The notes under the pieces: generated by a model
Seen by the model: the letters and a program-made list of their open reading frames with translations, nothing else
What the model was told of the DNA's origin: nothing
Databases searched by the model: none
Program-made: the position numbers and the translations under genes
Part shown: piece by piece, positions 1 through 64,000 of the stretch
Position numbering within the stretch: position 1 is the first letter of the stretch
Layout of the letters: every line of letters starts with the position of its first letter
Assembly (NCBI GenBank): GCA_003024785.1
Contig: PUQB01000137.1
Coordinates: forward strand, 98,766-162,765
Direction of reading: 5' to 3'
Length of the DNA stretch: 64,000 nucleotides
Source: Selaginella tamariscina
Lineage: Eukaryota; Streptophyta; Lycopodiopsida; Selaginellales; Selaginellaceae

Positions 1-1218
1 AATGAAGGGCGGTCCAACCATGAACATCACGAAAGTTTATGCCAATTCCGGCCACGAGAATGGGAAAAATAGCCCAGTCATATCCGAGTGCAGCTGCCAG
101 ATGTAAAACGCATTGTCCATGGACATCAAGTACCGAAGCAGCTTTTTCATTCTCGCATATCTTCGTCAAAAGCCACCTCTCTAGTTGCTTCCTCAATAAC
201 ATCTCCAACACGGTCCGCTGTGTATCCTTATCCTGCGATTACAAATTCCAACGGACGCACAGACATACATAAATATACATCTCCAGTTATGTATAAATTT
301 AAACACACACACACACACACACACAGACACATATATATAATCAAAATATTAATATACAAGAAGTGTATACCTCATTCAGATTCTGTTCGATATCAGTCCA
401 TTTCTTGTCAAAGTCTGAAGTTAGCTCTTGAATCTTAGACGACTTGGACTTATCACAGTATTGTAAATTGGTAGCTGTAACATAGAATCTTTATATGTTA
501 GATAACTATGCGTTTACATTATATAGTTGCATATAACTATAACATAGAATAAAAGCTTAAGAACTGACTTAAGTCCATTATGCACTGTTTACCTTATGGT
601 ATCCAAACTCAATAACAACTTATATTTAGCTACAAATTCAGAAGATAGCAACTCGAAGTTTTAGTATGACCGCCATATATGCATCTTACATACTACAGCT
701 TATCGATATATATTCTATATGGTGTACATTTTAATACCTTCGTCAGCGCAAAGGGAGATGAGCTTTGCGAAACGTAGTTGTAAAATCGCATCTTCAGTCC
801 CTAATGGATCTGACAATGGTGTTGATTTCAATGTGAGAACACGATACTCGAACTCCCTTATTTCGCTGCAGGCTGTTCTGTTCCCACGAGTAATATAGAA
901 TGGTACACGCCCAGGTGAATGTGCAGGAGCCTTGCAACGTAGAACACCTTCGTGGATTATCTCTGCTGGGACTTCCACCTCCCCAAACATGCAATGCCAC
1001 ATTGTGTTTGGGTTTGCCCTCAAAAAGTTCCCAGTAATGATGACCTGCCGAATAGAAAAAATGTTAACATGAAGGACATAAGCAATTAAATAGCGTAATA
1101 TGTGCAGTCGGTGTACACATAGTGCGGATGGGAATCCACTAGTATCTGGTCTTCCCAATGTTAAAAAGAATATACTTAGTTATATTATATACATGTGAGC
1201 ATAGGAAGCAAGAAGTGC

Positions 1219-1270
<52 letters not shown>

Positions 1271-3675
1271 AGGGAGAGAGAACCTTCGTCTCCTCTAATG
1301 AAAATGCCCAATCCGGGGAAAAGTCCACAATACTAAATTGTTGTTCCTGAGACAGGGAAGGTCCCAAACCAACATCCAAATGCATTTGCTGCGAAAAGCT
1401 CGATATCTCATCAAACGTGTTATGATCATCCAGTGTCCAGTAAGCTCCATGATCAGTAGAACCAGAAAGCAACGAACTCTGATCGTCTTCTCCAATTTCT
1501 CTGCTCATCCATCGCCCAAAGCTATCTAGCTTCTTCATGTTTTTGCCCTCTTCTTGAATAGATGTGTCTGGTGGTGGTGGCACTCTGTAACAGTCCTCAC
1601 TCAAAAGAATGTTCTGTTGTTTGGTATTCTTGCTTGGGAGTATGTTGCACCTGTACCGCAAATACACATATACGAATATACATAAGTACTGTACATGCAT
1701 ACCTATCGATACATGCGTATGTACAAACTATTTATAACTGCTATCTATTTGAATGCTTACTAAAATATTCTGTAGCATAAACATAATAATTTAGACAATG
1801 AACGTTACACCATTTGAGTCTTTTATACACCTATATATTAGAGGGTTGCCAATTATATATGCACCAATACGTGCTTGTGTGTGTGTGTGGGTCGTGTGTA
1901 CATGTATGACATACCTGAAGACTGCGAGAATCAACTTCCATATGCTGTGCCTCCTGCTTTGGAATCTACTCAAAGTAAATAAAATCAGTTAAAGGGTACT
2001 TTTAATAGATAAAAGCCAAGATTATTCGGTTTAATATAAAATCCATAATACAAGTATATAAAATCAAAAGGCTGACTGTTACCAGATTTTGTGTCCCATT
2101 CCCATTTGCCATGTGATTTGCAGGCTGCGCCATAGACGCAGTGTTATCTGATGGGCCTCCAGCTTTGAAATTCTCCAGCAAAGTATTCCATGCGGTCACG
2201 TCCAAAGTCACCGCAGGAGAAATAGAGTTCTGACCAAGGTATGCATCTGCAAAGCACATTTACTCTATTATGTATGAGTGTCTAAAAATAGTGAAGTACC
2301 CCCTCTGTCCCCATATATAGATATGTATATGTTTGTGAATATACATATATGCATGTACATATACCTGGGTTTCTTAAAAGGTCATCAAAGTCAACATTGT
2401 CCAGGCCAGGTTGCTGAGGGAGCAGGCTACTTCCAGAAGGTCCTGCATCCTTAACCGTCGGTCTGGAGACTTGCTGAAGCAACGAGGACTGGTCCACCAC
2501 TGTAGACGTGGGATTCTCGGCACATTCCTCGTCTCCAGAATCCGTATCTTCGCTCCCCAGTGGAGTTAGAGTCGCTTCTGGGGATTTATACGGACCTGTG
2601 ACTTCGACCTCTGGACCATTTGAAGGTAAGACTTGCGCTGCGGGACGTCCGCTTGTTGACTGAGAAGCATTGTCTTTAGCTTCCTGCATTGATCTGTACA
2701 CGGATGATCTGCTTCCCTGTAAAGCAGCTTAGTGTGTAACACTTAAGTGCGTTGAAATGCATATATCAGTCTACGATTCTGTTTACGTATAACTTCACAC
2801 AGAGGCGAAGCTTACCTCTGTCACTTCCCGATAGTGTACCAACACGATATGCTCGTATGCCCTAACGAAAGCAATTATCAGAGGGAAAATTATATAAATC
2901 AGTGTGTGGTGTATGTACGTATATATGCATTTCATGCGATGTTTGGATATGTATATGCATGTCGAATAGTACCCTTCAAGCATCCAGTAGCTTCGACGCT
3001 GGAAATTGGGATTGTCCTCTCCGTGTGCATAATAGCAGTGAAGAACATCCACACTCCCCGCCTAAACAACAAAATGCATCATATAGTATATATACACACA
3101 CAATATGATTGCACATCAATATGCAATGCATGATATTTACATATATATATATATATAGGAAGTTACATACCTTGAGGCGTTCATGAGCTTCTCGGACCGT
3201 CTTACCATCCTTCTTCTTACGCCAATTGTGACCATCTTTCCGGAAAAAACGAAGCGTTTTTCGGTCAAACAGAAACAATGATCCATCTGTGAGAACTCAA
3301 ACTGTAAGATATGCGCCAATGTGCACACGGGTATACTCACTTGGGGGTTTATTAGGTGGAACCGGATTCAATCTGAACTTCTGATAATTGCGTAGAATTT
3401 CAATCACTTCTAAAGGCCTTAACCATCTTGTTTGCGCTTCCCCTATGATCTGGTGTATGTCGATCTCTATATACGGAACAAAATCAGAAATTTCAACACA
3501 AAATTTCGACATGTTCACGCAAGAATGGACAGGACACATAAAAGGTCGGAAATTTCATAGAGGAATCGGATTTTTACACAGAAAAATCTAAAATTTCAAA
3601 TAAAAACCGATCAAATCATATGCATTTCTTACCTGGTTGAGAAGGGAAGAATCGGAGGCGCCGATTGTCATACAT
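1..3675 (-). CDS. CAMTA: CAMTA calmodulin-binding transcription activator (3' end off window)
   Basis: Calmodulin-responsive nuclear transcription factor. Exons read from the minus strand: 3633-3675 (ATG at 3675, start MYDNRR), 3341-3466, 3171-3286, 2973-3061, 2816-2861, 2365-2716, 2083-2246, 1915-1965, about 1284 to 1600-1650, 738-1044, 371-474 and 1-232. The first five encode the CG-1 DNA-binding domain (RWLRPLEVIEILRNYQKF, FRKDGHNWRKKKDGK, HCYYAHGEDNPNFQRRSYW). The middle is an acidic, low-complexity activation-type region. The exon at 738-1044 is the TIG/IPT fold (VIITGNF, FGEVEVPAEI), and the exon at 1-232 begins the ankyrin repeats (VLHLAAALGYDWAI, NFRDVHGWTALH). Phases agree wherever checked; only the acceptor near 1.60-1.65 kb is uncertain. 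The IQ motifs lie beyond base 1. No frame break was seen. Confidence 0.95.
302..326. repeat. (AC)n microsatellite in CAMTA intron
   Basis: Run of about 12 AC units inside the intron between the exons at 1-232 and 371-474. Confidence 0.9.
1217..1281. repeat. (GA)n microsatellite at CAMTA splice donor
   Basis: Purine (GA/GAGG) run of about 65 bases. On the coding (minus) strand it forms a CT-rich tract that starts directly after the donor of the exon ending at 1284, so the 5' part of this intron is almost pure polypyrimidine. Confidence 0.85.
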
Positions 3676-4386
3676 ATCGCATTTCCGCGATTCCTGCTCG
3701 GCTAACTATGATTCTTACTGGAAATCGAGAACTTTCTCTGAACAATTACTGCTATCCTTACCAGAATTCGAGCGATTTGTGAACAATCTTCCAGGAACAC
3801 GAGAATTCATCCGTGGGGAGCACCTGACCAGCTCACGGGGAGCATATGCATACCCTAGCTCAAGAAACCCTAGAAACGAAATATACTCTCACACGGCAAT
3901 AACACGCTGTTTAGAACAAGCGCCTGGCCAGCACACAGTCCATAGCTACTTCTCAAGGTTTGGGCCACACTGGCACATGTACGGCCTTGCGGTCTCCCAC
4001 GCCGTACGGCGGGGGATTTATGTAAAATACAAATTGCAGGCATAAACAGGCACTTTCTTTCCTGTGATGATGTTATATTCCCTTATTCTCCATATGGACC
4101 TCATAATTATTATTGACTTTTACGGCTTGCATATATGTATTTATATTTAATCGGCATATGCACAGTTGCTCTTTGTTGACTGAGATTTATGTCTAAACTT
4201 TGTGTTTTCTAGCATTGACCTTGCATGCTTTATTATAGAACGTGGAAATACATGGAAGCACTATCTAACTGCACATGTGGTACTAGAAATGCATTGATTT
4301 CGGAGCACATCTCCGTAAGTAAGTACAGTTGAAGCATTCTTTGTGTAACTCACCAGTAAAGATCAGAAATATTTATATATCTTGTG
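3676..4386. other. intergenic, CAMTA 5' leader side
   Basis: Between the CAMTA start codon and the 3' end of the DUF1677 gene. It must hold the CAMTA leader and promoter. No convincing coding segment or RNA gene was seen. Confidence 0.5.
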
Positions 4387-4701
4387 TCATCTCTTTGAGA
4401 TATGCATGTGGAGCAGCAGTTTGACGGCAGCAAGCACCTGATTGGCAGGATTTTCCCTCGAATTAGTGTTAAAACTCACACACATTTTCATATGTATATC
4501 GAGAGCATCTTGTATATCTTTATTATGCTTTTGCTCCTCCTTAATGGCTTCTGCACACAGCCCGCATACATACCTCCCACAATACGCTCTCTGGACAGAC
4601 TCGAGGAAGTCTTCTGTACATTCTTCTACAAGCCCACAACACTCACATTTCACTTCCATTGTTGTCTGAAATACCATCTGTGCTGGAATTGGAACAGCCA
4701 T
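4387..4701 (-). CDS. DUF1677 family small cysteine-rich protein
   Basis: Single-exon 104-residue plant protein of unknown function. The start chosen is the ATG at 4701 (MAVPIPAQ). The frame stays open upstream to 4830, but that extension (MYCRFCVCTAHA) is not typical of the family. The diagnostic core is CECCGLVEECTEDF, then YCGRYVCGLCAEAIKEEQ, then a helical tail with an ALDIHMKMC stretch and a basic C-terminus ending in MHISKR. The paired CxxC-type cysteines suggest metal binding, but no function is established. It is divergent from the deacetylase, with 159 bp between the two start codons. Confidence 0.85.
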   Translation of the reverse strand: MAVPIPAQMVFQTTMEVKCECCGLVEECTEDFLESVQRAYCGRYVCGLCAEAIKEEQKHNKDIQDALDIHMKMCVSFNTNSRENPANQVLAAVKLLLHMHISKR

Positions 4702-4860
4702 TGTTGCTTTGCTCTCTCGAACACCACATAACCTGTTTAAGTAGACTTCCAGCAGCAAAAGAAACATCATGAACAAGCAACTCTGAAGACTTTTTGCGTG
4801 TGCTGTACACACACAAAACCTACAGTACAAGTTTAATTAAGTTAAGATTAGGTATAAAGA

Positions 4861-5503
4861 ATGTGGGCTACTGCCACTGCAATTGGGTGTGGAGCAATTG
4901 GACTTATTGGTGCTGGAGTCCTCACGTATCCACACACACGCACACACACACACACACATTTGAGATAATTTATTACGTTTTAAACAGATTGGCTGCTCAA
5001 CCACTTTGGTTAGTTCAGGTAGTGCAGCGGAAAGAGTCGAGAGTTTTGTTTCTGAAAAACACACAAGGTATTTAATTCTAAAACATTAACTAGCGTTTTA
5101 ATTGATTAATATTAACTTTATGTAGAACTAGTTGTTGCGCTTACTTTGGACGATGGACCACACCAAGACAACACACCTGAGGTAAAGATTTGAAACCATG
5201 ACGCTTTGTTCTTTACACTGGGCTTTTTTTTTCCTTTCAGATTTTAGATATTCTGAATGAAAATGATAGCAAAGCTACGTGGTTTCTTATTGGGAGTAAC
5301 ATTGACAGATGTACAACACTAGTGGAAAGAATCCATGCTGAAGGTATATACAAACGTATACCATAGTTATGCGTATATACACAGCATCTATGTCTGTTTT
5401 TGCCACTTCACCTTGCGTTATACATGCAGGGCATGAAGTTGGAAACCACACAATGTATGATGTCCCAAGTTGGCGTCTGTCCCAGGTATTAAGACATTGA
5501 TAT

Positions 5504-5539
<36 letters not shown>

Positions 5540-6164
5540 ATGATATTTAATCAGGAAGAACTTATTGATCAGCTCCTTGCTACGGAAAGACGTCTTCAGC
5601 CATTTTTCCACAGAGATAAGGATGGAAAACCATTAAAATGGTTTCGACCTGTATGTTGATAAACATACATATAATTTATTTATATTATACAATTAGAATA
5701 CTTTCTTCCAACCAGTATATATATATACTGTACTGATATACTATACATGAATTGAATGCAGGGACATGGTTTCTACAGTCAGAAAATGATTGATACTGTA
5801 GAATCACACGGTTACAGGCTGGCCTTAGGTTCTCTATATCCTTTGGACACTCTTTTCACCGACAGAGGGAAACTTATAGCAAAATATTTGCTCTGGAAGG
5901 TATGTGTCTTTTAACACACGCACGCATGCAACTCATATATGTATATGTTAATAAAATTGTAGATTCATCCTGGAGGGATTATTGTTCTACATGATAGAAC
6001 ACAGCAGAAAGTGCAAACTGCAGAGGTATATGAATTTACCTTCTTTTTTCTTTGTTTTTTTAATTAAACTCGTGAGTATGCAGGTATTGAGAATTCTTCT
6101 ACCTGAGCTTAAAAAAAGAGGATATTCTGTTGTGACACTCTCAAATCTCCTTCAACTACAGTAG
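4861..6164 (+). CDS. polysaccharide deacetylase (NodB/CE4-like), membrane-anchored
   Basis: Nine exons: 4861-4925, 4988-5067, 5126-5181, 5241-5343, 5430-5485, 5555-5650, 5762-5899, 5963-6025 and 6084-6164. They total 738 nt (245 residues) with all phases consistent. The N-terminus (MWATATAIGCGAIGLIGAGV) looks like a signal anchor. CE4 motifs in order: motif 1 TLDDGP (exon 3), motif 2 GNHTMYD (exon 5), motif 3 WFRPGHGFY (exons 6-7), motif 4 IIVLHD (exon 8). In canonical CE4 enzymes motif 2 is HxxxH and supplies two zinc ligands; here the second position is Asp. Likely role: hydrolysis of N-acetyl groups on an extracellular or luminal glycan. Substrate unknown. Confidence 0.88.
5502..5537. repeat. 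(CA)n microsatellite in deacetylase intron 5
   Basis: About 18 CA units directly upstream of the acceptor of exon 6. Confidence 0.9.
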
Positions 6165-6285
6165 AGTCTTATACTGGAAGTATAAATAATGAATTGTAAA
6201 ATTTACATTATATATTTTAGATTATCAATACATTAAGTTAGTATTGCACACGCAAGATATACAGGTGTTCATTCCAAATATAAGT

Positions 6286-6371
6286 CTACTTTACAGACAA
6301 TAAAGCTTGTCCCCTTGGTAATCTCTTTGCAATTTCCTACACCAGCAGTAAGTTACTATGCATATATATAT

Positions 6372-6425
<54 letters not shown>

Positions 6426-6728
6426 TCTTATAAATAGTGTGTGTGTGAGAGAGAGAGAGAGGGAGGGAGGAAGAGTACCGCAAAGAGCTCGTTGATATTA
6501 TCTGCGGTTTTCGCTGAGGCCTCAATAAAAAACATGGAATTGTTTTCTGCATAAGCTTTAGCATCCTATAAAACATTGTCAAATATAATAAATTTACATA
6601 TAAAAATACATACTTCAGTTGATACAGCACGGGATTGTTCGAGGTCGGCTTTGTTTCCAACAAGTGCCATGACAATCCCAGGGCTTCCATGCCTTTGAAG
6701 TTCCTGTAAATATAAGTAGCTCAAGTAA

Positions 6729-6775
<47 letters not shown>

Positions 6776-6832
6776 TATACACAAGCGATATGACTATTTA
6801 ATTCTACAGCATACCTTCACCCCCTCCCTCCC

Positions 6833-6886
<54 letters not shown>

Positions 6887-7521
6887 GCGATATGACTATT
6901 TAATTCTACAGCATACCTTCACCCAGTATTGAGCTTTCTGAAACGACTCTTTGCTAGTCAGATCGTAAACCACAATGGCAGCTGCTGCTCCTCTGTAATA
7001 AAGTGGGGCTAATGAAGCATATCTTTCTTGCCCAGCAGTGTCCCAAATCTCAAACTTAACTGTTGTTGAGTCCTGTAAAGCTATGGTCTGTGACAAAAAT
7101 GACGCACCAACTGTGACCTGGAGAAGAACCACCTTCGTTAGAAACATTAAATGTGTATATGTATATGTGTATGTGTATACATGTATGTCTACCTTTGAGG
7201 ATGGATCAAACTGGCCCCTCACAAATCGCAACACAATACAACTCTTTCCTACTCCGGAATCTCCAAGAAGAACCAGCTGGATTAAAATTTAGCTTAACCA
7301 AGTTACTTAAATTAATCAAACGTTATACCTTAACTCTTAAATGTTTGGTATCATGTGATCCATTCTCTTGATTGATAATCAAGTTTTTCGAACCATTGCC
7401 TGAAAGGAAATATACATTAACAAATGATATATAAATATTTGAAAGGGAAATTAAAAACAGTCACAAATCAAATACTTGGGCACAATCAAATCAGACCTGA
7501 TTTGGAAGCCGCACACCCCAT
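6286..7521 (-). CDS. RABF1: plant-unique Rab5 GTPase (ARA6/RABF1 type)
   Basis: Seven exons: 7497-7521, 7329-7399, 7193-7276, 6917-7117, 6614-6703, 6479-6565 and 6286-6336. They total 609 nt, giving 202 residues, close to the usual ARA6 length. The N-terminus MGCAASKSG carries Gly2 for myristoylation and Cys3 for palmitoylation, the hallmark of this plant Rab5 branch, and there is no C-terminal prenylation cysteine (ends LLSVK). G motifs: GDSGVGKS (P-loop), WDTAGQE (switch II), NKAD and ETSAK-like EASAK. The protein acts on multivesicular endosomes and the plasma membrane. It is divergent from the PHT4 gene with only 83 bp between start codons. The intron between the fourth and fifth exons carries a tandem duplication that copies the donor site. 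Confidence 0.96.
6383..6423. repeat. (TG)n microsatellite in RABF1 last intron
   Basis: About 20 TG units followed by a (GA)n run, within the final intron of RABF1. Confidence 0.9.
6730..6924. repeat. 102-bp tandem duplication spanning a RABF1 donor site
   Basis: Two copies of a unit made of (CT)n, (AC)n and a 41-base unique block. The unique block lies at 6782-6822 and 6884-6924, a period of 102. The block contains the last eight exon bases (GGGTGAAG, minus strand) and the donor gtatgctg. The copy at 6884-6924 is the functional exon edge; the other lies 102 nt inside the intron as a decoy donor. Confidence 0.9.
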
Positions 7522-7604
7522 GCCTCAATTCGACGCCTGCCCACTGACTTATAAGTAGGTTTATGAATTAGAAAGCATATTCGTAGAATATATGCATATT
7601 GGCT
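7522..7604. promoter_or_regulatory. 83-bp divergent intergenic spacer, RABF1 / PHT4
   Basis: The whole space between the RABF1 ATG (7521, minus) and the PHT4 ATG (7605, plus) is 83 bp. Both leaders and core promoters must overlap each other or extend into transcribed sequence. Weak AT-rich elements are visible; no clear TATA box for either gene. Confidence 0.6.
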
Positions 7605-9844
7605 ATGGCTAGTTTATGTTTTGGATCGCCTTTCGCTGCCACCAAGCTTTGCATAAGACCCAGAAAACCAATCAAATTGAAGAATGGATATTATCTCCGT
7701 TGCATATATTCTTCACATAAACAGCAGAAAACTGAGGTTTCCTGGTCGATTCCCTCTAAATACAGAGTTATCCTCATGGCATCACTCGCATTTGTCATTT
7801 CCAACATGGACAAGGTAGAATACCATATCAAACCATACTGTATATTAATTTTATTTGTTTTTCAAGGTTAACATGAGTGTAGCTATTATACCGATGTCTC
7901 GACAATTTGGCTGGCCGGCAACAACGTCTGGTTTAGTTCAATCCTCTTTGTTCTTTGGATATGCTATAACCCAGTTGCCTGGTGGATGGCTTGCACGTAA
8001 ATTCTCTGGAAAGTAAGATAACTGTGTGTTTATGTGGTTATTAATGTTTATGGACGGAGATCAGATACGTCCTGCGTGCTGGGGTGTTTCTTTGGTCTTT
8101 AGGAACCATTGTTTTTCCCTTATCAGCAGGCTGGTTGCCAGGCATTTTAACAACTCGTCTCATGGTATGTTTCTTCTTCACATTCATAGCACACACACAT
8201 TTATGCTTGTGTTAATGAAGAGTTAGCAGGTTGGATTGGGAGAAGGTGTGTCTCCTTCAGCTGCCACTGATCTTGTTGCAAGGTAAAGCTATGAGTTTAA
8301 GAATGTACATGTGATGATGCAAAACTTAGGACGGTAAATGCTGAGGAGCGCTCTAGAGCTGTTTCCATTATCTTTGGAGGTCTCAATGTTGGAAGTATAG
8401 CAGGGTAAGGTCAGTAGGTTGGCGTGCGTGCGTGTGTGTACGTTTGTAAACAACCATTGTACTTTGCAGGCTTCTTCTATCACCAGTTTTGATTGAAAAC
8501 TATGGCTGGGAGTCAGTGTTTTATGCATTTGGGGCACTAGGATTTCTCTGGTAAGGCTACATGTTAAAGTATAGAAGTTAAGAATGTACAACTGAAATAT
8601 CACTATTCATCAGGTGTCTTGTCTTCAGTGCATATGAAGAAAATGAAACAGCAGGTACTTGACCATTATCTATTGAAGTTTTTTTTAATATGGTTTGTTC
8701 TTCAGCAGTGGATCAGCCGGTATTTAACACTGAGACAAAGGTAATAATACGAAACTATACTTGAAATAGTTCGGATTTTTCTTTGGCAGGTTCCATGGGG
8801 TGCTTTTCTTAAAAGCTCAGCAGTTTGGGCAATGATATATGCACATTTTTGTGGCAACTGGGGCTTCTACACACTTCTTGCATGGATGCCAACTTACTTA
8901 AGGTGATTACTTGTTAATATGAATATTAATTAACTTCTCTTAACTTGGTAAGTTTTATTAAACTTTTCAGTACCGAGCTACACTTGGACCTTACAAATGC
9001 AGCGTTGGTGACTTTTAATCTTCTACATGAAAAATAAATATATATACTTACAATGGTTTAAACCATTCAGGTTTCGATACTTCCACCTCTAGGATCCATA
9101 CCAGTGTCTGCTGTTGCTGCATTATGGGCAGATAATATGATTGCTTCTGGACTGGATATCACACTGGTAAACAACTTAATTATTATAAAATTAGCGAGAT
9201 TTAACATATTTATTGCAGGTGAGAAAAATATGTCAAAGTATTGCATTTCTCTCTCCTTCAGCTTGTATGACTATTGTGTCATTATCCCCAGGTTTGTCAT
9301 TTTGGCAAACTGTATTGATACTCAGCAGTGGAATAGCATTATCCAGCTTCTCCTTATCAGGTGTGCGTGTGTGTTTCATACAAATTTAATTATCTATAGG
9401 CAACAATACTTTTATTTTTCAGGGCTCTACTGCACACATCAGGATATCTCAAGAAGATATGCTAGCATTCTACTAGTTAGTATATAAATATAAGCACCAA
9501 AACCCTGTGTGTGTGAGAGAGAGTGTGTGTAGAATGTATACATATATGCAATAACACATATGCTATGTTTCATGGTGTGAGAAGATACTCATTTACAGGG
9601 TATAACAAACACTGCTGGTGCTATTCCTGGATTGGTGGGAGTGGCAACCACAGGTTACATCTATGATCAAACTCATTCTTGGACGGTAAGGATTCATCCA
9701 TATTAAACTTGTAGCTGAAATGAGACTAATTAGCTTGTGCTTATGCAGCTTTCATTGTTTGCCCCCTCCATATTCTTTTATTTAACAGGAACTCTTGTGT
9801 GGAACACTTTAGCAAGTAGCAAACCACAATCTTTTGATTTTTGA
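7605..9844 (+). CDS. PHT4/ANTR-type plastid anion (phosphate) transporter, MFS
   Basis: About 15 short exons from ATG 7605 (MASLCFG) to TGA 9842-9844. The frame stays open and phases agree throughout. The basic, Ser/Thr-containing N-terminus (about 45 residues, FAATKLCIRPRKPIKLKNGY) looks like a plastid transit peptide. The MFS body shows NMDKVNMSVAIIPMS, GWPATTSGLVQSS, GVSPSAATDL (signature around TM4-5), ERSRAVSIIFGGLNVGS, GNWGFYTLLAWMPTYLS, GLYCTHQDISRRYA and NTAGAIPGLVGVATTGYIYD. These are hallmarks of the plant PHT4/SLC17-like family that moves phosphate or ascorbate across plastid membranes. The exact substrate cannot be told from sequence. Confidence 0.92.
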
Positions 9845-11105
9845 TACTTCTATTCTTAATACTCAAATACAGGACATAATTAATTAATATTCTTTTATTT
9901 AAAAATACTTATAACAAACTGCAAAGGAACTGCTGGCACACAGGGGAAGAGATGGTGTAGACAGACATGCTATTTTACCAATGACAAAAAAGACACTTCT
10001 TCTTGTGATGCAATTTAAAAGATATATTTTTAAATAATACAAACAACGTACGCAAATAAGAAATGCAAAGTTTTTTTTTTTCTCATATAAGGAAATTTCA
10101 ATATTTTTTTAACTAGCATATAAAATAATAAGAAAAATCTTACAATTTAATTTTATATTTAAAAATATTATTCAGATACATAAAACATACACTTGTATAT
10201 TATTAAGAAATTAAGTGTAAAATCTATATATAAAATAAATAAATTATTTAAAACTGTTATTGTTTAAATAAATTTTAAACTGAAGTAAATATGTTTAAAC
10301 ATATGAGATTTTGTTTAAAATGTATATGTGTGCTCATACTTAAAGTCTTAATATAAATATGTGTATAAATAATATAATGTAGCTAAAATAAAATTGGTTT
10401 ATGCTCCATTATTTCAAACATAGATAGGTGTGCTTTAATATATTCTATATGTATAAATTCTATAAAACAAAACTAATAATTATAGGATATCAGAATATAT
10501 TAATAATAATTTTTCAAAGTAAAATATAGACACACACACACACATAATTCAATAATAATATCATGTGCATATAGTATATACTAAGCATATAACCTGATTA
10601 ATTATTTAAGTTTAAAATTTTAAAATTATAAAAATATTAAAATATATTAGTAATTTATTATGTCTAAGATCAATATTTTCTTAAAATTTAAATTATCTAT
10701 TTTATATGAAGTTCTTGTATGTATGTATATACATTAACATCTGTATGTATGTTAAATATTCATTTTATAATATATCCTGTTTTATATCTTCGTGTCAAAG
10801 AGTATCAATGTAAATTTCATATATAATATAACAATGCACATGCATGAAAAGTTATACAATATATTTATTTAATTTCTTATTAATAAATTAATATGATGAA
10901 ATGATTTTTATTACAAAAACATAATATATAAAAATTTAAAAATAGACATGGTTATAACATACAATTAATACAGTAAATATAATATAATTAATTATTTAAT
11001 TATATAATATATATTAAACATTAATAAAAAATTAATAAAAATTAAAGATATATTATATATAAGAAATTTAATTATATATCAATTAATTGTTATACATTAT
11101 ATAAT
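9845..11105. other. extreme AT-rich intergenic island
   Basis: About 1.25 kb made almost wholly of A/T with many short (TA), (TTA) and homopolymer stretches. No open frame with protein-like composition, no RNA gene, no obvious element ends. It differs clearly in composition from both neighbours. Confidence 0.7.
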
Positions 11106-11195
11106 GTGAATGCTAAATTTAGGATGATATCATTGAGGATGGTCGTGGTCGTGAATGCTAAATTTAGGATGCTATCATTCAGAATGGCCGTGGTC
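11106..11195. repeat. two 45-bp tandem copies upstream of the F-box-like gene
   Basis: Copies at 11106-11150 and 11151-11195 start with GTGAATGCTAAATTTAGGAT and end with CGTGGTC. They differ at only a few positions and lie about 110 bp before the downstream start codon. Confidence 0.9.
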
Positions 11196-11304
11196 GTGTT
11201 AAACTCGTTGACGTGGATTAGGATTAGGCTGACGTCTTAGTATAAATCAGGGTTGACGTGCATTAGAGATATATATACATAGGACTAGAGTCGACATCTT
11301 GTGA

Positions 11305-12168
11305 ATGGAGGAAATATTAAGAAGCAAGGTATGGCTGTGTGTAGGTCGAGCAAGACATGATAATCCAGATGGTCCACTGGATTCTTCAGGAGGTTTGCAG
11401 CTATACAAGAACAAATCGTTCTTTTTTTGTGTAAACCCAACAACTGGTAGGTCGAAGAGATTGGCCAAGCCGCCATATGGAATTTTGTCAGAAGGTGCAT
11501 CCATATGGTATGATTCTACAACTGGAAGTTACCAGGTTTACGCCTTCAGTCGTAACCAGCTGATGAAATATGTTTCTAACAGCTCCATCACTTCCGGAAA
11601 GCCGCCTCAGCCGTGGCGCATGTGTGGGCGCCTTCCAAATGATTGGGTGTACGATAACATTGGGAACAAGCCAGTTATTATTGATGGCCTTGTTTATGGG
11701 TTTACATGCGAAGAGAAGGTTCTTCGAGGGGAGGATGATGACGAGGAACTAATGTTTGGGATGGCAATATACGACCCTAAGTTGAGAACGACCACGAATG
11801 AGAGCTGGGATGGTGCCGAGTTCAGTGTAGTGTGTCCAAAACACATTGTGAAACTTGGTAGAACTATTTGTGTGTTAACCAGCCCTGCAAACGACGACAG
11901 CGTAATGGGTTTCTGGTTTCAAGGAGAAACCAAGATGAAGTGGCCTACCCCACCAAATTTAAGCGATTTCCCTTATAGTCACTGTGTTGCATATGATAAC
12001 TGGGTGATGCTGTGGACATCAGATGGGGGATCCTGTGTAAGATTTGATAAACGCAGTCGGAAGTGGAAGATGCTTAAGCCATTAGACCAGATGCATGAGG
12101 AGTGGCCTTTTAAAGGAGAGTACATTCGACGGGCTTTTTATCACGTTCCTTCACAAGTTAACCCATAG
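11305..12168 (+). CDS. F-box-associated/kelch-like beta-propeller protein lacking an F-box
   Basis: Intronless gene of 287 residues from ATG 11305. The sequence has the feel of plant F-box-associated or kelch-repeat propellers: FFFCVNPTTGRSKRLAKPP, SYQVYAFSRNQL, MAIYDPKLR, VAYDNWVMLWTSDGGSCVRF. No F-box is present at the N-terminus (MEEILRSKVWLCVGRARHDN), so this is either a shortened family member or a propeller-only protein. A TATA-like AGATATATATAC lies about 35 bp upstream. Family assignment rests on pattern similarity; function unknown. Confidence 0.7.
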   Translation: MEEILRSKVWLCVGRARHDNPDGPLDSSGGLQLYKNKSFFFCVNPTTGRSKRLAKPPYGILSEGASIWYDSTTGSYQVYAFSRNQLMKYVSNSSITSGKPPQPWRMCGRLPNDWVYDNIGNKPVIIDGLVYGFTCEEKVLRGEDDDEELMFGMAIYDPKLRTTTNESWDGAEFSVVCPKHIVKLGRTICVLTSPANDDSVMGFWFQGETKMKWPTPPNLSDFPYSHCVAYDNWVMLWTSDGGSCVRFDKRSRKWKMLKPLDQMHEEWPFKGEYIRRAFYHVPSQVNP

Positions 12169-12541
12169 CGTTCTTCATGTTTGGTCATGTTTAATATTTT
12201 GTAAATAGATGTCAACCATATGGTGGTGCTACGTATATATATATATCCAGGGAATATAACTATATTATATAATTACGTCACATTTACATGGTGACATACT
12301 CGAGGGCAGCATCTGTATTCAACATTAGTCCAGAAGCTATACTCTCTCTCTCTCCACACACACATGCGCGCGCACACACAATGTAACAGAAATCTTCAAA
12401 TTTTATACGAAGCAGCATCTTGTATCATTTAACATTCAAAGTAGGAAGAGATCCAGCTCCACAAAGCAGCTTCGTTGTCACCTGACATCCAGAAACAAGG
12501 TCAGGTTCCCCATCTGTGCTTCAGCGTAATTTGTGTATGTT
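12169..12541. other. convergent 3' spacer
   Basis: 3' regions of the propeller gene (+) and the PPR gene (-), with short CT/CA microsatellites near 12.35 kb. No gene seen. Confidence 0.5.
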
Positions 12542-15510
12542 CTAACTGAAGCACAGATTGGATAGGAGTACATAAGCAGAAGATCCATGAGGACGAATAC
12601 TTGCAACTGCAGCAGCCGTTGATTTCCCAAGGTGAACATTACCATGCAGTTTACATGCCCCAAGCAAAGTCATCCATGCAACTGAACCAGGCTCCACAGG
12701 CATACTCTCGATAAGATCCCGAGACTCCTCAACTCTTCCTGTCCGTCCAAGAAGATCTACAATGCACATGAAATGTTCTAGGTTTGGAACAAAGTAGTAA
12801 TCCCCGACAAGTGAATGATAATGTTGTCTCCCAATAGCCAACAGTCCTGCATGGCTACAAGCAGACAACACGTTAACGAAAGTGATCTCATCGGGTTTCA
12901 CTCCTTGAAGATTCATTTTCCAGAGTATATCAACAGCTTCGTTGACGTGTCCATTCTGAGCATATGCAGCAGAAATGCCATTCCATGACACCAAATCCTG
13001 TTTTGCCATATGATCAAATGTTGCCTGTGCTCCCTCAAGCCATCCACATTTCCCATACAAGTTAACTATTGCATTCTGGATCATTACATCGGACCTAAAC
13101 CTGGATTCCTTGATTTCCCCATGTAATGCCCTCCCTTTTCCGAGGGCTGTCAACTTTCCATATGCTTCAAGCACGCTTAAGTACGTCACCTTGTTAGGTT
13201 CCACACCTTCAAGGTCCATGTTGTAGAAGAGGCTTATGGCTTCTAAACAATGCTCAGCTTGAACATATATACATAACATGGCATTCCATGAGACAACACC
13301 TCCTTCACCTGCAGTAACCACATTGTCGAAAACCCTCCTGGCTTCTTTCAGTTGCCCCTTCTGAGCATGTGTTGTCATCATAGCACCGCAAGTTACTCGG
13401 TCCCAAGAAGGCATTTTGCTGAACATCTCCGAGGCATCTACAGTATGCCCTTGTTGGCTATACGCTGCTGCAAGCGTGTTATAAGTCACCACGTCCCTAG
13501 AACCCATACAGTCGAAGATACATCTGGATTGTAACATATGCCCATTGTGTGCATATGATCTCAACAAGCAGTTCCATGAGATAATGCTTGGCTCTAAGAT
13601 TCTATCAAATGTAAGCTTTGCATCCTCCACATTTCCACATTTCCCATACGTGTTGACAAGAGAAGTAGCCACGGTCAAGTCGGCATCCCACCCTGCTGCG
13701 ACTGCAATAGAATGTACTCTCCTGCACTCTGAAAGGCTTTCAAAGCATGCACATCCCTCAAGAACAGACAAGAAGGTTGTTCTGTCCGGCTCGATATCCA
13801 TCTCTTTAAAGAGCTCAAGAGCTTCCTCTGCATAACCATTCTGAGCATATGCTCCAAGCATCATGTTCCAAGTGTGCACATCCCTCTCTAGCATTCTCTC
13901 AAAAAGGATTCTTGCATTCTGTACATGCCCCTTCTGAGCGTATGCAGAGAGGACCGAGTTAAAAGCTTGCACATTCTGCTCGGGAATATTTCAAGTATTA
14001 TCACCGCTTGCTCAATACGACCTTCTAAGGCATGTGTTCTAATCAGGACATTCCATGATAGCACGTCTCGCTTTGGCATGTCATCGAACAAAGACTTCGC
14101 TTCCCGTAGACACCCATTGTGAGCATACGTGGAAATCATAGCATTCCAAAGCTCATTCCTCTGCCCGGACTCGTCAAATATCAACTTCGCATCTTGCAGT
14201 GCTCCGCAGCTTCCATACATTCGCATCAATGCACTAGCCACACCAACATCAGACTCGAACCCTCTGTTCTTAACCAGAGAATGAATTCTCCTGCATTGTT
14301 CTATGTCTCCAAGCTGACCACATGCTTCCATTACAAGGAGAAAGGTGAGCCTGTCTGGTTGCATGTCCATAGCATCAAAGAGATCAAGAGCCAACTCCGA
14401 CTGCCCGTTCTGGACATACGCTGTGATCATAGCATTCCACAATGTGAGATCCCTTTCAGAGGTCTGCTCAAAAACGAGGACTGCTTTCTCAACTTCTCCC
14501 TTCAAAGAGTAACTCATAACGAGTGAAGTTTTCGACACGAGATCATGCTGTGGAGCTTTCTCATACACTTGTATCGCATCCTTGTTATATCCATTCAGGG
14601 CATATGCAGATATGAGGGCGTTCCAAGACGTGAGATCTCTCTGGGGCATCCGATCAAACATCTCTCTCGACTCAATGATACGGCTGTTGTGGGAGTATGC
14701 TGCAAAGACCGTCGTGTAAGAAACTACGTCTTGCATAGGCATTTTCTCGAATGCATCTCGGGCTTCGTCGATTCCACCTTTCTGAGCAAATGCTGCAATC
14801 ATGGCGTTCCAGGAGATTGGGTTCCTCTCAAGAATCTGATTAAACACCCAGACAGCAGTTTCGATGTCTCCGACCTTCCCATGTACACCTAAGAGTGCAG
14901 TTCCCACTGAGGTCTGAGTATGGAGTCTGAAATCGATGACATGTTCAGAGATATCTTTCACTAGGATCGGATTGACAACCATGCCTGCAAATGCATCTAA
15001 AAGGCTAACAAAACTGATGCTATCCGGCTGAATGCCCTCCATGTCCATCAAGCTGAACATCCTTACGGCTTGTGGGAATTGCCTGTTCTGAGCAAATGCT
15101 GCAACGATTGCATTCCACGACACAAGATCCTTGACAGGGATCGAGTTGAAGAGAGAATAAGCTTTCTGAATGTCCCCATATGATCCATACGCAGTGATGA
15201 GTGAATTCCAAGCAACGACGTCTGTATGAGGCATTCTGTGCAGGAGCTCACTGGCCTGCTGCAGATGCCCAGTTCGGACATATGCTCGGAGGAGTATAGT
15301 CCAAGAGTATACATTCCGGTTGTGCGTGCCGGCATGGAAAATAGACTCTGCTTCGTGAAGGCTGCCACAATTGGCATACATGTAAACCAGGAGATTTGCA
15401 AGGTACGTGTTCGTGATTAGACCTGCCGAGATTATCTGTGAGTGGAGAAACCTGGCTTCTTGTAAATCGCTACATTTCCGGAGTAGAGGAGCTAGTGCAT
15501 CGATGCGCAT
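12542..15510 (-). CDS. PLS-type pentatricopeptide repeat protein, frame broken once, E-domain cut short
   Basis: Intronless gene from ATG 15510 (MRIDALAPLLRKCSDLQEAR). PLS-class PPR proteins bind organellar RNA and usually serve C-to-U editing. About 25-30 repeats are visible, many with VSWNAMIAAFAQ- or TYNTLAAAYSQ-type starts. The first frame covers 15510 to about 13985; the repeats continue in another frame (PEQNVQAFNSVLSAYAQKG) to 12542. The switch at about 13,982-13,990 is explained by one missing T in ATTTCCC. The C-terminus runs through E-motif-like sequence (GSVAWMTLLGACKLHGNVHL) but stops at AYVLLSNLCFS, so the rest of the E motif and any DYW domain are absent. Either a recent pseudogene or an intact gene with one sequence error. 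Confidence 0.85.
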
Positions 15511-15841
15511 GAACTCGAGTTCTTACATTACATTGAGAAAGTTTCCCAAATAACCCCGAAATAACACATTTAATATTATTGAAGTTAAATTTAAAAATAT
15601 CTCAATAATTTGGGAAATTTTAATGAAAAAAAAGAATGTGATTGACTCATTTCACCAAACTCGTTTAAAATAATTTTAAAATTTTGAGATATTTTTAATT
15701 GTAAACGGCTAAACCAATCACAAATTAGCAATAGCCCAGATATATAACTCCATACTCCGCTCTGTGATGTCCGTCACACGGCCTTGTATGTTTAACAACG
15801 TATAGCATTTCAGGGTTTTAGGTTTCTTCAGTATTTCTCCA
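15511..15841. promoter_or_regulatory. divergent PPR / LPD promoter region
   Basis: 330 bp between two start codons. A TATA box (TATATAA, 15741-15747) lies 95 bp upstream of the LPD ATG. The PPR side is AT-rich without a clear TATA element. Confidence 0.55.
15741..15747 (+). promoter_or_regulatory. TATA box of LPD
   Basis: TATATAA, 95 bp before the LPD start codon, in a suitable position for a plant core promoter. Confidence 0.5.
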
Positions 15842-18644
15842 ATGGCAGCAGCTATGGCGGCCATGTCTCTCCAATCGATCTGTTCTGCAAAGCTGCATGC
15901 CGATCATCACAGGAATGCTCCGATTTCTTCTTCGCATGCATGCTGTGGCCTTCGTAAGCGAGTGTCTCAGATCTCACATTCTTCGCGACCAGCTACTTGC
16001 AAGGATTTCAGGCGCCAGATGATTGTTCGTGCTTCTTCAAATGGCAGCTCTCAATCTTTTGATTATGATGTCATAATCATCGGTGCTGGTGTTGGAGGAC
16101 ATGGAGCTGCTCTCCATGCTGTAGAACAGGTAAGTAATTCATTATCTTATCAAGAATCGCTTTACTCTTCAGATCATTCATCTTGCATGATGCTTTTACT
16201 TATTTTATTGATGTGTACTCAGGGAATGAAAACTGCTATAATCGAAGCAGATATTGTGGGAGGGACCTGTGTGAACCGGGGATGTGTGCCTTCGAAAGCG
16301 CTCCTTGCTGTTAGTGGACGTGTGAGGGAGCTTCAGAGTGAACACCATCTCAAGGCACTGGGCATCCAGGTTAATGGGACATAATTTTTCACATATAATT
16401 TATAAATGTTGTAATGATACGATACATCGTGTATGTGTATATTGGTCTTTGATGACACGTACAATATATACATACATATGTACATATATAGATATGTATA
16501 TAGACATTGTAGCTAAATATAACTGTTACAGGTCGCTGCGACAGGTTATGATAGGCAAGCTGTTGCCGATCATGCAAATAATCTGGCCGCTAAGATCCGT
16601 GGAAACCTTACAAATTCCATGAAGTCTTTGGGAGTAGATATCTTAACTGGTGTTGGTACCGTTGTGGTACGTGGTAGCATTTAGTTTCATAACACACTCT
16701 CTATTTATGTGTGTGTATATATGTGTATAATACACATATAAACATATATATACATACACGTTGGGCAGGCCCCTCAGAAGGTTAGATATGGGAAATCGGG
16801 TTCGCGGACAAGGATGTCACTGCAAAAGACATAATTATTGCAACGGGATCTGTTCCATTTGTTCCACCTGGCATTGAAATAGATGGTATGCTTTAAAACA
16901 TGTTCAGGCTAGCTACATACATGTACATGCGTATATATGTGGGTATGTATGCATATGTATATGGCTTGTTTCCGTGAACAGGCAAGACTGTCTTCACTAG
17001 CGACCATGCTTTGAAGCTCGAGTGGGTCCCTGACTGGATTGCAATCGTGGGGAGTGGATACATCGGCCTGGAGTTTAGTGATGTTTACACCGCACTTGGA
17101 AGCGAGGTCTGCGTTAGCTACATGTTTAAATATTGACGCACACACGCACACATTTATATCTTACCATACTAGGTTACCTTTGTCGAAGCATTGGATCAAT
17201 TGATGCCCGGATTTGACCCTGAGATCGCAAAGCTTGCTCAAAGGTTGTTAATCAATCCAAGAAAGATAGACTTCCACACTGGTGTTCTTGCAAAGAAGGT
17301 ATATACATATCTATATATATATACATGACATAAGTCTTGTTATCTGGTTAATGATTTTTTTTTACGAGCAGATCACTCCGGCGAGGATGGTCGTCCAGTA
17401 CAAATCGAATTGGTTTACAATAAAAAAGAGCCCAAAAAACACTAGAGGTTGTTTATATATGAAATTTGATACATTACTATGATTGCTCATTCTGTTTATT
17501 TCAGGTCGATGCAGCAATGATTGCAACTGAAGAGCGCCATCACAAAGGGATTGGGCCTGGAAAGTGTAAGTCGTGTGTGTGGTGTGGTGTCTGTGGATAT
17601 CGTCTAATTAACTTCTTTCAGGTAAATGTTGAAACACAACGAGGCTTCGTTCCTGTCAATGACGGAATGCAAGTGTTGGATACCAAGGGAAATCCGGTGA
17701 GTGTTTATATTTCGGTAAGCTTGTTTTATCAATGTTATATCAACTTCTTTTATCAGGTTCCACATTTGTACTGCATCGGTGATGCTAATGGTAAGCTGAT
17801 GCTTGCTCATGCTGCCAGTGCTCAGGGTATCTCTGGTAAGTCAGTTTTATATATAGTCAGTTATTCTTTGACCTCACATAGTACTAACAAAGTTAATATG
17901 CAGTTATCGAACAACTTGCCGGTAACGATAACGTGCTCAACCATCTAAGTATTCCTGCGGCTTGTTTCACACATCCCGAGATCAGTATGACTGGATTTAC
18001 TGAGGTATGTATATGTTATTTATTTATTTATTTATATGCACACATCACTATACTTGAGTTTCGCATTTTCACAGCCTCAAGCAAGAAAGAAGGGTGAAGA
18101 AGAAGGCTTCAGCGTAAATGTTGCAAAGACAAGCTTCAAAGCTAACACAAAAGCACTTGCTGAGAACGAGGGTGACGGGCTTGCCAAGGTAATAATGTTT
18201 GCTATAAATCATACATTACATACGCTCTGTCTGTGTGATCACTTATTTTCATCTTTTGTTTTACAGCTTATTTATCGCCCAGATACAGGAGAGATCCTTG
18301 GTGTCCATATCATTGGCATGCATGCTGCTGACTTGATCCACGAGGCTTCTAATGCCATGGCTCTGGGCACCAAAATTCAGGTATGATATAACTACATACA
18401 AAATTATTAAAAATAGAAAACTTAGAGGTCTAAGTATAACTACTACACCTTTATTTACTCAAATGGCTGATATTACAGGACATCAAGTTTGCCGTTCATG
18501 CTCACCCAACACTCTCAGAAGTCCTGGACGAGCTTTTCAAATCTGCCAAGGTAAATTTGTTGTGTGTGTGTGTGTGTGTCTGTGCTTTATTCCCATCGTA
18601 GGTTTGGCGAGCATGCAGTGAAGCCAGAGCCTGTTGCTGCTTAA
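15842..18644 (+). CDS. LPD: plastid dihydrolipoyl dehydrogenase (pyruvate dehydrogenase E3), several single-base frame losses
   Basis: FAD enzyme that reoxidises dihydrolipoamide in the plastid pyruvate dehydrogenase complex. Exon 1 (15842-16129) gives a transit peptide followed by the FAD-binding [13 protein letters not shown]. Exon 2 (16223-16369) carries the redox disulfide [13 protein letters not shown]. Later exons give [11 protein letters not shown], the NAD fold [38 protein letters not shown], and the interface residues [15 protein letters not shown]. The last expected residues ([10 protein letters not shown]) end at TAA 18642-18644. Single missing bases disturb the frame in exon 4 (about 16,791-16,800), exon 7 (about 17,383 and 17,432), exon 8 (about 17,528 and 17,541) and the last exon (about 18,601). 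Exon lengths become phase-correct if each loses exactly one base. Splice sites are intact. Confidence 0.88.
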
Positions 18645-18912
18645 GATTTTTTATTACATGTGTCAACGAAATTTTGTAGTCTTTATATGGGTAGTACTCA
18701 CAATAACTATACAATCCATTTTAACAATTCTCTTATTTAGATTGGCTGTTGCGCATAAATCTCTCTCTAAGAAGAGCATGAGTATGTTTTAATGATTTGC
18801 ATTATTGTAGAATTATTAACACGGACATGACGGAGTAATCCTAACAAAATCAACGCACTATATAGTTGACTAGATAAAACTTATTATTGCATGATTTTTT
18901 TTTGTTAATCCT

Positions 18913-20488
18913 TTATTCCCTTAAAACCCACAAGAAGTGTAGATTTTTTTCGTTGGTATGGTAGTAGCAATTTGACACGTTAGGCTGGCAACGGGCAACC
19001 CAGCTACACACGCAGCTCAGGCGTCCCCCGGTTTGGCATTCAACATATGGACCATCGCTCGCACAGGTCGGAGGAGTCGCGCAGACTGCAACCAAGTTAG
19101 AAATGAATATATATACACATTACGAGTAACTACAGATGCGTTCTCTCACTCTCTCTCTCACGCACACATCAATGAGGAGAAAGGCTGAGAGACGTACATA
19201 CGTACCGTCGACGGCCTGGAGGAGGCGACGGTTGTGGTAACTGGCGAGGGAAGCAGATGACACAGGTGACTGATCGGGAAAAGAGGTAGTCGGTCCCTGC
19301 ATGGTATCAAACTTACTGTCCATGGAGGTTGGTGCTTGGGCACCGGTGATACTGTTCTTTGTGTTGGACACAGGAGCCTGAGCATCCCTTATGTTGTTCA
19401 TGTATGCAGCCATCGGGGATTGCGCCTCTCTCATCTTGCTCATCTCCTTGCGGGAGGTGGGAAGGGAAGAAGGAGAAACCTGCTCGTCCATTTCAAAGGA
19501 AATGTCTTGAGCACCCCTACGCTCCATACCATATGAAGAAGTTGGCGAGACCTGGTTGGCTTGGTACATGCGTGACTCCATGTTCATGGATGAGACTGGA
19601 ACCTGTGCAGGATCCATTGATGAGAGTGGAGATTGGAGCTTGGACATCATTGGGCTTTGAGCAAGTCTCTCTAGACCCTCTGGGAGAGGGGTCAGGGACG
19701 GAGTCGGGACAAGAAGCGGTGACAGAGCAAGCTGAGCCTGGAAGATGTCGTATGCAGACGGAGACTGAGCTTTCATGGCTGCAGTCGGTGACTGGGCCAT
19801 GTTCATCGATGAAGTTGGCGACTGCAGTTCTCCAAATGAAGAAGTTGGTGTCTGTGTCTCTTCCAACCTGCGGAAGGATGTGGTTGGTGCCTGGGCTTCC
19901 ATGGATGAAGTTGGTGACTGTGCTTCCTGGGAGAACTCCTTGAACGATGAAGCTGGAGATTGAGCCTCTCCGAACATGGATGTCGGGGACTGCGTAGCTT
20001 CACGCATCTTAGGGAAGGACGAGGTCGGAGACTGCGATTCACCGAAAGACTCAGTTGGAGACTGAGACTTGAACAGCAGAGACTCATGCAGGTTACGCTC
20101 TTGAAGTTTGATTGAAGCAGTCGGCGACTGAGCTAGGTCTTGGGCTTCACCGAAAGAGGCAGTAGGAGACTGCATTTGACTCAAGGACGAAGTTGGTGAC
20201 TGAGATTCATCATACTGAGCTGCTCCAAAGAAGGAAGTCGGGGCCTGTTCAAGTCTGAAAGAAGAAGTTGGTGTCTGAGCTTTGGCAAGGTTGATGCCAA
20301 AGGCGGAGACTGGCCCGACTTGCTGAGGTTCATACGATGCAACTGGAGATTGTTCTTCCCATGACAACCGTGCATCTACACATACACATGTTTGAGTTTT
20401 ACAAACCGCAAGAGAGAATGTACGTACCTGATAAGTGGATGGCGAATGCAATGCTCAAGAGAGCATAGATCAATGTGGAGCATTTCAT
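18913..20488 (-). CDS. secreted Q-S-P-T-S-S-F repeat protein with Cys-rich tail; no known family recognised
   Basis: Three exons: 20428-20488, 19206-20375 and 18913-19085, total 1404 nt (467 residues), all phases consistent. Exon 1 is a signal peptide (MKCSTLIYALLSIAFAIHL). Exon 2 is nearly all a degenerate repeat of about 27 units of the form (A)Q-S/A/T-P-T/V-S/A-S-F/M, separated by short variable charged linkers such as KEFSQEA or RLEET. Exon 3 adds a tail with seven cysteines spaced C-5-C-8-C-7-C-1-C-5-C-6-C. The many isolated Ser-Pro and Ala-Pro units resemble arabinogalactan-type glycomodules, so a hydroxyproline-glycosylated wall or apoplast protein is plausible. I do not recognise a family. 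No frame break or premature stop was seen. Confidence 0.85.
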
Positions 20489-20571
20489 TGTATATGTGTT
20501 TGGTGATCTCCTCCAAGCCCCTTGGAATACAAATGGATCGAAGCGAGATTCCTAGGAGGAACTAGGTTGCA

Positions 20572-20579
20572 TTTTTATA
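20572..20579 (-). promoter_or_regulatory. TATA box of the secreted repeat-protein gene
   Basis: TATAAAAA on the minus strand, 84 bp upstream of the start codon at 20488. Confidence 0.6.
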
Positions 20580-20788
20580 CCGGGGAGAAAGCTTTGTTTT
20601 TTACTCATATTTGCGTGGTACATGTGTTGCTCGCATTTCATAAGGAACTGGCGATTGCATCTTGAACCGCCACCTTGCATGTGGGAACAAATCACAGCCG
20701 TACAAAATGCAAACCATGTGCTTACGCACGCTTTACGTCTTTACTTATAACAAACCCCAAAACAGAGTAAAATGAAGTCATTAGTTAT

Positions 20789-20852
20789 TTTGGCAGCGTA
20801 TGTGACAGACGGTAAAAGAATTTGGCAGCGTATGTGACAGATAATAAAAGAA
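20789..20852. repeat. two 32-bp tandem copies
   Basis: TTTGGCAGCGTATGTGACAG followed by an A-rich end occurs at 20789-20820 and 20821-20852, differing at three positions or so. It lies 34 bp before the tRNA gene and about 300 bp upstream of the repeat-protein gene start. Confidence 0.9.
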
Positions 20853-20886
20853 CTGAGGATGTACTGAATTTTTTACATACAAGTTT

Positions 20887-20959
20887 GGGGATAGAGCTCC
20901 GTTGGTAGAGCATTCGCTTAGCATGCGAAAGGTCTGGGGATCAAAACCCCATGTCTCCA
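20887..20959 (+). tRNA. tRNA-Ala (AGC)
   Basis: 73-nt cloverleaf. The acceptor stem GGGGATA pairs with TGTCTCC, discriminator A, D-arm GAGCTCCGTTGGTAGAGC, anticodon stem TTCGC/GCGAA with loop TTAGCAT (anticodon AGC), T-stem TGGGG/CCCCA. No intron and no encoded CCA. The T-loop (ATCAAAA) departs from the usual TTCAAAT, so B-box strength may be reduced. Confidence 0.93.
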
Positions 20960-21326
20960 CATTCCTCTTTTCTTGATCTTTTTTAACTCAAACTAACACA
21001 TATGATAGTCTCTAATTATGAGAATTTGTAATGTAATCAATTTCATTGTACATTTTTCAAAATTTAAAGTCTAAGAATGAACACATCAATTGACATAAGC
21101 CTCAGTTTATTTTTCAACTCTAGTGTCCCCTCAAATCACTATACAAATAAATACTTTTTTATGTTCTTTTTTAGAATCTCCCACTGCTTCAATTTCAATG
21201 TTCCAAACCACACGTGATTCCATATCCCAAATTCAAACTTCTACGCGGGCTATAGAATCTCTGCAACAATTCAAATTTTAAGTTCAAATTCAAAAGGAAC
21301 TCATGACCAACCTTACCTGCATAATT
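20960..21326. other. spacer between tRNA and extensin 3' end
   Basis: AT-rich, no gene seen. A T-run shortly after the tRNA (TCTTTTCTTGATCTTTTTT, about 20,965-20,985) can serve as the Pol III terminator. Confidence 0.5.
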
Positions 21327-22268
21327 TCAGTAATACAGTGGTGGAGGAGGAGACGTGTAGTAGTACACGGGAGGAGGAGATGCCATAGGTGGGGGCGGGG
21401 ACTTGTAATAGTAAGCTGGTGGTGGAGATAGTGATGGCGGTGGTGGGGATTTGTATACATAAGGAGGAGGCGAAGGAGATGGTGGAGGCGGAGATGGCCA
21501 GGAAGGTGGGGGTGGAGATGGCCAGGAAGGCGGTGGCGGAGATGGCCAGGAAGGTGGTGGAGACTTGTAAACGTACGGAGGAGGCGGAGACGGGGATGGT
21601 GGTGGTGGAGACTGGTACACATAAGGTGGCGGTGGTGGGGATTTGTATACATGAGGAGGAGGCGAAGGAGATGGTGGAGGCGGAGATGGCCAGGAAGGTG
21701 GTGGAGACTTGTAAACGTACGGAGGAGGTGGAGACGGGGATGGTGGTGGTGGAGACTGATACACATAAGGTGGAGGTGGAGATGGGGATTGGTGGGGTTA
21801 TGGTGGGGATTTGTAAACATATGGTGGGGTGGGGATGGAGATGGTGGCGGTGGCGAATTATAGACATAAGGTGGTGGTGGGATGGAGATGGTGGTGGTGG
21901 GGATTTGTAGACATAAGGAGGAGGTGGGGAAGGCGATGGTGGAGGTGGAGACTTGTAGTAGTAAGGCGGAGGGGGAGATGGGGATGGTGGAGGCGGGGAT
22001 TTGTAGACATAAGGGGAGGTGGAGATGGGGATGGAGGAGGGGATTTGTAGTAATATGGTGGAGGAGGAGATGGAGAAGGAGGTGGTGGGGAGTTATAGAC
22101 ATACGGAGGAGGTGGGGATGGGGATGGAGGAGGTGGGGATGGGGAATTATACATATATGGTGGTGGTGGTGATGCATAGGAGTAGTATTCCGCATTCACT
22201 ACTGCTACATTCTCACAAACCAATGCTGCAACAAGAACCGCAAGCATCCATCCCGGATTGATCCCCAT
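21327..22268 (-). CDS. extensin-like hydroxyproline-rich cell-wall protein, frame lost in the repeat region
   Basis: Starts at ATG 22268 with a signal peptide (MGINPGWMLAVLVAALV, mature end near NAEYYSY). Then SPPPPYVYKSPPPP-type extensin repeats with YVY/YYY cross-linking motifs, ending ...YYYTSPPPPLYY and TGA at 21327-21329. The protein frame holds from 22268 to about 22,015 and again from about 21,764 to the stop. Between them the repeat reading moves among frames; at least one switch (about 22,012) fits one missing C in a CCCCC run. Proline repeats are error-prone in both replication and assembly, so true breakage is not proved. Role: self-assembling wall glycoprotein. Confidence 0.85.
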
Positions 22269-22370
22269 GATTGTTAATCCGGACGGATAGTTCCTGGGAG
22301 AAAGGGAGAGAGCTGCTTGCTAAACTTCACTTGATGCAGAGAGATATGTGGAACAGAGATAAAAGCAAGG

Positions 22371-22379
22371 CTTTTTATA
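22371..22379 (-). promoter_or_regulatory. TATA box of extensin gene
   Basis: TATAAAAAG on the minus strand, 103 bp upstream of the extensin start codon. Confidence 0.6.
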
Positions 22380-23815
22380 ATGGAGTGTGAACCACAAGAA
22401 GCTTCTTGTTTTCGCGTGTGACAGACAGGATTCAACTTGAACCGGTCCTGTTTTGCATGTACACACTTTCTCTAGACAAAGCCTGTAAGAAATAGTAGAA
22501 AAATAACAACAAAAAATGGTAACGAAATTGTCAGAGTGACATAATTTTGACATTAAAATATACTTATCTTTATTTAGTATATTATATTATCTTCTATTAA
22601 CCTTATTTAGCATATTTAAGTCAAAACTTGCCGAACTCAAGGTCGACAAGTTGACATTTTCTCTATAGTTCATATACTTGTGTACCACGGTCATACTTAA
22701 AATATACACACATACACACGCTTTCCTAGTCACGTGTTACAGGCTGTTTTTGTTGGCTCCCTATAAAAACTCTTATTTATATATATACCATATTAGTTAT
22801 CAATAAAGGATTGGCTCAACTACACTAACTGAAAGCCTTGAATGCTTGGGAAAAAAGTTTTGTATGCATATATATACGTTTATAAAGATAATTAATATGT
22901 AATATGTGCATGCATGCACGTCCGTCAACCTCTCAAGTTAAAGGATCTTGGTCTTCTGTCTGCCACCTGATAACTTGTTTAAAGTATAGATTATATTCGA
23001 ACCGCGTATTTTGATTCAAGAGGCCATCTTGTATAATTGGCAAACATAGTCCACGCGCAGAATCCATATATTTTAGTTTTTATGTTAAATAAAGCGAACA
23101 GAAAAACACCGACACGGCTAGCTAGTTTCACATTGATGTGAAACTATTTTTTGTATGTTTCTATCTATAAAAAAAGAATGGTGTGTCCGTTCAGAAGACG
23201 TTACATAACGTATATGTTGGACAGAGTTTGAAACTATAACCCGGATTTAGTAATCAGGTATTTGTTTGTTGGCGTCCACCAAAACCTGAGACAAGAAGTT
23301 ATAAGAATTTAATATTAATTATTAAGTTTGATTATTTAATACTAATTATTACTTAGTTTCGGTTAGAATCTTTTGGTAAGCATAGTCAGAAAACTGCAGC
23401 GAATCAAGTTTGGCCCATGTAGGAACAGTTTAGAACAACAGATGCAGGAATCAAGCTGCTTTGACAAGTGGAAGAGAAATTTAATTATAAATTTAAACGG
23501 AGGAACAATGTTTATTATATATATGTTTATATATATGTGCTTTGACAACATAATATATATAGATAATAAAGGATGCTTCATATTTAGTCAGAACACATAT
23601 AAGTACTGCTCCAAACGTACGTGCACACACAGACGTACGTATTAACTGATTAATACATCAAAACAACCATAAAGAATCTTGTCTAATTGTAAGCAAAAGC
23701 ATTAGGCGAACGAATTACAATCCCGACGTTATTAAAAGAAAAGTCGTCTTGCATGTTGAGAGTTCTCTGCGCTGACATCACCTTTAATGATGAGTTGAGA
23801 TTCAAACATAAGATC
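22380..23815. other. intergenic, no gene seen
   Basis: About 1.4 kb of AT-rich sequence between extensin and the aspartic protease remnant. The only structured item is a palindrome at 23123-23146. No protein-like frame on either strand. Confidence 0.5.
23123..23146. repeat. 24-bp palindrome (11-bp perfect arms)
   Basis: TAGTTTCACAT - TG - ATGTGAAACTA: perfect 11-bp arms around a 2-base spacer. Confidence 0.85.
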
Positions 23816-24653
23816 CAATGTGGACAAAAGACCGTCCACAACATACCGCCAACTTAACTGCAGCGATCGTCAATGCACGGATTACACCCTCCTATGCCAG
23901 TATAAACACTCGCCGAGCTGCTTGTATACGTACGGCTGACGATGGCATTACAACTTCAGGTGTACTCTCTACGGACACGTTAAGTCTCCAATTAGGAGCT
24001 GGTTTACAAAGGTTTCCAAACATGCTGCGGACGTAGAAGCACACACATGGGTGGTATCTCTGGGATCGCTGGTTTTGCACCACCTTATGACAAGGGTGTG
24101 TACTTGATCAAGCAGCTCATCTCATACGCTGGTAGTAGCAACTTTTCCTACTGTCTTACTGCGGATGGTGGCCAGCTCTTTTATGGAGCCTCTGCAAGGT
24201 AACTTGGTTGACACTGAGCGTTTCCTTTACGACTGTATACATGTTTCAGCCTTCAGGTTAACTGAATGAGGGATCCAGTCAATCCGTTTATTACCAAGCT
24301 CAGAATATTACAAAGTACAACTTCCTGTAGTTTTTGTAGGAGGGTACCGTATTGAAGTGCAGTATAGTGAACTAGAGGAAATGGTATTTGACACAGGTAC
24401 CGAAATGCTGCTTATACCACAGGCAGTACACAACCGGTAAACTATATCACTTGAGTTTGGAGATGCCCGTATGGATCCGAACTACAGCAATTACTACGTT
24501 AGGCCAAATGGAGATGCCACTGTTTGCCTTGCAGTTGTTTCAAGCCAGGGATTCGGAATTAACATTGTGGGTAACATGATGCAGCAGGGCTTTCACATCC
24601 TCTATGATAGTGAAGGTTCTACTATCTCATCTTCGTGTCCTGACACTTGTTAA
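23816..24653 (+). pseudogene. nepenthesin-like (A1) aspartic protease remnant
   Basis: Recognisable blocks in order but in different frames. A Cys-rich N-lobe segment (STTYRQLNCSDRQC, SPSCLYTYG) at 23.83-23.94 kb; DDGITTSGVLSTDTLSLQ at 23.94-24.0 kb; GISGIAGFAPP and NFSYCLTADGGQLFYGAS at 24.05-24.2 kb; the second catalytic aspartate region VFDTGTEMLLIP near 24.39 kb; and CLAVVSSQGFGINIVGNMMQ at 24.52-24.6 kb, stop at 24651-24653. The first catalytic DTGS block is missing, and frame changes and an in-frame stop interrupt it. Plant A1 proteases of this group are normally secreted or vacuolar; this copy cannot make one. Confidence 0.75.
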
Positions 24654-25525
24654 GCACGGTTCAATATGCTTGTGCATTCTCACCACAAGTTTATCTTCAT
24701 GTCAAGACATACATGGTTCAATAAGAAACACAACGCATCTGTCCTTACGATAATATCCTAACGAAGCACATAAATATCAATAGATAAATGCATGAATTAT
24801 AACAGTATAGATAGATACACACACATATATCTATCTATCTATATGTGTGTCTTGTATTCATATATAACACTTGATACACACAAACACATATTTATATATG
24901 CAATTTACATGTATACATGTGTATGAATGTGAAATACCAGTTGGTCAAGTCTTTGGTGCTTGTGAGAATTTGTTTCAACTTATTTCATTTGAATTCTTTT
25001 TTTCTAGGCATATAAGTGTACCAACTACCTAAATATACTTGCCTAAATATTCTAAGACTGAAATATTATTAAAAGATCCTCTTCGTACCAGCGCTGGTGT
25101 ATGTAAATATATATCTTTACCAAACTTTTAATGTTCTACGAGTATAATTTCAGTTTAGTACATTGGTCTCATTAAATTTATGTTCGATAATTCAAAGCTT
25201 TATGTTCACGTTTTGAACTCTTTTCATCAGCCTTTCTCCCTATTTCTCTAGTAAGTCTCCTTGAGTCTTTCACCGTTGTTTTAACTAACTCCACCAGGTA
25301 CAAGATGATTTGTTTTCAATCTAAGAACTTCATTGGCACAAGTTGTTAGTCTATAGTAAGAATTTTCTTATCCTAAACTCTGTCCGATTGCAAAAACTGC
25401 ATGTTTTGGGCTTCAACCTTGTCTCTTGTGGTTCTTATACGTTTCAGTCCCCACCATACAAGAGTACTGTGATTACCTTTGTCATATTACTTGTGTTCAA
25501 CTGTGATACAGGGATACCATAGCAA
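24654..25525. other. intergenic, no gene seen
   Basis: AT-rich sequence with (GATA)/(CA) microsatellites around 24.81-24.9 kb. No supported gene. Confidence 0.5.
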
Positions 25526-26317
25526 GGTTGCTAATGAAGCCACTTAGCACTCTTATTTGATTCCAACTATGTCAAATTACTTACAAGGAAAGTCAGGCAA
25601 AGACAAGTTCACGAGGTTACACATGAATGTTTTGAGAAGGCATACGCATTGAACCCAGACAATATTGAGCTCCAACAAGTGTGTGTGAGAGAGATATACA
25701 GTCGTGTATAGAGATCTATCTGATAAATTCACACACATATACACATGCATTAGTGTGTGTCTGTGTAACGTAATGCATCAGTGTGTGTCTGACTCTACAT
25801 GATGGCTAATGCTGACATATCAAGATTTGTACATGCATACGTGTTTATATACGTACAGTATATCATCACGCATGTACTTATAACCTGTACAATAGGAGCT
25901 TCAAAAGGGCAAGACCAGCAAAGAAAGGGACCACGACGTACCCAAGTTTGTTCTTAATGCTTCTGAGTCGGAGTATGCTGACTACATTGGTTTGATCCGG
26001 TTTGAAATCAGAAGTATGCTGACTGATGAGAAAGGCCAGGGACTGTTTACAACTAGAGATGTGCAGTTACTCATGGTGTGGTTTAGAATGTGGTTAGCTC
26101 GAGATATGATCTTAGAACATGTTTAATGCGCAGAGGACTTCTTTAATACTCTTCGTTGGCTTATTGCGTGGAGCTGTTCTACCCAACACAGGCTCGACAC
26201 GGAATTCACAAAAGATGGGAAATACCAAGTTGATTTCCGTTTGTTAAACTTACTCTACAATGAACATTTGATTCGCGCGCTGCACAGAAAACACATGTGG
26301 ACATAGACACTGCTACT
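25526..26317 (+). pseudogene. unrecognised broken gene with one intron
   Basis: Protein-like segment ALLFDSNYVKLLTRKV ... ALNPDNIELQQ (about 25,541-25,679), then a GT-AG intron (25,680 to about 25,894), then ELQKGKTSKERDHDVPKF, EYADYIGLIRFEIRSML and LLMVWFRMWLARDMILEH, an in-frame TAA near 26,124, and in the same frame EDFFNTLRWLIAWS and YQVDFRLLNLLYNEHLIRAL to a stop at about 26,306. The same frame stays protein-like across the stop, so this looks like a recently inactivated gene or fragment. I do not recognise the family. Confidence 0.5.
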
Positions 26318-26450
26318 TATGTTTATAGGTGCTTGTAACGATGACTCGCTAGTGCCTTGGAACGAGTTTGATTGCAATTGGGAATGGAGAAGTGACTCAT
26401 AAGCAGACGTATCAAGAGTGGAACGAAGGAATATCTTGCGTGCCCCATAA

Positions 26451-26453
<3 letters not shown>

Positions 26454-26486
<33 letters not shown>
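26454..26486. repeat. (TA)n microsatellite
   Basis: About 16 TA units, 170 bp upstream of the F-box/LRR start codon. Confidence 0.9.
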
Positions 26487-26487
<1 letters not shown>

Positions 26488-26656
26488 CTCTGGATAAATA
26501 TGTTAATTAAATTTATTATAATTATAACTCACAAAAATTAAATTCAAATTTAACTTTTAATATAATATTAATCCGAACCTTTAATATCCTCAACCTTAAC
26601 ACCTTTATTCGTGTATAAAATACTGTTTTGCCCTTATTAGGTATAGGGCACAACCC

Positions 26657-28050
26657 ATGGATGTATCGTTCAGGCTTCAACAGGAATTGAAAACAGAGAT
26701 TTTCAATTGCTTGTGTAGTGATTTCTATAGTCTTCTTGCAGTCAGGGGTGTGTGCAAGGATTGGAGAGAGAGCTCCAGGTGGGTGGATAGTTTCAGATGG
26801 GATGCAAATAAAGTGCAATATTCCAGATGCAAATTGCACAATGATTTTCTAGTGAATTGTGGTTGTCATCTTGTATCCCTAGACATGATTTTGAGAAATT
26901 CACACGGGTTTAGAAAGGTAAAATTTGTCTCCGACCTCCCCAGTTCTTACATAGGTGGCCAATACTGGCTCACGGACAAGCTCCGTGTGCTTGTGATAGA
27001 GTTGAAGAGCAAACTTGAGCACAACCTCCTAGATGCATATCATAAGGACCTACCAAACGTTCTCAGCACTTGTTCTCGTCTTGAACAACTCTCTTTAGGA
27101 TACTTTGAGCGCTTGAGTTCCCCTCAGCCATTACCTTTCCTTCCGAGGCTGAGTAAATGTTATCTTCGTAGTGTGTCAACAAATGCCTCGACGTTAGCAG
27201 GGTTTTTTGAAGCATCTCCTTTGCTGGAGGACGTCAGGCTCGAGAATATAGAGATCACAGAAGGCACGTTGGACATTCATCTGCCAAGTACTTGGTCACT
27301 AAAAATTAATTCAATTCAGGCAAAAGAAATTAGAGTGCACGCACCACTTCTAAGGAGAACGCAGTTGCACTTGTGTTATGTGTCACGTTTTATTATAGAA
27401 GGCACCAATCTTGAGATGGCAGGGTTCTCAACACTAGGTCCTGTGACATTTACAGGGGCTCCCCTTCCCAAGCTGCAAAGTCTGCAAGTAGGAAAATGTT
27501 GGCATAAAGGGTGGAGTTCGACGTTTCCAATGCTTAAGTACTTAGAGCTCCACCCCAGCGTGATTGCCACGGAAAAGTGTCCCCTTCACCGTGCATTTGG
27601 AGGAATGAACCACCTTAGCCATCTCAGGATGAATTTGGTCATGTTAGAGGTACGAATATAAATGTACTCTATGATGTTTCATGTAAAACTTACCAATTGT
27701 TTATATATAATAAGAACTTGGAGTTGCCTCCCGGAGAACAAGTTTGCTACCTTCCCAATCTTAAACTTCTGACTGTGGATGCTTCATATGACGTTTTCAT
27801 GTCTGCGTCACTTTCGGACGTACAGCCTTCACATGTGCTTAATATTATCAGGTCTATTTTGAGTTCGTGTGCACTAGCCAAGTTGTCGATCCCAATACCA
27901 GGCCTCTCAGAATTGTCGTCTCAGTCTTTGTCTCCGTGGGAGCTTTTACACGAATTTACGCCACATAACATTATTGAGCTTGTGAAAGACCATCTGTTCG
28001 TGAGTTCCAAGACAGATTTGGTTTGGGGATGTACTCACATGCTAATCTAG
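26657..28050 (+). CDS. F-box/LRR protein
   Basis: Two exons, 26657-27649 and 27715-28050, phase 0 junction, 442 residues. The N-terminus is an F-box (ELKTEIFNCLCSDFYSLL, then RGVCKDWRESSRWVD) that would recruit SKP1 in an SCF ubiquitin ligase. The rest is plant-type irregular leucine-rich repeat and FBD-like sequence (NVLSTCSRLEQLSLGYF, EASPLLEDVRLENIEI, FPMLKYLELHPSV, LPNLKLLTVDASYD). The stop codon TAG at 28048-28050 sits one base before an assembly gap. A related, rearranged copy follows at 28.5-29.2 kb, pointing to a local tandem family. Confidence 0.82.
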
Positions 28051-28051
28051 C

Positions 28052-28088
28052 NNNNNNNNNNNNNNNNNNNNNNNNNNNNNNNNNNNNN
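28052..28088. other. assembly gap (37 N)
   Basis: Run of N directly after the F-box/LRR stop codon. Its true size is unknown, and it may hide missing repeat copies. Confidence 0.98.
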
Positions 28089-28517
28089 ATATGATATTTA
28101 TAATATAAATGCAAGTTTTGTATACACAATCGTACAAAAGGGTACATAATCAAAATTACACACACTCTTAACTTCAAACGGAATCATGTACTTTGTAACA
28201 GAGTAAATTCTCAAGTGAGCTGTGAGACATAAAGTACATTGTTTAAATACTTTAAAGTACACAGTCCCATATCAATGGTGACTAATATATAAATATTATA
28301 TTTATAGTATGATGTGTTGAGAGTCAACCCACCAGTGGGAGGTTGGCATAAGCATAGTTAAGGTGAATGATAACCGTTAAGTCCTCAATGCATATACTAA
28401 GTTTGCTTCCAAGGGGATCCTAGACTAATGCTTGTGTGAGGCAAATGCAAAGTCCATGGCGGGTGTGTGGAGGAGCATGGCTGACCCTCAACACACGGGT
28501 TCACGAGAATATTCTCT

Positions 28518-29175
28518 TCAAGAGTGGTGCATGCACTCTGATTGCTTCAGCTTGAAGGAAAAAAATCGACGGATGTCCAGCTTGTCTTTGCCAACATCTA
28601 TATCCTCGAGTTCAAGCTCGTTTAGCAAAGGAGATTCTTTAAGGAACCGCGTTAAAGTCGAACCAGTATATGCAAGACCCCGGGAGGCCGAAAACAAAAC
28701 GTACCTCTGCATCACATGCCTGATTTGGTCGAGGATGCAAGTTTCTGAGCACTGCTTGCATTCCGTGAGATATTGACTGGCTGCAAGTGGGAGGTTGGCA
28801 CAAATATTGTCATCTGTGGAGTTCGAAGTTTCCCCATGCTCAAGCATTTTTCTCTTCTTCCTTGCGGCATCCTAATGAAAACGTGTCCTCTTGACCAGGC
28901 CTTCAAAGGAATGAACCACCTTGAACATCTCAGTATGAATCGCCTCATGTTATGGGTACCCTACAACACACTTCTGGTGTTACAGTTCAAAGTTATCATG
29001 AACTTTATGTGTGTGTAGAACTCCACCTTTAGTGAGTATTATCATGTACAGAACATGGATTTAAACAAGTCTGCTATCAAACTAGTGACTGTGGATGTGT
29101 CATGTGATTTTGAGCGTGGATCGATTCCAATGCATACATCTAGTCTGGAACTCGTCCTTCATCTAAGAGCAAAAG
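28518..29175. pseudogene. rearranged F-box/LRR pseudogene with an inverted internal block
   Basis: Three pieces match the neighbouring F-box/LRR gene. On the minus strand at 28,518-28,680, TGSTLTRFLKESPLLNELEL matches NASTLAGFFEASPLLEDVRL. On the plus strand at 28,795-28,960, SFPMLKHFSLLPCG and GMNHLEHLSMNRLML match FPMLKYLELHPSV and GMNHLSHLRMNLVML. On the plus strand at 29,055-29,160, KLVTVDVSCDF matches KLLTVDASYDV. The first piece is therefore inverted relative to the others. No open frame joins them. Confidence 0.7.
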
Positions 29176-29567
29176 CTACATAAGTACTTATATAAAGACT
29201 AGATGTTCTTGAGTTTTCCATTTAAGAGAAAAACACGTTTCTCTCTATCCAAGGCAAGATAAGACAACTCTCTCTCACTCTCTCCACATATATGCATGGA
29301 TTAAACATATACATACATATAGGAGTACACTAGCTACATTTATAGTCCTAATCCTGAGTCTCTATTGTTTCATGTGCTTGTTACCAAGAGTTGCTGGCAT
29401 AACATACAAGCAAGAGACATTTATAATTTGAGAAGTGGTTATTTAAGCTGGAGCGAAAGAATATACTGAAGAGGTGCGAACTTTGTTATTGACTCAATAA
29501 TTATCCACGTTCCTAATAAAACATGATAAACAACCTTGTCATGCACCACGTGACAAAACTGACACAG
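29176..29567. other. intergenic, left flank of the MULE
   Basis: No gene seen; short CT microsatellite near 29.27 kb. Confidence 0.5.
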
Positions 29568-29576
29568 CTGAGATAT
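29568..29576. repeat. left 9-bp target-site duplication of the MULE
   Basis: CTGAGATAT, identical to 38341-38349. Nine bases is the standard Mutator-superfamily duplication length. Confidence 0.8.
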
Positions 29577-29765
29577 GGGGCACGGCAAAATTCGAGTGCA
29601 GGTCCACGAGCTTGACCAAGATTCATAAATATTCTTAAATATTCTGTTGTTCCGTATGATTTCTGTCTAATATTCTTGAATATTCTGTAGAAATTTTTCG
29701 TACTGCCAAGTGTACACACAATTGACCTTCCAAAATTTTCAAGAATATTCTCGTGCGGCGGCCGC
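29577..29765. repeat. left inverted terminus of the MULE
   Basis: About 190 bp, AT-rich, with repeated AATATTC units and the GC-rich inner block GTGCGGCGGCCGC. Similarity with the right end is patchy: the outer 24 bases in register and the inner 23-base block. It is therefore an old or fast-diverging terminal inverted repeat. Confidence 0.65.
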
Positions 29766-29918
29766 ATACAAAATATGGTAGTATATTTTGTTGTATTTGA
29801 AAAATATATGTTAAATTACTTAAAATATGCTAAGCATAAAATTACCATTAAAATTTATATTGAAAATTATAAGTTTGAAATACAAATATAAAACCGAAGC
29901 TTTTAAAAAACAAACACA

Positions 29919-32900
29919 CTAAATAGATGGTGGAGGATGGAGGTTCCTTGGTAGCATCAATAAAGAACTTAGTTCACGGGGTGCAAGTGTACGACGTTGC
30001 AAATGCTTGACAACTCGAGGATCAGCTCCCAGTACACGCTTGTAAACAAAATACATATGTTTGCAAGGCACCCACTGAACCATTGCAGAACTCCGAGCAT
30101 GAACAAGATGGTGCGCTGCAAATGACAACCCAAGCAGATGTATGGTCATTGTCACATACTCTGAAGCGAATGCATGTTGGAGGATCAACCACGTCAACTT
30201 CTGCGACATATGCTCCCAACGTCAAACATGCTTCAAAACTTACCTGTTGTTTCTTAGACATCCCTAAAGGTGTTCTTGTTGCACGACCACTTGCAGGAAC
30301 AGGAGGTCCACGAAATTGTGGGGGTGTTGAAAATCCAGTGACTCCAACAGGAACTGAAGGAACATGAGGTGTTGAAAAACCTGGCACTCCTGCATGAGCT
30401 GAAGGAAGCCCAGCTAGCATAAAACCTGATCTTGCCAGATCATTGATCTCCATTGCTATCAGCTTCGTGCCCACTTGAACTTTCCAAACCGAGGTAGAAG
30501 CTGGCGGAGAAACAATAGTTGGTCTTGGATGTCTGTGCAAAGCATGTTTGTTGGACAAAAATACATCATTTGTGAGCGAAAGCATTCTTCACCAGTTTCT
30601 TTGTCATTGTTTGATCCTTCCAAAAAAACAAGGAGCAGCCACTCGATTACCACTAGGACTGATCTTTTTGTCACAAGCACTCCACTGACCTCCTGAAGAG
30701 GGAAAGCCTGCCAGACATTTCACAGAACTTCTTTCACCACATCTTCTAATCGCCCATTGTCCAGGTGTAACATCTTGTTCTTCAACCAGAACATATTCTT
30801 CATGTTCTTCTGCAAGTTGAAAATCCAATCGTCGCTTCCGTCTACACTGTGTTGGAATAACCTGTTCACTATAGAAGATGTCCGGTCGGTGGGATCGTTC
30901 AGCCTCTGACCCCATATTTCTTTGCACAGTGCGATGTTCAACATTCGTGGCAGCCACAAAAGCAGTATCCTGCATGCTTGATGGAGCAACATCTTCAACT
31001 AAGTCGATGATAACCTTTGCTGTAGGTGTTGTTGAGTTAGCATTTGACATTCTTCTCTCGAACCTTGCTGAGAGCTCCTCTGAAGTCGGCCCGGAACCAC
31101 TATACCTTCCATCTCTAAAAGCCTTCACAAGAGCACATTGTCGCACTGATTCAGTCAGGTCGTGGATTGTAGCTTGGTACAATGAAATGTATTTTGAATC
31201 TCTAGCCCTCCTCCATCTTGAACAGACTCCGACTGGTTTGTCATGGGCACAACCCTTGCAGCATTCTCCGGCATGCTTTCAAGAACAACATTTGAAATAT
31301 GATTCTTCTGTCTTTCCCACCATGAAAACCACGTCTGCATAACTCCAACATCCTTCACATTTTCATTCCAAAAGCGGAAAAGATTATTTTCAATTTCTTC
31401 ACGATCAGTTGTTGATGTGGCTTGGCCATGATCTCAAAAGTTGAAGATGTTGTTGTTGATGTTCAAGAGGGACCCACTTCCTTGTCACACGTTGTATGGC
31501 TTGTTCATAGTGAAAGATACAGCTCCGTTCACGTCCAGGAATTTCTTGGCCATTAAAGAACACATTCCTAATTGCTTGCCAGATCGCTCCTGCTTCATCG
31601 GACATAAACCCAGCGAACTGCACATTGTAGATTCCCTTCTCGGAACAGACATCCAACATAGCACGAAAAAACTTCTCCACAGCTCCAGCCGTTTGTCTCT
31701 TCATGTCACCATAAGCAATGGTGGATAATCGCGCACATATAAAATAAAAAGAGTTAAGCAAACAACAAAAAGATAACATCTTACTTTGGGTCGTAAACAT
31801 GCAATGCCAGAGTGATCCACTTATCAACAACACGGTGTGTGTGATCAAGTAGAACCCAACTCTTCTGCAAAGGGCCAAGAGGAGGTTGGCACATCCTTAC
31901 ATAATCGATTCCAGAACCTGGCCCTGAAACCGTCATCTTAAAAACTAATGCCTGGTCGTCTGAACCACGGAAATTCATCCCAGGATAGTGAATCACGTGG
32001 ATGAATGGGATAGACAACCTTCGTTTCAGCTCCAATAATCCATCAATATTCTCTGGCATTTCAGCAGCAGTTCTCTTTGCGGACGCTACCCATTGACGAA
32101 CTCTGCATCAAAGGTATTATCAAAGAATGCTCAGCACAAAGTAAAACTCTAATTGTACCTTCGATTGTTTGATAATGGTTGCAAATGATCCATGAGCTTA
32201 TCCCAACTTCCAGGCTCAGAATTATCTAATAGGAAACCAAAGATAGCATCTTTACATGCTGCCATTTCGATGACTCTTGGACTAGCTCTGGGAGTTCTTT
32301 CTGTTGCATTCTGGACCGCCATATGCATTTCTTCTTTGTTCGATGCAGAAACACCATCACCCACTGGATGTGAATGTTTTCCCTGGTGGATAAACAATCT
32401 AGTCTTGGTTATGTCGTCTGGGAAAACGCAAAACGCCACAGCATGACAAACTTCAAGGCACAATGGATTTTCTTTACAGAAAAAACATGTCAATCCTTTT
32501 GCCAGTTTGTCGATTGAAGGTGGGGAAACAATACATCCTTTCCATTTAGTGCAGTTCGGAAATCCTGCCTTAGAAGCAGGGCAGTCCGGGTTGATACAGC
32601 AAAGGCTCCCAACACATTTGCTCCTGGACACCCTCGCTTGAAAATTCCAGTTGCTGGTCGTTCCTGCTGTCCAGGTATGTCCATCCTCTTTCCGATTCAT
32701 TCCTTTGTATTTGTATTCGGAAGGAGGGAGCTCAAAAATGACATCCCCATCATACGCAATAGGCAATTCATTTGTATGAATGATCGTGGAACCCTCGATA
32801 AGAATTCTTCCCTTTTTGCAGGTATTAGAAGTGAAAACTTCAACGTTGAGTATTCAGAGTCAGAAGCAACGACAAGCTTAAACAATGGTCCTTCATCCGG

Positions 32901-33134
32901 TAACAAAACATATCCTGGATTATCCTTCCCTCCAGCATCTTGGTCCTCGTTTATTTCGATCTCTAAAGCAGATTGCCCATGAAGAAGTTTAAAAAGACGA
33001 ACACTTTGCCAATCAAAAATGCCAAAGAACGTTCTAATCTGATTAGTAAGAATGATTCCAACACCATCTATCACAGGAACATCGTGATCCAAATTGCCGT
33101 AAACAATCCTGGCCATTTTGCAAGCAGTTACCAC
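29919..33134 (-). CDS. MULE transposase (zinc finger + DDE core + SWIM), frame broken in places
   Basis: Read leftwards from ATG 33134 (MVTACKMARIVYGNLDHDV). After an N-terminal region comes a Cys/His finger of WRKY-GCM1 style (CVGSLCCINPDCPASK ... CCxxC-type cysteines ... FIHQGKHSHP, 32.65-32.37 kb). A GT-AG intron follows at about 32.16-32.09 kb, then the MULE/FAR1-like RNase H core with SWVLLDHTHRVVDKW (first Asp, about 31.85 kb) and GFMSDEAGAIWQAIRNVF (second acidic block, about 31.6 kb), then RSCIFHYEQAIQR. A long basic and Pro-rich region precedes a C-terminal SWIM zinc finger, CSC ... VPCKHMYFVY (about 30.07-30.12 kb), and the stop at 29919-29921. At least three or four frame changes not explained by introns were noticed (for example about 32.82 kb and inside the SWIM finger). 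Confidence 0.78.
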
Positions 33135-33777
33135 AAACGTGACAGAAAAACAACAGCATTACTTAATCATCTTTTGGTAAATATCGGATATTACCATTTC
33201 AAAAATTCACAATCATGACTCAACGTGGGCGAATATTTAATTCAAGGAAACGTATAGATCTTAGATGCTAATATAGTATAGCACTTCACGTAGAGATAGA
33301 GCAATCTTTATTGTCTTTTAAATAAATGTGTGTCTAATCTACATTCATCTGACATTTATTTATGACTTGTTTATATTCTGTTATTTATTTATATAATTAT
33401 ATAGATTTGATCCAGTATTTTATATAATGTGTATATTGTAGACATTATAAATACATATTTTTACACGAATATTTATTTAATTATATAATAATATGTTTTT
33501 TAACATACAAATTTTTACTTAAATATGTGTTTGTATTTGTATCCTTTTATATAGTACGTTATTTATCGCAAGTATTGTATATACTGTTGTATGGTTTGAT
33601 TAAACACAGTTTTATAGTTAAGGGTCAAAGGGTTAAGTGTTAGATTTTAGGGTAAAGGTTTAGGGCCCATTCTTCTTCTCCATTCTCCATTGTTAGAGAG
33701 GGCACTTTTGTTCTTTTTGCGGCCGTTCTTGTTTCCATTTGCAACGACAAGAGGCTAGTGTAAGCATCACGGCGACA
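33135..33777. promoter_or_regulatory. central divergent region of the MULE
   Basis: About 640 bp of AT-rich sequence between the two oppositely transcribed genes. It must contain both promoters or leaders. No other gene seen. Confidence 0.45.
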
Positions 33778-33788
33778 TGGCTGCAGGT

Positions 33789-34500
33789 AAAATCTTATAG
33801 ATGTGTGTGTGCAAAAGTAGCAATTTTTGTGCATGTATGTGCAAATTAGTAGGATTTCTCTCTATTCATGAACACACACAAACACCACACACACCAACCT
33901 CTCTGGCGGAATGAATTTCCTGCCGCCTGTGGCCGCACCATCTCAACGGCAGGGAATGTGTGTGTGTGTGTGTGTGTTAGCACACACACACAAATAACAT
34001 TTTATACACACACAAGCAACATTACACAAACACACACAAGCAACATCATACACATACACACACAAGCAACATTATACACATACACACATGTACCACATTA
34101 TGGTATTATATATACAACATTAGATTGTATACATGTGTGTATGTGTGTGTGTGTGTATTATATATATATATACATACTTAAAAAGACTTTTAATATATAT
34201 ATATATATATATATATTAAATTATATGTATAAGTATATGAATTAAGACTTGTATATATGAGATGATGTTCGTCTATATATACATGTGAAGAGATATGAAT
34301 ATACCCATAATATTCTCTCACACAGACACATCACAAAACACAAACAACATTGCACACACACACACACACAACACATTACACACATACACACACAATAACA
34401 TTATATAGTGGTGTGTGTGCGTGTGTGTCTATATATTGATACATACATATAAGTAAATGTGTGTCCATAAATTAAACAACTCACACACACACTTGTTGTA
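33789..34500. repeat. microsatellite-rich block ((CA)n, (TG)n, (TA)n)
   Basis: Dense short repeats, including recurrent CACACACAAGCAACATTATACA units at about 33.99-34.09 kb. It probably forms the first intron of the methyltransferase gene: a donor (GCAG|gtaaaat) lies at about 33,788 and the acceptor TTGCAG at 34,502-34,507. Confidence 0.6.
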
Positions 34501-34504
34501 ATTG

Positions 34505-37500
34505 CAGAATGAGCAAAGGCAGAGTAAGAGACTGCGAGATAAATACAAGACTTTGACACTTAAGGAACATATCGTCCAAGAAGCTCTTGCAGATATGGCT
34601 CCAAAACCTCGTGGCAAGAAAGGAGGCCGAGGCGCCAAGCAACAACTGCAACGCAAAGAGATGATGCCGACGAACAATGAACCTGTGGATAGTTCGCAAG
34701 TCATTGATGAACATACTGTGGTGAGTGAATGGATGCCTAGAATAGGGAGATGCAGGAAGCTCTGCAGAACACGGTAATGCAGAGGAAGTAGGACATTGAT
34801 CTTGGTAGTAAAGTTCAATAAGAAGAGGAAACTGGATGCTCCTGAGGATGTTGCCGAATCATATGCAATTCCGGACGGCTGACACTTGAGGCTCCATCCA
34901 AGCTTCTTCGGGATCTTGTTATTCGGTATGACACAGATATTGACACATCGCTACAAGGACGAGACCACTACGTTCCAGTTGAGCTTGGTGAGCCTCCGCG
35001 TATCCCGGTTCACAGGTTGCTCCCACACCAACGTTTGAGGAATGTCACTAAGGACGGCGTGAAAGACCTTGTTGGATGGATTAGAGCTGAAGGATTTTAC
35101 CAGGAGACGTCAGTGTTCACCTTATCTTTCGGACCACAGCTGAGTGCAGACGAACGCCGAAGTTGGAATGAGTCAGAAGCACAGGTCGATAGAGAGTTTG
35201 AAGCGGATTTGCATAAGCCAGCATTTTCTGTGTATCGATTTCTGAAAGATGCAAAGTTTCTGGTGTGGGATGGGAATCATCGTCGGGTTGCTTTGAACAC
35301 TTGCTTGCTGAAGAGCCAGGTTTGAAATGGACTTTGCGTGTACGTGCAACACTCATAGCATCCACAGTGCAGAGGAGAAGAGACTAATCGCTGCTTGCAA
35401 TCGGTTGAATGAGTAAGTGACTTGTTTGTTTCATTATTTAAATACTAAATAAATGTTGTTTTGTTTTGCAGAGCAACTGCTCGTGTGGTTCCTACAAATC
35501 ATTCACACCTTGCAGTTCTTACGGAATTGTTGTGTGAAGTCTGCAGATCTTTCTACGATCATGTTCTTGGGATGCCGGAAGATAGAAAAGCTGTGGAAGT
35601 GTGGAGATCGAACAGAAAAGAAGACGTTTGGTACGAGTATCCAAAGACGACATTGGTGAAGATTTTTTGGGAGGTAATCTTTTCTTCTTCTTTTGACTTT
35701 TTTGATTTTCGGTTTCTTTTGCAGAATCAACTGAAGCGACAAATCGCTACAAAACTTGCGAACAGAAACCAAACCAGACAGAATCTCAGATCCTCTCCAG
35801 CGTTTACAAGACATTCACAGTTCGGATGAACAAATTCCTCACCATTGCTGATCCGGCGGTCGGTGAAGATTGGTTCAAGGCGATCACAGATATCACTATC
35901 AAACCATCGACGAAGCAAATAACTCTGGAGAAGCTTCAAATGCTCGCGAAGTCCCAGCTTCCTTCCAACGTCAAGGTTGATATCCTTGGAAGCTTGTGCA
36001 CATTCAAGAACGTGGCGTTCTTGAGAAGCTGGTGAACATGACGGAGAAAGACAAGAAGGAAGGTGTCACCGGCTGGCCTGACAAGGACTTCATCAAGTTT
36101 TTGCACATCTTTACTTACTGGTTCCAGGTAATTTATATTTATATTTTTCATTTTTATTCGTTTTATCGTGCCAGGTCGGGAGGCAGCTAAAGAGCTTTTG
36201 GTCGAGCATGTAGAGTTGAGAGTTATGGCATGGTATACAAAGATGCACAATGAAATTAAGTTGGATATGTACCAGAACATGCTCGAGAACAAGGAGTTCG
36301 GTGCGACAATTCCACCTTCTCGACTATTTGAGCTGGAAAAATCTGCAAAAAGAATGGCATTCAGGCAAGTTTTTTTTTTGTTTCTTTACAGATTTTTCTA
36401 TTTTTTTACAGGTTTTTAAATGGAAAAACGATGCACTCCCTGAAGATTTCAAAGAGTGGATGGATGTTACCAAGGATTCTAGCATGTGGAGCCGGTTGTT
36501 ACGTGATATCAGTGATTACGAAGTGGAACACTGTCCTTTCTGGCTGGATTTCCTTCCTGGTGACTGTCCCGAATGGGAGATGGCCAGCTATAAGATACAC
36601 AAGGATGATCGGCGAGAGCTATTATGGAAGAACGACAGTGCTGCAAGGAAGCTCCATGTGAAGATGGATATCAGGTATGCTAGATCGGCGAGCAAGGTCA
36701 GCAAGGGACAGCTTCTTCTTCAGCCCCATCCTTCATCTCGGCTGGATTGGAAGAAGATGATATGTTGAGGATGGTGATGCCTGAGAAGGGAAATAAGCTG
36801 GGAAATCATTCATGCAGATTCAGAGAACCTTGCAGTCCAGTACTTCAAAGCCGGAAGGCCTTTTCCGGGATTGAAGGAGCTTGAGGATTGGATCGTGAGT
36901 CACAAGTCAAGTTGGACTATTCATGTGTTTGGTGCGAAGCCTCCACCAAAATGCATCCAGGGAGCTGTTGATCTCGTTGTCATCGACCCGCCTACCGGAT
37001 GCGTTGCTGAGGCAGGCGGGATGGTGGATCAATACACGAAGTTCTCGGATGCTTTGCTGAAGAACTTGGTGAACCTTGCTTTCGGGATACTAGACAGAGC
37101 TGGCCATGTGGTGGTGTTTGTGCTACCGGATGATGTTCAGCTTTGAAGAACACTGCAGAAACTTGCAAGCTAAAGTTTCTGCAGATGAGTTATGTGCACA
37201 CGACAAGTCATGGGGATACCGTTTCTCTAGAAAGGTAATTCTTCTTTTTGAGAATGTCATTTTTTAATTTTTTTTTCAGGAAAGCATCATTGCCATGTGT
37301 ATTTTTGGTTCCCCCTACTCTAAGGTTGCCAAGAACAAGGAGATCTTGGACACTCGCTACACTCTTCTTTTGATGAGCCAGAAGATTTCCAGCTCCCATG
37401 GTATAATGTTGTTTGTTATTTCTCATTTCTAATATTGTAACTTTCAGGATTTCAATTGGCCCGAAATCTCCCAAGTTGTTTGCGATGCTAGTGGAGAAGC

Positions 37501-37898
37501 TCACAAAGCCTGGTGGAACTGTTGTGGATCTAACAGTGGGAACCGGTGCTAGTATTCTTGCAGCTTTTCACACAGGGAGACATGGTTATGGAATCGACAT
37601 CAACAAGGATCTGGTTTTAGCAGCCAGAGATGTCTTCAGGAAGGTCATTCCAAGTGTTACAGCAGCTGAAGGTGGTGGGGATGATCAAGTTTCCATGATT
37701 ACTCCTTTTGATGAGTGGAAGAGGGCCATGGAAACAGAAGCACAGGATTTGCCTTTGGCTAGCGACAACGATGGAGACCAGGATCCGCCTTCTCGAAACG
37801 ACAAGGATGTTGTTACGGAGAAGTCCGTGGAGCACAACGACGAGTCATCAGATGAGTCAGCAGAAGAGAGATCATACGAGTCATCAGATGATGAGTGA
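34505..37898 (+). CDS. ParB-like domain + beta-class N6-adenine/N4-cytosine DNA methyltransferase (MULE cargo), frame broken in places
   Basis: Protein-like exons run to TGA 37896-37898; a small 5' exon near 33,778 is possible. Order: basic Lys/Arg/Gly-rich N-terminus (KPRGKKGGRGAKQQLQ); ParB/sulfiredoxin-like domain with RIPVHRLLPHQRLRNV, GWIRAEGFY and the signature FLVWDGNHRRVAL (WDGNHRR at 35,266-35,286); a long helical middle; methyltransferase motif IV as VDLVVIDPPTG (DPP at 36,985-36,993); then AdoMet motif I as GGTVVDLTVGTGASILAAF (about 37,517-37,573) with HGYGIDINKD; acidic Ser/Glu/Asp tail. Motif IV before motif I is the permuted beta order. GT-AG introns are seen near 35.42-35.47, 35.68-35.73 and 36.37-36.41 kb. 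Several frame changes remain. Bacterial and phage ParB-methylase fusions are known; occurrence in a plant transposon is the surprise. Confidence 0.78.
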
Positions 37899-38220
37899 GA
37901 TTTGTTTTATCATTTCTTTGGTTTTAAACTTTAATATGTTTTCAGTATGTTCTCAGACTACGCTAATCAGATGGCAAGAGAAAATGGTTGAAGAGTTCGA
38001 AGTTTACACAGACAGATTTTGGAAGAAACGTTCACGACACCGTAACAATGCATTCATTAACGACGAGGCACTCTGGTGGAAACGAGTCTTCATGATTGAG
38101 TTATGTTTAAAATTTAGTTTGATGCGGTAATATAAAAATAATATATAAATATAAATATAAAAATAAACATAAATATAATATAAAAATATAAATATATATG
38201 TCAATTAACTGCCCAAATTT

Positions 38221-38340
38221 GCCGGCCGCCGCACCAGAATATTCTTTATATAAAAACGAATATTCTATACAAAATGGAATATTCCGATACTACCGAAATC
38301 CGTACTCTCGGCAAACTGCGCTCGAGTGAATGTCGGATCC
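38221..38340. repeat. right inverted terminus of the MULE
   Basis: About 120 bp starting inside with GCCGGCCGCCGCACC and holding three perfect GAATATTC units. It ends at GGATCC next to the target duplication. Confidence 0.65.
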
Positions 38341-38349
38341 CTGAGATAT
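38341..38349. repeat. right 9-bp target-site duplication of the MULE
   Basis: CTGAGATAT, identical to 29568-29576. It lies 122 bp upstream of the next gene's ATG. Confidence 0.8.
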
Positions 38350-38471
38350 ATATACTGTATCTACGTAGATAATCGTCCAAGTTTGTTATAGCCGTCAGAT
38401 CACTCCACTGCCGTAAGATCATAAACCATTTCCCTTAAATGTTTTAGTTTTGCTCATTTTGTACATCGGCC

Positions 38472-40269
38472 ATGGGTCGTCAAGGAGATGAATTCAAGTC
38501 ATGCTGCAGTGGTCCTGTCTATGCAACTCCTCTAAATGCTATGGATGGCCCCAGAGAATCCCTTCTGTATGTTACTGCTGTATACACAGGTAAATTTATG
38601 GCCAATTGATCAAACATAAGTTCATATACTTGTTTCAGGGACTGGAAAGGGGAAACCGGACTATTTGGCGACAATAGATGTGGATCCCATTTCACCAACA
38701 TACTCCAAGGTTATACATCGTCTTCCTGTCCACCACAGCGGCTGGAATTCATGTAGCTCTTGCCACGCTGATAAAGAGGCTCAACGCAGATACTTGGTTC
38801 TTCCATCTCTTGTGTAAGTTCCCACACATACACAGCATACACAGATTGAGTACCTATTTTTGTATTGAACAGATCTAGTAGAGTTTATACAGTGGATACT
38901 TTGAAGGATCTAAGAGCTCCAACACTTTACAAAGTGGTAGAGCCTGAAGAAATATGGGAGAAAACTGGACTAGCTTTTCCTCACACGGCACACTGCCTGG
39001 CATCTGGGATATTTTAATCTCTTGCCTTGGTGACAAACAAGGACGTGCTGAGTCTTGCTGCTAGACGGAGACTTGAACATCAAAGGAAGGTATGGTATAC
39101 ACACACACACAAACAAACATGAATTAATATATGTTTATATTAGATGGAAAAAGCCAGGACATAGCCCAGCATTCGTTTTTCTGGTATCAACCTCGTCACA
39201 AAACTATGATAAGTAGCTCATGGGGAGCGCCATCTGCATTTACTAAAGGTTTTGATCTTAATGATTTCTCAAATGGTCTTTATGGTCGCCATCTCTTTGT
39301 TTATGACTGGCGGTACATTGAGGCAAACTATGGACCTTGGAGAAACAGGCCTCATTCCACTAGAGGTAAAAATTACTCATATGTGCTGTATACTATACAT
39401 ACACTTATTCATGTATATATCTGCAGATTCGTTTCTTACATAACCCAGAGAAGGACACGGGCTATGTAGCTTGTGCTTTGGGCTATGTAGCTTGTGCTTT
39501 GGCCTAAGCAGCACCTTGGTTCGCTTCTTCCCCAAAGATGACAAAACTTGGAATCATGAGGTACACTCTCAACTAAACACACACACACACACGTGTCCAT
39601 TTACCATTATTGACACAGGTGGTTGTGAGTATTCCACCATTGAAAGTGAAGAACTGGATTCTCCCAGAGATGCCAGGGCTTATCACAGACTTTCTTATAT
39701 CACTGGATGATCGTTTCCTTTACCTTGTTAACTGGCTACATGGAGATGTAAGGCAGTATAACATAGATGATCATGCGAAGCCTGTTCTAACTGGCCAGTT
39801 ATGGCTTGGAGGCTTAGTCTCTAAAGGCAGCCCAGTTATAGTGGACAAAGATGGTGAAGAATGGCAATCAGATGTACCTCAGATCCAGGTATATACATCC
39901 GTGTGTGCGTGTGTGTTTGTGGAGACAGAGAGTGCATGACATGTACACACGCACGAAATCTGTATTAATAGAGCATTTGCATGACAGGGAAAGAAGTTGA
40001 GAGGTGGTCCACAGATGTTACAGTTAAGTCTTGATGGGAAAAGACTATATGTGACAAACTCTCTATTTAGTTCTCGGGATAACCAGTTTTATCCAAACTT
40101 AGCTAAAGAAGGTTCACATATACTTCGGAAAGACTGCGACACTAACAAAAGAGGGTTATCGATCAACAATGACTTCTTTGTTGATTTTGGCGAGGAGCCC
40201 GAGGGCCCTGCATTAGCACATGAAATGCGTTACCCTGGTGGAGATTGTACTTCGGATATCTGGGTGTAA
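38472..40269 (+). CDS. SBP1: selenium-binding protein / methanethiol oxidase (SBP56), 5' half frame-broken
   Basis: ATG 38472 ([20 protein letters not shown]), about seven exons, stop TAA 40267-40269. SBP56 proteins are cytosolic beta-propellers; animal and bacterial members oxidise methanethiol. Diagnostic blocks: [20 protein letters not shown] (exon 2, the CSSC metal/selenium site), [15 protein letters not shown] (exon 3), [11 protein letters not shown] and [18 protein letters not shown] (exon 4), [20 protein letters not shown] and [13 protein letters not shown] (exon 6), [16 protein letters not shown] and [17 protein letters not shown] (exon 7). Exons 1, 2, 6 and 7 are clean. Exons 3, 4 and 5 each contain small losses that shift the frame (about 39,010, 39,048, 39,175, 39,310, 39,504), and exon 5 has a 21-bp tandem duplication. 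Either a young pseudogene or a poorly assembled gene. Confidence 0.85.
39462..39503. repeat. 21-bp tandem duplication in SBP exon 5
   Basis: GGCTATGTAGCTTGTGCTTT plus G occurs twice in a row inside coding sequence, adding seven codons in frame. Confidence 0.9.
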
Positions 40270-40605
40270 TGGATGAAGGGATATATTATACAATAATCGA
40301 ATGAAAAAGAAAAGTGATATATTGTGTATCAAACCATGCATTGTCAGGAATAGTAGACAGCAGGGAGACTCTCTCCTTATAAGGTACATAGTATAAAGTA
40401 TATATGTGTCAGTGCATGTAGGCGTGTAATATGTATGTTTGAATATGTGTATATACTTTATTGGCCATGTATAGATATGTGTATATCTATATCTAAGTTA
40501 ATATATTGGTCTTTTATAATGATTTTATTTGGATTTAAACTAGACTGGTAACCATGTGCTGAGGTTTTACACACATATGCACACACATGATAGGTATGTG
40601 TATGG

Positions 40606-40649
<44 letters not shown>

Positions 40650-41364
40650 CACACACATACGTGCATGCATGTTTAATACTCGTGTTTGTATATACATAAG
40701 TATGCACAAACCTACAATTTTATGATTTCACTGTTTGGCCCCATTCTATGTGTTATATATTATATACATATAAATAAATAGATATAGGTGAAAGTTAGTA
40801 TGCTATTTATTACCTATAGCTTTTCAATATAATGAGCTTTGTAATAGATCCCAAATATGAAAGTTTTTTACATTACTTCATTCTTAAAGAATTTAGTCCT
40901 ATTAATATGGATATATTCATTCACATATAAACAAAACCATTTATTTTAATAATGTATATACATAGATAGAAAATTCATATATATGTATACAGGGAAAGAG
41001 TGTATGCCTCTGTACATAATTCATTGTGTTCATGCTAAGCAAATGTCTTCATGTTCCCATGAGATGAAGTTACTTAAGTCATTGTCTTTAGGCAGGATTA
41101 TGCACCATACCATGCATATGCTTCTTCCTTTGTCCCCATGTGTGTTGTATAACTCTCTCTTTGGACCTTTGATGCTGGTGTTGGGGAAGAGAAAGGAGAA
41201 GACCACCACTAATTAATAAGGATAGATAAATAAATAAATAGATATGATATATATGTGTATGTATGTGTGTGGATGTGTGTCTATGTATTATGGTCAAGAT
41301 TTATTGACAAACATAACTCTTTGTAAAAGGGTAACAATAGGGAATACATGCCATGTGTAGAAGA
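40270..41364. other. intergenic, microsatellite-rich
   Basis: AT-rich, with a (TA)n run at about 40,610-40,643 flanked by CA repeats. No supported gene. Confidence 0.5.
40610..40643. repeat. (AT)n microsatellite
   Basis: About 16 AT units within intergenic DNA. Confidence 0.9.
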
Positions 41365-41930
41365 TCAATGACTAAGCTCATCCACCTTGGGACCCCTTTT
41401 ATCCTTCCTTCGGCGTGAAAGGGGTTTAAACTTAATCTTGCATTGTCTACAAACATAGGACGGCTGCATCTTGTTACCATTGTTGTAGTAATCAAACCTC
41501 ATATTATCTGACTTGCAACTTGGACATTCATAATGTTGAATCGATTCATTTTTTTCTTGCCTTTTGATCTTGAACCTCCTTCCCCTACTGTCCACAATTT
41601 CTTACATGAACGGCACTTGTATCGTGGTTAACAACTCCTGTTACTATAGTGTATATAAGATGTATATAACACCACGCGTGCAATGCACTCACACGTACCG
41701 GCCTCGTTTGAGATTGTTGAATTGCTCAAAGACAGTTTTGTGGGATTTACAATGGGGACACATGAAACTATGATCACAGAAAACCTTCTTCATATCCTCC
41801 AGATTTGCATTTCCTCTAAGGAAGCCATCAGCCTCTCCAATTCAGGTTTCTAGCTTTTCAATATCTCTTCTGCAGCGTGTAAGGCTTCTTGTTAACTATC
41901 AACTTGCTTCTCGATAACCTGTATATAATC
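41365..41930 (-). CDS. Dof-like protein with two CX2CX21CX2C fingers (possibly degenerate)
   Basis: Minus-strand locus with two successive Dof-type fingers. The C-terminal one (41,540-41,440 region) reads ECPSC ... RFDYYNNGNKMQPSYVC..C with exactly 21 residues between cysteine pairs and the YYNN block of Dof domains; the stop is at 41365-41367. The upstream one reads MCPHCKSHKTVFEQFNNLKR, then, after a likely short intron (donor GGCCG|gtacgt, about 41,700), YKCRSCKKLWTVG, the Dof-like KxWTxGG end. A basic linker (RRFKIKRQEKN) joins them. One frame change near 41,600 and an unclear acceptor leave the gene model open. Dof proteins are plant-specific transcription factors and normally carry one finger. 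Confidence 0.5.
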
Positions 41931-43545
41931 AAATTCATCACTAACTGTAGACTCTCTCTCTCTCTCTCACACACATGCACTATATATTGATTATAAGAAA
42001 TAAAATTGATTATTGATAATAAGAAATAAAAATGTTAAAAGTGTATAATATCTTCTTAATTAATAAGAACCATGAATATAAAATTAATTGATTAATACAA
42101 TATCATCACATAAGTTTATACAAATGAATATGTATATGCATACATAAAACTTACATGACTATCTGGTGAATTAAAATTGTTTGAATCGCAAGAATTAAAC
42201 TTGTCCAACAAGGTTTCCACTTGCTTTGTATTAATTGACACTATAAAATGTATTATATAAGCAAAAGAGAAAAAGATGGATTGAAACCATACTAGGCATT
42301 AAAGACTTTAATTGGGTGAAATTATCTGAATTATATGAATAAAAATTGCCTGAAATGAATCATGTTAATTAACAAGGGAAATATAAAAGGGTAAAAAGGG
42401 TGGGAAGGAATCGTACCATGAGTTGATCGCTTCATCTTGCTGAAATTCTTTGGATTATAAGAAGGAAGATTCCCCAACAATGATCCTATTTGTTCCTTTT
42501 TATTTAAGGAAAAATGTGTAACCAAGAAATGTTAAAGAAATAGACTGGAATCCTATTAGAAGCCAATAACTTTGAATGGAGATTGCTAAACAAGGATGAT
42601 CTCTTATCTCAAAAAAGGCTATGTCTAAGTGAGAAGGGTTCAAAGGGTGAGTACCAAAAAACACTAGTTGAGGGAATAATGTGTTATTCGAAATTGACCT
42701 AACCATGTAACAGATGACTTTTTATAGTTCCACACGAAATACTTTTCTACGTGTTTAGGTAATCATCGGTTCTCACAAAAAAGTAGAGAGAATAAAAAAT
42801 AAACTATTATAAGTGACTGTCAAATCCATCTTGGGTTCATCAATTAAATAAGGAAATAAAAATAAAACTCAATTGGCCATTGGATTCATCAAAGAATGGA
42901 CCGTATTATTTAAAAAGTTAGATATTGCTCTCTCTCTCTCTCTATATATATATATAGTCTTGTTTAGTTTATTTTAGTTTATAGTGCACGTAATAATTTT
43001 ACTTACTAAATGCCATATAGACGTGCATTCTATGGAATTCCTTTCATTTGGACATAGGCAACTCCTAAGATCATTGCAAAGAAGTCACTTGGTAAGTTTA
43101 ATTTAACTATCTATTACTATTTATAATATATATATTTTTATTTTTAAACTCAAAAGTTTTAATTGTATTCTAAAGCTTAAAATATGTAGTTTTTTTTTTC
43201 CATAACATATGGAGTTCTTTTAACCACTACTTTTAAATTATTATTTTTAATTATTGAACTTAAATACGCTTAGATAGAATTCCAACATAATAGATTTGAA
43301 GATCCTATATGGCTGACTAACGTATCAAGGAGTGGTCTCCAATTAGGAATCCAGTTATGTTTTAAAAACAAATTTGATGCTTAACAACTTAAATTTTCAA
43401 AACCAATAAAGAATGTGAGGAAATTGGAAAGTGGTATTCCATGAAGCAACTAAGGATGTTATCTTCTTTGCATTACAAGTTAATAACTATTGTATGCATT
43501 GTACATCAATCAAAGTTACAAATTGAGTATAGAAGGGTTTTTACC
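41931..43545. other. intergenic, AT-rich
   Basis: Short weakly protein-like stretches near 41.88-41.93 kb may belong to the upstream part of the Dof-like gene; the rest holds nothing I can support. A CT/TA microsatellite occurs at about 42.93-42.96 kb. Confidence 0.4.
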
Positions 43546-43937
43546 TGCATAATACCGCCCCCCCCTCCTAATTATTCGTTAACTTGGGGGGCGCCGCCCA
43601 AATATGGCGGTGCCCTAAGTACAGTGAAGATGAAATATTGGAATAATACACATGTGGGCAAGATTGTGCATGTGATACACAACGTGGGCAAGACAATATA
43701 TGTGTGCATGTATATACACATACACATTAGAGATTAATTATAAACTTTTAATTTGAAAAAACTGATTAGGCACACACATACACATCTGACTACATTAGGT
43801 GGAATTAAGAAACCGCCATATTTGGGCGGCGCCTCCAAACACACATACATGGGCGGAATTAGGGAACCGCCATATTTAGGTGGCGCCTCCAAATTAACAA
43901 ATAATATAGGACGGGGGGGGGGGGGCGGTATTATGCA
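43546..43937. mobile_element. 392-bp MITE/foldback element with palindrome-bearing ends
   Basis: Terminal inverted repeats of about 70 bp: left from TGCATAATACCGCCCCCCC (43546), right its complement ending at 43937. Each end contains GGCGCCGCC-CAAATAT-GGCGGTGCC-like imperfect palindromes. A third copy of the palindrome lies at about 43,813-43,838, inside a direct repeat of about 40 bp near the right end. The outermost TGCA is the same on both sides and could be a 4-bp target duplication, but TGCA is palindromic so this cannot be settled. No coding capacity; family unassigned. Confidence 0.75.
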
Positions 43938-44690
43938 TTCTAGCCTAATTTAATTTCAAGTCATTGTATCCTTTCAAACTTCTCTTCTGCAGTTGCAAGA
44001 AAAGCAGACGAAGGTGCTTTCCTCAAACAATATAAAGTGAATATGAAGTCATTGAAAAGAATTATTAGTATTCAATTTGGTACAAATATACTAATTGATA
44101 CATCAATAGCATTTTAAACTCATGTGGTTAATTGAAAATAAAGCATATAAACATACTCACAACGATCCATTTGCCATGGCTTTGATCGTAAAAAGCCACC
44201 TTCAAAATACATTTGCTGTAAAGTAGACTTTCCATTATCGACACCACTATTTGAAAATGTCTTTTTTAACAATCTTTTTCAAATGATTTATATAGTGAAA
44301 ATGAAGGTGGAGTTTATGTGTGGTTTAAAGGTTGAATTTATGGTGTTATACAATATTGTGTTATATAGGGCCTTCATAGTGTTCAAGACATTAACTTTGT
44401 AAGTAATTTGTGCAATGCAATCTGATGTGATTTTATTATTGGTTTTTTTTGTGTCAATTCTATGATAGTCCAAAGTGGCTTTTTTGAAGGATGTCAATGC
44501 AACTTTTACAGTGTCTTACATTATGTTATATATATTGCGATACATAATGGTTATAAACATTACACCATGGTGAATTCATAGCTAGCCAACAGAGTGGCTC
44601 GAAAACTACCTGCTAGTACAAACAACTGTCCACTCTTGAAAATGCTTGATTGCCCAAATGACATTGTCAACTTTGAGCATACCTCTTTCA
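43938..44690. other. intergenic, AT-rich
   Basis: No supported gene or RNA. Confidence 0.4.
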
Positions 44691-44696
44691 ATTGAT

Positions 44697-46800
44697 TTAT
44701 GTGTAACATGTTGCAGTGCCTTGGAGAATTTCATTGATGGGCCTAGTGCAAATATCTTCATCCCCTTCTATTTGTTGTAAGCAGCAGCAAAAGATTTTAG
44801 GGCCATCAGACTGACTTTTTCTGTTGGCCGCTTTATCAAACACGCACCCAAATATTTCAAGATGTTTATACCAATTGCTTGACCTTCTCCTCCCAATCTT
44901 CTGACAACTGGAAATGAACACATAAGCTAGCATCAAAGTTATCAAGATAATCTATGGAGTACCTTATACTTAGGATCAATATCCACGTCATCTTCATCTT
45001 GTTGTTGAGAAGGCTCTGGCATTTCAACTCGTTGCACCTGACCAACATCAACTGGTGCATCTACAACCTTCATACCTTCCTGCACATCCAAGATAGAAGC
45101 ATTTCCACTATTGGTTTTGTGTTCAAAACCCCTAGCTCTGACACCATCAAAGTACTCCAGCTCTGTTTCAGAGTTGAAATCTTCAGGATCCCTAGGTTTC
45201 TACAATTCCTAAGATTAATAACATGTACATGTTAAACAGAAAATAAAAGTTACCTTTTGTGAGTTTTGAATAGCTTTCATTGATTCTGGAGTGCTGCTAA
45301 CCTTCTGTTTGATGTTGTTGTTGTTGCTTCTAGCAGCTTCGTCATGTTCAACATTATCCTTGTTGCATTCATTTTCCAATTCCTTGATAGTGTTCGAAAT
45401 GAACACATAAGCTAGCATCAAAGTTATCAAGACAATCTATGGAGTACCTTATATTTAGGATTAGTATCCATGTCATCTTCATCTTGTTGTTGAGAAGGCT
45501 CTGGCATTTCAACTCGTTGCACTTGACCAACATCAACTGGTGCATCTACAACCTTCATACCTTCCTACACATCCAAGACAAAAGCATTTCTACTATTGGT
45601 TTTGTGTCCAAAACCTCCACCTCTGACACCGTCACAGTCCTCCAGCTCTGTTTCAGAGTCAGAATTTTCAGATCCCTAGGTTTCTACAGTTCCTAACATT
45701 AATAATATGTATATGTTGAATAGAAAATAAAAGTTACCTTTTGCGAATTCGGAATAGCTTTAATTGATTTTGGAGTGCTGCTAACCTTCTGTTTGATATT
45801 GTTGTTGTTGCTTCCAGTAGCTTCATCATGTTCAACATTATCATCAACATCCAAGAAGACTAACTTGTGTCAATGTTTAGAAAGGAAAAGAATGAATACT
45901 TAAACAAACAACTCACAACTCCACTGCATGAGGCACTCTTCAATCGTTTGGCAGGTTGACGTCTCACATTGGTGTGTTCAGAGCTATCACTCTCATCTTC
46001 TGAGCTATGCACAAACTCAGGTTCATCATGGATGCTTGTGCAGCACTCAGGCCAGAAAACCAAATCCTGTTCATGAGTTAGCGTTAGCTATGAAATGAAA
46101 ACAAAAGAAACCAAGAATCTTACCTCAATATCTAGCTGGGAAACCCGGTGAGGATGAGATTCCTCAAATAGCGGCAAACCGGCTTGGAATGGTATGCAGA
46201 GGTCTTTCTCTAAGTCTTCCATGGTAACAATTTTAACTCGTAGAATAACATACTTGTGCTCTTCCTTCTTCTCAAGCCACTCCATCACCAAAGCAGTTCC
46301 AACTTGCTAATGACAAAGTAAATGGCAGATCGTAAATAAAAAATAGAATACTTGCTTTTGTTTCCTTGAATTGATGCGGCTTGACCATCCTTGCCAAATG
46401 CAAATTCTTGAAGAATCCATATCTCCCTTACCAAGCTTCATGCCATATGCTAGCAAATTGACCTTAATGTGTCCCCACTTGTACAATCTCCCCAACAAAC
46501 CTTCCGCCTTCAAAGCCTCCTTCCTTCTTGTTATCACTTTGCGCAAACTCGTGAGCTTCACGCAGATCTCTCTCTCAGCTGCATACGTGTCTCTAAGGAG
46601 CAATTGGCACCATACAACTGATTCACTATCTGTGTCCTACGAGGAAGATACTTCTCGGCATCTGGCCCTTGAATTTTGCAATCCAATAATTTGGAAAAAC
46701 TACCTTCAGCTCCTTACAGATCTCTTTGGCTGTGATCATTTTGGAGCGCTTTGCATCCTCATCGGTGGAGGCAGAACCAAAGATGTTGCTTACCTCCAAA
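44697..46800 (-). CDS. unrecognised multi-exon gene with internal tandem duplication
   Basis: Protein-like minus-strand exons: KMITAKEICKELKVVFPNYW and LPRRTQIVNQLYGANCSL (46.8-46.6 kb), REICVKLTSLRKVITRRKEA with WGHIKVNLLAYGMKLGKG (46.6-46.4 kb), VMEWLEKKEEHKYVILRVKI (about 46.29-46.12 kb, good donor), an acidic/basic exon with SSEDESDSSEHTNV and QPAKRLKSAS (46.07-45.91 kb), then repeated exons from the 486-bp duplication. Composition (acidic Ser-rich block, NLS-like KRLK) suggests a nuclear protein. I do not recognise a family. It lies beside a Tnp2-like transposase locus and could be a second gene of that transposon. Some frame changes are present. Confidence 0.4.
44911..45846. repeat. 486-bp tandem duplication
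   Basis: Copy 1 44911-45396 and copy 2 45397 to about 45846, both starting GAAATGAACACATAAGCTAG and sharing landmarks at a 484-486-base offset (for example CTTCTGTTTGAT at about 45,302 and 45,786). It duplicates at least one intron-exon block of the unrecognised gene. The copies differ by scattered substitutions. Confidence 0.9.
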
Positions 46801-46869
46801 CCTACTCACCTTGCCTTCACTACCATGTATGTGCACTTTTGTCCGACTGCTGTGGATCAAAACCTTAGC

Positions 46870-47329
46870 GTCTCCATTTTGTGCTGGTTGGAGGTGGGTT
46901 CTCATTGTTTGTGGATGGACTCCACCCAGCACACTATTGTGGCCGCTACTCCTTGTGGCACTCCCATGTCACTCCAGTCCCTTGATGACATTTAAATAAG
47001 CCCCTCCCATTGATATGCTCCTTCATCACTAGGGTTTTGAAATCGAGCCTCATGATCCATACCGAGATAGAAGTAGCTTGCACACCTCATCTTTGTTAAG
47101 GAATGTAGATTCATCGCACTCCACACTGATGCCAAATTTGGACCTTTGAGAAGCGTGCGACCTTAATAACTAAACTCAACACAAAAAACAAGAAACCCTA
47201 TGTTTTACGAAAAACAAATGAGTATGTGTCTCAATTTTGTGGCTCCAGCTTAGCATGGTTCATTTAAAAATGTGGGTGGTATGTATGGACAACCACCCTC
47301 CTTGGTCGATTGCACATTCATTTTTTGGA
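46870..47329. other. spacer between unrecognised gene and Tnp2-like locus
   Basis: No clear coding signal. Confidence 0.35.
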
Positions 47330-47658
47330 TCATCGTTACAGAACTACCTTAGCTTCCAATGAACAAGGGTAAAGAACATGCCAAAGCGTAGACAATACAT
47401 GTGAATGGGGAAACAGTGACTAGAGGTGCATGGAGATGGTAGCAGTGTTCACAACAAAGAACAACAAGAAGAGCATCTGGTGATTATGTATGCAAGTGCA
47501 ACAAATGCATAGTTGAACATGGAAGTGTAGGTAAAGAAACTACAATAGATCGGGTTTTTACAAGCACCTCCACAGTTCGGCAATGGAAAAAATGGCTTCA
47601 CAGCACCCTCAACAGTTTGAAGGCCAAGAGTATCATGTCCCAAACCCACCCAACTTGC

Positions 47659-48241
47659 TGTCAAGCCACGATCCAGGAAACAGGAAGAGAGCAGGATTCC
47701 AAGGACAGGAAGGCTTGACTCAGGAACAGGACCGAGAGCAGGACAGGAACCAGGAATAGGAACAGGACGGATCTAGGAGCAAGACAGGATCAGGATAGGA
47801 TCCGGGAGCAAGACAGGAAAGCACAGGATAGGATCCGGAGCAAAACAGAACAGGACAGGATCCCGGAGCAGGACAGGATCCAGGAACAGGACAGGAAATA
47901 AGACAAGAACAAGACAAGACAAGATTGATCGTAGTAAGACTGGTGTTGATAGTAACTGATTGTACAACAATTAGGTCGGAGCTTTTATGCTCACAACTCC
48001 AAGAGCTAATCTAGGCATGCATGCAAAAGTGGTTGCATGCATGCAAAAGTGTTGCATGCATGCAGAGGCTAAGATGAGTCCACATGTCCCTTATCCTCTA
48101 GGCATATCCTGTGGCATATCCTGTAGGAATATCCTGTAGGAAATATCCTGCAACCGATATCCTGTATCCGGAATCCTGTAGGAAAGTCCTGCAACCCATG
48201 TCCTGTATCCGGAATCCTGTATTCTGTATCGGGTCGTGACA
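47659..48241 (-). repeat. chromovirus copy 1, 3' LTR
   Basis: 583 bp, TGTCAAGCC...GTCGTGACA on the plus strand. Contains CATGCATG (RY-type) motifs and long runs of CCTGT-rich short repeats. Confidence 0.93.
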
Positions 48242-51200
48242 GCACCTCCTCCCTAAAGACGAGTTCCACGAGTCTTGGGACCTGGTTTAGCAGGATAATG
48301 CCGATGGAAGGCAGCAACCTTGGAAGAAGCATGGAGTAAGTTGGATGCAGGTTCCCAAGTGCGATCAGTAGGCAGGTACCCTTTCCAATCCACCAAGTAT
48401 TGGAGTTGGTGACGATGAAGACGAGAGTCAAGGATGGCTGCGACTTCGTACTCAGGTTCCGTGTCAATGACCACAGGAGGGGGAGGAGAAGAAACACGAC
48501 CAGGAAGAGAAGAAGGATGATACGGCTCCAACAAAGAGGTGTGAAACACAGGATGAAGTTTCACCGTGGATGGTAACTCGAGTCGGAAAGCTACAGGATT
48601 TACCTCCGCCACGATCCTATAAGGGCCCAATCGTTGAAAATCCAACTTAGAAGAAGGCCTGTTGGTGCGAATGTGTCGACGAAGAAGCCACACGAGATCA
48701 CCAATCTTGTATGCAGGTGCCGGCTGTCGGTGAGCATCAGCATGATGCTTGTATCGTTCCTGTGCCTGTTGAAGATGAACCTGGAGATCATCCTGTACCT
48801 GCCGAAGATGCTGAAGACGATCCTGTACTGCAGGAGCGGAAGAAGGAGAAGCGGTAGGAGCAAAGTCAAAACGTGGATGGTGGCCTGTAAGAGCAAAGAA
48901 AGGTGTCTGTCCTGTAGATGCGTGGATGGAGTTGTTGTAGGCAAACTCTGCCATTGGAAGGAGGTCCAACCAGTTGTCCTGCTGGTAACTGATGAAGCAA
49001 CGAAGATACTGTTCTAAGGTCTGAATTGTGCGTTCGGACTGCCCATCGGTTTGTGGGTGATATCCTGAAGAAAGATCCGCTTTGACCTGTAGACTCCGAA
49101 GAAGCTCTCGCCAAAACTTGGACATGAATTGTGGACCTCGATCGGAAACAATGCTCTCAGGAAGACCATGATGTCGGAACACCTCGCGGATCACCAACTC
49201 GGCAGTTGTCTGACCTGTAGCTGTCTTGTTGCAGGGTAGGAAATGAGCCTGCTTGGTGAAACGGTCAACACCACAAGAACTGCATCAAATCCACGGAAGG
49301 AGGAAGATCTGTGAGGAAATCCATAGAAATGGATCTCCAAGGAGCAGACGGAACAGGAAGAGGACGAAGAAGACCAGAGGGTGCATGATGAGGCATCTTC
49401 GACCTGCTACAAGTGTCACAACTCCGTACAAACCTCTCCACAAAACCTCGCAACCCAGGCCACCAATAGTTGCGAGTCACCAATTCCACTGTCTTGGCCA
49501 CACCAAAATGTCCTGTAGCCGGGGTATCATGACAATCCTGTACCACACGAGTCCTAGAAATACCAACAGGAACGTACAGGAGACCTTCCCGGTACAGGAG
49601 TCCATCCTGTATGGTGAATAGGTTGTAGTCTGGACGGGAACTGGAGGAAGAGGAACTTGCAACGTCAGGATGAATGTGTGAGAACACATTCTTTCCCAAG
49701 TCGTCTGTAGGCAACTGCGAACGAACGTCCTGTAGGAGTGTTGAATTTGCTGGAGCCTGATGAACCTGCAGTGCCGCAAGCCGGAAACGATCAGGACCCA
49801 ACAACACTTGCCTTTGACCGTCAAATGCAGGATCGCCCGGGCTTGGTGCAAGGTAAGAGCGCCTAGACAATGCGTCCGCCTTGCCATTCCGAAAGCCGGG
49901 CCTGTAGACGATGACGAAGTCAAAACGTGATAGGAACTCTGCCCACCTAGCCTGTCGCCGACTGAGGACCCGAGCCGTTTGAAAGTACTCCAGGTTCTTG
50001 TGATCCGTAAGAACTTGTACAGGATGTGCAGCACCTTCCAGGAAATGCCGCCATTCCTCAAACGAATCCACAATGGCCTTGAGTTCCTTGTCATGAATCT
50101 CGTAGTTGATCTCCGCCGACAGGAACTTACGAGAGTGAAAGGCTACAGGATGAAGCAACTTGTCCTCTCCAACTTGCGATAGGACGGATCCTACTGCAAA
50201 ATCCGAGGCATCTGCTTCAATGAAGAAAGGATGAGAAGGGTCAGGATGTGCTAAAATCGGAGCTGTCGTGAAAACGTCCTTGAGTGTTGTGAACGCGTGT
50301 TCCGCCTTGTCGGACCAAGAGAAAAGTCCTGTGCGCTTGGTGAGTTCTGTGAGTGGAAGTACACGCTTGGAGAAGTCCTGTATGAACCGCCTGTAGAAGT
50401 TTGCAAAGCCAAGGAAACATTGTACATCTCGTACCGACTTGGGCCTCTCCCACTCCACGATGGTCTTCACCTTGTGCATGTCCATGGAAACGCCAGCAGG
50501 AGAGACGATGTAGCCCAAGAACTCCACCGAATCCCTATCGAAAAAACACTTCTCCAACTTCGCGTACAGGCCATGCTCGCGAAGCCGCTCTAAAACTAGT
50601 CGTACATGCTTGTCATGTGCCGCCTGGTCCTTGGAGAAAATCAAGATGTCGTCGAGGTAGATCACCACAAACTGGTCCAAGAAGTCACGGAAAATGTCGT
50701 TCACCATGTGTTGGAATACAGCTGGGGCATTGGTAAGGCCGAAAGGCATTACCGTGTACTCAAAATGTCCATACCTTGTACGAAAGGCAGTCTTCCACTC
50801 ATCGCCGGGACGAATCCGTACAAGGTTGTAGGCTCCTCGTAAGTCGATCTTCGTGAACACCTTTGCCCCTCGCAGCCGATCGAGAAGTTCCGGGATCAAT
50901 GGCAACGGATACCGATTCCGAATGGTGACTTGATTCAAACCCCTGTAGTCCACCACCAAACGTAAACTCCCATCCTTCTTCTTGACAAAGAAGATAGGAG
51001 CTCCTGCAGGGGACTTTGAGTGACGAATGAAGCCGGATCCTAAGTTGTCCTCGATGTATTGACGAAGAACCTCCAACTCTGTGGGTGACAATGCATAGAT
51101 CGGTCCGAATGGTGGAGTCTTTCCTTCCGCAAGATCAATAGGACAGTCGTAGGACCTGTGAACAGGAAGAACTGCAGCCTTGTGCTTGTCAAAAACGTCC

Positions 51201-53351
51201 TTAAAGTCGTGGTACTTGGATGGTAGGGAAGAAGGAGGAGAAGGAGAAGGAGAAGGAGAAAAAACAGGGGAGTCGGATACAGGAAAGGTAGGAGAGGACG
51301 TAGGAGTTACTTGAAAAGCAAAAAGGTGGAAGGGGGCAGGATCAGTGGCGAGTTCATGCATGGTAGTGGTAAGAACTCGGAGAGGAGAAGGAGGGAGCTG
51401 TGACTGAAAAAGAGGAAGGATCTTGGGGGATGGAACAGAGGCAGGGTAACAGAAAGAAGCAGGATTGGAAAAAACCTGTGTGGTTGTTGATGAGTGTACA
51501 GGATTGGAAGAATCCTGTACAGGACACCGTGAGTGTACAGGATTGGAAGAATCCTGTACAGGAGTCCGTGGTTGCGCAAGAGTGGAAGAAGCCTGCGAAT
51601 GTGCTGACGAATCAACAGGAGGTGGATCCTGTTGAGGAGGAACCTTCGACACTGATACAGGATTGGAAGAACCCTGTACAGGACACCGCAAACTTACAGG
51701 AATGGGGAGAGCCTGCGGATGTGCTGAGGAACTGCCATGAGGTGAATCCTGTCGAGGAGGAGTCTTCAACACTGGTACAGGAACAGGTACGGTCAATCCT
51801 GTAGCTTGTACTGCCTCAGATACTAAGGATGTATCCTGCACGCAGGAAGGTATTGATCCTAGAAGTTGGAGAGGAAAACGTGAGTGTCCTAGACCTCCAG
51901 TCGATCTGCGGATTTGCAACAACGAACCATGGCATGCCCAAAATGATGGGAGTCGACCGAGTCTTGATCAAGTTGAAGGAAATTGAACAGTTGAATGTGC
52001 CATACCTGCAGGAGAGAGGTTCGGTAGCATGGGTAACTGCACCGGAAGCAATTAGACGCCCATCGGCCACCTCTACAGGAACTGCACGCTTCAACTTCAC
52101 CACCGAAATGCCATGTTGAGTTGCAAACGTGTCATCCATGAAGCATGCATTTGCACCAGTGTCTAACAAGGCAAACTCCATGAGCTCTCGATTATTAAGA
52201 TGAATGTGTACAGGAAACTTAAGTGACGGGATGGTATGAGCAGCACCAATGGAGCCTGCACCTACGTCCAACTTCGCGGCTCCTAGACGAAGTGGACATT
52301 GGAGTTTTCCGACTGAACTTCGGCTTCGACTTCACGCGTCTTGAAGTTCCTGGCTTTAATAGGACAATCTGCCACCTTGTGTCCTGCTCCACCACAATAC
52401 AAGCACAGGTTCTCACTGCGACGACGTTGCTTCTCGGCAGCGGAAAGAGAGCCACGCTTGGATTTCTCAACCTCCATAGGAACTACTCCAGAAGGTGGTG
52501 CAGGAACATGTACCACAGCTGTAGGATTGGTTTGCAGGAACTGTTGACGGGATCTTTCCTGACGACGCTCGAACAAACGGTTGTCGCAACGAACAGCTTG
52601 TTGCATGATCTCCGCTAATGTTTGGGCATCCGGTAACGTAAGGAGAAGGTCCTTCACGTCGTCCCTCAACCCAAAACGGAAGTGTTCGATCAATGCAGTC
52701 TCGTCCCATGGAATGTTCGTGCAAAGTTGCTGAAATTCGGATGCATAGACGGAAGCTGGTCGGGATCCTTGAGTGAGCTTCCGTAACTTCGTGCATGCAG
52801 AACGGTACTTATCAGGATCTCCAAAACAGGCTTCAAAGGCAGCCACGAAACCTTCAAAGTCTTCCATCAGTGGATCGTCACGCTCCAGCAAGGGGGCAAC
52901 CCAAGCCCGTGGAGATCCACTTAGTAAGGATGCCAAAAGACCCACCTTTTGAGCATCAGTCGAGTAGCGCCGTGGTTGCATACGGATCAAGAGTCGGATC
53001 TGATTCAGGAAACCTTGGAAATCGGCACGATTACCACTGAACTTCTCTGGCATGCTAACCTTCGGCTCCGAAGAAAAGTTTGATGAAGAGGAAACCACCG
53101 ATGCCTGGGAGAGAGCCTGCGCAGCAGCCTTGGAGGATGCATCAGCAGCTGCATGTGCCGCAGTGGTGGAACCTTGCAGGTCGGTGACCACTTGGCGCAA
53201 AGTGGCCAGCTCATGAAGTAGCATTTGGTGCTCGTGTTGAAAACTCAAAATCAGCCATGATCTAGGAAAGAAAAAAGGAGGAAAATGAAGGAAAGGAATC
53301 AAGAAAAAGGTAGCTGGAAAACGGAGAACTATGAAGCAGTTACTATCAAAC

Positions 53352-53914
53352 TGTCAAGCCACGATCCAGGAAACAGGAAGAGAGCAGGATTCCAAGGACA
53401 TGAAGGCTTGACTCAGGAACAGGACCGAGAGCAGGACAGGAACCAGGAATAGGAACAGGACGGATCTAGGAGAAGGACAGGATAGGATCCGGGAGCAAGA
53501 CAGGAAAGCACAGGATAGGATCCGGGAGCAAAACAGGAACAGGACAGGATCCCGGAGCAGGACAGGATCCAGGAACAGGACAGGAAATAAGACAAAGACA
53601 AGACAAGACAAGATTGATCGTAGTAAGACTGGTGTTGATAGTAACTGATTGTACAACAATTAGGTCGGAGCTTTTATGCTCACAACTCCAAGAGCTAATC
53701 TAGGCATGCATGCAAAAGTGGTTGCATGCATGCATGCAGAGGCTAAGATGAGTCCACATGTCCCTTATCCTCTAGGCATATCCTGTGGCATATCCTGTAG
53801 GAATATCCTGTAGGAATATCCTGCAACCGATATCCTGTATCCGGAATCCTGTAGGAAAGTCCTGCAACCCATGTCCTATATCCGGAATCATGTATTCTGT
53901 ATCGGGTCGTGACA
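53352..53914 (-). repeat. chromovirus copy 1, 5' LTR
   Basis: 563 bp, near-identical partner of 47659-48241. Confidence 0.93.
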
Positions 53915-55371
53915 CTTGCCACAACATCAAGCATTCCAGGCAGATTTTATTGGAGATGCGTTGCAACATTTAGCTTACAATCCACACCATGACTACATAG
54001 ATGGCTGCTCAAGTCTTGAAATTTCTACTGTTTCTGAGAGGATGGAGAACATTTCTGAGGAGGGACACCACCACTGCCAAGAATGGAAGCCACAATGTTG
54101 AGGACATTATTCCAAGTATGCAATACTTTTGACATAGGGCATGTATCCGAGGCCTTGCAATCAAGACTATTGCAAGCTATTTTTGGTACAGATGCTCTTA
54201 GTATTGCACAGATTTTGTGTCCAGAATGGAGTGGCCGAGTAGGTAACTTGAAGATGCCAAAATCGTTAAACGCACTTGACTGTCTACTAAAGAACCTTGG
54301 ACTACATGAAGCAACAAGGCATGATTTTTGCTGCCACAAAGATGAACCAACTTTTGTTTACACTGATCAACAAAGGGTTTGTAGCTGCAGGTAAGTTTGT
54401 TCAATATAGGGTTACTTTAACATTCCCTTATTTTTTTAGGGTCTTGAGGAACAAATGCGAGAACTGCAAGGAAGAGTGCCCAACATGTGGAGCAGACATA
54501 AAGAAGGCCATTTCATTCTACTACATCCCACTAGCTGCAAGGATTTAGCTGCATGCAAAGGTGAAGTCACTTTGTTTTGAGGATTTGCGCCCATGGAGAG
54601 CACGGCATACTTGGCAAGGAAAACCTCAGCATGAGGCACCATCTACAATTGCAGAGATTTGGGAGGGCGCAAAGTGGAGGGAATACCATGCATTTTGGGA
54701 TCCAGAGCAGCAATATGAGCTCCCAATTCGTTGCACATGTTGTGAGGAATACATCCAACTCTGGCCACAAAAAAACAACTGCATGACAAAATGGTTGCAA
54801 ATGCCCATGGTATGTACACTGTCGATTGCCCTCATTGCAACTCAACATTCCAAGCTCGCCATGTGCTTGTGAGAGGGACCCCAGGAACTTGGCTCTCCAA
54901 TTGCATTGGGATGGCTTCCAGGCCGCAATAACAAAACAACGGAGTAGTGGTGTTGTGAATGCCAAGATCTTGAATCCAGGTTTGCATGGAAGCTCTGCTG
55001 CAAAAATGACACTGCCATTGATGTATATTCCCAAGTCAGAGTTGGAAGTTGGAACAGATAGCCTTGATTCTTTTATTGACCTAGTTATAGAGGAACTTAT
55101 AACCTTGTTCATTGAAGGTGTTGAAGTTGACTATGCCATCAATCCTAAACACTTTGGTGGTCTACCTTAGAAATTTCGTTTGAGCGTTCTTCTACTGGTA
55201 ATAAGTGGAGACCATCCAGCTCAATGTGAGTTGTTAAAGCTTTTCAATGGTAAGTGTTTATAGTATCAATTTGATACTGATTTGTCAATATTGTAATGCA
55301 AGTGGCAAAAATTCTTGTCGGAAATGTAGGACTTCAATGACAATAGATGGTACCCAATGGAAGCATGTTAA

Positions 55372-55950
55372 TGTCACGATCCGATACATGATACAGGATT
55401 CCGGATACAGAATATTCCTACAAGATATTCCTACTACAGGATACGGTCGCAGGATATTCCTACAGGATATGCCATAGGATATGCCTAGAGGATAAGGGAC
55501 ATGTGGACTCATCTTAGCCTCTGCATGCATGCAGCACTTTCATGCATGCAACCACTTTTAGCACTCATGCCTAGATTAGCTCTTGGAGTTGTGAGCATAA
55601 AAGCTCCGACCTAATTGTTGTACAATCAGTTACTATCAACACCAGTCTTACTACGATCAATCTCGTCTTGTCTTGTTCTTGTCTTGTTTCCTTGTTCTCT
55701 CCTTGTCTCCTCCTGTCCTGTCCTGCTCCTGTCTTGTTCCGGATCCTGTCTGTTCCTGTCTTGTTCCTGGATCCTGTCCTGCGCCTTCCTGTCTTGCTCC
55801 CGGATCCTATCCTATCCTGTCTTGCTCCTGGATCCTGTCCTGCTGTCCTTGCTCTGAGTTCCTAGTTCCTGTCTGCTCTCTCCTTCCTGAGTCAAGCCTT
55901 CTGTTCTTGGAATCCTGCTCTCTTCCTGGTTCCTGGATCGTGGCTTGACA
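55372..55950 (+). repeat. chromovirus copy 2, 5' LTR
   Basis: 579 bp, ends ...GTGGCTTGACA before the internal region; RY-type CATGCATGCA motifs and a TATA-like GCATAAAAGCTCC are visible. Confidence 0.9.
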
Positions 55951-58900
55951 GTTTGATAGTAACTCTTTCATAGCTCTCCGTTTTCCAGCTACTTTTTTTC
56001 TTGATTCTTTTCCTTCGTTTTCCTCCTTTTTCTTTCATAGATCATGGCTGATTTTGAGCACTTTCAACGCGAGCACCAAATGTTGCTTCATGAGCTGGCC
56101 ACTTTGCGCCAAGTGGTCACCGATCTGCAAGGTTCCACCAATGCGGCACATGCAGCTGCTGATGCATCCTCCAAGGCTGCTGCGCAGGCTCTCTCTCAGG
56201 CATCGGTGGTTCCCTCTTCATCGAACTTTTCTTCGGAGCCGAAGATTAGCATGCCAGAAAGTTCAGTGGCAATCGTGCCGATTTCCAAGGTTTCCTGAAT
56301 CAGATCCGGCTCTTGATCCGCATGCAACCACGCGCTACTCGACTGATGCACAAAAGGTGGGTCTTTTGGCATCCTTACTAAGTGGATCTCCACGGGCTTG
56401 GGTTGCCCCCTTGCTGGAGCGTGACGACCCATTGATGGAAGACTTTGAAGGTTTCGTGGCTGCCTTTGAAGCCTGTTTGGAGATCCTGATAAGTACCGTT
56501 CCGCATGCACGAAGTTACGGAAGCTCACTCAAGGATCCCGACCAGCTTCCGTCTATGCATCCGAATTTCAGCAACTTTGCACGAACATTCCATGGGACGA
56601 GACTGCATTGATCGAACACTTCCGTTTTGGGTTGAGGGATGACGTGAAGGACCTTCTCCTTACGTTACCGGATGCCCAAACATTAGCGGAGATCATGCAA
56701 CAAGCTGTTCGTTGCGACAACCGTTTGTTCGAGCGTCGTCAGGAAAGATCCCGTCAGCAGTTCCTGCAAACCAATCCTGCAGCTGTGGTACATGTTCCTG
56801 CACCACCTTCTGGAGTAGTTCCTATGGAGGTTGAGAAATCCAAGCGTGGCTCTCTTTCCGCTGCTGAGAAGCAACGTCGTCGCAGTGAGAACCTGTGCTT
56901 GTATTGTGGTGGAGCAGGACACAAGGTGGCAGATTGTCCTATTAAAGCCAGGAACTTCAAGACGCGTGAAGTTGAAGCTGAAGTTCAGTCGGAAAACTCC
57001 AATGTCCACTTCGTCTAGGAGCCGCGAAGTTGGACGTAGGTGCAGGCTCCATTGGTGCTGCTCATACCATTCCATCACTCAAGTTTCCTGTACACATTCA
57101 TTTAATAATCGAGAGCTCAAGGAGTTTGCCTGTTAGACACTGGTGCAAATGCATGCTTCATGGATGACACTTTTGCAACTCAACATGGCATTTCGGTGGT
57201 GAAGTTGAAGCGTGCAGTTCCTGTAGAGGTGGCCGATGGGCGTCTGATTGCTTCTGGCAGTTACCCATGCTACCGAACCTCTCTCTGCAGTCATGGCACA
57301 TTCAACTGTTCAATTTCCTTCAACTTGATCAAGACTCGGTCGACTCCCATCATTTTGGGCATGCCATGGTTCGTTGTTGCAAATCCGCAGATCGGAGGTC
57401 TAGGACGCTCACGTTTTCCTCTCCGACAGCTAGGATCAATCCTGTACCTTCCTGTGTGCATACATCCTTAGTATCTGAGGCAGTACAAGCTACAGGATTG
57501 ACCGTGCCTGTTCCTGTACCAGTGTTGAAGACTCCTCCTCGACAGGATTCACCTCATGTCAGTTCCTCAGCACATCCGCAGGCTCTCTCCTCCTGTAAGT
57601 TTGCGTTTCCTGTACAGGGTTCTTCCAATCCTGTATCAGTGTCGAAGGTTCCTCCTCAACAGGATCCACCTCCTGTTGATTCGTCAGCACATTCGCAGGC
57701 TTTCCCACTCCTGCGCAACCACGGACTCCTGTACAGGATTCTTCCAATCCTGTACACTCGTCAACATCCACACAGGTTTTTCCAATCCTGCCTCTTTCTG
57801 TTACTGCTTCTGTTCCACCCCCAAGATCCTTCCTCTTTTTCAGTCACAGCTCCCTCCTTCTCCTCTCCGAGTTCTTACCACTACCATGCATGAACTCGCC
57901 ACTGATCCTGCTCCTTTCCACCTTTTTGCCTTTCAAGTAACTCCTACGTCCTCTTCTACCTTTCCTGTATCCGACTCTCCTGTTTTTCAATCTCCTTCTC
58001 CTACTCCTTCTCCTTCTCCTCCTTCTTCCTACCATCCAAGTATCACGACTTTAAGGACGTTTTTGACAAGCACAAGGCTGCAGTTCTTCCTGTTCACAGG
58101 TCCTACGACTGTCCTATTGATCTTGCGGAAGGAAAGACTCCACCATTCGGACCGATTTATGCATTGTCACCCACAGAGTTGGAGGTTCTTCGTCAGTACA
58201 TCGAGGACAACTTGGCATCCGGCTTCATTCGTCACTCAAAGTCCCCTGCAGGAGCGCCTATCTTCTTTGTCAAGAAGAAGGATGGGAGTTTACGTTTGGT
58301 TGTGGACTACAGGGGTTTGAATCAAGTCACCATTCGGAATCGGTACCCGTTGCCATTGATCCCGGAACTTCTCGATCGGCTGCGAGGAGCAAAGGTGTTC
58401 ACGAAGATCGACTTACGAGGGGCCTACAACCTTGTACGGATTCGTCCAGGCGATGAGTGGAAGACTGCCTTTCGTACAAGGTATGGACACTTCGAGTACA
58501 CGGTGATGCCTTTCGGCCTTACCAATGCCCCAGCCGTGTTCCAACACATGGTGAACGACATCTTTCGTGACTTCTTGGACCAGTTTGTGGTGATCTACCT
58601 CGACGACATTTTGATTTTCTCCAAGGACCAGGCGGCACATGACAAGCATGTACGATTAGTTCTACAGCGGCTTCGCGAGCATGGCCTGTACGAAGTTGGA
58701 GAAGTGTTTTTTCGATAGGGATTCTGTGGAGTTCTTGGGCTACATCGTCTCTCCTGCTGGCGTTTCCATGGACATGCACAAGGTGAAGACCATCGTGGAG
58801 TGGGAGGCCCAAGTCTGTACGAGATGTACAATGTTTCCTTGGCTTTGCAAACTTCTACAGGCGGTTCATACAGGACTTCTCCAAGCGTGTACTTCCACTC

Positions 58901-61519
58901 ACGAACTCACCAAGCGCACAGGGTTTTCTCTTGGTCCGACAAGGCGGAACATGCATTCACAACACTCAAGGACGCCTTCACGACAGCTCCGATTTTAGCA
59001 CATCCTGACCCTTCTCATCCTTTTTTTTGAAGCAGATGCCTCGGATTTTGCAGTAGGATCCGTCCTATCACAAGTTGGAGAAGACAAGTTGCTTCATCCT
59101 GTAGCTTTTCACTCTCGTAAGTTCCTTTGGCGGAGATCAATTACGAGATTCATGACAAGGAACTCAAGGCCATTGTGGATTCGTTCGAGGAGTGGCGGCA
59201 TTTCCTGGAAGGTGCTGCACATCCTGTACAAGTTCTTACGGATCACAAGAACCTGGAGTATTTCAAACGGCTCGAGTTCTCAGTCGGCGACAGGCTAGGT
59301 GGGCGGAGTTCCTATCACGTTTTGATTTCGTCATCGTCTACAGGCCCGGTTTTCGGAATGGCAAGGCGGACGCATTGTCTAGGCGCTCTTACCTTGCACC
59401 AATCCCGGGCGATCCTGCATTTGACTGTCAAAGGCAAGTGTTGTTGGGTCCTGATCGTTTCCGGCTTGCGGCACTACAGGTTCATCAGGCTCCAGCAAAT
59501 TCAACACTCCTACAGGACATCCGTTCGCAGTTGGCTACAGACGACTTGGCAAAGAATGTGTTCTCACACATTCATCCTGACGTTGCAAGTTCCTCTTCCT
59601 CCAGTTCCCGTCCAGACTACAAGTTGTTCACCATACAGGATGGACTCCTGTACCGGGAAGGTCTCCTGTACGTTCCTGTTGGTATTTCCAGGACTCGTGT
59701 GGTACAGGATTGTCATGATACCCCGGCTACAGGACATTTTGGTGTGGCCAAGACAGTGGAGTTGGTGACTCGCAACTATTGGTGGCCTGGGTTGCGAGGT
59801 TTTGTGGAAAGGTTTGTACGGAGTTGTGACACTTGTAACAGGTCGAAGATGCCTCATCATGCACCCTCTGGTCTTCTTCGTCCTCTTCCTGTTCCTTCTG
59901 CTCCTTGGAGATCCATTTCTATGGATTTCCTCACAGATCTTCCTCCTTCTCGTGGATTCGATGCAGTTCTTGTGGTGGTTGACCGTTTCACCAAGCAGAC
60001 TCATTTCCTACCCCTGCAACAAGACAGCTACAGGTCAGACAACTGCTGAGTTGGTGATCCGTGAAGTGTTCCGACATCATGGTCTTCCTGAGAGCATTGT
60101 TTCCGATCGAGGTCCACAATTCATGTCCAAGTTTTGGCGAGAGCTTCTTCGGAGTCTACAGGTTAAAGCGGATCTTTCTTCAGGATATCATCCGCAAACT
60201 GATGGGCAGTCCGAACGCACAATTCAGACCTTGGAACAGTATCTTCGTTGCTTCATCAGTTACCAGCAGGACAACTGGTTGGACCTTCTTCCAATGGCGG
60301 AGTTTGCCTACAACAACTCCGTTCACGCATCTACAGGACAGACACCTTTCTTTGCTCTTACAGGCCACCATCCACGTTTTGACTTTGCTCCTCCCGCTTC
60401 TCCTTCTTCCGCTCCTGCAGTACAGGATCGTCTCAGCATCTTCGTCAGGTACAGGATGATCTCCGGGTTCATCTTCAGCAGGCACAGGAACGATACAAGC
60501 ATCATGCTGATGCTCACCGTCAGGCACCTGCATACAAGATTGGTGATCTCGTGTGGCTTCTTCGTCGACATATTCACACCAACAGGCCTTCTTCTAAGTT
60601 GGATTTTCAACGATTGGGCCCTTACAGGATTGTGGCGGAGGTCAATCCTGTAGCTTTCCGACTCGAGTTACCATCTACGGTGAAACTTCATCCTGTGTTT
60701 CACACCTCCTTGTTGGAGCCGTATCATCCTTCTTCTCTTCCTGGTCGTGCTTCTTCTCCTCCCCCTCCTGTGGTCATTAACACGAACCTGAGTACGAAGT
60801 TGCAGCCATCCTTGATTCTCGTCTTCATCGCCGCCAACTCCAATACTTGGTGGATTGGAAAGGTTATTTGCCTACTGATCGCACTTGGGAACCTGCATCC
60901 AACTTACTCCATGCTTCTTCCAAAGTTGTTACCTTCCATCGGCATTATCCTGCTAAACCAGGTCCAAGACTCGTGGAACTCGTCTTTAGGGAGGAGGTGC
61001 TATCACGACCCGATACAGGATACAGGATTCCGAATACAGGATATGGGTTGCAAAATATTCCTACAGGATATACCACAGGATATGCCTAGAGGATAAGGGA
61101 CATGTGGATTCATCTTAGCCTCTACATGCATGCAGCCACTTTACATGCATGCAATCACTTTTAGCACTCATGCCTAGATTAGCTCTTGAGTTGTGAGCAT
61201 AAAAGCTCCGACCTAATTGTTGTACAATCAGTTACTATCAACACCAGTCTTACTACAATCAATCTCGTCTTGTCTTGTTCTGTCTTGCTTCTTGTTCTCT
61301 CCTTGTTCACTCCTAGATCATGTCCTACTCCTGTCTTGTTCCCGGATCCTGTCTAGTTCCTGTCTTGTTCCTGGATTCTGTCCTGCGCCTTCCTGTCTTG
61401 CTCTCGGATCCTATCCTATTCCTGTCTTTCTCCTGGATCCTGTCCTGCGCCTGGTCTTGCTCCTGGGTTCCTAAGTTTCCTATCTTACTCTCCGTCCTGC
61501 TCCTGAGTCAAGCCTTCTT

Positions 61520-62209
61520 TGTCATAGTTCTAACCTGGTGAGATGACTACCTGGGTAAAGATTGTGGGATATGTGGGCAAAAAGACCCAAGCGGACCTGG
61601 GTCATCATGACCAGGGCCCTCTCATAAACACCAATTGGCCCTTTGCCTAGTTGGCATAAGGGGAGAGGGAAAGGTTGTGACATTTGGTAGCGGAGCGGTC
61701 CCGGTTCGATTCTTATTAGGGGATGAACTTTGAGTAAAGCTCACGCCACTAAGGTTGGCGCACTTGTCCTTGCCTAACTAAACCCCTCGATCACATGTGT
61801 ACAGCCAAGCGGCTCTATGATCGCCTCTGGCCCGATTGACATTGATGCGAGTACAGCTTGCGGGCTGGGTTGCGAGTCAAGCGTAAGTTCAGCTAAGCGT
61901 GAGTAGATACGCCTCTGGCTGCACCTTCTAGAGGAAGGGCATGAGTAGAAACGCCTCTGGCTGCACCTTCTGGAGGAAGGTATGAGTAGCAACCCCTTGA
62001 AGTCTGTGGATGAGGGCATCCACTTTCTCAAATGGGTGGAGAGTGTCATAGTTCTAACCTGGTGAGATGACTACCTGGGTAAAGATGTGTGATAGATATG
62101 TGGGATATGTGGGCAAAAAGACCCAAGCGGACCTGGTCATCATGACTAGGGGCCCTCTCATAAACACCAATTGGCCGTTGGCATAAGGGGAGAGGGAAAG
62201 GTTGTGACA
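61520..62209 (+). mobile_element. TRIM (terminal-repeat retrotransposon in miniature), 690 bp
   Basis: Direct terminal repeats 61520-61682 (163 bp) and 62044-62209 (166 bp), both TGTCATAGTTC...GGTTGTGACA, flanked by the perfect 5-bp duplication TTCTT (61515-61519, 62210-62214). Just after the left repeat, TTTGGTAGCGGAGCGG resembles the plant initiator tRNA-Met primer-binding site (TGGTATCAGAGC). A purine-rich GGGTGGAGAG precedes the right repeat. No coding capacity. Inserted in the 3' LTR of chromovirus copy 2, so younger than that copy. Confidence 0.88.
61900..61984. repeat. two 41-bp tandem copies inside the TRIM
   Basis: TGAGTAGATACGCCTCTGGC...GAGGAAGG is repeated twice with a partial third start (TGAGTAGCAAC). 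Confidence 0.8.
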
Positions 62210-64000
62210 TTCTTGTTCTTGGAATCCTGCTCTCTTCCTGGTTCCTAGATCGTGGCTTGACAGCTAATATACTTCAGAATTCCATGGAGCCTCCTCTGAA
62301 TGTCGCCTTGAAGACATCCAAGCAGCAATGTGTGAAGTGGAGCTGGCCCCAAATGCATCCAGGAAATGAGATATCCAAGAGATACTAGAGTTTGTGGTGA
62401 AAGCCGACTACATTAGCTCTTTGAAATTTATGGGTACAAGCTTACATTCTTATAGATGGTAGTTACTAAAGAAAGTTTTTTGTGTTGCATTGCAGGTTGA
62501 ATCTTCTCCAAGTCTCAACATATGATCTTATGCACCTCTTGTCTTTAAATGTGCTTAAAATATCAAATGAGAGGCTGTTTACAAAATTAGAGAAGGCATG
62601 AGAGGTGCCAATTGTAATGTCAAGAATGGAAACAGTACTAAACACAGGGTGACTTGCATGAAGAAAGGCTGACACCCAAACCACCCATTCACACGACTTG
62701 GATTTTGGCATGCATAGGAACATCAACACTTCGTACAATGGTTTCAGATATATGTTGTGGATGGGCTAGTGGATGCTTCTGACTTTTGACTTTGTATTCT
62801 GCTGACAGAACTTACAAGGATTTTTATGATTGGAGTAGATCAAACGGCTGGACAATAAAAACTCTGGACTTCGTTTGAAAGTTATTTAGCACATTGGAGG
62901 TATTGTGGTACGAGGAGTATGGAGCACATCAGTCAACACTACTTCATGAACTTGGTCATGGCCATGTTTGCAAAGACATTTTTCTGTACGGTTCTCCATC
63001 AAATACTTGGTGTTATGAATATGAAGGTGACTTTAAAGGCCTCAATGCTACATACAAACAACATTGAAATGGAGATGACATTCACAAAGACACATCTTAA
63101 GTATTTTTATTTCTTTGTAAATCTGAATGTTGTTATTAGTTTGCAATTGTGTAAAGTCTTCTAACTTTGCTTCTTTTGCATAGGTTATTTTTTACCACAA
63201 TCCAAGAGCTCATGATGGCAGAATTAGATGGCTTGCTGCCTCCAGACAGGCTAAAACAAAACCTCAACATCAACTTCATCAAGCCAAAAACATCAACTGA
63301 CATGGAGAGGTGCTTGTCAAAAATGGTATTGTGGTTGTTGATTTAGAGGAGGTCGCAATTGATCTATTTAAGAAACGTTCTGAAATGGGAAGTCAAGATT
63401 GGCAAAGTCGCATTGCAGAAGTTGGCATCCTGGTGAAGATGCACAAAGGTCAGCTTATTTTCAAAATTCAAACGCAAGCTCTTTTCCGACTTCTTGGACC
63501 ATCTCTTGAAGAGCAGCAAAATTTCAACAACCATATTTATTGGCATAACACTGTTTGCCTTAATGGCGTTATATACAAACCTGGCAGTTGTGTTGTGACC
63601 TATGACCCCGAAAATCTAGGTTTGTGTTTCTAAAACTTCATGATATTGACATACTTTCAGGTGTCTTTAATTAATTAGTTTTTGTGCAGGAGAAATATGT
63701 TACAGTGACGTAACAGAGCTATTTTCAGTGGATGTTTGTGGGCGGATTTATGTGTACTTCTCTACCATTTTCCAAAAGTGAGTGTTGCAGTTCATTTATT
63801 TTGTATAAATCCATTTATAATTTTTTTTGAACAGATATCATTGTGCCTCACATACATCTCGGCTATACTCCATGAGGCTACTAGAATGCCAATTTTGGCA
63901 CCATCTCGAGTTCAATTCGATTCAACGTGCATACTACCTGTGGATGATATCCTCCAAGAAATATGCATTCTTCCTCACAATGATCCATCAATAGCCAAAA

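Follow-up and report, generated by a model that had tools for sequence, protein, structure and literature searches.

A two-gene transposon family of Selaginella tamariscina in which a MULE-like transposase travels with a ParB-like, methyltransferase-like gene that may mark the transposon ends

The window analysed here, a stretch of 64,000 nucleotides from contig PUQB01000137.1 of the spikemoss Selaginella tamariscina, contains a copy of a recently active two-gene transposon family. A methyltransferase-like gene (hereafter the methylase) belongs to this family as an integral part and is mobilised with it. We are highly confident of the transposon anatomy. As an overall explanation we favour, on balance, a family whose methylase would mark the transposon ends against silencing and/or license them for the transposase.

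The transposon is bracketed by a 9-bp duplication, CTGAGATAT, found at both joints, so its limits are exactly 29577-38340, in agreement with the 9-bp duplicated element of the first-pass annotation. The transposase and the methylase are arranged head-to-head inside it, i.e.:

29568..29576, no strand, left target-site duplication CTGAGATAT
29577..38340, no strand, transposon of 8,764 bp, diverged by about 2% substitutions from its family (length roughly 8.9-9.0 kb)
29577..29764, plus strand, GAATATTC palindromes in the left terminal region, perfect copies at about 29678 and 29743
29741..29764, plus strand, left arm of the subterminal inverted repeat, 24 nt, 96% complementary to the right arm
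29919..33116, minus strand, transposase gene, three exons (about 33116-32159, 32102-31785 and 31737-29919, by eye against sister copies)
33117..34508, no strand, region between the divergent genes with a CA/GT microsatellite, length differing among copies
34509..37898, plus strand, methylase gene, seven coding exons, frame broken in the window copy
34509-35412, 35472-35673, 35725-36127, 36175-36364, 36412-37234, 37280-37400 and 37448-37898, plus strand, methylase exons
34965..35390, plus strand, ParB/DndB-like region with FLVWDGNHRRVAL, limits approximate, DndB matches under cut-off
36970..37002, plus strand, methyltransferase motif IV, DLVVIDPPTGC
37521..37559, plus strand, AdoMet-binding motif I, VVDLTVGTGASIL, then GIDINKD
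38223..38246, minus strand, right arm of the subterminal inverted repeat, 24 nt, 96% complementary to the left arm
38230..38340, minus strand, three GAATATTC palindromes in the right terminal region, at about 38237, 38258 and 38277
38341..38349, no strand, right target-site duplication CTGAGATAT

The region between the genes probably holds the promoters of both. Five GAATATTC palindromes are found in the left terminal region of the sister copies L048 and L049. In L049, 16 AATATTC/GAATATT occur in 500 terminal bp, whereas 500 shuffles gave 0.3 on average and never more than 3; GAATATTC is absent from its interior.

A motif-IV probe allowing up to 3 mismatches found 115 places in the 300.7-Mb genome, and further probes found 110 transposase places, 93 right ends and 71 subterminal motifs, with no place for the reversed control of any of the four. 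The pair counts are lower bounds, based on 100 of the 115 methylase and 100 of the 110 transposase places. A head-to-head transposase lies within 20 kb at at least 77 of the 100 listed methylase places, mostly 5.3-5.75 kb apart. Left motif, transposase and methylase follow in this order at no fewer than 44 of the 93 right ends, which supplies, within this genome, the copies with both genes in common termini that the first-pass annotation had suggested looking for. Where a left motif is followed by a right end 3-25 kb downstream (51 places), the methylase probe lies between both ends in at least 46, the remaining five showing full-length spacing (7.8-8.8 kb); other copies of the termini thus do enclose the methylase, the outcome on which that annotation had staked its reading beforehand. 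Termini and 9-bp duplications are common to the family copies: among 22 sister copies tried, 16 had joints readable by our script (six did not), and at least 8 bp were common to both joints in 11 of the 16, the other five lacking an 8-bp match.

The five fully fetched sister copies differ pairwise by only 0.08-0.28%, and the family is therefore young. Identical methylase genes occurred 13 times among 30 fetched loci, an identity that may partly reflect assembly homogenisation. The methylase is open over 1,042 codons in four of these five copies, and the transposase (1,037 aa) in L049 only, which is thus the one copy with both genes open. Both are broken in the window copy, where we counted by eye some ten frame changes for the methylase and some five for the transposase. 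All 22 short indels in the window methylase are deletions, versus 24 substitutions, and the genome fits a PacBio/Falcon assembly of 300.73 Mb (PMC8558194); for these two reasons we do not accept natural decay of this copy as shown, and its breakage is perhaps partly due to assembly errors.

The transposase had been called MULE-type, and this assignment holds in part. The 9-bp duplication CTGAGATAT is of MULE type, and by eye the protein shows CSC...CKH, GKHSHP and SDEAGA...CIFH, which may correspond to a C-terminal SWIM finger, an N-terminal H-x-H finger and a D...D-C-x2-H catalytic pattern, respectively. The Pfam MULE profile (PF10551) did not match the intact transposase at E up to 10, in a search whose HMMER filters discard most matches above E about 0.1; the same profile matches 77 places in the genome, none of them in the contig of the window. 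A SWIM profile reached 12.1 bits (cut-off 19.6) on a piece of the window copy and was not listed for the intact protein. No relative was found among 5431 candidates scored from the protein collection (E up to 0.1). We file the transposase as MULE-like only, by its architecture and not by a profile match.

The methylase gene is interrupted by six short introns and encodes a protein of 1,042 residues with a basic N-terminus, a ParB/DndB-like region, a long middle, a permuted N6/N4-type methyltransferase and an acidic tail. Along the plus strand, FLVWDGNHRRVAL at 35257 is followed by DLVVIDPPTGC at 36970 and VVDLTVGTGASIL at 37521, so that motif IV (residue 764) precedes AdoMet motif I (residue 917), the permuted, beta-class order recognised at first pass. 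The profile check proposed there likewise came out in favour of a methyltransferase: Pfam N6_N4_Mtase (PF01555; cut-off 26.7 bits) scored 27.3 bits on the window open frame 37407-37898 and 34.2 bits (E 3.3e-8) on the spliced intact protein of a sister copy. The protein also matched phrog_67 ‘DNA methyltransferase’ (E 2e-10, residues 638-966) and PADLOC mad2 (E 1.8e-8). As to the ParB/sulfiredoxin signature, the motif FLVWDGNHRRVAL is present, but Pfam ParBc (PF02195) remained unmatched by the intact protein, whole or in three pieces, at E up to 10 under the same HMMER filters. A DndB profile gave E 1.4e-4 for a 90-residue piece and 0.0056 for the whole protein, both under the curated cut-off, and PADLOC DndB gave E 0.0078. 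DndB is classed as a ParB-superfamily protein (PMC10853773), and our label ‘ParB-like’ refers to this short motif and these sub-threshold matches. An older copy, L011, carries four non-synonymous changes inside the DGNHRR motif.

In known N6A/N4C enzymes an aromatic residue closes motif IV. In place of the catalytic (D/N/S)PP(Y/F/W), the spikemoss protein has DPPT in the window, in three full copies (L047-L049) and in ten further loci tested, and is therefore termed methyltransferase-like; one listed motif-IV place, C599, reads DLPT. These substitutions would suit a catalytically dead or repurposed fold that binds DNA in the service of transposition or anti-silencing, i.e. a reader or clamp and not a writer, and the ParB fold is able to work as a CTP-switched DNA clamp (PMC12704722). 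Against this, the protein retains intact AdoMet motifs I and II, and motifs IV and I are unaltered in all 11 variant copies compared, although the latter is weak evidence because the family is young. We consider a dead fold rather unlikely and lean towards a protein that is enzymatically active on DNA.

In the explanation that we favour, the methylase would bind the transposon ends via the GAATATTC arrays, methylate adenines or cytosines at these sites on their amino groups and act in trans on family copies, whose ends would thereby evade host silencing and/or become licensed for the transposase, much as VANC proteins serve VANDAL elements by other means. Action of the methylase on its own termini has, in our estimate, somewhat less than an even chance, and the terminal arrays may equally serve to bind the transposase. 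Also against this explanation are the DPPT motif, the sub-threshold ParB matches together with the changed DGNHRR motif of L011, a synonymous excess that is not significant overall, and a transposase open in only one of the five full copies. It is more tentative still to speculate that a ParB-guided methylase lays 6mA/4mC at the GAATATTC arrays, opposing 5mC silencing or licensing transposition.

A methylase-type domain together with palindromic arrays at the termini, where the transposase must act, could also mean that the mark times transposase cutting in a replication-coupled manner instead of countering silencing. Dam controls Tn10/IS10 in this way, but we know of no such mark in plant MULE-like elements, and consider this reading improbable.

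Less probable again is a methylase that is passive hitch-hiking cargo without a role for the element. Such cargo would agree with the 23 of 93 right ends that have no methylase probe within 3 kb among the matches listed, and with the lack of clear purifying selection overall, the synonymous excess not being significant (51 observed versus 46.7 expected of 147 changes, P 0.24). However, shared changes do show a synonymous excess (13 versus 8.2 expected of 25, P 0.037), by which purifying selection on the methylase is hinted at, the gene is open in four of five full copies, and the two-ended places either contain the methylase probe or span the full length. Finally, we found nothing in favour of a host gene lying between unrelated repeats, as an assembly or annotation artefact. 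This reading is refuted for practical purposes: one internal order recurs at dozens of separate places whose flanks differ, and most of those with readable joints show 9-bp duplications. Separate copies, differing flanks and 9-bp duplications likewise rule out a fixed host locus.

The gene had also been read as a captured prokaryote-type modification enzyme. A prokaryote-type permuted amino-methyltransferase is indeed found in a DNA transposon, but as a regular second gene across a large family; a single capture or cargo is ruled out by the copy structure, i.e. by the ordered right ends and two-ended places counted above. Our searches for relatives covered the protein collection, phages and plasmids. 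The protein collection gave no methylase relative at E up to 0.01 among 8000 candidates or at E up to 10 among 7997. Phage records held no close relative, the only matches being at E 0.04 (a 225-residue methyltransferase without ParB annotation) and E 7, and plasmid records held none at E up to 1. With six introns and no close relative in the collections searched, a recent prokaryotic pick-up of the methylase is unlikely.

No methyltransferase carried by a plant DNA transposon was found in the literature searched. KDZ fungal DNA transposons are likewise associated with a DNA-modification gene, TET/JBP, but these are oxygenases acting on 5mC, and the transposase is of another class than that of the spikemoss element. 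VANC is not a methyltransferase. Arabidopsis VANDAL elements, as described in PMC10398659, are MULE-type elements that resemble the MULE-like spikemoss family in having degenerate terminal repeats, one gene more and arrays of short motifs in non-coding regions; their VANC brings loss of DNA methylation. The likeness of VANC to the methylase is of the works-like kind only. Phage and prophage fusions of a ParB-CTPase fold with an N6_N4 methyltransferase (PMC12704722) place a comparable pair, ParB-like and N6/N4-type, in one protein, but are prokaryotic, whereas the spikemoss protein adds a long middle and charged tails, and its gene has introns. Bdelloid N4CMT and the Marchantia 4mC methyltransferase are likewise bacterial-type amino-methyltransferases in eukaryotes, but are presented as enzymes of the host; N4CMT, which combines an SPPY catalytic motif with a chromodomain, is not said to be carried by a transposon in the passages describing it (PMC8885841). 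DNMTs are encoded by retrotransposons of Symbiodinium and Klebsormidium, and adenine methyltransferases by DIRS retrotransposons (PMC5890265). These are likewise multi-copy transposable elements encoding their own DNA methyltransferase, the DNMTs being host-derived C5 enzymes. The spikemoss family, by contrast, consists of DNA transposons in which a gene of its own, with introns, encodes a permuted N6/N4-type enzyme with a ParB-like region.

It is still debated how transposons resist silencing, and 6mA in eukaryotes has been controversial (PMC12695648). Both questions become directly testable in a young family that counts dozens of copies, at least one of them with open frames for both genes. 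If our reading is true, the range of transposon-borne methyltransferases would reach beyond retrotransposons to include a DNA transposon and vascular plants, and a vascular plant would bear a sequence-specific, parasite-made amino-methylation mark. A genomic parasite of plants may thus possess its own means of marking DNA chemically.

The element is one copy of a two-gene mobile unit that has recently spread in the S. tamariscina genome, its transposase (minus strand) and methylase (plus strand) genes being arranged head-to-head. The first-pass annotation had read its raw letters correctly throughout, i.e. the bounding 9-bp repeat as well as the plus-strand order of FLVWDGNHRRVAL, VVIDPPTG, and DLTVGTGAS with GYGIDINKD. 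The features of the window are as follows:

29577-38340, no strand assigned: transposon bounded by the 9-bp repeat CTGAGATAT
29577-29764 and 38230-38340: GAATATTC arrays at both transposon ends, present also in sister copies
44911-45358 and 45396-45842: tandem 448-bp duplication, 91.5% identical
47709-53914 and 55372-61517: Gypsy-type LTR retrotransposons (named by eye from open frames), in inverted orientation and 91.6% identical, the second with more frames than the first

The window's own genome (300,702,823 bases, 1391 contigs) was searched with short probes from the subterminal motif, methylase motif IV, the transposase and the right end, which matched 71 (including the window's right arm), 115, 110 and 93 places, respectively, and the reversed controls none. 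The motif IV probe was exact in 93 of the best 100 of its 115 places. Among the matches listed, the transposase lay head-to-head within 20 kb at 77 of 100 methylase places and not at the other 23, and both genes were present at at least 55 of the 71 subterminal motifs. At least 70 of the 93 right ends had the methylase probe on their inner side at a distance of up to 3 kb and at least 44 had all four parts in order; 23 were without the methylase probe among the matches listed, eight of these being near a transposase or left motif. Further copies enclosing the methylase within their termini, as the first-pass annotation would have it, were indeed found: where a left motif was followed by a right end 3-25 kb downstream (n=51), the probe lay between the two in at least 46 cases, and the spacing was full-length (7.8-8.8 kb) in the other five.

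Five sister copies fetched whole (L047-L051) and trimmed to the element differ pairwise by 0.08-0.28%, compared with about 2% between them and the window copy. Joints were attempted in 22 copies and could be read in 16, with at least 8 bp common to both sides in 11 (e.g. GAACTATAT and TCACTTATA); by eye, CACAAGTCT also stands on both sides of a copy on contig C975, among the six not scored.

The terminal repeats of the family are degenerate. The element has a subterminal inverted repeat of 24 nt, with 96% complementarity between its arms, and the outermost ends of sister copies, compared by eye, are only loosely alike, with mainly TCGAGCGCAG in common. In L049, all eight GAATATTC palindromes fall within the outermost 190 bp at one end and 105 bp at the other, the interior having none, and the terminal 500 bp hold 16 AATATTC/GAATATT vs a shuffle mean of 0.31. 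Left ends (n=10 examined, one cut by the start of its contig) have two to five palindromes each, while 28 right-end matches in fetched loci, including repeats since several loci are the same copy, have three in 25 cases, two in one, four in one and zero in L003; the 55,236 bp of the window outside the element contain two. These arrays are candidate binding sites of either protein, transposase or methylase, or of both.

Young copies hold what is, judged from its sequence, an intact AdoMet-type methylase gene, with seven coding exons and five GT-AG introns plus one GC-AG intron. The 1,042 residues are stop-free in L047-L050, whereas the gene of L051 is short by a single base; across 3,009 bp of the gene, no differences separate 13 (L015-L027) of 30 fetched loci. 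The spliced protein matched N6_N4_Mtase (34.2 bits), PADLOC mad2 (E 1.8e-8) and, over residues 638-966, phrog_67 'DNA methyltransferase' (E 2e-10). Its motif IV, at residue 764, comes before its motif I, at residue 917, in agreement with the permuted N6A/N4C-type enzyme proposed at first pass. Motif IV reads DPPT in every copy letter-tested (the window, L047-L049 and ten further loci) and DLPT at one place on contig C599 among the matches listed. In known enzymes, an aromatic residue of motif IV stacks on the flipped base; DPPT is without it, so that the activity and target base are putative.

The ParB-like part proposed for the same protein is tentative, being supported by a DGNHRR motif and by matches below curated cut-offs to DndB, described as a ParB-superfamily protein (PMC10853773), whereas PF02195 (ParBc) was not among its profile matches. 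Four non-synonymous changes fall within DGNHRR in L011, an older copy. A possible nuclear signal, KKRK, stands at residue 107. Past the methylase stop, a short stretch (37956-38095, plus strand) may, by eye, read as protein in sister copies, possibly as a final exon under alternative splicing or as a small product of its own.

There is a hint of purifying selection on the methylase, several tests having been made. Pooled over 11 variant copies, 51 of 147 substitutions were synonymous vs 46.7 expected (P=0.24). Copy by copy, with changes adjoining gaps excluded, a lean to synonymous changes was seen in the window copy (9 of 18 vs 5.2 expected, P=0.046) and in L012 (6 of 9 vs 2.9 expected, P=0.03) and not in the older copies L011 and L013 (P=0.34 and 0.26). 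Changes common to at least two copies (n=25, unfiltered set) included 13 synonymous vs 8.2 expected (P=0.037).

In the window copy, about ten breaks in the methylase frame and about five in the transposase frame were counted by eye. Compared with L048 as reference, its methylase has 22 indels of 1-2 bp, all deletions and ten of them in homopolymers of at least three, and 24 substitutions (20 exonic, four intronic), a ratio unlike ordinary decay. Consensus deletions are plausible, since the genome fits the PacBio/Falcon assembly of 300.73 Mb reported for S. tamariscina (PMC8558194). A long PPR-type frame (by eye; 12542-15522, minus strand) is broken into two frames that overlap, as a single short indel would cause, and is in keeping with consensus errors in the assembly.

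The transposase is open through 1,037 residues in only one of the five whole copies, L049. Its assignment as MULE-type is suggested by the 9-bp duplications and by motifs seen by eye, but no Pfam MULE profile matched at E up to 10; PF10551 matched 77 other places in the same genome, and no relatives were present in the protein collection searched. The motifs, which we take to be of MULE type, are CSC...CKH in a SWIM-like end, GKHSHP as a finger and the stretch SDEAGA...CIFH; together with the duplications, they point to a putative deep MULE-like branch. Sixteen of the PF10551 matches (e.g. C102:183580-183867) share the same top score and represent a separate, ordinary MULE family. One of these 16 (C1004:211841-212128) is flanked by the methylase and transposase probes of a copy of the present family whose spacing is enlarged to 7.8 kb, as though it had inserted there.

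In the open-access literature, with subscription papers mostly outside, we found no methylase gene of this kind in a plant DNA transposon. Retrotransposon-borne methyltransferases already described include C5 enzymes (dinoflagellates, charophytes) and the adenine methyltransferases of DIRS elements (PMC5890265), while phages have ParB fused to N6_N4 methyltransferases (PMC12704722). VANDAL elements come closest in their way of working: their ends are degenerate, their non-coding regions contain arrays of short motifs, and an additional protein acting in trans relieves silencing (PMC10398659). In the Selaginella family, the methylase would act in the nucleus on the terminal arrays, and the extra protein would write a mark rather than lift silencing as in VANDAL elements.
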